64,000 bases of DNA from Trichobilharzia regenti (Eukaryota; Platyhelminthes; Trematoda; Strigeidida; Schistosomatidae). Below are positions 1 to 64,000 of this stretch, in pieces. Numbering within the stretch: position 1 is the first letter of the stretch; each line of letters opens with the position of its first letter. The stretch covers positions 44,144,352 to 44,208,351 of the forward strand of contig OX235270.1 of the NCBI GenBank assembly GCA_944472135.2, written 5' to 3'. The position numbers and the translations under genes were made by a program. The notes below the pieces were generated by a model that made no database searches, was not told the origin of the DNA, and was given only the letters and a program-made list of their open reading frames with translations.

Positions 1-243
1 TAAATTTAGTCTTGTTTGCAAAGTGAACCAATCCGAATGATTATCATTAATCACGTCCAGTCACAGTTGGTCTTTATCTTCTCTTACTAAATAAGAAAAA
101 CCTAAATCATTTCTTACATATACATCACTTAGATTTGGATTCCAGGGCTTCTGCTTGCTCGGTGTGCAAATAACTAAATTAGACCAGAGAAAATCCAAAT
201 TCAATACTAAGTCAACTTCTGAACAATGGAATTCGTTATCAGG

Positions 244-1660
244 AAAAGATAAGACCATGCTCTAGCTAGATGGTTAGTAAATATTCTCAAAGCTTTGCAT
301 GATAAGATAGTGAAATATGGCGTCCAAGATGTATTTGAACTCGTAGACAAAATCAAAGATATTAATATCAAGAACGAAACCATGATATCTCTGAACATAA
401 CATCGTTATTACAAATGTACCTCAAATAGAAACAGTTAATTACACATGTGAACAAGTGGACAAGCAGTCGATATATATTGGGGTCCATACTGAAATCCTA
501 AAAGAGTTGTTATTAAGATGTATCATGAAGGTAAACTTCAAATTTGACGTCACGCTTTACAGGCAAGTGAACGGGGTGGCGATGGGCTCCCCACTGGGTC
601 CCTTTCTGGCTGATTTCTTTCTAAGTAAGCTAGAAAATGGACCTCTCATCTTATTGCCGATATATGGATGATACCTTCATGGTTCTGATAAAAGTACAAT
701 AATTACTGAATTCAATGAAGTACATTCGGTTATGAAATTCAAGCGCGAAGAGGAATCCCAAGACAGAATCGCCTTCCCGGATGTCCTACTTACAAGAAAA
801 CCAGATGATAGCATAAAAAGAAATTTGCATAGACAAAGTACTTGGACAGCACAATATACACATTTTCACAGCTTCGTTCCTATCAAGTACAAAAGAAATT
901 TAGTGAAGATCCTTAGCCACAGAGTTAGAGCTATATGCTCAGAAGAAGTAATTGAAGATGAATTAACCATTGTATATGACACTTTGATCGAAAATGGCTA
1001 TCCCGACACACTTATCAAGAAACACACGACAAAGAAAGCGGAAAAGGACTACTCACTATCTGTAAACAAGAAGCCACTTTATATACAACTACAATTCAAG
1101 GGCGATATACCGAGTGAGATAATTACGAGGAAATTAAGAAAATCAGTTCAAAGAACTTTTAATTCTGGGGAAATACACGTATTATTCTCTACAGGACCGA
1201 TGGTGATTCCTCGACTGAAAGATGAAGTACCTAGACTAGCCACTTCAAATTGTATCTACCAATTCAACTGTGCTTGTGGTGGAGCGAGTTATATTGGCTC
1301 TATATTGCTCTAGGAACTTGATTTTTTGTACTCGCTGGGGAAAATCTCCCACTATGGCTAAGTAAAGGTGTAGTTAAAACCATTAACGGTTCGATATTGG
1401 ACCATGTGGTACAAACCTGCCACAAAAGCCAGCGTTGAAGAATCCTTCTTTATAATCTACCGGGTGCCTAATAAATTGCCAAAATCATCGAAGCACCGCA
1501 GGCTCCAAACAGCAGAGGATATCGCAATTCGCCTCGAACAATCAGTGCTCTGTGTTCAAAAGAAGCAAGTCCAGCCCCTACTACTGCCCTGGCTGGCCTT
1601 CAGTAGAGACTATAAATTCATGAACTTGTAATATTATCTTTCCTAATTTTTCTGACATTC
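244..1660 (+). pseudogene. Penelope-like element (PLE) remnant, RT plus GIY-YIG
   Basis: This is a degenerate copy of a Penelope-like retroelement. The reverse transcriptase runs through several frames: an ARWLVNIL-like block near 270, then GVAMGSPLGP near 575-605. A YMDDT catalytic box at about 660-675 is in a different frame from the block before it, so a frameshift lies between. From 732 to 1313 one long frame carries the thumb and linker (HSFVPIKYKRNLVK, NGYPDTLIKKH, SEIITRKL). It ends in a CACGGASYIGS block, the start of the GIY-YIG endonuclease that defines PLEs. The endonuclease tail continues with stops to about 1650. It is related to, but clearly diverged from, the PLE at 33813-36228. 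The 5' end is not clear and bases 1-243 show nothing I recognise. Confidence 0.85.
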
Positions 1661-2419
1661 AGCTTATTTTATGTTGATGCTATTGAATTGTAATCCATTG
1701 ATATAATTGATTCGATGTTATTTAAACATTAATTTTGTTCATAACACTAATTCATTCATTCAATATAATGTATATATAACTGCAGAGCCTGATATGAAGT
1801 TATCGAAAAGAGTACTCTAAATTCAGTATCCATTCTTTTGGAAAATTTTAATGGGTATTTTTAATCAGCTCAAAGATAATCGATCAGTCGAAAATAAACT
1901 ACCAGAGGAACTAAGGGTATATAAATTCACAACTACATCACTCATAGAGAACTGAAGAAGGTTAGAAACTTTCATAATCTTCAGTGAGGACATTTTTTAA
2001 ATATATGCGAAAGCTGTATGATAGAAAAATTAAACTGAGAAGACAAAAATCAGGAAGAATATAACCATTCTTTTCCTAAAGTAGTGAATTTCAGAGACAA
2101 GTAATTCTTTATTTGTACTCAGGGGTTTTCAGCAGGATACTTCAGTCTAGTTAAATTTTCTCTGTTCCCCGATATACTAGACGCCTTAGGCTAGAAAATA
2201 GGGAAGCAACTTATGAGTTGTTATACTTCTCATCGGAGAAGTTTGTAGTGGAGGTCATTATTCAGTTTTGGATGGGAAAAGATGAACATCAGTGTCAAGA
2301 TATTGTAATAAAGCAATCTCAGTTATCAGTGGTCTCTCCACAGGCACATTAACATGCTACAAAATTTCCTTTTCTCGAATTATTATCTGCTCATCAGGTT
2401 AACAAAGTTATGCGTTGAT
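1661..2419. other. AT-rich stretch, nothing recognised
   Basis: No open frame, RNA gene or repeat family could be recognised between the two PLE remnants. It may include decayed PLE ends. Confidence 0.4.
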
Positions 2420-2725
2420 AATTCACCTCGCTTGATATCAGTATCAAACTTCACTTTCACTATGATGACAAATTTTATTGATAGATTGATGAGTTAGATA
2501 TTTGGAGAAGACTTTGTTCTGTCTGCGTAAATACCTTCTTAGAGAATCTACAGAATGTAAAACTAAAAGACAGTCCTAGAAATAATATTTTACATCATAT
2601 CTGTTGATGATACTTTCATTACATTCAGTGCATTATCTTATACGTCCTATTTATTAGAAAACTTTAAAAGCAGATATAACAATATTGAATTCAGTATGCA
2701 ATTTCCGCAAGGTTTAGTTATCTAT
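2420..2725 (+). pseudogene. Short, strongly decayed PLE reverse-transcriptase fragment
   Basis: Translation in shifting frames gives a series that follows the PLE RT core: a KLHFHYDDKFY-like block corresponds to the xxHFLFNxEYYRQ block of the intact copy. It is followed by FLENLQNVKLKDS (the FLAKLENGPLK block) and a DDTFI-like block near 2606. Stops and indels interrupt it throughout. It is a separate and older fragment than the one at 244-1660. Confidence 0.5.
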
Positions 2726-2847
2726 ATATACATCACTATACGAAGTAGGAAAGAAGATAAGCTTCAAAAATCCATATATCTACCAAGCACGTGTATTGAA
2801 ATTCGTGTGAATTTTATCAACTATGGTTCACTAAGGCACTAACAGGC

Positions 2848-4436
2848 ATTATTGTTATTATTATTTTATCCTTTAATTCCTAGAGGAACATAGGGCTTCA
2901 GCTGCGCACCTACATTGCCTTCGGTTTTCTGCCAACTTTTTCACTCCGCTCCAAGTCTGCCCACATGCTTTCATCTCCTCTTCACATGACCTCCTCCAAG
3001 TCACCCCACCCTACCACTGACGATCAACTCGCCGCCCGCTTCCCTTTCGGGTTCCACTCGAGCGATGGCTGGTCCAGTGATGTCACTTGATGGTTTCCTC
3101 AGAGTGTGGCCAGCCAATCCATCTCCATTTCTTCCTGCCTATTTGTTTCACAATCGGTTCCTGATGAGTTGGCTCGCTTATTCCCAGAAATCCCTGTTGC
3201 TGATCTTTTCTGGCCGGCCATCTGATCTTGACCGGAGTACTGAGTGAAGACAACTGTTAATGAAGGTCTGAAGTTTGTTTGAGATGCTGTTTATGACGCG
3301 CTGGCCAAGTCTGTGATCCGCATAGAAAGTAGCTATGACTGACTTCACATTGGAGTTGAAAATCTGAATCTTATTTTTGATGGTGAGTGCTGTTGACCTC
3401 CACACAGACTTGTTGAGAGTAATGAAAGCTTGTCTTGCTTTTCCGATTCTCGCTTTGATATCCTCGTTAGTGTCGTCCGCCTGTAGTTGAAACGATGCTT
3501 CCCAGATCGGTAGGTGGATAGGTAAAGGAGGTTGTTTCTTTCAGGTTCCTCCCATTTATGCTGGCTGATTGTTGTCTGTTGTTGTTGTTGTGGCTGTTGG
3601 TGGTGTTGGCCAGGAATCTTCATCACCTCTGTTTTATCTATGTTCACCTGAAGTCCAATCTTCTCTGGATGCTTCCTCTGCCAGCTTGTTGCTGCTTTTG
3701 ACTTGCATATCTTCCAGTTTGTGGGAAATCAGACATATATATGTCATCAAGGGCGAATTCCAGATCCTCCAAGTCTCTTTTTGTGTGAGTCCATTTTATT
3801 CCTGTTTCCTCATTGGCCGTTGTCTATCGCATTATCCGATCTACTGCAATCAGGAAAATCATTGGCGATAGCAGACAGCCCTGCCTCACTCCCGTCCTCA
3901 CTTCGAAGGCCTCCGTAAGTTTCCCGTTGTGGATTACTTGGCATACAGCATTGTCGTTTAGCTGTTGGATGAGATGTATAATTGTAGATGACACCCCACC
4001 GTAGTAGCGAAGTAGTTTCCAAATCACCTCTCGATCGACACTGCACTATCGAAGGCCTTTTCAAAGTCGATGAAGTTGAATGAGGTGCAGAGGTGACTTG
4101 CATTCCAAGCTTTGCTCAATGATGATCCGTAGTGTGGTGATTTCATCAATACATGACTTGTTTCTCCTGAATCTAGCCTGTTCCGGTCGTAGTTTTTTAT
4201 CCAGCGTGGCGTGTTTGATTCTCTCCAGGATGATGTGGCTTAGTATTTTGCTTGGGATGGACAGGAGCATAATTCCGCGCCAGCTTTTGCATTGACTTAA
4301 GTCTCCTTCCTTTGGTAGTTTGAATAAGTATCCGTTCTTCCAATCCTCGGGTACTTTGCCCTCCTTCCACACCTTCTCCAACAATGGCGTCATCAAGTCC
4401 AGTGTTGTCTCTGGGTCCATTTTCAGTGCTTCTGCT
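2848..4436 (-). mobile_element. RTE-type (SR2-like) non-LTR retrotransposon, 5'-truncated
   Basis: Read on the minus strand, this is the reverse transcriptase half of an RTE element. Blocks appear in the expected order: [37 protein letters not shown] (motif A), [23 protein letters not shown] and FALDDI (motif C). The 3' tail ends GGAATTAAAGGATAAAATAA followed by a TAA-rich microsatellite, the usual RTE 3' end. The coding frame is broken. A 5-nt insertion directly after motif A (about 4041-4045) shifts the frame, and motif C (3743-3760) reads FALDD where related RTEs have FADD. The copy starts abruptly at about 4436, so the endonuclease is missing. It is very similar to 9944-11336. Confidence 0.9.
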
Positions 4437-4848
4437 GGGAACAGGTATTATCGCATATGTTATTTAACAGAGCAAAAATGATCTACTCCAGTGATAAAAT
4501 ACAGGAACATTTGTGAATTAGTATGAAGTGTCAATAAGACAGAGGATGTCTGCAACGCATATTAACAACGGAAAACAACAGATCGGGAAGAGGATGTTAT
4601 GTAGGCTCAAGCCACCATCTGCTGCAAGGAACATTCAAGATTAAGTTGAAATTCTTCGAAGAACTTGTAGTTAGACCACAACACCGAGAAACTGATATAA
4701 GGTGCCTCAAACGACACCTACAGTGCAGTCAACAGGAAAAAGTCGGCTGCAAAATCACACAGGAAACTTATATGGAAGGACATCAGATCTCTCTGAAAAG
4801 GATAAGAGAAGCCCGTATAAATTTCTTGGGCGAGTACAAGAGGTGAAA

Positions 4849-4915
4849 AAGGAAAACTCCCAGGTTTTCCAATGGTTCTCTAACTGATGTCAGCTCATGA
4901 TGAAATCCTGAAAAA
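4849..4915 (+). repeat. Fragment of the short foldback/SINE-like family
   Basis: About 65 bases (GGTTTTCCAATGGTTCTCTAAC and following, with TGATGTCAGCTCATGATGAAATCC) match the ends of the elements at 27521-27690 and 58059-58392. The fragment lies inside the old RTE copy. Confidence 0.55.
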
Positions 4916-6341
4916 GGAATGTTTGATTAAGAACACGTGAAATTCGATTAAGTAAATTGACATGGCGAAGCAGGAAATGAGCAAATGCAGAGATGAACAA
5001 CGAAGTGAGGAGCTGAATTCAGTCTACAGCACACTGAACAAAGAGGTGAACAAGAATGCCGACAAAGAAAAAACACACGATTTTATGACATGATGGCAAC
5101 TGAAGTAAAACAGGCCTCAGGTAAGAGGGACCTTACAAAAATAAATCAAGTAACCAGGTCTCTATCCAGAAAGAGATAAACACAGAGGAAACCAGTGAAA
5201 GACAGCGAAGCAAACCTGATGACTCAAAAGGGGAAAACAAAGTAAACGATGCGCTAATCATTCCAAAGGACTCCTTAACCGACCATCAACTACAACTGTT
5301 GCAGAAATAACACCACCACTAACTGACGGAGAACTGCAGGAAACCACTAGTCCTCCAACAGAAGCAGAGTTCTAGAATGCCATGAAGAACTTGAATGGTG
5401 GAAAACAGTAGCACTAAATGGAATCCCGTCTGCAGCACTCAAAACGGATCCACACACCTCTGCGGATATCCTCACACCACCAACGCAGAAAGTTTAGAAG
5501 GCGGAAAAGGTACCTACCGATCAGAAGAAAGACTAGCTTGTCAAGCTACCAAAGAAGGGACACTTAAGCCACTGTAAAATCTGACGCAAAATCATGTTAC
5601 TCTACACGTCAAGCTAAATATTAATTCGTGTCATCCTAGAGAGAATAAAACATGCTCTGCATGTAAAACTCTACCAGGAACAATCTACATTTACGAAAGG
5701 CAAATCATGTGCTGATCAAATTGCAACTGTATGCACCATCATCGAACAGTGCATAGAATGGCAGTCGAATCTCTACCTCGAATTCATCGAATTAAGAGAG
5801 GCGTTCAACAGTGTTGACTGTGAAGCGATTTGGAAACCACTTCAACACTACGGAGTGTAGTGTCCAAATCTTCATCAAACGCATTCAGTAGTTATATGAC
5901 AACGTTGCATGTCAAATGATGCATAAGGGAAAATTCGGCGAAGTGACTGTAGTGAATACAAGTGTTAGGCATAGCTGGCTTCTTTGGCTGATGATATTTC
6001 TGGTCGTTGTGGTGCAACAAACGCTTCGGAAGCAAGTTGACAGACGAAAATTGAACAAAGGAAAAGACTATAAGGCATCTGGACTCAGGGATGGTTTATG
6101 TTTCTAGCGGCACATACTCGAAGATATGCAAGCAAAACTAAAAAAAAAAATAGCAGGAGAGATAGTGAAGACGGGACTTCTAGCGAAAAAAATAAAAGAC
6201 AGAGGTAATGGAGGCAATTAACCAACAACAACAAGCATCGATCGTCATCAAAGGGATACATCTAAAGGAAGTCAGTTCTTTCACTTATCTAGGCAGCATC
6301 CTTTCAGCTAGAGATGGCACCGAAGAGGATATCAGAGGCAG

Positions 6342-6821
6342 TGTGGAGTACGTACCGATGCGATTGTACACTTTTTGGTTATTTGTAGAAATTAGGGATA
6401 TTGTACATGATTTTTGTTTAAAACGCTTCTTGTTGAAATATACATAACTTCCGTGTACAATTGAAAATACACTTTGCTGTTGGAGACTTCACCTTCTCCC
6501 TGGTTATTTCTGCTCACTTGCTCAACTCACACCGTGTTGTATACTTCGGATTTATTGTAGGAGTCTACTACTTTCAACCGAAGACGTTTCTACAACCGGA
6601 ACACAGCAGCTACAGCAGACGCAACCCAAACGATTAACGTACTCGTGGATTATATACATAATTTGTAGCAGAGGACTTAAACTTTGTATCCAAGTAATCC
6701 TTTTTGTTGATATAACTCGTCACTGCATTTTTGGTAATATATTGTGATTTAACACTCCATTGACTTGAATTATTATTCTCATATTTGTGATATTAGTGAA
6801 CTCTAGTATTAGTCCCCTACA
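6342..6821. mobile_element. Solo LTR, 480 bp, inserted in RTE
   Basis: The segment begins TGTGGAG and ends CCCCTACA, so it has TGT...ACA termini. It is flanked by a 4-bp direct repeat GCAG at 6338-6341 and 6822-6825. It interrupts the RTE reading between an EEDIRG block and an MRQTFTILK block that are adjacent in related RTE proteins. No internal retroelement sequence is present, so this is a solo LTR left by LTR-LTR recombination. A 4-bp duplication fits a Gypsy-type element, but the family cannot be named from the LTR alone. Confidence 0.75.
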
Positions 6822-7188
6822 GCAGGACCGGATGAATGAGACAGACATTCACCATACTGAAATCAGTGTGGAAATCTACTGCGCTTAGCATAAGGAGCAA
6901 TATTCAAATTTTCGGCACTAATGTCAAATCAGTGCCTCTATATGATTCACAGATTTGTTACATGCGTCACAAAAGTGGGGATTTATGTCTCTCAAATAAG
7001 CATTTTCAACAGACTACAGGCTTGCATCGACAGGTTCTGCCCTCACTTTATACTGAAGATCAGGTGGTCAGAAAAGACTGACAACAAGGTAACTATGGTA
7101 ACGGACCAACAAAGAATCTATTGCTCAAGAAATATGCAGAAGTAAATGAAGATTGATTGCAATATAGAAAAAATCCCCATTTAGACAT

Positions 7189-7266
7189 TTAGAAAACAGA
7201 AAGATTAAGCGAAGAAATATTTACTTTTCAATTAGATCCTCATCTCTGGCTCTATTCTAATATATA
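7189..7266. repeat. Isolated PLE terminal-repeat fragment
   Basis: About 78 bases, beginning TTAGAAAACAGAAAGAT, match the outer end of the PLE inverted terminal repeats at 33813 and 36228, with only a few differences. No coding remnant is attached. Confidence 0.75.
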
Positions 7267-7440
7267 CATATATAATTTTCTGAATTTTCTAGAGGCACAT
7301 TATTCCTTTCAGTGTTTTGCCACACTATAAATTTATTCTCGTAGGTTGATCGATAGGAAAGAAAACAGCCTCACTGTGAATCTGATAATAACAGTCTACG
7401 TGAATATATATGTGTAAAAATTGGGCACTGTTGTAGTAAG

Positions 7441-7601
7441 TAATTCCATATTAGTTTGTTTATTAGATGTATCACACAGTGAAACAGTATTATCTACTGA
7501 AGTGATAAGATTATGAAGAATAAATTTTGTTCGAAACGTCATCCAGTAAATAATACTGTTTCACTGTGTGACATATCGAATAAACAAACTAATATGGAAT
7601 T
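7441..7601. repeat. Foldback (near-perfect palindrome, MITE-like)
   Basis: Arms at 7441-7499 and 7543-7601 are inverted copies (about 58 bases, few mismatches) around a loop of about 43 bases. The loop holds TTCGAAACGTCATCC, similar to sequences in PLE terminal regions. The foldback at 61312-61503 has the same architecture and related sequence, so this is a repeated family. Confidence 0.75.
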
Positions 7602-8092
7602 AGTCTACGTGAATGTTCATCACTTCCTGTCTGTGCCATTTAATGTAGACCACAAGTATCTTATTAAGAGTTAACATTTCATTGAATGTATGTATCTATC
7701 AATTTAGCTTCAAAAGTGGTCCCCGCACAATGTGATAACACCAAGAATATTTCATAGCTAGATGCAAGATAATGAGATTCTATGGTGTCTGAACTGACAT
7801 TTCATGGACGTGTATCATCACCTACATAGGTTAACATCAGCAACGAGCAGTTGAATTAATTAATCAATATATCTGGTGTGTTACACACTACAGAGAACAT
7901 AATCCAGGGATTACGTCAGTTACAACGTTATATTAGGTAGATTTCAGAGAAGTAAATTTACAATATTCACACAGGTAAATTATCTTTGATTCTGCAAAAA
8001 ACATACTCATGGGCCAGAAAATAGGTTAAGTGTTACACATATAATTAAATAAGCCTTATCAGTTGATTGTAAGTTACACTGTATTTAATTAC
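7602..8092. other. No recognised gene (3' of last identified MAPK15 exon)
   Basis: AT-rich sequence in which I see no exon. It should be intron of MAPK15 if the gene continues to the left, because the last identified exon ends at a GT donor at 8092-8091. Confidence 0.4.
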
Positions 8093-11000
8093 CTCATACA
8101 ATTTCTGACGATAATCTGATACGCTCAACTGTTTATCATCCCTTAGAATAGGCGTAACTGGATGCTCAAGTACAATTTCAGATGCGGGATCACGAAATCT
8201 ACTCAAAAAAGGAATTGAAAAAAATAAATTAAAATATATTAACTCCATTTCTAAAATTTATTGGGTAAAATGAAACTAAGTTGAAAAAAGTTGAACATTG
8301 TATATCTGATAAGTAATTCATGAGTTTTTTTCCCTTCACGTTCCCCAGTGGAACATAGGGCTTCAAGCTAGTGGCTTGAAGTTTCTGCAGTAGCAGTATT
8401 TAGTTTTACAGGATGGGGTTGCTAGCCTCATGCCCAACCTTTCCTCTTCACCAGCATTATTTCTGGCTTAGCGAGGTAAAGGAGTGCGTTGTCGGCCGGG
8501 GATCGAACCCCGGACCATGTGCATACTCAGCGAGCGTCTTAACCGCTATACCACCAACGCAATTCACGACTTGTGTTCTAGAAAAAATTAATATCGATAG
8601 TACAAATTTATGATCAGTAATAATTGATTTCATCCTCAACTCTTAGACGATACTGTTCAATAACAGAGGTGGGGGGACTTCGCATAGTAACTGGGAAAGT
8701 ATTAACGTCAGGTGACTTGCTCATTCTACAAATTATGGAGTAATTTACTCCGCTAGAAACACCGTTGAAACGTTTTAAGTTTGATAAAAATGAGTCTTGC
8801 GGTTGAAAACGAAGTATCTTCTAGTGTGAGGTAATAAAAGAAACTTATGACAGAAATTTGAGCAAAGTTAGCTTTTAACGACCTTTATTTCTGTATAGGC
8901 TGGTACTGTAAAGCGTTAGTTACAGGCTGTATACCAACTTTAAATCGAATATAAACTGTAATTAGACATAAATCTCTCTTGTCAATTAATGTTATTGATT
9001 AAGATAAGTAAGGATAGAGTCGAGGTAAATTTTTAAAAGAATGGCATCTTATTTCCCACATTTTTCACGAATTTGTGTCCTTAAGTCTAACAACCACCTT
9101 TATATCACAGAAACATTGACTTCGGTGAAGGAATAGTCTAGGATGTTAAAATGGACGGTGGGGGGGAGGGCGGGGTGGCGCAGGAATTTTCATAGATTAT
9201 TTCCGACGTGGCGTGAAACCAGCATTAAACCGAGGGAATTTTAAAAACGTGTGTAAGCAGATTACTGAAACAAAGCAAAATTAAACTCAGATACTTTACT
9301 TTAGTATGCCTGAATTTAATACAAGAATATTGTAGTACAACAATTTGTCTCAAAAGGATTTGTAAATATAAAATTCTTATGTTACTACCTACCTACCTAC
9401 CTTTTAACATAGTTATGGTTTAATGCTTGTTCAACGGTCAAACGTTTCTCTGGATTTAACTGAATCAGCTTTACAAGCATGTCAAAGGCTAGTTCATCTA
9501 AACCACTGGGAAACAAAGTTTTCAACGGACGATGTGGTCTGAAAAGTTGAAAAAGCAAAACACCAATATCCGGAATGAGATCATTTTATTATGAATTACA
9601 AAGAAAGAACTTCGAACAAGCTTGACATACATACATTTCTTTAGTTATCGATGACAAACAGTCGAAATCCCATTTCATATGAACAGTATGATAAAATAGC
9701 ACTTTAACGTATTCTTATTTTATTGTTTAGCTTGGTAAGTAAGAACTCTGTGATTTGTTTTCATGACTTCTTGTAGTTATCTTTGAACTTTGCAGGGATT
9801 TATGCTGCTCTAAGCATATCCTATATCAGGACAAACATTAGTTTAGCGCAGGTGAGAAATCTGTTATCTGCATAAATTAGTTGAGGTTTAGAAAACCTTC
9901 GGTTAGTAGTATGATCAAATGTATACCATTTGTTATATTATTATTATATCCATTAATTCCTAGAGGAACATAGGGCTTCAGCTGCGCACCTACATTGCCT
10001 TCGGTTTCCTGACAACTTTTTCACTCCGCTCCAAGTCTGCCCACATACTTTCGTCTCCTCTTCACATGACCTCCTCCAAGTCACACCACCCTAGCACTAA
10101 TGACCAACTCGCCGCCCGCTTCCCTTTCGGGTTCCACTCGAGCTATGGCTTGTCTAGTGATTTAACTCACTTGATGGTTTCCTCAGCGTATGGCCAGCCA
10201 ATCCATCTCCATTTCTTCCTGCCTATTTGTTTCACAATCAGTTCCTGTTGTGTTGGTTGGTTGGCTCATTGCCAGAGATCCCTCTCTGTTGCTGATCTTT
10301 TCTGACCGGCCATCTGATCTTGAGTGGTATTGAGCGAAGACAACTGTTAATGAAGGTCTGAAGTTTGTTTGAGATGCTGTTTATGACGCGCTGGCCAAGT
10401 CTGTGATCCGCATAGAAAGTAGCTATGACTGACTTCACATTGGAGTTGAAAATCTGAATCTTATTTTTGATGGTGAGTGCTGTTGACCTCCACACAGACT
10501 TGTTGAGAGTAATGAAAGCTTGTCTTGCTTTTCCGATTCTCGCTTTGATATCCTCGTTAGTGTCGTCCGCCTGTAGTTGAAACGATGCTTCCCAGATCGG
10601 TAGGTGGATAGGTAAAGGAGGTTGTTTCTTTCAGGTTCCTCCCATTTATGCTGGCTGATTGTTGTCTGTTGTTGTTGTTGTGGCTGTTGGTGGTGTTGGC
10701 CAGGAATCTTCATCACCTCTGTTTTATCTATGTTCACCTGAAGTCCAATCTTCTCTGGATGCTTCCTCTGCCAGCTTGTTGCTGCTTTTGACTTGCATAT
10801 CTTCCAGTTTGTGGGAAATCAGACATATATATGTCATCAAGGGCGAATTCCAGATCCTCCAAGTCTCTTTTTGTGTGAGTCCATTTTATGCCTGTTTCTT
10901 CATTGCCCGCTACTGTCTGTCGCATTATCCAATCTACTGCAACCAGGAAAATCATTGGCGATAATAGAAAGCCTTGCCTCACTCCCGTCCTCACTTCGAA

Positions 11001-14000
11001 GGCCTCCGTAAGTTTCCCGTTGTGGATTACTTCGCATGCAGAATTGTCGTATAACTGTTGGATGAGATGTATAATTGTAGATGACACCCCACCGTAGTAG
11101 CGAAGTAGTTTCCAAATCACCTCTCGATCGACACTGCACTATCGAAGGCCTTTTCAAAGTCGATGAAGTTGAGTGAGGTGGAGAGGTGACTTCAATTCCA
11201 AGCTTTGTTCAATGATGATCCGTAGAGTGGTGATTTCATCAATACATGACTTGTTTCTCCTGAATCTAGCCTGTTCCGGACGAAGTTTTTCATCCAGCGT
11301 GGCTTGTTTGATTCTCTCCAGGATGATTCGGCTTAGTGCATAGTGTTTAACTGTATTTTTTCCCTTTTTCAGTATTTACATCACAGTTGTATAACCGACA
11401 GGAGTCAGTAAGTACCATCTAAAACATATTGTCTTCCTTTTTGAAAATAATATCACTTAATAAACACTGACAATAATATCAAGTACTGTATATTCACTGA
11501 TTCAACACAAGAAAATATAGGCGAGTATCACAAAAATGCCCTAATGTAAAATTATTCGATAGCAGACATAGAAAATTGAATTCATTTAACTAACGGTTAG
11601 CATTAAATACAGATATGAAATTGAATTTCCTGATACTTCATAAATATATACGAGGCAGAATGATCACAAAGTAAAAGAAAGCAGGTATTCCAAACGCCAG
11701 AAAACACATTTAAGCTTGACTGAGATCTATAGCTGGCTTTTCTTACGTTTCAGGCATCCGTTCGGTATTCCTATTACATTTCCTTTGTGTTACTCAAATG
11801 CAGGAAAATGCAACAACACCAAGTTGAACTAAGCAATGTGTTCCTAAAGTTCACATACCCATTCTCACCTATATTATTACTGTTCAGTAGAAATACTGTC
11901 AGAAGGTGAATTATAGATGTCCGTGTTTTTAATCACACACACCATGTAGAAATAATCTGACCATTGCAGACATTTATTCCAACATCATCTTTATATCAGG
12001 TTGAAGCGAAGATAACACTATGGACAAATCCGGATGTTAGAATTGAAGAAAACGAAACCCATTAGAACATTTCCAGTTGTTTCAAGGCAGAATAATGTAA
12101 CAGTGATGTTTGAAGAGATAAATGGATAAATAACAACTCGAAAACTCGCAAAACGTGTAGCAAACCAAAGTGACACGATTTATAAAAAAAAACACACATT
12201 CAGTCATTACAAAAAAAATATACCAAAATGAGTTGTATTCAACGCTAAGTAATAATTATTTGATGAGTGCTCAAGGAAGACTATCAGCAACGTACTTCTG
12301 CAATGCTTTTTCTAATACTGATTTACCATAGTCCGAACGAAGGCATTCAATGTCTGAAATGCAATGGAATATAAGGAGAATTTTATGAAATAATGCTCTT
12401 ATAATAAGAACAGTGAACACTGATCATAAAAGGCAACTAAGTTATACAGTTTGGTGACACTATAGCATAACGAAGAGGGATATTTTATTCACTATATATA
12501 TGGTTAAAAAACAGTGCAAAATTTCTACTGTAGCACATATTAGAATGACATGGAATTTCTATATTTGGTTACAGAGTTATATTCACTACATTCACTGGCT
12601 TTGACAGAATAGTTCTAAAATATTTGGCCGCCGAGTGACAAGTAGACAGTTGTAAAAAATTATATGTGTAAAATCTCAGCGATATTGAAATGAGTAATTC
12701 CAACGTTTCGTTCGGCAATCTGGTCCGAACTTCTTCAGGGAAATTAATCGAAATTAACATAACAGAGGTTTATATATAAAAGGAATATCTCTTGCTTTTA
12801 AATACTTTGTCCAATCATGAGTCATAAAACAAGTATTAACAAGTATAATAAACAAAATTGTATGATCAAAATTTGATCGCAGACTTACAAATATTGATCT
12901 ACCTTTGTTAAACACTCTAAACACAGTGTGTATATGTGTGTGTGTGAGCGGATAAACAGTTGTAAAACAATGTCTCAACGTCTCCATAAGTAGATATAGA
13001 CAGTCGGGAACTTTGACCAAGTATTATTAGTTAGTGATACATGTCCATTCTTATTTATTAATCAGGATTTCCTATGCGTCAGCTAACATCACACCCTCAT
13101 GTCTGTTCAAACTGTTAGTATCAAGAATTTTATGATTAGATGTATTTTCAAAATTATGGTGTTTAGGATTAGAGTTTAGTTGAAGCACCCTGTTAAACTT
13201 ATTGCTTTGTCTTCTTTCTGAAAATTGAACTGCTTTATTCGACCTACTGGAGTTATCAGTGACTGGACAGCTACGGATTTAGGATACGCATTCTGTTGCA
13301 GACAACGGAGATTGAAAACACGATGACTGTGCCAATTACAAGTTGTGTTAATTTCGATTAATTCCCCTGAAGAAGTTCGGACCAGATTGCCGAACGAAAC
13401 GTTGGAATTACTCATTTCAATATTCCTGAGATTTTACAAATATAATATTTTACAAATTCACCGGCTTGTTTGAAAATTCACTCAGCATCAACTTAGGTGA
13501 TGAATATAACGTGTTAACCTATACAGATGCCTCTCAGGAAATTCATCTGCCGACGACTGTCCCGTATGCTTCTAAACACAAAACCAAATCACAACTATGC
13601 GCACTTAAGTAACACTGTCACTTTCTGCTTTAACGTTCAGTGCCGAAAAACATAACTATTTTATGAAAAACCACTAATTCGTTTTGTAATAGATGATATA
13701 TTTATTTGTCTTGTTTAAACGTATTCAATTGTGGGTATGTTGACTAGTGGTCGTGGCAATTTATGCACTCCAATTTTCATCATGAATGTCACCAGTTTTA
13801 GTGCCATGCAAAATTTCTAAGTGAGATGCTATTGTCTTCGAAAAAGCTGTCTTATTACGAATTGCTCATGATAATACTTTAGCAACGAAAACTAGTGACA
13901 GACATTTAAGATAAAAGTAAGGATTTCAACTTTATCCTTCTATAATAGTTAACGGTAGAGAGAGAATAAGCGCTAATTATCCTTCTGGACACCATTATCA

Positions 14001-17000
14001 GACCCAACTCCAATGTGAAATGAACATTCGAGAATCCCCATAGATGAAATTTTCGTCTCATCCCCCTCACCCACTGAAGATGTTCACTGTGATTTGTTGT
14101 CCCCGTAGATTTCCTTATGATTTTATCCGCATGTATTGACATTCATCCTCTCCCTGACCTGATATTTGTACATTTCAGTCGTGTGACCTATGTTTTATTG
14201 ATGTACGTTCAATACAATAATCCTCTATATGAAAAGATAAGAGTAACAGCAAATGGAATCACCAATACCAAGACTTATTGCTTAGTCTGGTACGTAGAGA
14301 TTGGAAACCATAGTCCTACTAATAGTCACACATGTGTATAAATTGCAAATATACCTGAGTACTAGGCTTCTAGGAATTTCCTTCCACTCTTTGTCATTCT
14401 CACATTGTTTTAATTGGATTGATATCCAGAACTGTCCACGCGAATTGATATAAAGAAATGCGTGTCATGGTTTTTAATTACTAGCTTATGTACATGGGTA
14501 CGAAAATGAAGACGACATTCGTTTTGATCGATACAGCGTTTTTTCCAGTTAATGGAGAAGATCTGTCGCTCAGATGGATGATTTTTATGTTGTCTTATTT
14601 TTATATTGAAGTCTGAACTGAAGATGTCTAGAAAAACAATGAAGTCTCAGCAGTTAAGCTATCTAACTCAGAGAACACAACTACATAGAAATTTTATACG
14701 TAACGTGGGCTTTCTCTTCTTCAACTTTTGGGTCTTTTGGTATACAGAGTGAAGAGACCATATTGGCCTGTGAGAGACAACTATCAATGTCCTAGTAATA
14801 ATTTCTGAAATGCTTTTAGGGTAAGGTAGGATGATTTTCCTTCTCATTTCAGAGAATGATTTTGTATTCTCCTGCTGAACTGATGATAGACATCTTTTGA
14901 TGAAGTTTTTAGGATCTACATTTTTCTGGAACATGCTTGTAATAAGTCTCTTCTCTATTTCTTTCAAGACGAGAGCACTGCAGTTTTCTGTGACTGTCTT
15001 TTCCGTGGTGTTAGGTTTTTGTTATTGTAACTTATTAATTGGTCTGTAATGGTCGACTTTTCGTAAACTTTTGTTCCCACTTCTCCCATATTTGTTCGTC
15101 TAAGCAAGATACTCAAAAATGAAATTTGATTTTCTGGTTAATGTTTTATTCTAAGTTTGATGTAGTCAAAAACATTATTGAATCGAGTGTGGGTGATTTT
15201 TATATCATTTCTTTTAATTGTGAGAAATATGTGAATTAAGTGAGATATCCAGATTTTTGATTTGTTTATTGGTAGGACCACGGTTTCCAGTCTCCGCATA
15301 TCACACTAAGCAATCGGTCTTGATATTGGTGATTCCATTTGCTGTTACTCTTATCTTTTCATGTAAAGGATTATTGTATTGAACGTACATCAATAAAACA
15401 TAGGTCACACGACTGAAATGTCAAATATCAGGTCAGGGAGAGGATGAATGTCAATACATGCGGATAAAATCATAAGGAAATCTACGGGGACAACAAATCA
15501 CAGTGAACATCTTCAGTGGGTGAGGGGGATGAGACGAAAATTTCATCTATGGGGATTCTCGAATGTTCATTTCACATTGGAGTTGGGTCTGAAAATGTTG
15601 TCCAGAAAGGTACTAACTAAAACTACGCGTTGAAACTATCCAGTTGAGTCAATGCAATACCAAAAATATCCCTATGAGCAAAATATCTTTAAAAGACAGT
15701 ACAACATATTGCACATCTGCTTACGATTGAAAATATATCTTATAAGGTCTCCTAAACTTCTAGCTGCATCTACAGTTTAACGCACTGTTATTCAACATTA
15801 TTCATTTCACATTTTAAAGTCTTCTATTCTGTATCACATTACCTTTCAGTTTCAATCAGAATAGGAAAAGGTGGTCTACAGTTAACAAATCGGGGTTTCC
15901 TCTTAGTCTTGCTACGAACCATCTTTGAGTACTAGTATTTTTAAAGAATGTGCAGAAACAACAGGAAAGGTTGGTCAGCAGAAAAACAACCTCAAATCGA
16001 CAGGTAATAATGTACACTAACTATTAGATATTGCAACCAAACATGCTGTCTTCGGTGTGACATACTTTTGCCAAGGATGTGCTATTCGCTTTCAGGCTGA
16101 AGCTAAAGATTTTTAAGCGTGACAGAATCTTACTTTAAACAAACACTGATACAACTGGAAAAAACAACATCAATAACAACAACAACAACAATACTTAATA
16201 CATTTTAATAGTTTTTATCTAAATAGCTATAAACGAGCACTAGTCAAGACTCTATACTATAGAGCTAGGAGATTATGCTTTGCTGTGGAATTAGAGAAAG
16301 AATTCACGATTCTCGAAAAGATGTTGAAATGTAATGGTTACCCTCAAAGATTCATTAAGAAATACGAAAGGTTTGAAGTCTCGAATGTCAAACAAATCAC
16401 AGTGGAGAAAAAGCCCATCTACTTTCAACTTAATTATAAAGGTGAAAAAATTACAGCAATGGTCAACAGAAGACTGAGTACGTCACTAGCCAGGGCCTAT
16501 CCTGCAGGTAAGCTCGTCCCGTCTACTAAACAACTTTTTTGGTGCAATCAAAAATCGATAGATATCCTTCTCATGTTAACTCCAACTGTATATACGAATT
16601 TACATGTACCTACGAGAGCAGTTACATTGGAAGGACAGAATGAAGGGCATACCTCAGATTTTCTGAACATGTACTAAAGCCTATGTCTAAAGGGAAAAAA
16701 TGCTTTAAACAGTACCATCGCCAGGCATTTCCTTGATACGGATCATGAAGTGAAGGTCGCAAGAATGTTCAAAATTATCAATAGGCAAGAGAGTCAATTC
16801 TCCTCAAGTTTGCTGAAGCAATCTCCATCAAGCACCTGAAATCCGATTAGTGTGTTCAAAAAGAAGTGGTTACCAGTCTTTTCTTGCCCCGGTAGCCGGA
16901 TCATTTTCACCCTCTCTTTCACCTGATTACGTAATGTCGAAAGTTTCCATTGTGTATGATCATTATTGTTCGGGGTAAAGTGTTCATTATTATTAGCATT

Positions 17001-20000
17001 GTAGGTATATATTGATTGATTGTTGTTTCAAAATGAACTCTGTGCAAGTATGTTAAAATTGTTTCTGTAGATATACTTAATAATGACTTTGACCTGTAAG
17101 CAGCTGATGAGAAGCCGACGAAATAAATGATGGTACCATTTTATTCAGCAAAAACTGTTGTTGTTGCTTTATTCGAATGTAGATTTGTTGTAAAAGCCAT
17201 AGAACAGAGGAACCAAACAGTGAGATTTCAATTTCTAATGTCTTGTCCAAGAGAACAAGTAGGAGAAATTTAGAAAAAAACAAGTATACAGAAAATCGAA
17301 CGACTAATATCGAAAGATCAGTTGAGGCTGCAACATTTTAACAACACGCAGAACAAGTTGTACACAAGCATCATTCAAAATAACCAGTATACACTAAAGC
17401 ATTCCCTTCTTAGGAGGAATGTAAGAAGACCTGTTACGTCTACCTTCCAAAAAAATGGATCATCAAATATGGATAACTTTTCCGAAATCGCCTCCAGAAT
17501 ATTGAAATCTTTTGGAATAGATACAGTTCATAAACTACGGTAGACTTTTCAATCTATACCACAACGACCAAAAGATACAACGACAAACGAAGACAAAACT
17601 TCCAGCATCAAGTGTGAAAAACATTGTATTGGTCAAGGTGGACATCTTTGTCATTGTATACACTAACAGTGAAGAGACATGGTACCTAATTCTTCATTTC
17701 AGTGCACACGAACAACTATGTACGCCAACTGGACTAAGAATGTCGAAAAAGTCATAGGACCGTGATATTTAGATGAATGTGCAACTAGGAGATATATTTA
17801 TGTAGATAAAATTTATCAGGAAATAAAGTAAGAACAGGTATTCTCCATCATCTCAAAGAATAAGTAACATGGTTAAAAGATCAAATATAAAGTCAATAAA
17901 ACTACCTTTACCAATAGAAATGGGCATAAAGATGAGCAAAACTGCAGTGGCAGACAATCACTGTCGAGACTGTTGAGAAAAACAATAATTACTTTCAATC
18001 AGACTTCCTATAAGTCATTTCACTGTGAAGTTGTCTTCAAAGATGTTGTTTAGGAGGACAATGAAAGCTTCGTCACCTAATCATCCAGGTCAGACAGCAC
18101 AGAAACACCAATATATATGATAAAAGCATATATTTAGAGTTCCAAAGTACCTCATATTTTACTTTTCCCACTTTGATGTATCAACAGTAACAACAGACTG
18201 TGGTCATAAGGTAGAAATGATATCGTTGTATCTTTACAAATTCGTCGAGATCTTTTAAAAGGTACTAGACTCACTTTCAGAGAATACACAGAAATTACAA
18301 CATGGGTTTTTCATGGAAAAAAACACCAGCTGTCACGTTTTTTTCAAACAGGGTTTATATTACACAATATTACATGCCAACTCGAAGACAACCTTTTATT
18401 TATACGACCATAATTATTCGGTCTAGAATGAGTTCTTAATATCATAGAGCTGAATAGTAAAGTGGTATGGTAAAAAAAAGATTCAGCTATAAGGCAGGAG
18501 TATATTGCGGCTACTTAACGTGACACGAAATTGTGTCTTCACAATGGCAATATTAATGAAGAAACCTTTCTGACTGATAAGTTTGTTTCAACGTGGTTAT
18601 AAAAAGTCGATTGAGTTAGACATAATTTTTACTACCAATCAGCCCAACTTTAAGTATGTCTCTTCCAAATAATGGAACTTATACCTTTTTGCATTCCCCT
18701 TCTTTATTGTTCTGTTTATTTTGACTCACTCTGTGCTGCTTCACCTTACAATGTGATTTCACTTTAGCATTCCTACTTTGAAAGGTTGGTTGAAAGTGAA
18801 GTAGCATTGTGAAGAATGACAAAATTCTACAGTATACCGTTTACCGTTAGTTATAGTACAGTGAGTTAAGTACTTTCCCATATTAAACTGTTAACAGATC
18901 AACATTAACCGCCATGTTGAAATCATCGAATGATAGTCATCATGATGAGCAGTATATCATAAAAATTCAGGTTAAATAGAAGTCACAATAAAATAGATAA
19001 AATATCTGGAAAGTCTTACGTACTAGATTTTATTCAACTGGAAGTCTAAACCTAATATACTCACATCTCCATCTTTCAGTTTTGGCATAATAGATAAAAT
19101 AGTTTTACTTTATCAATAAAATTACTAGACAAGTTATGACTAATCAAGCTTTATATTTTAGGGCTTATCCAAGTATATAGACAAGGAGCTTGACACAAAA
19201 TTCATTTACTTTACATGTTAAAAAGCATAGCCACTTCAGAAAAAGTGGTACTGTTTGGTGAAAACCAGGCATCGTTATTTGTTTAAGAATAATTCAGTTC
19301 CACGTTCATTTTAAACCTCGTCTGGTTGACTAACTGATTTCAAGCTTACGTATGAGGTTAGCAACCCCAGCACATAAAAAACAACCCTGTCACTAGTGGA
19401 ACTTCAAAGTACAGAAAAAATAAAATTATTCTTCTTTGAAAACGGAGTAGACGAGAGATGCCGGTGAGTGAATGCATTTGGGGATCTGGTCAACCGGTGT
19501 ATCTTCTTTCCAAGAAGCCAAAAGTAAGCAAGGGGACGTGGAATGTCTGTACCATGTTTCAAGTTGACAAGGGTACGTAATTGAGCCATGGATAATATTC
19601 CAGCCAGATGGCGACATCAAATTCTAATGGGTGGTGTGAATAACAACTAAAATGGGAGTTGATAACATAGGAAAAGAACTCGAAAGGTGTCGATCCGCTC
19701 TTGGCGAAATGAATGAAAATGAATAACTACACTTTCAATGACTTGGCGATGGGAGACAGCATATACAGCCACAAGGTAATGTGGGTTTCACCAGATGCAC
19801 ATACCGAAAACCACATAAACTTCATCTCAATCTGATCTCAAGCAAGTAGAGGTCCATGTAACTGGACACAAGGTTAAGAAGAGGATCAGATGTAGTTTCA
19901 GACCACTATCTGCTGTAAGGAACCTTTAACACCAGCCTGAAGGCTTTCACAGAAGCTAGAGATATAGTACAAGGCGTCACAGATGAGGATTTCAAAGCCA

Positions 20001-21012
20001 GTTCGGGTAGGATTAGGAAGATAAGACAAGCATTCATTACTTTGAGACCATTGTAGGGATTCACAGTACTTAGTCAGTGCTTCTATATGATTCACAGATT
20101 TATCACACGCGTCACAAAAGTGGCAATTATTATTCTCAGATAAGCATTTTCAACAGACTACAGGCTTTCATTAACAGGTGTCGCCCTCACTCCAAACTGA
20201 CGATCGGATGGCAAGAAAAGACTGACAACAAGGTAACTTTGGTAACGGAGCAACCAAGAATCTATTGCTCAACAAAAGGAGGAGATGGAGCTGAGTTGAA
20301 AATAGTCTGAGGAGACCGTTGTGTAGCATCGCATATCAGGTAGTCATATGGAACATGAAAGGGAATAGACGGGTAGGCAATCAGAGGGTAATACGGAGGA
20401 GGAGATCATGTGAGGGGGAAATGAAAGCTTGTAGGCAGTCGTAAAGCTGGCTGATAATGACGGTAGAGTACAGAGAAAACTGAAAACTTTCAACTTAAGC
20501 CATATTTTCTACTCAGAAACTGAGAAAAGAATAATGATAATTACAGCCTTTTTTGCTTAACACTGATAAGAAATTAACATAAAACTTACTACATTAGACA
20601 CTAAATCAAGGATACTTTTAACTGACCTTGCATGCTTGGCCTTTCCACAGCGGAAACGATTCGTTCAATTTGATTTATTGTCGAAGTACCAGGAAATAAT
20701 GCCTTGCCAAGTAACATTTCACCTAATATACAGCCTAAACTCCACATATCGACATATTTTGTGTAACTGTTTGAAGCTAGCAGAATTTCTGGTGCACGAT
20801 ACCACCTCGTTGCCACATATTCTGTTAAACCAGGGTTCTCATTATCCTCATCCCCATCTATAAACGATTCTGCAGATGTTGCACGATTTTCAGAAATGCT
20901 GGCCAATGAACGTGTTAACCCGAAATCACATAATTTCACTAAACAATCAGAGTTTAACAGAACATTTGATGGCTAAAAATATAAATAAATAGATATGCAA
21001 TGAAACGCATCA

Positions 21013-21050
<38 letters not shown>

Positions 21051-24000
21051 TCATAGTGTTAATGAATATTAACTAGGTTTTCGTCTTCTACGTGTGTTTC
21101 TGCAGTTCCTACTTGTCTGACACTAAAAGTGGCGTGACATGCTCGCATGTTTGGCTTCATAACAATTCCTTGTGCTATACTGTAAATTTTTCAACGTGTA
21201 AACACGAATAATCTTCAAGGGATTATTTTGATCAGATTTTTCTCAATTAACGATGCACATATTCATGTGCACATGAGAATGTAGACAGCTGATTAGCTCA
21301 TAAGGTAAAGTATTGTTAAATATTACAATACCTTGGGGCAGTGAAATGGAATCGACAGCATACAGAGGTATACTTAGAGAAATTGGAAGGCATTGAAGAG
21401 CAAGAAGAAACCATTATTCAATTACGTATCGAGAGATTTTGAAATTTAGCTCATAAAAGTGGTGAACGAGAATGCACACAGGTAGCTGACATAAGTGTTA
21501 CGTTTGTTAAATCACCAGATACATAGAAGTCTAAAACTGATCAACTGGTATCCAACTATTAATAGCAATCGGTATTGTATGCCATCAAGTTGTTTCATTT
21601 GCTTTCAAACAATTCACATACTGTAATGTTAGTTAGATGGCCACAAAAGATCAGCAACAGGGAGGGATCTCTGTCAATGAGCGAACCAACTCAGCAGGAA
21701 CCGATTGTGAAACAAATAGGCAAGAAGAAATGGAGATGGATTGGCTGGCCAAACTCTGAGGAAACCATCAAGTGACATCACTAGACAAGCCACTGCTCGA
21801 GTGGAACCCGAAAAGAAAGCGGGCGGCGAGTTGGTGGTCAGTGATAGGGTGGGGTGACTTGGAGGAGGTCATGTGAAGAGGAGATGAAAGCATGTGGGCA
21901 GACTTGGACCGGAGTGAAAAAGTTGACAGAAAACAGAAGGCAATGGAGAGGCGCGACTGAAGCCCTAGGAATTAAAGGATATAATAATAATAATGTTAGT
22001 CTTCCAGAGGAAACCGTGGTAAATTTTTCCCTTGAATTATGCATTTTGGAGATGAAAAATAATAACGTTGCATAATGTTGATAATGACCAAGATGGAATA
22101 CAGGGACAACAAATTAAGTAACTGATCAGTAGACCCTCTGTTGGACACCGTCACAAAACGATATATATATATATGAAATTATCATTATGTCCATCACATG
22201 GACAGTAAAAATGATTCTAAATAATGGCTTCATTGAGGGTAGTTATCAATGTCCAACATAGATTTACTGATACCTGATTCGATGTGTCACCCAACATTCA
22301 CATCTTTCAAAGTAGGATTATATGGATAAAAATATGAATGACTCCAACGGAGTGAATTACTACGCTAGACTAAATAAATAGTCTTTTCAGAGATAAATTA
22401 AGGAAATTATGCTTATTAATTCCTTAACGTTTCCAGTGGAATACAGGGCTTCCAGCTAGAGGCTTGAAGTTTCTGTAGCAGTGTTTATTTTAACAGGATG
22501 AGGCTGCTAGCCTCATAACTTATCTTTCCTCCTTACCAGCTTTACTACTGATTTAGCGAGGTAGAGGAGTGCGTCGGACAGGTATCGAAGCCCAGACCAT
22601 GTGTATAGTCGGTGAGGAAAAGTCACTTCAAATTTAACAAAACTGAAATCTTATCAGATATGAACATCTGATTCAGAGTGATTTTAAGATATGGATCACA
22701 ACCGTATACGGCACTTATAAGGAATGCATACTGATGACTATTTATACGACTGAATTCGTGGCCACCAAGTTATCCTCCTTTACCTCGTTAAGCCGGTAAT
22801 AGGATTGGTAAAATTGGAAGGCTGAGTATGCGGCTGGCAACCCCATCCTGTAAAAATAAATGCCACTGCTACCGAGACTTCAAAGTTCTAGCTTGAAGCT
22901 TTATGTTCCACTTGGAAAGTAAAGGATTAAAAAAAGTTATCTAAGAAGTAGGCTATACTATTTAGCTAGTACTTTAGAATTCAATATCATATGAAGCAAG
23001 AAAAAAGGTCGAAACATAGGTGAGAATCCGTTCCGGATTATTTCCCTTACAACAATTCTTAGGATTATACCTTTCCAATAAACAAAGTAGGACAATTTAT
23101 CTCGTCGATGGTAACCGAATAACGTCAACTGACTAGCTTTCAAGAAAAATAGACGTTTATAGTCTAGCCTAGGTAGTAAAACGCTGAGAAGAAAGTCTGA
23201 AGGTTTTACTACATGATTATTGAATTGAATTTTTGATTTTCCCGTCGATTGATTGGACCGAAGTGCTCGGTCTCAGGTTGACATGTCGGCTTCTTGTGCA
23301 GATGCTTCGACGATGTCTGGGTATTTAATCAGTATACAATTGGTGGATGGTGGCTAGCAGTGGAATCCAGGATGCGCATTTCATCATCACTCACTGAGAA
23401 ATGCAGGTACATCCAGCTGACGAGTCCCAAATAGGACGAAATGCTCATCCTGGATTCCACTGCTAGCCACCATCCACCAGTTGTTTACTACATGATGTTT
23501 AGAAAGAAGGAGTGGATACTTAACAGTGATTTAGTACTCTCCGTTTCTCAAGTGTTTTTCAAATGATATCATTCCGACACAAAGGAGGTTGTACAAAAGC
23601 TTACCACTCAAAGTTGTAATTGTTTATGAAGGCACAGAAAAGAATTATATCAAAAAATAATCCTCGATTATAGGACAAAATCAAGAAATAAACTGAATTT
23701 TGATGATAAAACAAACTAATACATCTGTATATCTATGGTAGACTGAATACTATATCGCTAGAAAATTGTATGACTACTTATGATTCAAAGAAATACATTT
23801 TTGATAGGCCGTGCTGGTCCGACCAGTTTGTGGCTTTTATTCTCTCTCCATCTGATGATTTATATTCCATGAGACGTTGGACGAAACGCAGATTTTGTCG
23901 TAAAGAAGCGAGTACATGTAGATTATTCATCTCAAACAAACTTCAAACCTTCATTAACAACTGTCTCCGCTCAATACTCAAGATCAGATGGCCAGAAAAG

Positions 24001-27000
24001 ATCAGCAACAGGGATCTCTGGGAGCGAACCAATCAGGAACCGATTGTGAAACAAATAGGCAGAAAGAAATGGAGATGGATTGGCCATACGCTGAGGAAAC
24101 CATCAAGTGACATCACTAGACAAGCCCTCGAGTGGAACCCGAAAGGGAGGCGGCGAGTTGGTCGTCCAAGGGTGACTTGGAGGAGGTCATGCGAGGAGGA
24201 GATGAAAGCATGTGGACAGACCTGGAGCAGGGTGAAAAAGTTGTCAGAAAACCGAAGTCAATGGAGGTGCGCAGCTGAAGCCCTATGTTCCTCTAGGAAC
24301 TAAAGGATACAATAATAATAATAATAATAATAATTCATCCGAAGTGGGTGTTAAAACGAAATATTGTAGAATAGGAGAATAGGACATTCAGGCAACCAGT
24401 ATTTTGTCTGAGCCACATTTTTTTTACAATGTTTGTTGACTGATAAAATAATAGGGTGAAGACATGTGGAGAAAACACAATCATCAATGAAATAACTTTT
24501 TGCATATTTCAGTATCTAGGTGAATAATTTGTACAGACATAATTCATTATTCTATAACTTACTGGTTAAAGTGTTCAACTTTGAAGAATTTAATCAAAGT
24601 TTTGAACAAAACACTTAATAGCTTGGTTTCTTAGTTGCATTACTTTAATGTTGTTACTAGACTAAGCAGTTTTTGTATAGTCGAAAGGTGAAAATTTTTA
24701 ATCACAACATTTCAGCTACGCCTATTTATTTTGTTGTCATAGCAGAGTTTAAGGACAAGCAACTGTAAATGTTTGAAGAGATTTCAATACACTACATTAC
24801 AATGAAGCAAATATATCTTATATATCATGAATATATGAAGTGGACGTTCTGGCAAGTAAATTCTATTATCTGAAAACAGTAAGCAATGCTTACCATTCGA
24901 GTGCATATTATTTATAAATTTTTCATTATAATTAATGAAAGCAACAAATAAAATATGAAATGCTCAAGTGATAAGCACTAACATTTTTCCCGTTTAAGTT
25001 TTTGTAAGACAAGTAATGTTGTATCGGTGTGGGGATAGAATTTAAACTGACAGGCAAAGTGATTTGTGAAAACGTGATACAGTCTGAAAGAGTAGCATTT
25101 TCATTGTGAGGTTACGCGAATCTAAAGTAATTAGGAATGAGTTGGGTTGCTGTATTGCTTAAGCTATTTTCTTTTTTGTATAAAACTGCTTTTTTCCAAT
25201 ATAGATCATTTCAAATTGAGAACTAATTCTATTTTCTTTTTGTCGGAATGTTGAAGCAATTACGAAAACATTTGTGAAGGTGACTTCACTGAGATACAAC
25301 AGTTATAATGTCTTTTACTCATGAATAATAGACACGCAAGCTTGCATCTCAACAATTTATGGATAACAGAGGTCTGTTTTCCAAAGCAACTTCATATTTC
25401 AAATATTCCTAAACCTTCTGTCTGTCTGTCTGGATACAACATAGAACTTGGCACCGACGTGCGGCAGTTCGAGTTGCCACGTTCCAAATAGCACACAAAG
25501 GTAGACAAGAAGATGAGTGGAGAGAATTAATAGAGTTTCACAAGTATAAGAGTGAAACAGAATGAGTAATGGTAGAAAGGAATATGAAAGATTGTAGAGA
25601 CTGAATACATCTGCACCATTGAAAACGATTTTGAGCCATGTCACCTATTGTCTCCAGCCATTGATTCCTAGATTCCCGAGGGTCCCAACCCTGAAGTCTG
25701 CATCTCCCTACCTACCTGACTCAGTTTAACTGTCAAGGATTTCATGGATTGATGCCATGTTTTTGTTTGGCCACCACTGGCTCTTTTCCAACCTGCACCT
25801 ATATCAGCTAGTAATGCCCGTCGGGGGAGGCGATGGTTAGGCACGCGCACCACGTGACCTAGCCATCTCAATCTATGTAACTTTATAGCCTCGTCGATTG
25901 ATTTTCCCTCTTTGCCTAACACTCTACGCCTAACGTCAACATTACTTACCTTGTTAAACCACCTAACGTGAGAAAGAGATCGCAGACATCTATGATCAAA
26001 AACAGTCAACCTTTTCATGTATTCAACTCGTATTGGCCATGTTTCAGAGCTATAGAGAAGGACAGAGTGAACTGATGAGCAGTACACACGTCCCTTGGTT
26101 GATAGCCGGATGTCACGCCTACGCCAGAGGTGGTGTAAGTCAGCGAAAGCAGCTCGAGCTTTTTGGATCCGTGCTGAGATTTCGTCACCAATCAGTCCGT
26201 TGGTGCTGATACAACTTCCCAAATAGGTGAAGTGGTCAACATGTTCTATCACTTCACTCCCTATCACTAAGCTAGGAGTTGACGTAGTTCAGTCCTGTAG
26301 TAGCATCTTACATTTTACAGGGGCGAATCGCATGCTAAACATACGAAGATTGCTGCTCAAGGTGTTCAGAAGACTCTGCATTTTGTCAGCATCCTCCTCT
26401 AACAGGACTATGTCATCTGCATATTCGAAGTCCATAAGACTTATTCCCTGGTAACAAGTCGATTCCTAAGTCGTTACGTTCAGTTAAGGATACTTCCATC
26501 AGCATATCTATGATGAAATTAAACAGGAATGGGGAAAGTGGACATCCCTGTCGGACACCACTGGTTGTTATCAATTCAGATGACAATTCCCCATAAGCCC
26601 TTACACGACTACATGAGTTTGAATAGAGTGAATTTATTAGTGCAATGTACTTTCTTGGCACTCCCTTCACAGTCAGACATTGCCATATTACCTTTCGATA
26701 CACGGAGTCGAAGGCCGCCTTCAAGTCAAGAAATATGGCAATTGTTGGACACCGAAAAGTGTGTCTATGTTCTAGGATCTGTCGGAGAGTGAAGATATGA
26801 TCTACCTGGTCTAAAGCCTGCTTGATTTTCCCTCGTTTGTTCCTCTGGAGTTCTGCTTAGTCTGTGCATGATTACTGAGCCTAGGGTTTTAGAAACTATG
26901 TTCGTTAGGCTGATCCCCTTATGATTATCACATGAGGACTTGTTTCCCTTCTTGAATATCGGTATAATAAGTGACTTACCTCAGTCTGATGGAACCGTCT

Positions 27001-30000
27001 CTTATTCCCAGACGTTGCCTCGTACCTTAGTTAATCTACATACTAGTATGTCACCCCCATGTTTAAACACCTCCGGAATAATTCCGTCGGGTCCTGCTGC
27101 TTTGCCTCGTTTCAAATTACAGATAGCTTTTGTGACCTCGCTTACAGACGGCGGACCAGTGTCTATATCCCATTCGGGTGTGTGCTGGATGGCGGGAGGT
27201 TCAGTGTGGCTGTAGCCAAGTTAAATTGTTCCTCAAAGTGTTCTTTCCAGCGTTCAAGGCGTTTATCCTGAGAGCTAATTAAGGAGCCATTTTTCTCAGA
27301 AATAGTCTCGCTTATGATTTGCCTTCTCCCACCCGTTTCCATGATGAGTCTAAAGAGTTAACTAGTGTTTTCCTAAAGCTTACCGTACTTAGAACTTCTA
27401 TTATTATGAAAAAACAACAGGCGCTCAAAACACACTTCAAAAAATTAACATGTATGGTACCGTAAATATGATAATCTACTTCATTCATCAGTTATGTCCA
27501 AAAAAAATATTTAAGTGTTGGTTTGTAGGGATTTGATTGGTTACAGGATTTCATCATGAGGCGATATTAGTTAGAGGACCATTGGAAAACCTGGGAGTAC
27601 TGGACAGATGTTTTGTCCTAGTTTGGGACTCTTCATCAGTAGGCATCCACCGGGGTTCGAACCCGGTTTTATTCATCACTTTTTTAATTGAGAAAATAAA
27701 GTCCTAGCACATTGCTTATGGAGTAAAAACCACTTATTTTAGTTTAAAACCATTTTCCCTATTGGCCTGAAAAACTTTTGTTGCATTTGAATTTCTCCAT
27801 AAACGTTAGGGATAGGATTTCACTTTTGTCAATGTTACCATGAAAGTAAATCATGGACTAAGGGGTATTTGACTTTAAAAAAATAAATGAATACTAGAGA
27901 GATATTATTAAAACATTTTCAACACTAATAAATTGGGAAATGAAGGAATTAAAATGGGTTAATATATGTAAGTGAGCTTATGAATAAATATATTGAGATG
28001 CTTAGGGTAATTAATAACTGTGCAAATCGATCGGATTTTGAATAATTCCATTAAGAAATTTATCAAAAAACCATTTTGTTGTATAAATTGGTTGCCACTG
28101 AAAGTTTTTATCACTGTTTCTGTCTAAAGACACGGGGTAGTGGGAGTGATAGTAACAGGATTCTCATATGGTACTAACTTCTAATGAAAACTGCTTTATA
28201 TCTTTGACAGCACTTTCTTCTGATATCTTTAGTTAAAAACGTACCAACTTATTGTCACAAGCTGTTTAACATCCCAAAGTGAACATGTAGTGCATATAAT
28301 GATCTTATTATGGGACCTCGACGCCCATTTCTACTAAACGATACACTAATAAAGTCTTATGTTATGAACTCGTTTTAAACTATCACTAATTTTGAAGTTG
28401 TGCGGTATATGGTGAATATATCAGTCTGAAGTGTAGCGGTAGTGTACAACTGAAAGGATGTTCAAGAGAAATAAACTAAGACATCACAACAGTCCACTAA
28501 GTGGCTAACTGCAAGTAAAAACATTAATATAAAAGGTAAGAGTTTCTCCAACAAAACTGTTAAGATGCTAGAGCTCTAAAACTGGAGCTACTAACCTGAA
28601 GTTAAATACACTTGGCCAGAAGTATTTGCTCTCCAATAAGACCGAAGTTATAAGCGTCTTACTACAGTAGAGCAACTATCTACCCTTGATATATGTATAA
28701 AACTATCTACCCCTTATTCAACCCTTTACACGTTAGTATTTCTGCTGAATTTTTATTTTTGTTCAGTTAAAAAATGTGACGACTTGAAATAATGAAGTTT
28801 CAAGCGAACTCCCAGATCAGTGTTTTTCTGATGGTTTTCTAACCTACTCATAACTCATAGCCTTGGAAATTTATGAGTAATAGTATTTACCCTCATATAT
28901 GTATATACCGATTGCTCTTTGATTGATCTGTGGTTGCTATAAGTTATACATTGTTTATCAGGAGAAGATTCATTAAATATAAAATAATATGATATACAAT
29001 ATTTAGATTTACTGGTTGAATTATATTGGAAAATTCGCAATCTCTAATGCCTGGACTGAAAGGTGAATAAATTTGTCAAGAGTATAATAAGCCAGGATGT
29101 TACTAATGTACACCGATCTACTGTAATCCACTTTTAAGGATCCAAAACAGCTTTAAGTCTCACTTCACCATATTAGTTCTGAACAAGCAGTAAGTTTTAC
29201 AAGTTCTTATATACTAGGTGTAGTTGATAGTCTTACGGGACTGGCGAACGTAGTAGTGGTGTGTACTGATTAGTTCATGTGTTGAAAATTATTGTAACCT
29301 TACTTATAGCATTCAGGATAATGATTCAGGTAGATATTAATAGCTGAAAATAACTTGAAGTAATGACTCTGTCACGGTTTTATTCGAAATAGTAAATAAT
29401 TTAAATATGTGTTAATATGCTAACTGCATCCCATGTGACTCAAGTGGTAGCCAAACGTGTTTTCCCAGATAACGTAGTCCACACTTTGTGTAACTTCAAA
29501 CATTTCCGCTTATATAAAATAAATTTGATAATGACGGAGCCACTCCATATTCACTGATTCTCAATCAGCTCACTGTCAGTTTTCCGAACAAACCTATAGA
29601 AATACTAGGCTATATATGTCGAGCGAGCAGAATTTGCTGGAGGAATACTTATGGAGGTGCTAAACTAAAAACAGATAAATAAGACTAATTAATGTCAGTA
29701 GTGGAAAATCATATGTCCATTCTAACAATGAATTTCGCATTATTTTGAACCAAAGACTTGCAAAAACGACATATGCGTAAAAACAAGTCAGGAGACTTAA
29801 ATAAAATGAGAATCAAAGGTAAATATATGCCGCATAATGAGTCATTGTAAGATAACAAGGTCTTTCTAATATAAGTGTGAACAGAGTAGTAATTTATGAA
29901 CCACGAAGTGTTAAAAAACAATATATCAAATTGCTTAACTGGAGTTAGCTTGATTATCCCTAAAACTCAGTGCTTATTTAGAGTTTCCATAAATCTAACT

Positions 30001-31556
30001 TCTGAATTTTAACTTGTGCAGGTGTTAATTCGTTTAACATTTTACTTGAAACAAGCCTAAACAACAGTAGCAGTATTACATAAAAAACTACTTAGAAAAT
30101 TGACTGGTTGGAAATAACTTAGAAATTAATGCACGGAATAACTTGTGGTTGCATACCAAAAATTGTTTAAGTGTCATTCCCTACGTTTTTATAACATCCA
30201 AAAAGGAATCATAGCAAACATGCCTGCTAATCTTCTACGAGATCTTTGCTGTACTACAAGGCTTTCTGCATCTATGATGAAATAGTTCGGGTGTCAGGAA
30301 TATAACACATATAATACATCAGGGAATATGAAATTAAAATAGTAGTTCTACGCTCCAAATATGAAACAAGTATTTTGAACTGTCTCTAGCTACTAGAATT
30401 TAATATGGTAAAATGAGACTTTTGCTTCGAGCAAAGTACAGTTAGTCGTGTTTTAATAAAATGACGAACGAAGACATATACAATGACTTTAAATATGTTA
30501 AAACAAAGCATAAGACAGACATATGTGAACAAATAACCTCAGGACATTAATAAATAGCATATTTAGTAGAGGAAATATATACTGCAGAGCCACACAACAT
30601 AAATGCTACTCACTAGCATTGCATATACTGAAGGTTATATCTGTGAATACAGAGACAAATGACTCAGCTTAAGCTGTAGGTGAGTGTTACGGTTCCTCCC
30701 AAAAAACTGTAAATTTCTTCCACCGTACAACATTAAGATTGTTTGGTTTTTAGTTCAAGGTGAGTGAAAACGTCTTCAAATGTGAATAATTATGGACATA
30801 CTCATTAGTAAGAAACAAGACCCACAGTGTTCCCCACAAAAAATTAATACCGCAACAAAATGAACAACCGATTAGTAAGGCAATGGATGTACACATTCAC
30901 TACTAGTCGCAAAAAGGTAGTCGAATCTATGGTTGAACTACTGTAAATAAATAACCCATTCATCAACGCAACAAAATGCCAGTGGGTTAACAGACTACGA
31001 TCCATATTAAAATGAAAAGTCCAAATGTCTTACCTTTAAATCACGGTGTATCACGTTCCCAGAGTGGATGTATTTAACTGCACGAAGCAGTTGATAAAAG
31101 ATAAACACTCTATGTATATCTTTTAACATACCTCCCTTCTTGATGCAGTTATGAAGATCAGTTTCTATTTTAATAAAATAAATGAATTTGTTTTACCCAT
31201 ATATTCAAACACCAAGTATATATCTTTATCATTTTCCGCTCTTATAACATTAAGTAGTCGAATAATGTTTGGATGCTGAGAAAATTCTTGTAGGAAAGAA
31301 ATTTCACGAAACGTCCGCTTGAAAAATTCTTTCTTTAAAAGAACATGGCGCATACCTGAGCATCTGTTTGATTTCGAAAGGCATCAAATATCTTTTTCAA
31401 TGCAACCGTTTTGCGTGTTTTCCTATTCCGAGCCTTCCAGACGATTCCATAGGCCTACACAAGACAGTAAGACCTAATTTTACTAACCCCCTTCCCTAAA
31501 CGCTTCATGATTTCATAGTTTCTTAGAATAACTGGTTCAACTTCTAAATGCATCAT
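8093..31556 (-). CDS. MAPK15: Mitogen-activated protein kinase 15 (ERK7/ERK8), 3' end missing
   Basis: Eight minus-strand exons join in phase: 31556-31488, 31454-31356, 31317-31197, 31164-31034, 20972-20627, 12353-12296, 9538-9401 and 8198-8093 (1068 nt, 356 codons). All introns are GT...AG. The start is a tandem ATG ATG with an upstream in-frame TAA. The kinase motifs are complete: GKGAYG glycine loop (across the first intron), VALKK lysine, HRDLKPSN (split by the fourth intron), DFG, and the activation motif [16 protein letters not shown] after a long acidic insert, and a post-kinase YRQKLYE block, place it in the ERK7/8 (MAPK15) group. Family members are atypical MAP kinases that autophosphorylate and act in ciliogenesis and autophagy; that role is known from the family, not seen here. 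Introns are 33, 38, 32, 10061, 8273, 2757 and 1202 nt. The final exon ends at a donor, so the C-terminal tail is not identified. Confidence 0.93.
8325..8560 (-). mobile_element. tRNA-derived SINE, full length
   Basis: On the minus strand the head reads like a tRNA: an A-box-like GGTATAGCGGTTAAG and a perfect B-box stem-loop CCGGGGTTCGATCCCCGG. The body follows (AGGTTGGGCATGAGGC, CTTCAAGCC, GCCCTATGTTCCACTGGGGAACGTGAAGG) and ends in an A-run. Imperfect 10-bp direct repeats, AATTCATGAG (8315-8324) and AATTCACGAC (8561-8570), flank it. It sits in the intron between the last two identified MAPK15 exons. It is the same family as the copies at 57480 and 58865. Confidence 0.85.
8571..9400. other. 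MAPK15 intron, nothing else recognised
   Basis: Intronic sequence between the exon ending at 9401 and the SINE. It contains a G-rich run near 9158-9180 (GGTGGGGGGGAGGGCGGGGTGG) but no coding or repeat family that I recognise. Confidence 0.4.
9944..11336 (-). mobile_element. RTE-type (SR2-like) retrotransposon, 5'-truncated, second copy
   Basis: This is the sister copy of 2848-4436, in the same orientation and nearly identical over long stretches (for example 3345-3647 and 10435-10737 translate identically). It carries RT blocks from [15 protein letters not shown] (about 11280-11310) to the C-terminal [12 protein letters not shown] region. It ends in the AATTCCTAGAGGAACATAGGG 3' tail (plus-strand view) and a TTA-rich microsatellite. 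The 5-nt insertion after motif A (about 11133-11138) and the FALDD form of motif C (10833-10850) are shared with the other two copies. It lies in the MAPK15 intron between 9539 and 12295. Confidence 0.9.
11337..12295. other. MAPK15 intron, nothing else recognised
   Basis: AT-rich intron sequence between the RTE copy and the 58-nt exon. No open frame or repeat could be assigned. Confidence 0.4.
12658..13450. mobile_element. Foldback element with hammerhead-like ends
   Basis: Two inverted arms of about 105 bases (12658-12762 and 13347-13450) enclose about 580 bases without recognisable coding. Each arm holds a hammerhead-like core: CTGAAGA, one extra A, a 6-bp stem GTTCGG/CCGAAC and GAAACG. 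It is at 13367-13400 on the plus strand and at 12704-12737 on the minus strand. PLE terminal repeats are known to encode hammerhead motifs, so this may be a coding-less PLE derivative. It lies in the MAPK15 intron between 12354 and 20626. Confidence 0.6.
13451..13980. other. MAPK15 intron, nothing recognised
   Basis: No gene, repeat family or RNA could be recognised here. Confidence 0.4.
13981..15607 (-). mobile_element. PLE remnant with long inverted terminal repeats
   Basis: Inverted arms of about 340 bases (13981-14322 and 15274-15607) flank a short interior. The interior encodes, on the minus strand (14668-14967), a frame with the PLE linker blocks FIKR and SEIITRTL. These line up with LIKKH and SEIITRKL of the copy at 732-1313. 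A further block at about 14690-14760 matches the region just before GIY-YIG. The RT core and the endonuclease are missing. Each arm itself carries an open frame of about 50 codons (starting [11 protein letters not shown]) that is the same in both arms, simply because they are inverted copies. Confidence 0.7.
15608..16195. other. MAPK15 intron, nothing recognised
   Basis: No gene or repeat assigned, apart from a short AAC-rich run at about 16165-16195. Confidence 0.4.
16219..16960 (+). pseudogene. PLE 3' fragment (RT thumb to GIY-YIG)
   Basis: The plus-strand frame from about 16219 reads [16 protein letters not shown], then [24 protein letters not shown] and a Gly-Tyr-like YESSYIG-type block that is broken by frameshift near 16600. 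It ends with an [22 protein letters not shown] tail. The order is that of the last third of a PLE protein. It is a different subfamily from both 244-1660 and 33813-36228. Confidence 0.75.
17100..17160 (+). other. Hammerhead-like motif at PLE 3' end, incomplete
   Basis: CTGATGA (17104-17110) is followed after nine bases by GAAA and then by a long hairpin (AATAAA ... ATGGTACCAT ... TTTATT), which would serve as stem III. Stem II is nearly absent and stem I does not pair, so this would be a decayed ribozyme at best. Its position just after a PLE coding remnant fits known PLE hammerheads. Confidence 0.3.
17322..17790 (+). pseudogene. PLE-like C-terminal fragment
   Basis: A frame from 17322 holds [13 protein letters not shown], then a degenerate RPKD block. 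A Cys-rich region follows ([14 protein letters not shown]) that resembles the domain entering GIY-YIG in PLE proteins. Stops follow, and the endonuclease catalytic part is not visible. The assignment rests on block order and is moderate. Confidence 0.45.
17791..19480. other. MAPK15 intron, nothing recognised
   Basis: A 1.7-kb stretch without an assignable gene or repeat. Confidence 0.4.
19500..20480 (+). pseudogene. Old RTE-type element with internal deletion
   Basis: Endonuclease blocks are visible in broken frames: TWNVCTMF near 19538, [12 protein letters not shown] near 19690-19730, [26 protein letters not shown] near 19750-19835 and a VSDHYLL block near 19890. The copy then jumps to the late region ([11 protein letters not shown] near 20005, a TNVKSV-type block, then an [11 protein letters not shown] block near 20195). 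The RT core between these blocks is deleted. Same old subfamily as 4500-7150. It lies in the MAPK15 intron. Confidence 0.7.
21016..21049. repeat. (AT)n microsatellite
   Basis: About 17 uninterrupted AT units, just 5' of the MAPK15 exon that starts at 20972. Confidence 0.95.
21630..21995 (+). mobile_element. RTE-type 3' end fragment
   Basis: Contains [36 protein letters not shown], the typical C-terminal block of SR2-like RTEs, then SSDITRQA and the [11 protein letters not shown] block. It finishes AGGAATTAAAGGAT(ATAATAATAATAATG). Small indels break the frame relative to the copy at 23930. Confidence 0.85.
22421..22618 (-). mobile_element. tRNA-derived SINE, decayed
   Basis: Same body as the SINE at 57480-57700 on the minus strand, with a mutated B-box region (GACAGGTATCGAAGCCC in plus-strand view) and a truncated head. 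Confidence 0.7.
22770..22937 (+). mobile_element. tRNA-derived SINE body, 5'-truncated
   Basis: The plus-strand body (CCTTTACCTCGTTAAGCCGG, GCAACCCCATCCTG, TTCCACTTGGAAAGTAAAGG, A-rich tail) lacks the tRNA head. It lies head-to-head with the copy at 22421-22618. Confidence 0.7.
23337..23484 (+). repeat. Hairpin-forming satellite/SINE-like repeat carrying the ribozyme
   Basis: Two inverted arms, 23337-23382 and 23438-23484, match over about 46 bases with one or two mismatches. The right arm contains the 3' half of the hammerhead ribozyme. The preceding bases (about 23235-23336) probably belong to the same repeat but cannot be delimited. Confidence 0.75.
23411..23455 (+). ncRNA. Type I hammerhead ribozyme, Schistosoma satellite type
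   Basis: All core elements are present in order. The stem I strand ATCCAG (23411-23416) is followed by the CTGACGA box (23417-23423). Stem II is GTCC/GGAC around the loop CAAATA, and is followed by GAAA. The 3-bp stem III ATG/CAT has a 2-nt loop. The cleavage triplet ATC comes next (cut predicted after 23449), then the stem I partner CTGGAT (23450-23455). The seventh core base is C instead of U, a position where any base is allowed. The stem II and loop sequence is that of the well-known self-cleaving RNA of Schistosoma satellite/SINE-like DNA. The transcript is expected to cut itself into monomers. It lies in the MAPK15 intron between 20973 and 31033, on the strand opposite to the gene. Confidence 0.9.
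23930..24338 (+). mobile_element. RTE-type 3' end fragment, intact C-terminal frame
   Basis: One open frame runs from [17 protein letters not shown] through [37 protein letters not shown] and [11 protein letters not shown] to a stop at 24303. The 3' tail CTAGGAACTAAAGGATAC and an (AAT)n microsatellite follow. The uninterrupted frame suggests a younger copy than most others here. Confidence 0.9.
24340..25650. other. MAPK15 intron, nothing recognised
   Basis: AT-rich sequence between two retroelements, with no assignable gene or repeat. Confidence 0.4.
25655..27380 (-). mobile_element. Second type of non-LTR retrotransposon (RT and C-terminal region)
   Basis: On the minus strand the RT blocks read in order: [12 protein letters not shown] (motif A, about 26690-26725), [23 protein letters not shown] (about 26540-26590) and EYADDIVL (motif C, about 26405-26430, catalytic Asp pair intact). 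[11 protein letters not shown] and the [12 protein letters not shown] C-terminal block follow. The frame from 26267 to 25668 is open for 199 codons. Frameshifts separate this frame from motif C and motif C from motif A. It is clearly different from the SR2-like copies in sequence. The clade (RTE or a relative) is inferred from block order. The upstream endonuclease was not seen. Confidence 0.85.
27521..27690 (-). repeat. tRNA-related SINE-like element with decayed hammerhead
   Basis: Related to 58059-58392. It has GATTTCATCATGAGGCGATATTAG, a B-box-like GGGGTTCGAACCCGG, and on the minus strand CTGATGA (27639-27633), a GTCC/GGAC stem and AAAAC in place of GAAAC. The core is therefore mutated. 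Confidence 0.6.
27691..31033. other. MAPK15 intron, nothing recognised
   Basis: A 3.3-kb AT-rich part of the 10-kb intron. I saw no retroelement blocks, no convincing exon and no RNA gene. Confidence 0.45.
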
Positions 31557-33801
31557 TGCATTCTCATTTTAATAAAACGGGTACTCTGTGTGACCAATAG
31601 AAACGAGTTAAAACAACAGAGTATCCGTACTGTACCGATAAAAAGAACGGGTAGCTCAAATTATTAGTTCTTTCTTTCTGATGATCAAAAATAGTCCTGG
31701 ATTTTTGCGTGACTTTGAAATTTATTTTTGTCTCTGTCTCATTTACATTTAAACTGATGTTTACGAACAATTTTCAGGCCTGCATAATTTTTACTTGAAT
31801 CTAACTGAGACAAGTTCACTGTGAATAGTGAATCTAGCCTCACATTTACTGCTTTAATGTAGTCATTAGAAATTTTTTATATTCCTTTTTTCACTGTGTG
31901 CATGCTCTAATAAACTTAAATGTTTTTCCGTAATAAATATCACTGGTTTAGTTTTTGGCCTTCACGTTCCATTTGGGTGCAGTATACAGTATGAGGGAGG
32001 GGAAAGAAGCACGAGGGTCAAAGAATGGATACCCCAGTAGTCTTCGCACTTTGAATTCAGTGTCACAGACCGTCAAACAACCACTCGTAGATATCGTGCT
32101 AATAGGAGGCAATTCAAATCTCGTTTGCAGTTTTACTTCGTGATTGATGTTCACAACCAGCTGCGAAGTGGAGCAGAGCGCTAAATTATTCCCAAACATT
32201 ATTATCCCTTTTTCTCATCACTGCAGCGGTAAATGATTTTCCAAAATTGTTGACCACAGCAATCATCAGTGAACATTGGATGCTGACCCTCACCGTTTAA
32301 GTCGACTCGTTTAGCTGAAGGATACCTATTAGATAACTCCGCATGGTGGTGAATACTTAACTTGGTACCTATTTTCACACTTCTGTAGCCAATTTTTGTT
32401 CCCATCCCCTATTTCTGTCTCAGAGGATTCCGAAATGATGATTATTTTGGCAGCAAATGAGGGTTCGGGTTTCCATGTAACACGGTCTAATACTGAAGAA
32501 CAACCCAAGGTTCGTTTCAACATCTCCTTCTCTGCGTATTATAAAATCTCTAACTGGGGTATCATCATTTCATCCATTTTGGCTGTTGAATAAGTGGTCA
32601 GATGGTTTCTTACAAATATACTATGTAAAAACTGCCGGTAAAATCCAGAAAACAAGAGATACAACAACTGAACTAGCTGAGATGCGGTTGAATCTGACCT
32701 TATTATGCATAATAAATTTATCCTGGGAACATGTATTATGTGTTGGCACACCAAGTATCAGGTGTGCAGCAAAAGTCGGCATGCATGCCAGGAAGTAGAG
32801 TATTGTTCTGACTTCACCTGGTATTTTAACTCTGAGTTATATTTGTCGCATTTCGAAATCATTTCATCGATATATTTATCAACCTTGGGAGAGTATATAC
32901 ATAATCAGGCAGAAGGATTTACCTTTTCTATATCAGAATGTGACAAGCGAATTTCCTGGATGGCATATCTGTACGGATGAAGGGAAACATTCAGGTGACT
33001 GGTGAACTGTATCAAACCTTATCAATGGATGATGTCTATCAGCTTGGATTTGAACAGGAACAACTTGTAAATGTTATATATTTTGTAGATCTGGTGGATT
33101 ACAACGCCCGGCTAATTCGCTGAACCAATGAACAGTATAGACTGATTCTCTCTAATACAACACTATAGGTTAAACATCCAATGTTCATTCAGACAGGCGT
33201 AAATTAATTCCTTCAGTAACAGTCTGTCTTAGTAGCAGCAATAGGTGCTTTTGCAGGCTTGGTATCCACGGTTTATGTACGGGAATCAAATGAGGGTTAA
33301 TTATTGGCTGTTAGAAAGAAGAATTTTGTAAGCTTTCTATCCGGAGATTAGATATTCGTCTTTGACTTCCAGCAAGACCTTTCACGGACGATGCTGTTTG
33401 CAGTACATAACTTTACATATCCTGTGTAAGTGAAAAATTGTAAATATGCTTACTCCGTGTATATATCACTTATTATATTGGTGATGCCTATAAACTGGCG
33501 TCCCTCATGCATATAAAGTGAGAATATAGTATTATTATTATAACTTGGGAGGTAATTCATTAAAACATTTCATGGAGAAGTACAGCTTACACAGTCAGTG
33601 AATGTCAAGAGTATATCATTGTAATGTAGAGTAAATATCAAGTTTATGCTGGCAGAAGTACCAGGGTTAGTAAACATGCACTGTATTGAATAGCTCGACA
33701 GTCAAATTAAAAATGAAGCCAAATTGTCACCATAAATTCAAAATTGTACGAAAATGGAACTGTATGAACGAGATGAAAACTTTTTGGTAAAGTCACACAG
33801 C
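31557..33801. other. Upstream of MAPK15, unassigned
   Basis: The MAPK15 promoter should lie in the first few hundred bases, but no clear element can be named. At about 31955-32750 the minus strand holds several partial frames (for example 32199-31948, 32523-32329 and 32754-32539) that could be a decayed gene or element. I do not recognise them. Confidence 0.35.
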
Positions 33802-33812
33802 ATGATTGAAAT

Positions 33813-33991
33813 TTAGAAAACAGAAAGATCGAGCGAAGAAATATTTACTTTTCAATTAGATCCTCATCTTTAGCTCTACTCTAATATATATAGCATTTTA
33901 ATTACAATACAACAGTTTGCCAATCAAGTGGCGATAAGTTTGTTAACCATAATTAAAGTGTTAATGGGTTAATAGTTAACGAAGAAAATCA
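33813..33991. repeat. PLE inverted terminal repeat, left
   Basis: Starts TTAGAAAACAG and is the inverted copy of 36050-36228. The outer 78 bases also occur alone at 7189-7266. Confidence 0.93.
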
Positions 33992-34007
33992 TGTTCGAAT
34001 TAACAAG

Positions 34008-35836
34008 ATGGATATGCAAGTTCAGTTCGAAAACTTCTTTGCAGAGACTGAAGGCTTGACACCCTCGTCAGCTGAGGCAGTTGAAAGTCTTAAATCAACT
34101 CTAGTCGACTGTTGTTATAAATATATGAATAGTAAACGAAAACTAAATAGCTCATTGACCAAGAAACACAGGGAAGCCTTAGAGAAGCTGCGAAATAATG
34201 AAGATATAATAATTTCGAAACCTGATAAAGGCTCTGGAGTAGTCATGATGAATAAAACTGAATACATAGATAAGATGAATGGAATACTCAGTGATCATCG
34301 TAAATTTCAAAAAATTACATCTTGCGTTGATCCATAAGAAAAAGGTGAGAAACAACTAATTGAGTCACTAAAAAGACTTAAACAACAAAGTAGCATAATG
34401 GACGGTTTATATGAATCGTTAAAGCCTACTGGCACGGTTACGCCAAGACTATATGGACTACCAAAAGTGCATAAAATCGGTTTGTCACTTCGACCAGTGT
34501 TGGACATGCGTAATTCCCCATATCACGCAACAGCGAAATGGTTAGTGAATCCCCTAAAGCCTCTGGATAATGAAGTGGTAAAACATAGCGTAAACGGCAG
34601 TTTTGAATTTGTGGAAAAAATAGCAGATCTTAATGTGAGGGACAAGTTTATGATATCTTTTGATGTATCCTCCTTGTTCACCAATGTACCGTTAATAGAA
34701 ACAGTGGATTTTGTATGTGAGGAGATTACTACACGAAACATAGACATAGGCATTTCTGTATCCACCTTGAAGGAACTTATTTTAAGATGTGCAATGAATG
34801 TTCATTTCTTATTCAATAAGGAATATTACAGACAAATTGATGGTGTGGCTATGGGTTCCCCATTAGGTCCAATCCTAGCTGATTTTTTCCTCGCTAAGTT
34901 AGAGAATGGACCACTGAAAGAAGTAAATAATGACTTGGATTTCTACTGTCGATATATGGATGAGACATTTCTGGTTATGAATTACGAGAATGATGCAATG
35001 AACACCCTTGACAAGTTTAATGATGCACATTCAGCAATAAATTTTACCATAGAGAAAGAAAGTAATGACAGTATCTCATTCCTAGACGTCTTCATGGTAA
35101 GGAGAGAAGATGGCACACTAAGAAGAAGTGTGCATAGGAAGCCTACAACAACAGGTCATTTTTTGAGTTTTGTACCTTTGAAATATAAACGCAACCTCGT
35201 GAAGTGTCTGGCTCATAGAGCTAGGTTAATCTGTTCAGACGACTGCCTCAATGAGGAGCTTAAGATTATTAGAGAATTACTTAGAAAAATGGCTATCCAG
35301 ATAAATTCATTGAGAAAAATATAAATTCAGCTCCAAGGAGAGTCAGTATGGCCACAGTCCCGAAAAAACCAATGTTCATAAAATTGCAGTTCCTCGGTGA
35401 CAACATCAGCGAATTAATAACACAGCGCCTGAAGAATGCAGTTAAAAGAGCTTATTATGCAGCAGAGGTACGTTGTCTCTTTACAACCACACCTATTTTA
35501 TGTTCGAGAAATAAGGATAAACTACCTAAATTCGCCTCTTCTATGTGTATCTGTCATTTTGACTGCAGCCGCGGAGCCAGCTACATTGGATGTACAATTA
35601 GGCAGGTTCATCATCGTAATTCCGAACACCATTCAGCATGGTTAAGCAAGGGACGAACAAGATCTATTCGTAGCTCTATTTTAGCACACCTTGTAGATAG
35701 TGGGCATAAGGTTGATGTTAATACTGCATTTAAAATTATTTATCGCATTCCGACGTATCTTAATTTTGCTCTACGAGTTCGTCTTCTACAGACAGTTGAA
35801 GGAATAGAAATTCACCTGAAGAAGCCAAACCTGTGA
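34008..35836 (+). pseudogene. PLE reverse transcriptase-endonuclease, broken
   Basis: The 5' part (34008-34337) has the finger block SKPDKGSGVVMMNKTEYI. It ends at a TAA (34335-34337) that lies in frame with the next block (34398-35324), so one stop interrupts the RT. The RT continues with PRLYGLPKVHK, FDVSSLFTNVP (motif A), GVAMGSPLGP, and YMDET at about 34960-34975, where a catalytic YxDD box is expected: the second Asp is Glu. A frameshift between 35324 and 35348 leads into the linker (FIKLQFLGD, ITQRLKNAV). The Cys-rich GIY-YIG endonuclease follows: CDCSRGASYIG... with RNSEH, and DSGHKVD near the end. Three independent defects make it non-functional as it stands. The N-terminus is short compared with full PLE proteins. 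Confidence 0.93.
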
Positions 35837-36049
35837 GTTCAGAAGAAATTTGTACAGCCACTTTCCCTACCGTTGCCATCGTCACAAGAATGGATAAACA
35901 GGACTGCGTCATCCCCCTAAACCTATAAAATTATATTTGTCTAAATTATTTATTTTATCTCTATTTATTTTGACCACTTTATCTTTAATTTACGTGTTAT
36001 ACTTGTAAAATTAATTTATTCTATCCATTTCCACCTTTTAACTCTGTAT

Positions 36050-36228
36050 TGATTTTCTTCGTTAACTATTAACCCATTAACACTTTAATTATGGTTAACA
36101 AACTTATCGCCACTTGATTGGCAAACTGTTGTATTGTAATTAAAATGCTATATATATTAGAGTAGAGCTAAAGATGAGGATCTAATTGAAAAGTAAATAT
36201 TTCTTCGCTCGATCTTTCTGTTTTCTAA
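36050..36228. repeat. PLE inverted terminal repeat, right
   Basis: Inverted copy of 33813-33991, ending TTTTCTAA next to the second ATGATTGAAAT. Confidence 0.93.
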
Positions 36229-36240
36229 ATGATTGAAATT

Positions 36241-39145
36241 ACCAACATAAGTTAGAAGTAATTAACTTCAACGAACACGTGACAGTGGTCTTAATTCCAC
36301 CACAGCTGATATGTATGGACATTTCCATTGATTTCATGAAAGACGGTTATGCGATAACTCTGGAATATGGAAAAGCTTATAAAGTTGCTTGTGGTGCATG
36401 TGAATGAATTTTCAAATAGCAGTAAGAGATAGAATGGAAATATGCGAATCACTTAAACGAGGAATATACGAATGATGGGTATTAGTAATATTAATACCCA
36501 TTTCAGTTTCGATTCGACTGGCACCCGAAAATTTAAAATCATAGCAGAGAATTTATAGAACGGAAGACGTCTGGCGGAATGAATTAGATGGCTGACACTA
36601 CCAGTCGCTTTCAAGGCTGCTAAATACCACTGGGGTTGTTATGAAACAGATGCTAGTGACTGTAGTACCAAAAGTAAAAGAAAAAATTAACATTGACAAA
36701 ATTTTGACAATTGTTATGCCTGCAAGTATGTCTAAAATCGGATGGAATGATGCCGACACCTAAAGCTTTGTTGTTTTTTTAGGCTGTCTGGAAACTTATA
36801 GCTAAATCTCGTACAACAGTCGGCGGTGTTGAAAATCCACTTATACCAGACTTTATGGTCAATATTTTTTGACCGAAAGCTGTGATCTGGTTTTATTGAT
36901 GGACTGCGTTATGACGAGGGACTTCCGTTACCCTGACTGTAACTTTGTTTTCGGTATGATGCAGAGGGGGCTGTTTTATCAGCTAGGAAGTATAAGCAAG
37001 AATTTTGGCCTTGACGTAGAAGAAGTATCGCTTCTCAGCAGCTGAAACATGGGAAGGTGTAAGTGGTTTCCATGTTGTCTGTGAGGTGCTGTAAGACAGG
37101 AAACCAGTTTTATGCATCTCCTTTTATTGTGCGACGCCTACCTGTAATACAAACAGAATTTTTCTGGCTATCTAGGCTATACAGTTCTGCTTCTTGACCT
37201 AGGAAGTTGTATGCTATTACGTCTATCTTTGTTACCCTGTCTTAGCAAAACTTGTTTTTCTGACTTCGTTGGTGGTTTAACCATGGGTAAAAGTTCCGAG
37301 ATCGTTGGGCCACTCTTCATACTCGTATGGTTAACGCGTTATTCTATGAGGCGCTCTCTCTCCGCTATCTGACATTAGATTCGTGATGTCTACTCAGAGG
37401 TGCTGTACAAATTTCGGGCATCCAATGAATATTGCGCATAGGCCGGAAAGGATTGCATCCGGCCATGTTGCAGTGCGTCTTCTTCCAAAAAATCCTGCAA
37501 GTGGTCTGAGAAGCGCAATGGGGATCTCCTTCTCATAGTCCCGAAAGGAACAACCAGCCATATGGCGCCCCACTGAGAAAACCCAGTTGCCTGAACCATA
37601 GGCTCCTGTCTTTCTTCTCAGGCTGGATATAAGGGGTGAGCGTATGATTGGCGAAGAGTAGTCTGGCCATGGGTGTGCTGATAACAAGTTCACGATTTGT
37701 CACTTACCACAGCGTTATCCCACGCACTGCAGGTAACTTGCCGCTTTTCTCTCCTCTTCTGTTAGTCTTGTAGTGAAAGTTTCACAGACCTACAGTATGG
37801 CCGAAGTTAGATAGGACTTAAGCCACTTACGTGGAGATGCCACACCATTCTTTAAGCTGTTGGCTCATCGTAACTCAACTTCCCTGAAAGCTACCGTGTT
37901 ACTATGTCATTTCGCTGAATAGCATTCCGTATGAGCCATATTCAAGATATGACATGAAGATGCAGCTGCTTTCCAATCAGTTTACTATATTCTAATCAAC
38001 TTACGCTAACCGACTGCAATATGAAGTACCCGTCGACAGGCAGTGATCTGAACCAGGAGGCAAAACGCAGCTAAGCAGGGTGATCATACAAGTTCCGCGC
38101 GTTATTAAGAACGAGTATTCAAGTTCAAGGATCTTTTATACAACGAATCGTATTACGAAAGGTTGGGAGGATAAAAATCCACCTTTTGGCCGTCTGTCGT
38201 GTCATTTTGGAAGACCAAACAATGCATGCTACGCAGTCAATCTAAAATCAGACAGACATACAGTTTAAACATAAAAAATCAGTCTGTTTTATCATGTCCT
38301 ACACATGAAATTGCAGAAGGCGGTTTCGGGTGACGTTGCGGGACTATCATTCTCCTGGAGAAGTAAAGCAAATCTGTCTGGCTACGATTGATATTCAGCT
38401 TGCCACCAGCAGGATTCGTGGTTGACCGTCTTAAGGTCATCCAGTTTACTATTTGAGTGAATTACCATTCCGTAACTAAACTGCAGTGAAGAATTTCGCT
38501 CAAACCGATGATCTCCAAGGTTAACCTGATAAAGCCATCAGGCAGTTTTCTATTTAGCATCTGTGGTCACCAGAAGCTCCTCTACGGTCCCACTTAAGAT
38601 TGGCTTATCTTATATTAAGATTCAGTTTAAGGTTTATTTAAAGGTTTGGGTTAGGCTGAAGACTAGAGTCACACTGTGGTTGGAAATGGTGTTAGGTTGT
38701 CTTTCACGCTCACAAATTTCGTATTATATTTCTTTTTTTATATGATATCCAATGTATTGTTCTATTTATGCATATACATGTTTTGAAATACACTGTCGGC
38801 GTTGTTAAATAGATGTTATTCAAGGTAATAATGTTGTTAGTGAGATGGGCTCTCATAGATATGATACTCTGGAAACTGAGGTTTAATTTCTCGAAAAAGT
38901 TCTCTATTCATTGATCAGTCTTTCGTGATAAATAGTGAATTAAGAGCATACTAACATTTCACAGTTTTTTTAGATTACTTTTGATGTAAAGTAACTGATT
39001 TACATCGAAAATACTTTTATATTACCGGAAACTATTAGCAAGGCTATACTGACACCAGACAAAAGTCCTTACTGATATTCTCCTCATTAAACGCTATATC
39101 AACCCAAATCACAGTTGGGATCAAGACAGTATCCTTCAAACCACG
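36241..39145. other. Unassigned, higher-GC stretch between PLE and LTR array
   Basis: About 36520-38560 is less AT-rich than its surroundings and contains minus-strand frames near 37390-37693 (100 codons, Arg-rich). No known domain is recognised. The last 90 bases (about 39060-39150) appear to be the left half of the CR1-like element that the LTR array interrupts. Confidence 0.4.
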
Positions 39146-39150
39146 AGTCT

Positions 39151-39471
39151 TGTCAATGCAGTTGAAGATTGAACGATCAATTCATGGTTGTTTGATCAAA
39201 CCAACCGCCCCAATTTTCGCGGAGGCATCAATACGACAGTCATCGTCTCATCGGTCGCTGTTCAGAAAGAAGTCAGCAGTAAACCATCAGAAAACCTAGA
39301 AAAAACATTATTTTTATATGTTGGTGAAACAATAAAGAATTCTCGAGTGGCCAATCGGTCTTTTGGTTTTTCGTCCGTTATTACTAAGCGTTTCTGAAAA
39401 ACTGCAAGGAACAGCGTGGGCCCGAGCGTAGCAAGAGCTGGGCATTAACGGTTTATGAGACGTGGCTGACA
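39151..39471 (+). repeat. LTR 1 (321 bp, lacks the 38-nt segment)
   Basis: Starts TGTCA and ends TGACA. It differs from LTRs 2-4 by several substitutions in its first 70 bases, one single-base gap, and the exact absence of a 38-nt GT...AG segment (junction between 39292 and 39293). Confidence 0.93.
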
Positions 39472-39616
39472 GTTTCTGATGGTAGAAACAGACTTTGTCG
39501 GATTCAGACAGTTGGTGAAAGTTTGGATAATCACCGTTCATCTTTCCTGGTGCCGGCCAAGTCCTCTTTGAACAAGCAATATCTGGAACGTTTTTGGAAT
39601 TGGGTCAAGTTCAACA

Positions 39617-41572
39617 ACGCCTGGGTCAAAGAAGGGACAGAGTGTCTTGGATGCAAACAGGAAAGTAAGTCATGGTGACCTGTCTGTTGATTGTAACGAT
39701 GTGTCTGATGTTAAGCATGACATGGTTGATGTTACTGTTTCGCCGTCCAGGGATAATAGGAACATCAAACTCCCTAAATAAGAACCACGGTGTTTTGATG
39801 GAAACCCAGCTGATTATTTACTATTTGTAAAGGAGTTTGAGATCATGCTGAATAGTTTTCTATTAAATGATGAATTGAAGTTAATGTATTTGATGAGATA
39901 TTGCACTGGAGATGCTGCAAGAGCTATGCAGTGCTGTAAGTTTATGAAGCCAAAAGAGGGCTACTACGAGGCTATGAGCATATTACGTCAAAGGTTTGGA
40001 AGACCTTCGATGATTACAGGGAAATTATTCGAGGCTGTTAAGGGTAATGGTGGTCAATTACAGGATGGCTCCCAGGCACTTACTGAGTTTTTAGATAATT
40101 CGCTAATTTACAAGAATGGAATGATTGCGATGAATCGCATGAGTGACCTCAACTCGAGTTTTATACTAGAAGTAATAGCAAGACGCCTACCTACTCGACT
40201 GCAAACGAAGTGGGTGAAGATAAGCTCCCGTATGGAGGATGAGGGTATCGAGCCAAAATTTGATGATATCCTGAAACTAGTAAAAGATAGTGTCAATCAA
40301 TCTATGAGCAAGTTCGCCAGCCTATTACATCTCACCCCTAGAATAGAGCAGTCTGAGAGCAAAATGCAATCATTGATGACGAGTAGGCCTCAGAGAGGTG
40401 GATATCGAGAAGGCTCCACGATGTATAGTAATGCATATAGACCTAGTGAGTGTAACAGGATACGTAGTACATCCTCAACAGATAAGTTACAAGATGCAAG
40501 ACAAACACGGTTGTGTTTTACACGTTTGCAAGAGGTGCATACAGAAGTGAACTGTGAACCAGTGAGCAAGTTCAGTGATAAGCTAAATGTAAACTCCAGG
40601 CCTGACTCCGAATTGTGTGACGATAACGGTGCGGTGAAGAAGTCTGTAGTTGCAACTGGTAAGCCATTGTTGAATAGAGTGTCACAGAATAGAGTTGCTG
40701 CTTCAGAGTGCAGTTCTGACTCCACAAGTTTACAAGGTAATACTAGTCAGAGTGAAGGTATAAAACCTTTAAGGATTTGTGAGGAGGAACCAAAATTGTC
40801 TACTTCTGTTATTAAAGAGTTTGAAAATGATGAACTTGACGGTAAAGTGAATATTCGTGATAATGATCATGATACTTCACAGTTGTCTTTGGTTGATCAT
40901 GATGAAATGAGGGGAATGCCTACTACTGCTAAGTTAAATAAAGGTTCTGTACAACTACAACGTGAAGTAGAATTGAACGCAGATGCAGTTCCAGAAGGTG
41001 TGCATACTTGTGAGACAGTCAGTGTAATTGATCAGCGTGTAGCCCACCTATCATCAGATGATAGTGCTAAACCTGAGCTGATAGTAAAAGACAGCAGTGG
41101 TGGTGGTCTTGCAGGTAGACAACGTTCTGAAAGTCGGGCAACAACAGCTTCTGATCCACCGCTAACTTCATCACCTTGTGTCACTCAGTCGTCGTTGGTG
41201 TTGTCATCCACAATGAAATGGACGTCCATGAACTCACGTGCCTTATGCAATGACTATGATAGTATTGGTGCGTTTGAAAAGACGAAAGATATTGCTCAGT
41301 TTAGTGAGAATAAGCCAAGTGTAAACGAGAGAGTAATTGTTAAATTGACTTGCATGAATAAAGGCATTTCTAGTTTCAAGTTACTAATTGAATGCTATTA
41401 TCTTTGGTGTAAATTACTCTGTTTCTACACTTGGTTGATGAGATATGTCGTGTGTTTGTTCGTCATCTATATTCTACGATACAATGACATGGGCGTGTTG
41501 CCGTTCAGATTTGAGGATATAGCTCATAGAAGGAAGTTAGCAAATGAACTCTGCGACGATTTTCCAACCTAG
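39617..41572 (+). pseudogene. gag-like gene, unit 1, start lost and early stop
   Basis: Same gene as at 43220-45175. The start codon is ACG (39617-39619) where the other units have ATG. Codon 55 is TAA (39779-39781), where unit 2 has TTT and unit 3 has TTA; a single T-to-A change from the unit 3 form explains it. The remainder is open to the normal stop, with an internal ATG at 39845. It encodes the same Gag core, mutated knuckle and membrane segment. Confidence 0.9.
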
Positions 41573-41580
41573 AGCGTCAA

Positions 41581-42016
41581 CCTGAGAAGGGTTGTAGGCG
41601 TACTGCTGTAAGTCCTACAGTTCTTCAAAGGGTAGCGCATCAATGAGCAGTCCAATGTGCTTGGTGTGTGATTTTGTACATATGTTCATATTGTATATAC
41701 TGAATTGATATCATCTGTCATCTAGCTGTTGGTAATTCTGTTTGTGTCCGGACGACTTCCACTTGGATCATCAACCTGAGAAGGAATGTAGGCGTACTGC
41801 TGTAAGTCCTACAGTTCTTCAAGGGTAGTTTGTCATGCCGGAATCCACAACATTTGATGTAGTGATTGTACATATGTTTGTGTTAAATAGTTGTGTGAGT
41901 TCCAATTATGTAATTGTTGGTTAATCTTGTTTGTGTCCGGACATTCCACAACTTACAATCGTCAACCTGAGAAGGGTTGTAGGCGTACTGGTGTAAGTCC
42001 TGCGATTCTTCAAAGG
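41581..42016 (+). repeat. Three hairpin boxes, unit 1
   Basis: Boxes at 41581-41631, 41775-41824 and 41966-42016 share CCTGAGAAG...TGTAGG, a loop of about 15 bases, and CCTACAGTTCTTCAAAGG. The arms pair at about 13 of 18 positions. The spacing of 191-194 bases, with weak similarity between the spacers (TTTGTGTCCGGAC), shows a decayed tandem repeat of about 192 bases just after the gag stop codon. Confidence 0.85.
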
Positions 42017-42492
42017 AATTCCATCGAGACATGATCTGCGAGTTTGTTTGTACTGTTTGTATATACGTGTGGTGTGTCATATCAATTGGTGTTTTTGGAT
42101 TCATTGTGTTTACTTGTTGTTTTCGTACCTTGTTGTTATTGCGTAATTTTGTTAAAATTTTCGTCGTGATTACTTCTGAAGTTGTTTCGAGTCTTCTACA
42201 TCCGTGAATGAATTGATTGATGTTAAGGACAGCAGATGGGTCGTATACGCCGGGGAGGCTATTGCTGAGAATGAAATGCATACGGAGATAATTGTTAGCT
42301 GCGGTCCGACACGCCGGGGAGAAAGAGTGTAAACGACTGAGGCTCGCATGCGTCACCGCTACTAGAACTGAGGCAGAATGAGTGACAAGCGATTGCAGTG
42401 GTAATTGGTAGTGAGTAGATAAGAGGATGTGCGTAGAGTATCATGAGGTGGTGCTATGGTCACGTTGCATTCTGCAAGAGTCATTCTAGCAA

Positions 42493-43001
42493 GTGGCGAT
42501 TGTGTTGCAAGATGTCAAGAGGAGGTCTCTATCTGGAGGCGCAGGTCGTCAGCGATGTGTGAGATTGTGCTGTGGGTATGCTTGTGGTGTGTTGGCTTTT
42601 CTGTTTGTTTTCCATTTCAGCTCTGTCCGTGTGACCCAGGTTCTCGCAATGGCATCCAAGTCAACGTGTATTGGTCGTGAAGGAAAAAAGGGATGGATCC
42701 CTTTTTGCCGGGGAGTGTCAATGGAGTTGAAGATTGAACGATCAATTCATGGTTGTTTGCTCAAAATCAACTTCCCCAATTTTCGCGGAGGCATCAATAC
42801 GACAGTCATCGTCTCATCGGTCGCTGTTCAGAAAGAAGTCAGCAGTAAACCATCAGAAGTAATCTTGTGATTTATTATTGTAATATTTGTTCACAGACCC
42901 TAGTAAAAACATTATTTTTATATGTTGGTGTAACAATAAAGAATCCTCGAGTAGCCAATCGGTCTTTTGGTTTTTCGTCCGTTATTACTAAGCGTTTCTG
43001 A
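42493..43001 (+). other. Recurrent small frame crossing into the LTR, unit 1/LTR 2
   Basis: A 125-codon frame (42493-42870) begins in the non-coding tail, has a hydrophobic stretch (GVLAFLFVFHFSSV), and enters the LTR. It stops inside the 38-nt intron-like segment. Removing 42859-42896 would extend it to 43001 (156 codons). The same frame recurs at 46097 and 49701. No known domain was recognised and no expression evidence exists here. Confidence 0.35.
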
Positions 43002-43075
43002 AAAACTTCAAGGAACAGCGTGGGCCCGAGCGTAGCAAGAGCTGGGCATTAACGGTTTATGAGACGTGGCTGACA
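42716..43075 (+). repeat. LTR 2 (360 bp)
   Basis: TGTCA...TGACA ends. It contains the 38-nt GT...AG segment at 42859-42896 and a polyadenylation signal AATAAA at 42935-42940. A purine tract GAAGGAAAAAAGGGA lies at about 42679-42693, upstream of the LTR. TGGTAGAAACAG at 43084-43095, just after it, is a possible primer-binding site, although the priming tRNA was not identified. Confidence 0.93.
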
Positions 43076-43219
43076 GTTTCTGATGGTAGAAACAGATTTG
43101 GCGGATTCAGACAGTTGGTGAAAGTTTGGATAGTCACCGTTCATCTTTCCTGGTGCCGGTCAAGTCCTCTTTGAACAAGCAATATCTGGAACGTTTTTGG
43201 AATTGGGTCAAGTTCAACA

Positions 43220-45175
43220 ATGCCTGGGTCAAAGAAGGGACAGAGTGTCTTGGATGCAAACAGGAAAGTAAGTCATGGTGACTTGTCTGTTAATTGTAAC
43301 GATGTGTCTGATGTTAAGCATGACATGGTTGATGTTACTGTTTCGCCGTTCAGGGATAATAGGAACATCAAACTCCCTAAATTTGAACCACGGTGTTTTG
43401 ATGGAAACCCAGCTGATTATTTACAATTTGTAAAGGAGTTTGAGATCATGTTGAGTAGTTTTCTATTAAATGATGAATTGAAGTTAATGTATTTGATGAG
43501 ATATTGCACTGGAGATGCTGCAAGAGCTATACAGTGCTGTAAGTTTATGAAGCCAAAAGAGGGCTACTACGAGGCTATGAGCATATTACGTCAAAGGTTT
43601 GGAAGACCTTCGATGATTGCAGGGAAATTATTCGAGGCTGTTAAGGGTAATGGTGGTCAATTACAGGATGACTCCCAGGCACTCACTGAGTTTTTAGATA
43701 ATTTGCTAATTTACAAGAATGGAATGATTTCGATGAATCGCATGAGTGACCTCAACTCGAGTTTTATACTAGAAGTAATAGCAAGACGCCTACCTACTCG
43801 ACTGCAAAGGAAGTGGGTGAAGATAAGCTCCCGTATGGAGGATGAGGGTATCGAGCCAAAGTTTGATGATATCCTGAAACTGGTAAAAGATAGTGTCAAT
43901 CAATCTATGAGCAAGTTCGCCAGTCTATTACATCTCACCCCTAGAATAGAGCAGTCTGAGAGCAAAATGCAATCATTGATGACGAGTAGGCCTCAGAGAG
44001 GTGGATATCGAGAAGGCTCCATGATGTCTAGTAATGCATATAGACCTAGTGAGTGTAACAGGTTTCGTAGTACATCCTCAACAGATAAGTTACAAGATGC
44101 AAGACAAACACGGTTGTGTTTTACACGTTTGCAAGAGGTGCATACAGAAGTGAACTGTGAACCAGTGAGCAAGTTCAGTGATAAGCTAAATGTAAACTCC
44201 AGGCCTGACTCCGAATTGTGTGACGATAACGGTGCGGTGAAGAAGTCTGTAGTTGCAACTGGTAAGCCATTGTTGAATAGAGTGTCACAGAATAGAGTTA
44301 CTGCTTCAGAGTGCAGTTCTGACTCCACAAGTTTACAAGGTAATACTAGTCAGAGTGAAGATATAAAACCTTTAATGATTTGTGAGGAGGAACCAAAATT
44401 GTCTACTTCTGTTATTAAAGAGTTTGAAAATGATGAACTTGACGGTAAAGTGAATATTCGTGATAATGATCATGATACTTCACAGTTGTCTTTGGTTGAT
44501 CATGATGAGATGAGGGATATGCCTACTACTGCTAAGTTAAATAAAGGTTCTGTACAACTACAACGTGAAGTAGAATTGAACGCAGATGCAGTTCCAGAAG
44601 GTGTGCATACTTGTGAGACAGTCAGTGTAATTGATCAGCGTGTAGCCCACCTATCATCAGATGATAGTGCTAAACCTGAGCTGATAGTAAAAGACAGCAG
44701 TGGTGGTGGTCTTGCAGGTAGACAACTTTCTGAAAGCCGAGCAACAACAGCTTCTGATCCACCGCTAACTTCATCACCTTGTGTCACTCAGTCGTCGTTG
44801 GTGTTGTCATCCACAATGAAATGGACGTCCATGAACTCACGTGCCTTATGCAATGACTATGATAGTATTGGTGCGTTTGAAAAGACGAAAGATATTGCTC
44901 AGTTTAGTGAGAATAAGCCAAGTGTAAACGAGAGAGTAATTGTTAAATTGACTTGCATGAATAAAGGCATTTCTAGTTTCAAGTTACTAATTGAATGCTA
45001 TTATCTTTGGTGTAAATTACTCTGTTTCTACACTTGGTTGATGAGATATGTCGTGTGTTTGTTCGTCATCTATATTCTACGATACAATGACATGGGCGTG
45101 TTGCCGTTCAGATTTGAGGATATAGCTCATAGAAGGAAGTTAGCAAATGAACTCTGCGACGATTTTCCAACCTAG
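43220..45175 (+). CDS. BEL/Pao-type Gag-like protein, unit 2
   Basis: Encodes 651 residues. Residues about 50-180 match the Gag/DUF1759-type domain of BEL/Pao elements: LPKFEPRCFDGNPADYLQF, then LMYLMRYCTGDAARAI, YYEAMSILRQRFGRP and a GKLFEAV block. A zinc-knuckle position follows with the exact CX2CX4HX4C spacing, but Arg replaces the second Cys (C300, R303, H308, C313). Residues about 330-560 are Ser/Asp/Glu-rich and look disordered. Residues about 589-622 are strongly hydrophobic and Cys-rich, like a membrane segment, which is unusual for Gag. Gag proteins coat and package element RNA. There is no pol downstream. The start is the ATG at 43220, because unit 1 has lost the same codon. A strong donor-like GTAAGT lies at 43268. 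Confidence 0.85.
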   Translation: MPGSKKGQSVLDANRKVSHGDLSVNCNDVSDVKHDMVDVTVSPFRDNRNIKLPKFEPRCFDGNPADYLQFVKEFEIMLSSFLLNDELKLMYLMRYCTGDAARAIQCCKFMKPKEGYYEAMSILRQRFGRPSMIAGKLFEAVKGNGGQLQDDSQALTEFLDNLLIYKNGMISMNRMSDLNSSFILEVIARRLPTRLQRKWVKISSRMEDEGIEPKFDDILKLVKDSVNQSMSKFASLLHLTPRIEQSESKMQSLMTSRPQRGGYREGSMMSSNAYRPSECNRFRSTSSTDKLQDARQTRLCFTRLQEVHTEVNCEPVSKFSDKLNVNSRPDSELCDDNGAVKKSVVATGKPLLNRVSQNRVTASECSSDSTSLQGNTSQSEDIKPLMICEEEPKLSTSVIKEFENDELDGKVNIRDNDHDTSQLSLVDHDEMRDMPTTAKLNKGSVQLQREVELNADAVPEGVHTCETVSVIDQRVAHLSSDDSAKPELIVKDSSGGGLAGRQLSESRATTASDPPLTSSPCVTQSSLVLSSTMKWTSMNSRALCNDYDSIGAFEKTKDIAQFSENKPSVNERVIVKLTCMNKGISSFKLLIECYYLWCKLLCFYTWLMRYVVCLFVIYILRYNDMGVLPFRFEDIAHRRKLANELCDDFPT

Positions 45176-45183
45176 AGCGTCAA

Positions 45184-45620
45184 CCTGAGAAGGGTTGTAG
45201 GCGTACTGCTGTAAGTCCTACAGTTCTTCAAAGGGTAGCGCATCAATGAGCAGTCCAATGTGCTTGGTGTGTGATTTTGTACATATGTTCATATTGTATA
45301 TACTGAATTGATATCATCTGTCATCTAGCTGTTGGTAATTCTGTTTGTGTCCGGACGACTTCCACTTGGATCATCAACCTGAGAAGGAATGTAGGCGTAC
45401 TGCTGTAAGTCCTACAGTTCTTCAAGGGTAGTTTGTCATGCCGGAATCCACAACATTTGATGTAGTGATTGTACATATGTTTGTGTTAAATAGTTGTGTG
45501 AGTTCCAATTATCGTAATTGTTGGTTAATCTTGTTTGTGTCCGGACATTCCACAACTTACAATCGTCAACCTGAGAAGGGTTGTAGGCGTACTGGTGTAA
45601 GTCCTGCGATTCTTCAAAGG
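45184..45620 (+). repeat. Three hairpin boxes, unit 2
   Basis: Boxes at 45184-45234, 45378-45427 and 45570-45620, equivalent to those in unit 1. Confidence 0.85.
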
Positions 45621-46096
45621 AATTCCATCAAGACATGATCTGCGAGTTTGTTTGTACTGTTTGTATATACGTGTGGTGTGTCATATCAATTGGTGTTTTT
45701 GGATTCATTGTGTTTACTTGTTGTTTTCGTACCTTGTTGTTATTGCGTAATTTTGTTAAAATTTTCGTCGTGATTACTTCTGAAGTTGTTTCGAGTCTTC
45801 TACATCCGTGAATGAATTGATTGATGTTAAGGACAGCAGATGGGTCGTATACGCCGGGGAGGCTATTGCTGAGAATGAAATGCACACGGAGATAATTGTT
45901 AGCTGCGGTCCGACACGCCGGGGAGAAAGAGTGTAAACGACTGAGGCTCGCATGCGTCACCGCTACTAGAACTGAGGCAGAATGAGTGACAAGCGATTGC
46001 AGTGGTAATTGGTAGTGAGTAGATAAGAGGATGTGCGTAGAGTATCATGAGGTGGTGCTATGGTCACGTTGCATTCTGCAAGAGTCATTCTAGCAA

Positions 46097-46606
46097 GTGG
46101 CGATTGTGTTGCAAGATGTCAAGAGGAGGTCTCTATCTGGAGGCGCAGGTCGTCAGCGATGTGTGAGATTGTGCTGTGGGTATGCTTGTGGTGTGTTGGC
46201 TTTTCTGTTTGTTTTCCATTTCAGCTCTGTCCGTGTGACCCAGGTTCTCGCAATGGCATCCAAGTCAACGTGTATTGGTCGTGAAGGAAAAAAGGGTTGG
46301 ATCCCTTTTTGCCGGGGAGTGTCAATGGAGTTGAAGATTGAACGATCAATTCATGGTTGTTTGCTCAAAATCAACTTCCCCAATTTTCGCGGAGGCATCA
46401 ATACGACAGTCATCGTCTCATCGGTCGCTGTTCAGAAAGAAGTCAGCAGTAAACCATCAGAAGTAATCTTGTGATTTATTATTGTAATATTTGTTCACAG
46501 ACCCTAGTAAAAACATTATTTTTATATGTTGGTGTAACAATAAAGAATCCTCGAGTAGCCAATCGGTCTTTTGGTTTTTCGTCCGTTATTACTAAGCGTT
46601 TCTGAA
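46097..46606 (+). other. Recurrent small frame crossing into the LTR, unit 2/LTR 3
   Basis: Same 125-codon frame as at 42493 (46097-46474), ending inside the 38-nt segment at 46463-46500. Removal of that segment would extend the frame to about 46605. Confidence 0.35.
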
Positions 46607-46679
46607 AAACTGCAAGGAACAGCGTGGGCCCGAGCGTAGCAAGAGCTGGGCATTAACGGTTTATGAGACGTGGCTGACA
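46320..46679 (+). repeat. LTR 3 (360 bp)
   Basis: TGTCA...TGACA; the 38-nt GT...AG segment is at 46463-46500. Nearly identical to LTRs 2 and 4. Confidence 0.93.
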
Positions 46680-46823
46680 GTTTCTGATGGTAGAAACAGA
46701 TTTGGCGGATTCAGACAGTTGGTGAAAGTTTGGATAGTCACCGTTCATCTTTCCTGGTGCCGGTCAAGTCCTCTTTGAACAAGCAATATCTGGAACGTTT
46801 TTGGAATTGGGTCAAGTTCAACA

Positions 46824-48779
46824 ATGCCTGGGTCAAAGAAGGGACAGAGTGTCTTGGATGCAAACAGGAAAGTAAGTCATGGTGACTTGTCTGTTAATTG
46901 TAACGATGTGTCTGATGTTAAGCATGACATGGTTGATGTTACTGTTTCGCCGTTCAGGGATAATAGGAACATCAAACTCCCTAAATTAGAACCACGGTGT
47001 TTTGATGGAAACCCAGCTGATTATTTACAATTTGTAAAGGAGTTTGAGATCATGCTGAATAGTTTTCTATTAAATGATGAATTGAAGTTAATGTATTTGA
47101 TGAGATATTGCACTGGAGATGCTGCAAGAGCTATACAGTGCTGTAAGTTTATGAAGCCAAAAGAGGGCTACTACGAGGCTATGAGCATATTACGTCAAAG
47201 GTTTGGAAGACCTTCGATGATTGCAGGGAAATTATTCGAGGCTGTTAAGGGTAATGGTGGTCAATTACAGGATGACTCCCAGGCACTTACTGAGTTTTTA
47301 GATAATTTGCTAATTTACAAGAATGGAATGATTTCGATGAATCGCATGAGTGACCTCAACTCGAGTTTTATACTAGAAGTAATAGCAAGACGCCTACCTA
47401 CTCGACTGCAAAGGAAGTGGGTGAAGATAAGCTCCCGTATGGAGGATGAGGGTATCGAGCCAAAATTTGATGATATCCTGAAACTAGTAAAAGATAGTGT
47501 CAATCAATCTATGAGCAAGTTCGCCAGTCTATTACATCTCACCCCTAGAATAGAGCAGTCTGAGAGCAAAATGCAATCATTGATGACGAGTAGGCCTCAG
47601 AGAGGTGGATATCGAGAAGGCTCCATGATGTCTAGTAATGCATATAGACCTAGTGAGTGTAACAGGTTTCGTAGTACATCCTCAACAGATAAGTTACAAG
47701 ATGCAAGACAAACACGGTTGTGTTTTACACGTTTGCAAGAGGTGCATACAGAAGTGAACTGTGAACCAGTGAGCAAGTTCAGTGATAAGCTAAATGTAAA
47801 CTCCAGGCCTGACTCCGAATTGTGTGACGATAACGGTGCGGTGAAGAAGTCTGTAGTTGCAACTGGTAAGCCATTGTTGAATAGAGTGTCACAGAATAGA
47901 GTTACTGCTTCAGAGTGCAGTTCTGACTCCACAAGTTTACAAGGTAATACTAGTCAGAGTGAAGGCATAAATCCTTTAATGATTTGTGAGGAGGAACCAA
48001 AATTGTCTACTTCTGTTATTAAAGAGTTTGAAAATGATGAACTTGACGGTAAAGTGAATATTCGTGATAATGATCATGATACTTCACAGTTGTCTTTGGT
48101 TGATCATGATGAAATGAGGGGAATGCCTACTACTGCTAAGTTAAATAAAGGTTCTGTACAACTACAACGTGAAGTAGAATTGAACGCAGATGCAGTTCCA
48201 GAAGGTGTGCATACTTGTGAGACAGTCAGTGTAATTGATCAGCGTGTAGCCCACCTATCATCAGATGATAGTGCTAAACCTGAGTTGATAGTAAAAGACA
48301 GCAGTGGTGGTGGTCTTGCAGGTAGACAACGTTCTGAAAGTCGAGCAACAACAGCTTCTGATCCACCGCTAACTTCATCACCTTGTGTCACTCAGTCGTC
48401 GTTGGTGTTGTCATCCACAATGAAATGGACGTCCATGAACTCACGTGCCTTATGCAATGACTATGATAGTATTGGTGCGTTTGAAAAGACGAAAGATATT
48501 GCTCAGTTTAGTGAGAATAAGCCAAGTGTAAACGAGAGAGTAATTGTTAAATTGACTTGCATGAATAAAGGCATTTCTAGTTTCAAGTTACTAATTGAAT
48601 GCTATTGTCTTTGGTGTAAATTACTCTGTTTCTACACTTGGTTGATGAGATATGTCGTGTGTTTGTTCGTCATCTATATTCTACGATACAATGACATGGG
48701 CGTGTTGCCGTTCAGATTTGAGGATATAGCTCATAGAAGGAAGTTATCAAATGAACTCTGCGACGATTTTCCAACCTAG
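46824..48779 (+). CDS. BEL/Pao-type Gag-like protein, unit 3
   Basis: Encodes 651 residues with the same domain order as the unit 2 protein. I see eight amino-acid differences from unit 2, for example Leu for Phe at codon 55, Asn for Ser in MLNSF, and Cys for Tyr in YCLW. At several of these sites unit 1 agrees with unit 3 (MLNSF, RGMP, RQRSE) and at others with unit 2 (YYLW, KLANE), so the units are mosaics. The mutated knuckle (second Cys to Arg) and the C-terminal hydrophobic segment are kept. Both intact genes have remained open. Confidence 0.85.
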   Translation: MPGSKKGQSVLDANRKVSHGDLSVNCNDVSDVKHDMVDVTVSPFRDNRNIKLPKLEPRCFDGNPADYLQFVKEFEIMLNSFLLNDELKLMYLMRYCTGDAARAIQCCKFMKPKEGYYEAMSILRQRFGRPSMIAGKLFEAVKGNGGQLQDDSQALTEFLDNLLIYKNGMISMNRMSDLNSSFILEVIARRLPTRLQRKWVKISSRMEDEGIEPKFDDILKLVKDSVNQSMSKFASLLHLTPRIEQSESKMQSLMTSRPQRGGYREGSMMSSNAYRPSECNRFRSTSSTDKLQDARQTRLCFTRLQEVHTEVNCEPVSKFSDKLNVNSRPDSELCDDNGAVKKSVVATGKPLLNRVSQNRVTASECSSDSTSLQGNTSQSEGINPLMICEEEPKLSTSVIKEFENDELDGKVNIRDNDHDTSQLSLVDHDEMRGMPTTAKLNKGSVQLQREVELNADAVPEGVHTCETVSVIDQRVAHLSSDDSAKPELIVKDSSGGGLAGRQRSESRATTASDPPLTSSPCVTQSSLVLSSTMKWTSMNSRALCNDYDSIGAFEKTKDIAQFSENKPSVNERVIVKLTCMNKGISSFKLLIECYCLWCKLLCFYTWLMRYVVCLFVIYILRYNDMGVLPFRFEDIAHRRKLSNELCDDFPT

Positions 48780-48787
48780 AGCGTCAA

Positions 48788-49224
48788 CCTGAGAAGGGTT
48801 GTAGGCGTACTGCTGTAAGTCCTACAGTTCTTCAAAGGGTAGCGCATCAATGAGCAGTCCAATGTGCTTGGTGTGTGATTTTGTACATATGTTCATATTG
48901 TATATACTGAATTGATATCATATGTCATCTAGCTGTTGGTAATTCTGTTTGTGTCCGGACGACTTCCACTTGGATCATCAACCTGAGAAGGAATGTAGGC
49001 GTAATGCTGTAAGTCCTTCAGTTCTTCAAGGGTAGTTTGTCATGCCGGAATCCACAACATTTGATGTAGTGATTGTACATATGGTTGTGTTAAATAGTTG
49101 TGTGAGTTCCAATTATCGTAATTGTTGGTTAACCTTGTTTGTGTCCGGACATTCCACAACTTACAATCGTCAACCTGAGAAGGGTTGCAGGCGTACTGGT
49201 GTAAGCCCTGCGATTCTTCAAAGG
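48788..49224 (+). repeat. Three hairpin boxes, unit 3
   Basis: Boxes at 48788-48838, 48982-49031 and 49174-49224. In the third box both sides of the inner stem have changed together (GCAGG with CCTGC, where units 1 and 2 have GTAGG with CCTGC), giving full Watson-Crick pairing. In the second box one arm is disrupted (CCTTC). Confidence 0.85.
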
Positions 49225-49700
49225 AATTACATGGAGACACGATCTGCGAGTTTGTTTGTACTGTTTGTATATACGTGTGGTGTGTCATATCAATTGGTGT
49301 TTTTGGATTCATTGTGTTTACTTGTTGTTTTCGTACCTTGTTGTTATTGCGTAATTTTGTTAAAATTTTCGTCGTGATTACTTCTGAAGTTGTTTCGAGT
49401 CTTCTACATCCGTGAATGAATTGATTGATGTTAGGGACAGCAGATGGGTCGTATACGCCGGGGAGGCTATTGCTGAGAATGAAATGCATACGGAGATAAT
49501 TGCTAGCTGCGTTCCGACACGCCGGGGAGAAAGAGTGTAAACGACTGAGGCTCGCATGCGTCACCGCTACTAGAACTGAGGCAGAATGAGTGACAAGCGA
49601 TTGCAGTGGTAATTGGTAGTGAGTAGATAAAAGGATGTGCGTAGAGTATCATGAGGTGGTGCTATGGTCACGTTGCATTCTGCAAGAGTCATTCTAGCAA

Positions 49701-50210
49701 GTGGCGATTGTGTTGCGAGATGTCAAGAGGGGGTCTCTATCTGGAGGTGCAGGTCGTCAGCGATGTGTGAGATTGTGCTGTGGGTATGCTTGTGGTGTGT
49801 TGGCTTTTCTGTTTGTTTTCCATTTCAGCTCTGTCCGTGTGACCCAGGTTCTCGCAATGGCATCCAAGTCAAAGTGTATTGGTCGTGAAGGAAAAAAGGG
49901 ATGGATCCCTTTTTGCCGGGGAGTGTCAATGGAGTTGAAGATTGAACGATCGATTCATGGTTGTTTGCTTAAAATCAACTTCCCCAATTTTCGCGGAGGC
50001 ATCAATACGACAGTCATCGTCTCATCGGTTGCTGTTCAGAAAGAAGTCAGCAGTAAACCATCAGAAGTAATCTTGTGATTTATTATTGTAATATTTGTTC
50101 ACAGACCCTAGTAAAAACATTATTTTTATATGTTGGTGAAACAATAAAGAATCCTCGAGTAGCCAATCGGTCTTTTGGTTTTTCGTCCGTTATTACTAAG
50201 CGTTTCTGAA
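49701..50210 (+). other. Recurrent small frame crossing into the LTR, unit 3/LTR 4
   Basis: Same 125-codon frame (49701-50078); it would extend if 50067-50104 were removed. Confidence 0.35.
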
Positions 50211-50283
50211 AAACTGCAAGGAACAGCGTGGGCCCGAGCGTAGCAAGAGCTGGGCATTAACGGTTTATGAGACGTGACTGACA
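49924..50283 (+). repeat. LTR 4 (360 bp), right end of the array
   Basis: TGTCA...TGACA, with the 38-nt segment at 50067-50104. Followed directly by the second copy of the 5-bp duplication AGTCT. Confidence 0.93.
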
Positions 50284-50288
50284 AGTCT

Positions 50289-51545
50289 AATACTCTCACC
50301 ATCACGTTAGACCAGATACTAGAGAGAATCATCATGAAAGATATTATGTAAAGGAAGATTTTGGCTTCCGAAGAAAGCTGTCATGCTTGTCAAACCTCAC
50401 GCCCGGAGAAATCTGAGACAACAGAAGGCACACCGACGTTGTCTTCATATACATTGGCAAAGTGACTTATAGGCTGATCTTGCAAATGGAAAGTCTCGGA
50501 ATCAAAGGCGGCTTAATAGACTGGATCGGGGAATTCCTCATAGGTAGGAGATAAAGATTCAAGATCAACTGAAAACTTTACACCTGGGCAACAGTACGTA
50601 GCGGAGTGCAACATGACATTACTTTCAGATCACTCTTGTTTATGCCGTATATTAATGATTTATCTGTGTTTACTGAATCCTGTATGATCCAATACTCAAA
50701 TGACTAAGAAATTCGAAGGAATCTGAAGAGTGACTATGATATGACTACGTTGCAAATAGACCACAACAAATGTTTAGAGTGGTTCGACGAATGAATGCTA
50801 CTGATCAACCTGGCGGAATCCTCAACCATGCGCTCCACGACCCAAGAAGATTAACGCTTCCATCAGTCCAGAATCATTTGGATCTAAGTGTGGTAGTAAG
50901 TCACAACTTAAAATCTGCAGTGAATTGTCACGCGGTGGTAGCACGTAGCTTCAGATCTCCGTAATACAGTGTAGAATTAGGCTGCAAATAAAAAAATAAA
51001 AAATAGAATAAATAAGCAGTTCACACAGCCTTTACAAGAATCACCAGAGACACGTTCACTTCTTTACTCACATCTGTGGTGAGGTCAAGATTGGAAAACC
51101 GTATCCAGACAGCCAGTTCTTGATCTAAAGGGGACTCACACATTCTATATACGGATTAATAGGAAAATTATATGCATGATTCTTTGCATTATTAATTAAT
51201 CACAATAGGAATCACCAAACAGTTTGAATCTTTTCTCTCGGCCATACCGTAGGCAGAGAGGAGACCTGATTGCGATGTTTAAAATCTTAAACAGTGACTA
51301 CAGACACAATATATCCTTTATTTTCCCTCCAACTGGTTGAAACACTTTAGGGGAAATAGCAAGAGAGTTCAAAAGCCAAGGAGAAACCAAATCGCTGTTG
51401 AGCACTGGTTCTCTCACCAAGTCATCAACTACTGAAACGGACTCCTAGGAGAAGTATTACCAGTGCCGTCAACTGAGCGAAATCTGCTTGAAAAGGATTA
51501 ACATAGGCTCCAAGCCTTCTATCCCTAACTAACGAATATGAAATA
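50289..51545 (+). pseudogene. CR1-like non-LTR retrotransposon, decayed, interrupted by the LTR array
   Basis: RT blocks appear in broken frames: QILERIIMKDIM (about 50313-50350), MESLGIKGGLIDWIGEFLIGRR (about 50488-50550), VRSGVQHDITFRSLLFMPYINDL (about 50590-50665) and a DHNKCLEWF block (about 50760). A typical late block RRGDLIAMFKILNSDYRHN lies at about 51255-51305. Many stops are present. With the array and one AGTCT removed, a YRPVTLT-type block is spread across the junction, so the left part is at about 39060-39150. Confidence 0.75.
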
Positions 51546-54500
51546 TTTAATTTATTGAACATTTGGTTTCGGTCTTAATTCAATGTGTGCGTTACTTTAG
51601 TTACTTCAGGGATTACCGCTAATGTAAGTGTTTTATATAAACTCGAATTGCCTGATAAATAATGACATGAAAGAATTAAAAAAGGGTGTTTTTACTTAGT
51701 TCTTGGAGGTAGAGCTATTTTTGTGTAGTCCCAAGAAATGTTCCAGGGGGAATTTGAGGGAGAGTTTTGCATGTCCTAAAAATGTACCATTCATTTCTCA
51801 TTTGCATTGTCTCAAAATTTTTATTCAGCCTTTTAGGGTTAGGGTTCAAGTTAGTATTACGGTCAGAGTTTGGATTAACTTCAGAGTGACCATTTTCTTA
51901 CCGCGTAAAGCCTTATCCTATTTCTAATCCTTTGCTTAAGTCAACTTCCCATTGATTGATTCGATCGGAATTTTCGACCTGTGTGCCAATTTTGGATCCT
52001 AAAAACGACAGCTTCGACGATTGATGCCTGAGGATTAGCATATTGTTTTTCTATCATATACGATATAGTTTTCTTCACATATGAAGTAACTCGTTAACTA
52101 TCGTCCGTTGCAAACAGTCACTTCGTATTCTATACAATCAACACCAAATACGTTCAAGTTTTAAGAAGTCACTAATATACTTTTTATTAACTTGAACTTA
52201 TGTTGGGAAATAAGAAGAGGTCAATTCATTTATAACGTGTATTAAGGTGTGTGGAAGTTATTTCGCGACAAGGGTTGCCAAAAAATGTTTGTTTGAGTTA
52301 TTTGAAATAATAATGTGAACTGTAACGAAATATTTGCGTGTATTATCATACTTGAACACCAACCAACATTGTAGATTGTTACTTCTAAAAAAATTCGTGG
52401 AGTGTAAATCTTATGAAAAGGTGTAGAATTAATCAGACTAGTAAGCATTAAAAAAAGTAAGTAACAACGTGAGAATTTTGATAACATTATCTAGATAAGT
52501 TAAAAGTGACAAGTGAGACAACAGTGGACATCGTGCGAGTTGGAAATAGTAATAACAAGCGAAGTAATAAGGGATAGATTTACACATCGTATAAACAAAA
52601 CGAGGAATAAGTGGGATAGGTTGAAACAGGGACTGTCATAATTTAATATAGACGGATTAGGACCATGAAATGTTTAATAAATTACGTAACCTATTCTATT
52701 GTGATTCAAATAACGCATATATATATATATATATATATAATTTTACAGCTTGATAATAAATTCGTTGGAAACTATCTTCTGTGAAAACGAATCGTCACTA
52801 TTACATTTTTTTTAGCAATTTTAGTTTACGATTATTGGTTTTTGCAATGTTCCTCAAGCATGTTTTAGTAAGCATCAGATGTAAACCTGCCAAAGGAATG
52901 GTAACTGTAAGGAAATAATTTTAACGCAAAATTATTATCATGTACCTATCTCAGATTTTTTTCACTGTTATACGACAAAGTATCAGCGAGTTTTCTACCT
53001 GTGCTGATAATGGTAGCTAAATTAAGATTTGACCGAAAGGAATTGTGACAGGCTATACTAAAGCAAATCAATCCATGACGTAATCTGTCATCTAAATGTA
53101 CATTTTCAAGTATTGACTGATTGCCTACTGTCCTCGAAAAATTAAGAATCAGTGGTGTTTTTGTTGCCATGAATCGAATGTTTTTGGAATGGTTTTTCAT
53201 TCCTTATTATCTGACATGTTTTGGAAGGGCTCGTTGATCTTCATTTAATCTCCCTGTCCATTTTCGTTCATTGTCTTCAATATTGTAAACTTTCCGTAGT
53301 AGCGCTGTCGTCTTCACTAGATGAGGTCACTGTCTTCACGCCTAATTTTCCTTCTTTTCCAAATTTAATTCTTGGCTGCTAAACTAGGTGCCTGGGCGTC
53401 GAATTTTGACGTCTCTTGTGGCGGCCGACCACTCCCCTATTTAACTATAAACTCACAATACTGACTAATTAACGTGTCGAAATGTGTTACAAGGAAACAT
53501 TATTTTGCATTGCTTGATGTTTAAGAGCCTGCAGATCCAGCTACGCATTATTTCTATAATATGAGACGTAAATAGTTGGACCCCTAGGATTATTAGGGGT
53601 AACAGCAGTCCTAATAACTGTAACAAGCAACTAGGAGAAATATTACGATAAGTTGGGTTTTTGAGAAGAAATTCTAGTGAGGAAATCGCCTGTAGTACTT
53701 ATTCAACCAGTAAGTTGTTTTTGGCCTTTCTGGTTTTTCTAACTATTGGATTACTTGACAAAAAAGTGTGCTAATGAAAACTGTTTACTTTTAAATTTAT
53801 TTTTCATTCCTACCGGCATCTTCGTTACGAGCACATATATATATATATATTTATGTATATATGTATATACATATATTATAGACATGACATATTGAAGTGA
53901 CATCCATAGGGAATCTGCATGAACCAACCGGCTAACAAAATTTTATCTCGGCATTCGCATAAGCTGGGAGGGACTTCTTATGGTTCTATTTTTTCATTTC
54001 ATTTCAAAAAACTACATCACTGATTTTTTAAACGAACTTTGGTTTCTAAAAACATTCCTGGTTAGAATATATACCAAGAGAACAACAAAACTAAAACCAC
54101 AAATGAGAGACATCCACTTCACGTAAACATGGAGTACAAGAAGAACTTTGTAGCAGATATCCCCTGAAGAATTCTTAATTTTTAAAGAAAATTTGCAGCG
54201 ACCTACCCCCTACCGATTGCATCTCTTTTGCAGCTACGTATATAAGTTGTTCTTCAAAAAAAGATAGAAAACTTTGCGCAGCTTGGTTTCCGAGGTGCAG
54301 CACTGTTTCTACAAGTAGCACTAAAGTCGAGCACCTCATGGAAACTTTTTATATAATCTTAACAGACTCACTATTTAAAATCACAAAGGGAAAGGAAATC
54401 TGCCTGAGAAAGTTTGCTTCGAAGTCCTTTACACTGCAGGCTCCTTTGCATGCAGGAGATAGAATTATGTTCACTTCATGTTCTTTCAACCTATATATTT

Positions 54501-56767
54501 AAAATGGACTCAGTTTTGCTTCGATCTTTCCCCTCACATTTCATTGCGTGAATTCCATCATCACACCTTGTTTTCAAAGACTACTTCCACATCGTGCCAC
54601 CTAATTTATGGCATATCGGGTCATACATCAATGCTTTTATTCAACACAAGTGCAGAAAGAACGAGCGACATAATTTCACTTGATGAATGAACTAGTGACT
54701 CACCACTTCTTATCGACGTATATTAGAGCAGAAGGCTCACATTTTAACTAGGTCAAATCGGGCTACAAGATGCGGATATTTTATTGAAGTGCTTAAATAT
54801 AGAAATAATATAATAAGTCAGACACAAAGGTACTCGCATGCTACTCTGGGAGTGCAACCAGGGTGAGTTGCTACAACTGTATTCAGATAGATATTCATAC
54901 TTCACTAACATAAATTTCACATATAAAGTGAAATGTTCTTCAATCACATTAACTCAGAAACGGGTTTATTCAATAAGTCCTTCTGTCATCCAATGTTAGT
55001 GATGTTTAGCGGATAATTACCGCTTCTTTTGAAGTTTAAAGATTTACGTAAACCATGCTTTGGTTAGAAGGCATGCATGTTTGTGAGAAAATGGGAAATA
55101 TATATGAAGAGAGCACTTAGAGAGGTGATTAAATAGCTGGGAAAACAAGAGTATGCGACACTTCATGATCACACCTACTTTTGATAAAAACTATTTTTAC
55201 TATTGCACAACTATATTCGTAATCCTTTATTGTTCCTGAGTCCCATTGCTTTATTGATTAATATTAATCTCTTATTCCTATCAAGTTGAAAATTACTATC
55301 TTGAACGCTAACCGTAGTTTCTATGATGAATTAAATAATAATTGTGGCTGTGTTAACGTATGTGTGCTAATTGCGATTGTAAATTTATTGAGAATGAAAT
55401 CATTGAAAAGATCGCGGAAAGTCTTGTTTTCTCTCTGATTTCCTGGTGAATCTCCTAATATCAAATGGGATGATAAACGATCACCAGTCTGACGTAAGTA
55501 CCCTGGATTTCTTTAGCTTAGTTAATACCTTAATAAACAGTAATTCATCATTAATCTCCTTAAACATCTTTGGAGCGCAACGTCCACTGTCTTACTTTGC
55601 TTTTGCAACCTCAACCGCAGTTACAGGACTACTATCTACAACGTATTCGAGTAGTTTTCGGATCAACCTGTTTAGGATAAGCATTCTCAAAACAGTTGAC
55701 TTTACCGGAAGCATCATATAGCCGCATATTTCTTGATATTATTAAAATGTTTATTATGCAGTCTCAATCGAAATAAAGTTTGATTGACGCCTGTTTAATG
55801 TAACACCACTAGTCTGGACGTTTGCGGATTGTGTTGTTAAACACAACCTTTACAGTCAACAACAGAAGGTAATCTAAAGTTGCTCCTTTATGTTTCAGTT
55901 AATCAATTAAGAATTTTTGTGGGTCAAGTGGAATTTACTTGAACAATTTAAATTCTTCCAAATGGCTCAGACCGATACTTCATGGACTAGCTGTCGTTTT
56001 TATAATCCGTTTCAAGCATGTGAACTGCTAGTTCTAGGTTTAAAGTATTACCCCAAACCAGAAAAAAACGAATTAGGAAGTAACATTACTGTGTAGTGGT
56101 TTAAGTTGGTTAATTTGCACCGTAGTAGTCACCCACTTTTTGGTTTTTCCACTCACAGCATCTAGGAACTTCACTCTAGTTTCCATAAAACAGCACGTCA
56201 TGGTGAACAATGGGTAAATATGTATGACATCTTTTAATCACCTCAAAAATGGGTATTTATAACGCCGGCTGATACATCAATTTTGTCTACGATTGTATTT
56301 TTCGTTTTCTCTATTGTTCACATCGTGGTTTCGCAGAACATTAGCATTTCTGTGAGGCCTAATGGACCATGCGGTAGTGCAGTTGCAGTGCACTTGACAC
56401 TCAGTGTTTAGTGTCGAAAACGAAGTGTTCGTCTCAGTGTTGAAATTCCGTCACCTAACAACTATGAAGAGTTCCTAAGAATTCTCATGTAAGTTGAGTG
56501 GTCAATGCCATCCCCTAACTGAATTTCAGGCCAGACGGTGTCGGAATGTTAGTATTATCTATTTACCCACCTCTGTGTCTTTGAAAACACTTTATCCTAT
56601 CGTCGTTAATAATAAGCATAATGTAACTGACTGAGTTTAAGTGTATTCATTGTTCTCATAGACCATTTTATCTTTCTTCTCTTTGTTTGCAAGTGCTTTC
56701 AACTCTTATCGTACACAAAGAATATTCAAAATGTCTTCCAATATCGTGTTAGCCGCTTGTTAAGAAA
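51546..56767. other. Gene-poor stretch upstream of NDST
   Basis: 5.2 kb of AT-rich sequence with microsatellites ((TA)n at 52717-52739 and an AT-rich run at 53836-53880). A GC-richer patch lies at about 53280-53450. No retroelement block or exon was recognised. NDST promoter and 5' UTR sequences should lie near the right end, but no element can be named. Confidence 0.4.
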
Positions 56768-59700
56768 ATGCATTTAAAATTCAGAATTCGTTTTCTAATA
56801 ACAGTACTGCTTCTTTTGACGATTTTGTTTTTAATAACATGGAGATTCTCAGGATTTCCCAACCAATATATATCAAGAGTGAGTTTATTCGAGGTGGAGT
56901 TCGGAAACTTGAAGCCAACTTTAATAAAGACTAAAGGATACGAATGTCATTCACATGACATAGAAGTTTTTCAACCTCAGATGAGTACATATCATAAAGA
57001 TGACCATCAGCTGAAGTCTTGTGTAGACTGTAAGAATTCTGTGGTAGTTTTCACATTTTCGAAAAGTTCACCTACGAACAGATACTTAGCTTATATCCTG
57101 AAAGTTCTACTAATTCCATATCATGTAATTACTATTAATCACGTACAAGCAAACAGCATTTCAGCTTTTTTGAAAGTGCTTTCACATACTGAACGTATTA
57201 CTATGATAATTTTTGAGAACTTTGCTATTTACACTAATTTACCACAAGGAGAAAGATCTCAGGTTGATATTTTCTGCAGAAAGCACAATGTTGGAGTCAT
57301 TGGATTTTTATTCGATGGTGAAACCTTCACAACTGAAGCCGGCACATGGTCTAAGGTGAGCTAATTTACTTATTTCCTTCTAGATATAAGTTTTTGTTTG
57401 AACCATAACTTTGTTGCCACAAATTGTTTGAAGCCGTATATGGATTTATGTTCAACGTATAAAGGTATAAATTCCGTATTTTTTTCCTTCATGTTCCCAG
57501 TGGAACATAGGGCCAGTGGCTTGAAGTTTCTGTAGCAGTGTTTAATTTTACAGGATGGGGTTGCTAGCCTCATGCCCAACCTTTCTTCTTTACCAGCATT
57601 ATTTCTGGTTCAGCGAGGTAAAGGAGTTCGTCGGCCGGGGATCGAACCCCGAACCATGTGCATGGTCGGCGAGCGTCCTAACCACTGTGCCACCGACGCA
57701 TATAAATTCCGTATGCTAGTGGATAAAATGACATTCCACACATGCGATGTTTGATTGGTTTTTTTACAATATATGTTGGTGTTCATGAGATAATTGAATA
57801 TAATTGCTTATTAAGAAAACTAAAAGCTGGTAAGTATTCATAAGTAGAATTTACTGTCTTTAAACATTCAATCTACTTATGAACTGAGATATATGTTTAA
57901 AAAATGAAAATGGTTAGCACTTGTTACATATTTAAGTTCATTTGGTAAAGGTGATCTAAAAACTACGTGAAATAGAAGAGTCAAACCTAAAAGTTTTTGA
58001 TGGTCCATCTCCCCTGTAAAACTACAATGCTGTATACCTATCACAGTAGTTAATTACTTTGTTTGATTGCATGGAGGATTTCACCATGAGCTGACATCAG
58101 TTAGAGAACCACTGAAAAACCAGCTGGGAGTACTGGAAAGCTGTTCCGTCCTAGTTTGTGACCCTTCAGCAGTACGCACCAACCGGGGTTCGAACCCAGG
58201 ACCTTCTGGCTACAAGGCGAGCTCGTAGACCATTGAGCCACTGGGACCTGATCCACTGGCCCTTGAGTTCTAACTTCTGCCAATTCACAACATAGCGCGA
58301 CCATTTCTCAATGTCTTCTTCGATGAGTTACTGCCTCATCTTCAACCTGCTGATGTCAGCCTATGGTGAAATCCTCCATGCAATCAAACAAAATCCCTAC
58401 AAAACGAATACTTGAAAATTACTTTGTTATTTGCTTTTCTAATCAAGACCGTTATCGTCAACCTTCTTCTACCTTAACTACACAGCATTGATACTCAAGT
58501 GTAGACACTAAAATATTTGATTCCTAATCTTGGTGTGTTACACTGTTGGGATCCTTTTAAAAATTTTCAAACTGGCAGGCTTATTGCGTATTGAACACCT
58601 ATGAAGCTGGCCAAATCAAAACCAATTCAGGGAAACTCATCATTCGTCAAAATAAATCACAATTTCCTGAAGTATGGTGAGAGTACCAAAAGCACTAGGT
58701 CTGATATAGAAGATTTGTAGCTCAGGTGGATGGCTTTGATGTGGTTGCGTTTTGTGAGCTGATGGCTTTAATTGTGAAGACTTCATAGCCCTTCTAGACA
58801 ACCTCTTCATCTCAAACTTCAGTATGAAGTGGGAACATTTTTCGTTGGTGAATAAGGCTTTACGTCCATGCACATTGTCCGGGGTTCGATCCCCGGCCGA
58901 CGAACTCCTTTACCTCGCTGAACCAGAAATAATGCTGGTAAAGAAGAAAGGTTGGGCATGAGGCTAGGAACCCCAACCTGTAAAATAAACACTACTACAG
59001 CAACTTCAAGCCACTAGCTTGAAGCCCTATGTTCCACTGGGGAACGTGAAGGAAAAAAAACAAGTACATATTCACACCTGTGCGGAAATAAGGAGAAAAA
59101 TAACCACCGACAGCCATTTGTAACCGTTTTTTATACACAGTTGTTGGAATTTTAGAAGTGAAGCTTTCCTTGTATGGTTTCTGAGTTCTTTCCAGCTAAG
59201 TGAGAATTACAGTTACACTGTTTATAAACGTTCATATTGCTTGATATATTAATATGTGAAATATCTCACAAGCCCTGTAACATTTATGGAATTTTTGACC
59301 ATCCAAAAGAATTCTAATAATGTCCTGTCGTGGAATTTTCTCACATTTTCGACGTAATTGTTGACATTTTTCTACACTTTAGAATAAATGCTGCCTGTTT
59401 TGTGCACATAAAATTAAGTAGCCCATACTAGTTACCAAGATACTGAGCAGATTTTAAGTAGTAAAGTAGCGCTAGTAAACAGTAAGCAATGTAGTGAGTG
59501 CATATAACGAATATAAATATGTGAGTTCTACTAACTGAGTATACTAAGAAGTTGGTAGTGGTGATATCATTGGATTCATTAGCCTATTTTCCATCTTGGT
59601 TGGTTTAATTCTCTCATTTCTTAACCCACTTTCACTTCGTCTTCATATTTTAGTATGGTGTATCTTTGGGTATCTACGGTGTAAAATGCTTTGTAATTTC

Positions 59701-62700
59701 AAAGGATAAGTGAAATAACAAGATAGGAAAGAAAAAGAGGTAGGGCAAGAAATAGGTGTTTATGAAAACCTGGTAGCTAATAGGGAGGAGAAGAATGTAA
59801 AGATCAACAACGAAAAGAGAAGGTGAACACTGAACAAAGAAGTGGAGAAAAGTGCCAAGAAAGAACAAAAGAATACGATTTTACGACACACTGGCAACTG
59901 AAGTGAAACAGGTCGCAGGTAAGAGAGACCTCACAACAGTGCATCAAGTAACCACGTCGCTATGTGGAAAGAGATAAACACAGATAAAGCTAGTAAAAGA
60001 TACGAAAGAAAACTCAGGCATCAAAGAGTAGAAAGAGAAGAAACGCTGAGCTGATCACTTTAAAGGACTCTTAAATCGACCATTATTTAGAACTGGCCTA
60101 GAAATATCACTACTAGCTGACACAGAACTATCAGTGAACACTTACTCTCCGATCAAAGCAGAAGTCTTAAGGGCTATAAGCTTACTAAGAGCTGGCCAAG
60201 AAGAGGTGGAGTCATATAGAACTCCCCAAGAGGGACTGAAAACTGACCCAAAGACTTCAGAGGGCATGGTCATTCCACTAATGAAGAGGTAGCGGAAGGG
60301 AACTTATCTACTGACTAACAATAAAAGGCAACAATCACCGTCAATGGGAGAAATCTAAAGGAAGTTATCTCTTTCACCTACCCGGATAGACAGTGTCGTT
60401 TTCTAATAGAGCCTGGAATAGCAGAAAACTCTTCACATCAACTTCATTTATTTCGAAAAAACTGTTGACAGCGTCGACTGTGAAGTCGTTTGAAAATTGT
60501 TCCAACACTACGGAGTGTGGTGCCTCAAACACTAATAAACCTGTTGGAATAGCTATATGATGATGCCTCATGCCAAGTAATACACAGTAGAAAGCTCAAC
60601 GAAGTATTTAAAGTGAAGACAGGAGCGAGAAAAGTGCTTACTTTCATTGAAAGTCTTATTGTATGTGGTGAACTAGGTTATGCGAAAGACCGTGTAGAGC
60701 AAATGGGCATACACTGGAACAACAAAAGGAACTTAAGGGATCTGAATTTCGTGGATTATTTGTGTCTCAGGTCTCATAATCTTGGTAACACACAAGCGAC
60801 AGTCAGCACTTTGTCAGAAGAGGCAACAAAGACAGAGAAAAAAAAATGAAAAACGTATAAACTACCGGGCTTTTAACTGGAAGTCAGTGATCACATATAT
60901 ATATATATATATATATAATGGATGGATGTGTAGGAGCCCAATCAAATATAGACGCCAATCTCTATCAACAGAAGAAATCTAAAGGAAGTCGTCTGTTTAA
61001 CTTACCCACTTGGAGAGCACTGATTCAACCACAAGCAGGCGTCGCGGTTAAGGATGTCAAAAACACCCAGGATCAAGGATCAAGTCAGGTGTTTATGACT
61101 CTAAAAGGAGTTTGGAGGTTTGCAGCACTTGACACAGCAAACGAGATCCAAATTTTCAATACTAATATTAAACCAGTACTTGCATGTAGTTCACACATCT
61201 GGCGTGTGCGTTACCAAAGCATTTCCAGCAGGCTACTGCAGACTTTCACCAACACTTGCGTTCACTCCATGCTGAGGATCAGATGACCAACAAGGAAAAT
61301 CAATTCCACATAGAGTAAATTTATTTGATAAAATCACACAGTGATATACAGCGTTATTTACGGATGACGTTTAAAGCACAATTTATGGCTCATATTCATA
61401 TCACTATTGCCTTCATATGGCTATGAGCAATAAATTGTGCTCAAAACATCGTCAGTAAATAATGCTGTGTATCACTTTGTGATTTTATCAAATCAATTTA
61501 CTCTTTGGTGGAATTGTGCGTCCGTGGTATAGTGGTTAGGACTCTCGCCGACCATGCACATGGTCCGAGGTTCGATCCCCTGCCGACACACACCTGATAT
61601 CTATGGTCGGCCTGCAAAATTTGGGCTACCGATATCACATGCTAAAAATTCCATACTTGTAGCAAAAATACAGTGTGGAATCAAGCTGTAATCAAAATAA
61701 ATAAATAAAATAATACCACAGTACTCAAGTTTACTTCTTATATGAAGGATAAGCTACATGGAGGTCTGGCAGCAAATCAACATAAAATGTGTCACTCAAC
61801 AAATATGCAGAAGGAAGCAAAGCTGGACTGGAAAAACGCTGAGGAGACTGTTGAATGGCATCATATCCCAGGCAGTCGAGTGAAACACGAATGGTAAGAG
61901 ATGAGTTAGGCATCTAATGGTGACACTGAGGTGGTCATATGAAAAGGAAATGAAAGCTTGTGGTGGTCATGGAGACAGTTGAAAGTGATAGCAGGGAACC
62001 CAGTGGAATGAAGGTGCTTAGCTACACCCTCTTTTCTACTCGGGACGTCAGAAATGAAAGACCGAGTCCTAATAATGACAATGATAGCAGTAATAAAGTC
62101 TTCTTGTCTCTAAATATAGGCTGGGTAATTCGACCAATCTATGCAGGCGTCTTTCATGTGTTACTTCCAGTCATGCTTTTAAATTCTGGTGTATTTTCAC
62201 AAGGGCTTATATTCATGAAGCAAAATAAGTTCACCACTAATATCCTAAACGTACATATTTACACACATACTTTAATAGTGCATTCACCCAACATTTTGTG
62301 GAAGTACAATATGAAGTGAATGTCTTAAGATGCGTCAATGTAAACAACAAACAATCTATCACAAATGTGCTTAAATTTGCTGAAACAGTAGCGTATTACA
62401 TTATTTTGAGCATGATTAGTGTCTAGCTTTCTGTTGAACAAGTTGATTTAATTTCATCTTGTACTTGCTATTTCACTTTAATTATGACATGAAATCTGAA
62501 ACTGATGTCAAATTATAGGTTATTTAGGAAGAGTAAATTATGCCAAGTTTACTTTGTTAGAAGTCATATTCATGAATAACTGTTCTCTTTTAACTGCAAG
62601 GTTGGAGAGCTACCACTCTACATCCATCGACTTGAAAAGCCTCCGCAGGGGCTTTACACATCAAAGAGTTCACCACTATTCAGGATCACACGTCCTAACC

Positions 62701-62909
62701 GGATGAACCCAGACATACTTGATATTCAGGAACAAATTTATGGCACGCAAAACATAACACGCACTCAACATGTCTGTTGTATGGCAACGTTGGTTCCTGT
62801 TTCAAATAATGTACAATCATACAGAACTGTTGCATTTACGAAAACTGGTGAATATTTTGGACCTATGTCAACTTATGACTCATTACCGGTTAATATGAAA
62901 AGTTGTGAG
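56768..62909 (+). CDS. NDST: Heparan sulfate N-deacetylase/N-sulfotransferase, first two coding exons
   Basis: Exon 1 is 56768-57355 (196 codons, ends AAG|GTGAGC). Exon 2 is 62601-62909 (103 codons, after TGCAAG, ends GAG|GTGAGT). Both boundaries are in phase 0, so 299 residues are present and the gene runs off the window. A signal anchor (residues about 9-27) predicts a type II Golgi membrane protein. Blocks typical of the N-deacetylase half follow: ITMIIFENFAIYTNL (compare LIIYENILKYVNL in vertebrate NDST), VGVIGF, LPLYIH and SPLFRITRP, in the same order as in the family. NDST enzymes remove acetyl groups from heparan chains and sulfate the freed amines. The catalytic residues lie further on and cannot be checked. 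The 5245-bp intron holds SINEs and an old RTE copy. Confidence 0.87.
57480..57700 (-). mobile_element. tRNA-derived SINE, full length with target duplication
   Basis: Minus-strand head with a GGTTCGATCCCCGG B-box. The body has AACCCCATCCTG and GGCCCTATGTTCCACTGGGAAC, with an A-tail (T-run at the left, plus-strand view). A perfect 14-bp direct repeat TATAAATTCCGTAT flanks it (57466-57479 and 57701-57714). It lies in the NDST intron. Confidence 0.92.
58059..58392 (-). mobile_element. tRNA-related SINE-like element with inverted ends
   Basis: Inverted arms of about 44 bases (58059-58103 and 58349-58392, GTTTGATTGCATGGAGGATTTC and its complement) enclose a tRNA-like head on the minus strand. The head has CAGTGGCTCAATGGT as A-box and GGGTTCGAACCCC as B-box. 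A strongly mutated hammerhead-like core is also present (CTGCTGAAGGGTC...GGACGGAAC). Related to 27521-27690. In the NDST intron. Confidence 0.7.
58865..59058 (+). mobile_element. tRNA-derived SINE, plus strand
   Basis: B-box CCGGGGTTCGATCCCCGG at about 58878-58895, the same body as the 57480 copy, ending GGAACGTGAAGG and an A-run. The first part of the tRNA head is missing. Confidence 0.85.
60894..60917. repeat. (AT)n microsatellite
   Basis: Twelve AT units inside the old RTE copy. Confidence 0.9.
61312..61503. repeat. Foldback (palindrome, MITE-like)
   Basis: Arms at about 61312-61385 and 61427-61503 are inverted copies (GAGTAAATT...ATAAAATCACA). The architecture is that of 7441-7601. It is inserted in the old RTE copy. 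Confidence 0.75.
61517..61710 (+). mobile_element. tRNA-headed SINE with a different body
   Basis: The head GTGCGTCCGTGGTATAGTGG and B-box GAGGTTCGATCCCC resemble the other SINEs. The body (ATATCTATGGTCGGCCTGC...) is different, and the tail is (AAAT)n at about 61695-61710. I do not call it a real tRNA gene, because no clean anticodon arm can be folded. Confidence 0.65.
62091..62600. other. NDST intron, nothing recognised
   Basis: Sequence between the old RTE copy and NDST exon 2. A CTTTTAACTGCAAG acceptor ends it. Confidence 0.4.
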
Positions 62910-63054
62910 GTGAGTTAACTTTTATAATAACAAATGCAGTGGTTAATGCGGAATATTTATCCAGTACCTCTCGATTGTAATTTATTTTACTTGCACATAA
63001 TTGCGTGAAACGCGAAAAGAAATCTTCGGAAAACAAATAATAAGCCTAATAAAC

Positions 63055-64000
63055 AGTCACCTCTCTATCTCACTCAACTTCATCGACTTTGAAAAGGCCT
63101 TCGATAGTACAGCGTCGATCGAGAGGTGATTTGGAAACTACTTCGCTACTACGGTGGGGTGTCATCGACAATTATACATCTCATCCAACAGTTATACGAT
63201 AATGCTGCATGCGAAGTAATCCACAACGGGAAACTTTCGGAAGCCTTCGAAGTGAGGACGGGAGTAAGACAAGGCTGCCTACTATCGCCAATGATTTTCC
63301 TGGTTGCAGTAGATTGGATAATGCGACAGACAGTAGCGGGCAATGAAGAAACAGGCATAAAATGGACTCACACAAAAAGAGACTTGGAGGATCTGGACTT
63401 CGCCCTTGATGACATATATATGTCTGATTTCCCACAAACTGGAAGATATGCAAGTCAAAAGCAGCAACAAGTTGGCAGAAGAAGCATCCAGAGAAGATTG
63501 GACTTCAGGTGAACATAGATAAAACAGAGGTGATGAAGATTCCTGGCCAACACCACCAACAGCCACAACAACAACAATCAGCCGGCATAAATGGGAGGAA
63601 CCTGAAAGAAACAACCTCCTTTACCTACCCACCGGACTGGGAAGCATCGTTTCAACTACAGGCGAACGGAAGTGACGAGGATATCAAAGTGAGAATCGGA
63701 AAAGCAAGACAGGGTTTCATTACTCTCACCAAGTCTGTGTGGAGGTCAACATCACTCACCATCAAAAATAAGATCCGGATCTTCAACTCCAATGTGAAGT
63801 CAGTCACAGCTACTTTCTATGCGGATCAGAGACTTGGCCAGCGCGTCATAAACAGCATCTCAAACAAACTTCAGACCTTCATTAACAGTTGTCTTCGCTC
63901 AGTACTCCGGTCAAGATCAGATGGCCGGCCAGAAAAGATCAGCAACAGGGAGGGATCTCTGTCAATGAGCGAACCAACTCAGCAGGAACCGATTGTGAAA
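63055..64000 (+). mobile_element. RTE-type (SR2-like) retrotransposon, continues past the window
   Basis: Starts at motif A ([10 protein letters not shown]) and reads through [28 protein letters not shown] (63397-63414), an [12 protein letters not shown] block and [14 protein letters not shown] to the window end. It has a 5-nt insertion after motif A (63109-63113) at the same place as the copies at 2848 and 9944, but with different bases (ACAGC instead of GCAGT). It lies in the intron after NDST exon 2. Confidence 0.9.

Follow-up and report, generated by a model that had tools for sequence, protein, structure and literature searches.

A three-unit, LTR-sharing array of a gag-only BEL/Pao-type element in Trichobilharzia regenti: probably an old insertion that took up younger copies

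How does an array of gag-bearing units come to lie within a single target-site duplication, and how does an element without pol move? The locus that raises these questions lies in a 64-kb window of Trichobilharzia regenti DNA (64,000 nucleotides, the whole stretch analyzed here). It comprises four LTRs and three internal regions of 3,244 bp, the LTRs being shared between adjacent units (Table 1). The period is 3,604 bp, exact except for LTR1, which is 39 bp shorter; this short LTR length recurs in loci L016, L020, L021, and L023. AGTCT was found on both outer flanks, one duplication for the entire array. These coordinates agree with an earlier note on this DNA, which had described four LTRs around three internal regions with a 3604-bp period, a single insertion site, and a gag gene open in two of the three units. 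The triple repeat of about 190 bp listed for unit 1 is likewise present in units 2 and 3 and in the pol-bearing partner described below. In the window, no further copy of the unit was detected, only chance matches of 20-23 bp. No Rfam match at the gathering level was found in the array, and inspection by eye gave no convincing tRNA match for a primer-binding site.

Table 1. Features of the array (positions are those of the window)
Feature	Position	Strand	Remark
Left target-site duplication AGTCT	39146..39150	.	
LTR1	39151..39471	+	321 bp; short type, without about 38 bp
Unit 1 internal region	39472..42715	+	3,244 bp; most private changes in left part
Unit 1 gag, broken	39617..41572	+	start codon lost, early stop; open stretch 39845-41572
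Unit 1 3' non-coding repeat	41573..42071	+	three imperfect copies, about 190 bp each
LTR2	42716..43075	+	360 bp
Unit 2 internal region	43076..46319		3,244 bp
Unit 2 5' block common with partner	43076..43923	+	leader plus gag up to about aa 234; 91.4% identity over 848 bp
Unit 2 gag ORF	43220..45175	+	651 aa; DUF1759 at aa 60-205
Unit 2 gag-only-specific core	43924..45157	+	no DNA similarity to partner
Unit 2 3' block common with partner	45158..46319	+	97.5% over 1163 aligned columns; includes last codons DDFPT-stop
LTR3	46320..46679	+	360 bp; 1 difference in 360 from LTR2
Unit 3 internal region	46680..49923	+	3,244 bp; private changes in right part
Unit 3 gag ORF	46824..48779	+	651 aa; DUF1759 at aa 60-205
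LTR4	49924..50283	+	360 bp
Right target-site duplication AGTCT	50284..50288	.	

The BEL/Pao type claimed in the earlier note was borne out by the Pfam domain DUF1759, which scored 27.7, 42.7, and 41.8 bits in units 1, 2, and 3, respectively (cut-off 25.4). It was the only domain in the array above the Pfam cut-off, and a BEL gag-pol protein aligned with the array over its gag part only (residues 130-403). The units do lack pol; however, this trait belongs not to the locus but to a high-copy family that is dispersed in the genome and has a pol-bearing partner there. The Pao peptidase A17 and reverse transcriptase domains are absent from the gag-only unit and present in the partner, so that the unit is classed as a BEL/Pao-type non-autonomous element rather than as a complete BEL/Pao element.

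Gag proteins of BEL/Pao elements carry Cys-His boxes, a triple set in most. In the gag-only Gag this box, the zinc knuckle, is degenerate in all 13 aligned gag-only rows; the lack of an intact knuckle counts against the explanation preferred below. In unit 2, the degenerate knuckle lies in the gag-only-specific core together with a low-confidence part and a predicted C-terminal membrane helix. A capsid fold is weakly suggested for this Gag. In a library of viral protein structures, nothing matched at E ≤ 0.001; among the best rows, which fall short of this cut-off, are coat proteins of plant pararetroviruses and a retroviral Gag. Judging from pN/pS among copies, the capsid domain is under purifying selection (0.44), whereas the core is nearly neutral (0.87-0.97), and the latter value also speaks against the preferred explanation.

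A genome search for further copies yielded 40 scored hits out of 5,460 loose candidates, all at 97-100% identity, of which three are the array itself. The single insertions with 5-bp duplications of their own that the earlier note had proposed to look for do exist: a complete LTR pair was present in 17 of the 20 fetched windows, and eight of these 17 have their own exact 5-bp duplication. These duplications show past movement only. The 651-aa frame is intact in 16 of the 20 sibling copies. When 34 database proteins were compared with these 20 copies, no exact match was obtained, the best being 96.4%. A second bracketed three-unit array was located on C8 at 58.05 Mb. It lacks the old-edge pattern described below, a further observation at odds with the preferred explanation: unit 2 diverges most there, with 37 and 54 differences from the other units, while 19 separate units 1 and 3. 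The pair C9:3534026 and 3544843 was considered as a three-unit array from its spacing and was rejected, as no LTR was present in the pieces around the two inner points.

The same note had suggested a search for a partner with the same LTR plus pol, and such an element was found (L029/L030). Compared with the gag-only unit, it is 98.1% identical in the LTR, 91.4% in internal positions 1-848, and 97.5% in internal positions 2083-3244; its 3' LTR, over the 201 bp compared, is 97.5% identical to the gag-only LTR. Gag and Pol of the partner lie in one long frame with two intact knuckles, a Pao peptidase domain, and the YVDD motif, ending in DDFPT; a pattern search of its 5' piece did not find a third Cys-His box. 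The 5' block is common to all five pol-bearing loci examined, and every match stops at column 848. The two elements thus have in common the LTR, leader, capsid segment, 3' region, and last codons, and the gag-only unit has only the 1.2-kb core, which encodes the C-terminal two thirds of Gag, to itself. This core has no DNA similarity to the partner in the partner pieces compared. No long gag-pol protein carrying this Gag N-terminus had turned up in a protein-database search; this negative was misleading, since the genome holds such frames. Viral contigs gave no match.

With both ends agreeing with the partner at 91-98% identity and the same final codons, the gag-only unit might be taken for a recent deletion derivative of it with no separate history. 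We regard this as very improbable: the core is not partner DNA in the pieces compared, T. szidati has a gag-only protein with a homologous core in the corresponding position, and the frame is kept in 16 of the 20 copies. The core identity with the T. szidati protein is 61% (aa 321-560) and 71% (aa 561-651). By contrast, the first 50 residues of Gag are identical to the partner at 50 of 50 positions and to the T. szidati gag-only protein at 24 of 50. The core therefore appears older than the ends shared with the partner. As the core has a T. szidati homologue and the ends resemble those of the resident partner, the ends of the gag-only element were probably exchanged. In seven of the 16 T. regenti gag-only proteins compared, the capsid contains blocks of partner-type residues; such runs are short in the 20 genomic siblings (the longest covers 5 of 73 diagnostic sites). 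Since T. szidati is rich in partner-type residues, some of the capsid mosaics may be old variants.

Among the three units, 63 columns vary, including two single-base gaps; the odd one out is unit 1 in 25, unit 3 in 23, and unit 2 in 15. The mosaic noticed earlier is thus right in outline, but it is not scattered: one sharp breakpoint (column 1226/1288) sorts 45 of the 48 unit-1 and unit-3 columns, which was equalled in 0 of 100,000 shuffles. States rare among the 20 siblings are divided between the left and right parts as 21 and 2 for unit 1 only, 0 and 22 for unit 3 only, and 4 and 6 for units 1 and 3 together. None is private to unit 2, which has the commoner sibling state at all 15 sites where it differs, although within gag these counts are biased towards unit 2 as "common", the siblings having been picked by likeness to its gag. 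The rare states of unit 2 are all common to the three units. There are 17 of these, 14 of them in columns 1602-1731, and they may thus reflect one event or an alignment-poor patch. LTR1 and LTR4 differ at 13 of 321 positions, compared with the single difference between LTR2 and LTR3. Neither outer edge has a closer relative outside the array among the 40 scored hits. Taken together, the outer edges are decayed, the inside is younger, and unit 2 is pristine. Since LTR1 belongs to the short type and LTR4 to the long type, the outer ends have themselves been altered since insertion.

One way to obtain such an array is plain in-place expansion, in which unequal LTR crossing over duplicated one insertion, with the mosaic arising afterwards through mutation and crossing over inside gag. 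The single AGTCT duplication and the lack of an external donor among the top hits are consistent with it, and unequal crossing over has been proposed in PMC4558846 as the origin of tandem TRIMs in tapeworms. The variant layout is also that expected from one unequal crossover of a two-unit array; this scheme does not account for the polarity, and we retain it as an alternative. Copies made in place should age alike, yet more than 20 private rare states lie in each of the left part of unit 1 and the right part of unit 3 and none in unit 2, which moreover holds the commoner state throughout its differing sites. In-place expansion as the sole cause, as the earlier note had it, is therefore somewhat unlikely. 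Its inference of gene conversion did not hold up either: one breakpoint and a pristine unit 2 are better explained by recombination with younger copies. Array growth was probably by younger copies recombining into an old one.

Units 1 and 3 change from decayed to clean sequence at one and the same position, as might be expected if an assembly error had wrongly joined sequence of related copies into an old single insertion. No copy elsewhere with the states common to units 1 and 3 was found among the top hits; the donor of the younger stretch is thus missing, which also fits such an error and weighs against the explanation preferred below. However, units 1 and 3 share states that occur in none of the 20 siblings (columns 380, 609, 1652, and 1662), and a second bracketed three-unit array exists. 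An assembly error is, in our judgment, quite improbable.

Our preferred explanation, to which we give a probability of roughly two in three (0.68), is that the array consists of three copies, joined through shared LTRs, of a high-copy gag-only BEL/Pao-type element, that its ends match a pol-bearing BEL that likely moves it, and that an old insertion took up younger copies. The partner likely supplies the reverse transcriptase and integrase. The RNAs of the two elements would be packaged in shared particles, where template switching could keep swapping the ends; the gag-only element would thus stay recognisable to its helper, with its own core carried along. An old insertion would later have acquired younger copies, from circular or linear cDNA or by ectopic exchange, with LTR or internal sequence as the site of homologous recombination; the outer edges would thus be old, the interior younger, and the middle unit pristine. 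In a bolder and tentative form, to which we give somewhat less than an even chance, the Gag core would have been independent since before the two Trichobilharzia species split and would be mobile by repeatedly swapping in both ends of its host's pol-bearing BEL (LTR, leader, and capsid segment; 3' region, LTR, and pol stop), and old insertions would serve as landing pads, taking in younger copies by homologous recombination and growing from inside.

The gag-only protein might, alternatively, act mainly against the partner, as an interfering or copy-number-limiting capsid and not as a passenger. The capsid domain is kept and under purifying selection, the zinc knuckle is degenerate, a C-terminal membrane helix is predicted, and the mode would be akin to Ty1 copy-number control as described in PMC7055915. 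Nevertheless, the gag-only element is abundant, as expected of a passenger, and we consider a role mainly against the partner improbable.

Among the open-licence papers listed in a literature search, gag-only LTR elements are described for plants. These TR-GAG elements are described as having two LTRs, one gag ORF, and no pol (PMC5818461, PMC8704663), and their proteins may come from a related element with pol in that genome, as proposed for AT5TE33540 and AT3TE48480 (PMC8704663). The likeness drawn in the earlier note is apt: LTRs, a short target duplication, a single gag ORF, no pol, and, in the partner, a similar autonomous family in the same genome. We regard the gag-only element as an animal BEL/Pao counterpart of TR-GAG, with the differences that its Gag core is foreign to the partner, its Gag ends with the pol terminus of the partner, and its knuckle is degenerate. 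Likened by description and not by sequence, the partner resembles Sinbad (LTR 386 bp) and other BEL/Pao elements of schistosomes in its gag knuckles, reverse transcriptase with YVDD, Pao peptidase domain, one long frame, and similar LTR length (PMC554778), whereas the gag-only unit lacks pol. A 785-aa protein of Schistosoma japonicum (C7C1Z4, P0035) has DUF1759, 43% identity over the N-terminal 322 columns, no Pfam pol domain, and the final residues DDFPT; unlike the gag-only Gag, its knuckles are intact, and the C-terminal similarity is weak (26.6 bits). A search with this protein gave two weak further matches and no wider gag-only lineage.

LTR-sharing arrays of LTR-internal-LTR repeats are described for TRIMs in tapeworms, bivalves, and maize, where they are attributed to recombination between copies (PMC4558846, PMC6934838, PMC4528315); the longest TRIM array reported in PMC6934838 is TDR58_I57. 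Those elements have no gene. The 651-aa ORF of units 2 and 3 separates the flatworm element from TRIMs and LARDs, which are defined by the lack of coding capacity, and here the middle unit appears younger than the edges. The array is an added example of an old insertion within which younger copies seem to reside. Because the partner has gag and pol in a single frame, a separate source of Gag would change the Gag:Pol balance. One animal genome shows a passenger together with its likely helper and the junctions between the two, which makes it testable whether a gag-only element feeds its helper, uses it, or hinders it.

As the earlier note had described, the array comprises four LTRs and three internal regions when its parts are compared, its 3,604-bp period was found independently by a repeat finder, and the sequence at both outer ends shows a single AGTCT duplication flanking the whole. 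LTR1 is shorter, with 39 columns of LTR2-LTR4 missing; LTR2-LTR3 differ at 1/360 positions, LTR3-LTR4 at 5/360, LTR1-LTR2 at 11/321 and LTR1-LTR4 at 13/321. The internal regions differ pairwise at 38, 46 and 38 of about 3,243 positions. The claim of gag without pol, open in two of three units, agrees with the ORFs and with Pfam: a 651-aa gag frame is present in units 2 and 3 and broken in unit 1, and in all three units DUF1759 is the only domain above the Pfam cut-off. We take DUF1759 to be the BEL/Pao Gag domain, which is consistent with the pol-bearing partner. Directly 3' of the gag stop, each unit has three repeats of about 190 bp with a strongly conserved head of about 56 nt; these are also present in the partner and could be a candidate packaging or export signal. 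Further features of the window are listed in the table; the two reverse transcriptase-like ORFs there are presumably Penelope-like.

Features of the window (positions in the window)
Feature	Position	Strand	Remark
Block of ~190-bp repeats	41573-42071		one block per unit
Block of ~190-bp repeats	45176-45675		one block per unit
Block of ~190-bp repeats	48780-49279		one block per unit
Type I hammerhead ribozyme	23411-23455	+	Rfam gathering level, 66.1 bits; outside array
Type I hammerhead ribozyme	27597-27642	-	Rfam gathering level, 38.9 bits; outside array
Reverse transcriptase ORF with overlapping second frame	34338-35836	+	RVT_1, E 6.5e-12
ORF resembling that at 34338-35836	672-1313	+	without Pfam match
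ORF with heparan sulfate N-deacetylase N-terminal domain	56753-57364	+	HSNSD_N, E 6.8e-8; likely host gene exon

A partner with the same LTR plus pol, suggested in the earlier note, was found: one LTR match lay 2.7 kb upstream of a Pao peptidase domain that sits in an open frame of 1,651 aa, this domain coming from a genome search in which the best 150 of 1,546 matches were scored. On its 5' side the partner matches the gag-only unit in the LTR (98.1%) and internal columns 1-848 (91.4%); beyond that there is no similarity, and its frame continues with two knuckles and YVDD. On its 3' side, columns 2083-3244 match at 97.5%, followed by the 3' LTR, and the frame ends in DDFPT-stop as in the gag-only unit. 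Four additional pol-bearing loci, chosen by frame length (1,651-1,654 aa), all have the 5' block (88-92%), and every match stops at column 848; an LTR match is present in three of these pieces (merely 72 bp at the piece edge in one), and the remaining piece has no LTR match and only columns 203-848. The 3' pieces from two of these loci match at 91-94%. Judging from the partner's end pieces, the gag-only unit thus corresponds to the partner, except that some 1.2 kb of different coding sequence takes the place of knuckles and pol.

Identity to the partner drops inward, from 95-100% (columns 0-420) to 78-92% (420-840) and none in the core, and is 97.5% in the 3' block. In Gag aa 1-50, window and partner agree at 50/50 residues, and the T. 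szidati gag-only protein agrees with each at 24/50; for aa 51-234, the values are 160/184 (window-partner), 125/184 (window-T. szidati) and 134/184 (T. szidati-partner). Since the core is shared with T. szidati at 61-71% identity and the ends are closer to the partner, these comparisons indicate that the core predates the shared ends. The ends would have been swapped by template switching between co-packaged gag-only and partner RNAs. When 16 of the 33 T. regenti gag-only proteins were compared, partner-type residue blocks with differing borders were present in the capsid of seven (P0002, P0004, P0007, P0009, P0016, P0017 and P0020). By contrast, such runs are only short in the 20 genomic siblings (longest, 5/73 diagnostic sites), and the T. 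szidati gag-only protein has many partner-type residues at diagnostic capsid sites, which suggests that some blocks may be old variants instead of recent exchanges. Across 18 intact ORFs, pN/pS was 0.44 in the capsid, 0.87 in the knuckle region, and 0.90 and 0.97 in the remaining parts; the capsid is held by selection, and no within-species selection on the core was evident from these ORFs.

The 38 Gag homologues included 33 from T. regenti, two from T. szidati and one from S. japonicum. Those with full coverage stand alone, at lengths of 638-663 aa; one of the clusters represents 61 sequences, and the T. szidati gag-only protein has 62% identity across its full length; thus, the gag-only form extends beyond this locus and species. 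In the T. regenti protein P0033, gag-only core sequence is fused to a PAP2 phosphatase domain; the fusion may reflect either an artefact of the gene model or exonisation of a copy. The element would work like plant TR-GAG with a helper, as outlined in passages of PMC8704663 and PMC5818461, and the array is arranged like the tandem TRIM in passages of PMC4558846, PMC6934838 and PMC4528315. No animal gag-only LTR element was found in the open-licence literature searched.

The window maps to C8:44,144,352 in the 954-Mb assembly. The best 40 gag DNA matches (of 5,460 loose candidates) were all 97-100% identical and included the three units, and 40 were likewise scored for the core (of 4,610); these totals are not copy numbers. 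We sampled 20 of the 37 non-array gag matches with 4 kb flank per side; these windows are partly non-independent (L018 and L025 overlap, and L016/L020 is a local duplication). A complete LTR pair was present in 17 and none in three. Separate insertions with an exact 5-bp duplication of their own, which the earlier note had proposed to look for, were found in 8/17 (L009, L011, L016, L017, L019, L021, L022 and L026); L025 and L018 are parts of one further three-unit array with AGTGG on both sides, and seven lack an exact duplication. The 651-aa frame is retained in 16/20. A short LTR type (about 38 bp missing) occurs in L016, L020, L021 and L023; in L016, L020 and L023 a short LTR is paired with a long one. 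At L016/L020 (C4:61.67-61.69 Mb) the element lies in a local duplication whose period is about 9.57 kb, and at L024 (C1:115.32 Mb) in another whose period is about 6.08 kb.

Among the 63 variable columns of the array, unit 1 is odd at 25, unit 3 at 23 and unit 2 at 15. Unit 1 does share states with unit 3 or unit 2, as had been noted; however, one breakpoint sorts 45 of the 48 unit-1 and unit-3 columns (three misplaced; equally good in 0 of 100,000 shuffles), which argues against scattered gene conversion. At gap-free sites, compared with the siblings, unit 1 carries the rarer state at 23/24 of its own sites and unit 3 at 23/23, and unit 2 the commoner at 15/15. Rare states (frequency ≤15% among siblings), split left/right at column 1257, numbered 21/2 in unit 1 only, 0/22 in unit 3 only, 4/6 in units 1 and 3, and 0/17 in all three (14 of these 17 in columns 1602-1731); none was private to unit 2. 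Protein homologues support the same polarity at non-synonymous codons (15/15, 3/3 and 3/3; two three-state codons excluded). Choosing siblings by likeness to unit 2 gag biases the gag part of this comparison; the 3' part, not used in that choice, gives the same polarity. From these patterns, all units look to be from one lineage, with the 17 shared rare states, and the outer edges look to be decayed, the inside younger and unit 2 youngest. At the 47 unit-1-only and unit-3-only sites, 22 changes read as T>C or A>G and six as C>T or G>A, opposite to the usual excess.

The single AGTCT pair fits expansion in place from one insertion, as first proposed, but the decayed edges and the lack of private rare states in unit 2 do not. 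We infer that younger copies entered the old insertion by homologous recombination, as Ty1 cDNA is able to do. The best 40 scored matches held no closer relative of the outer edges outside the array (best 97% and 96%), and the best scored matches elsewhere in the genome held no donor of the states common to units 1 and 3. Mixed LTR types, here short LTR1 and long LTR4, are also seen in L016, which has a perfect 5-bp duplication; thus, recombination of this kind may extend to further sites.
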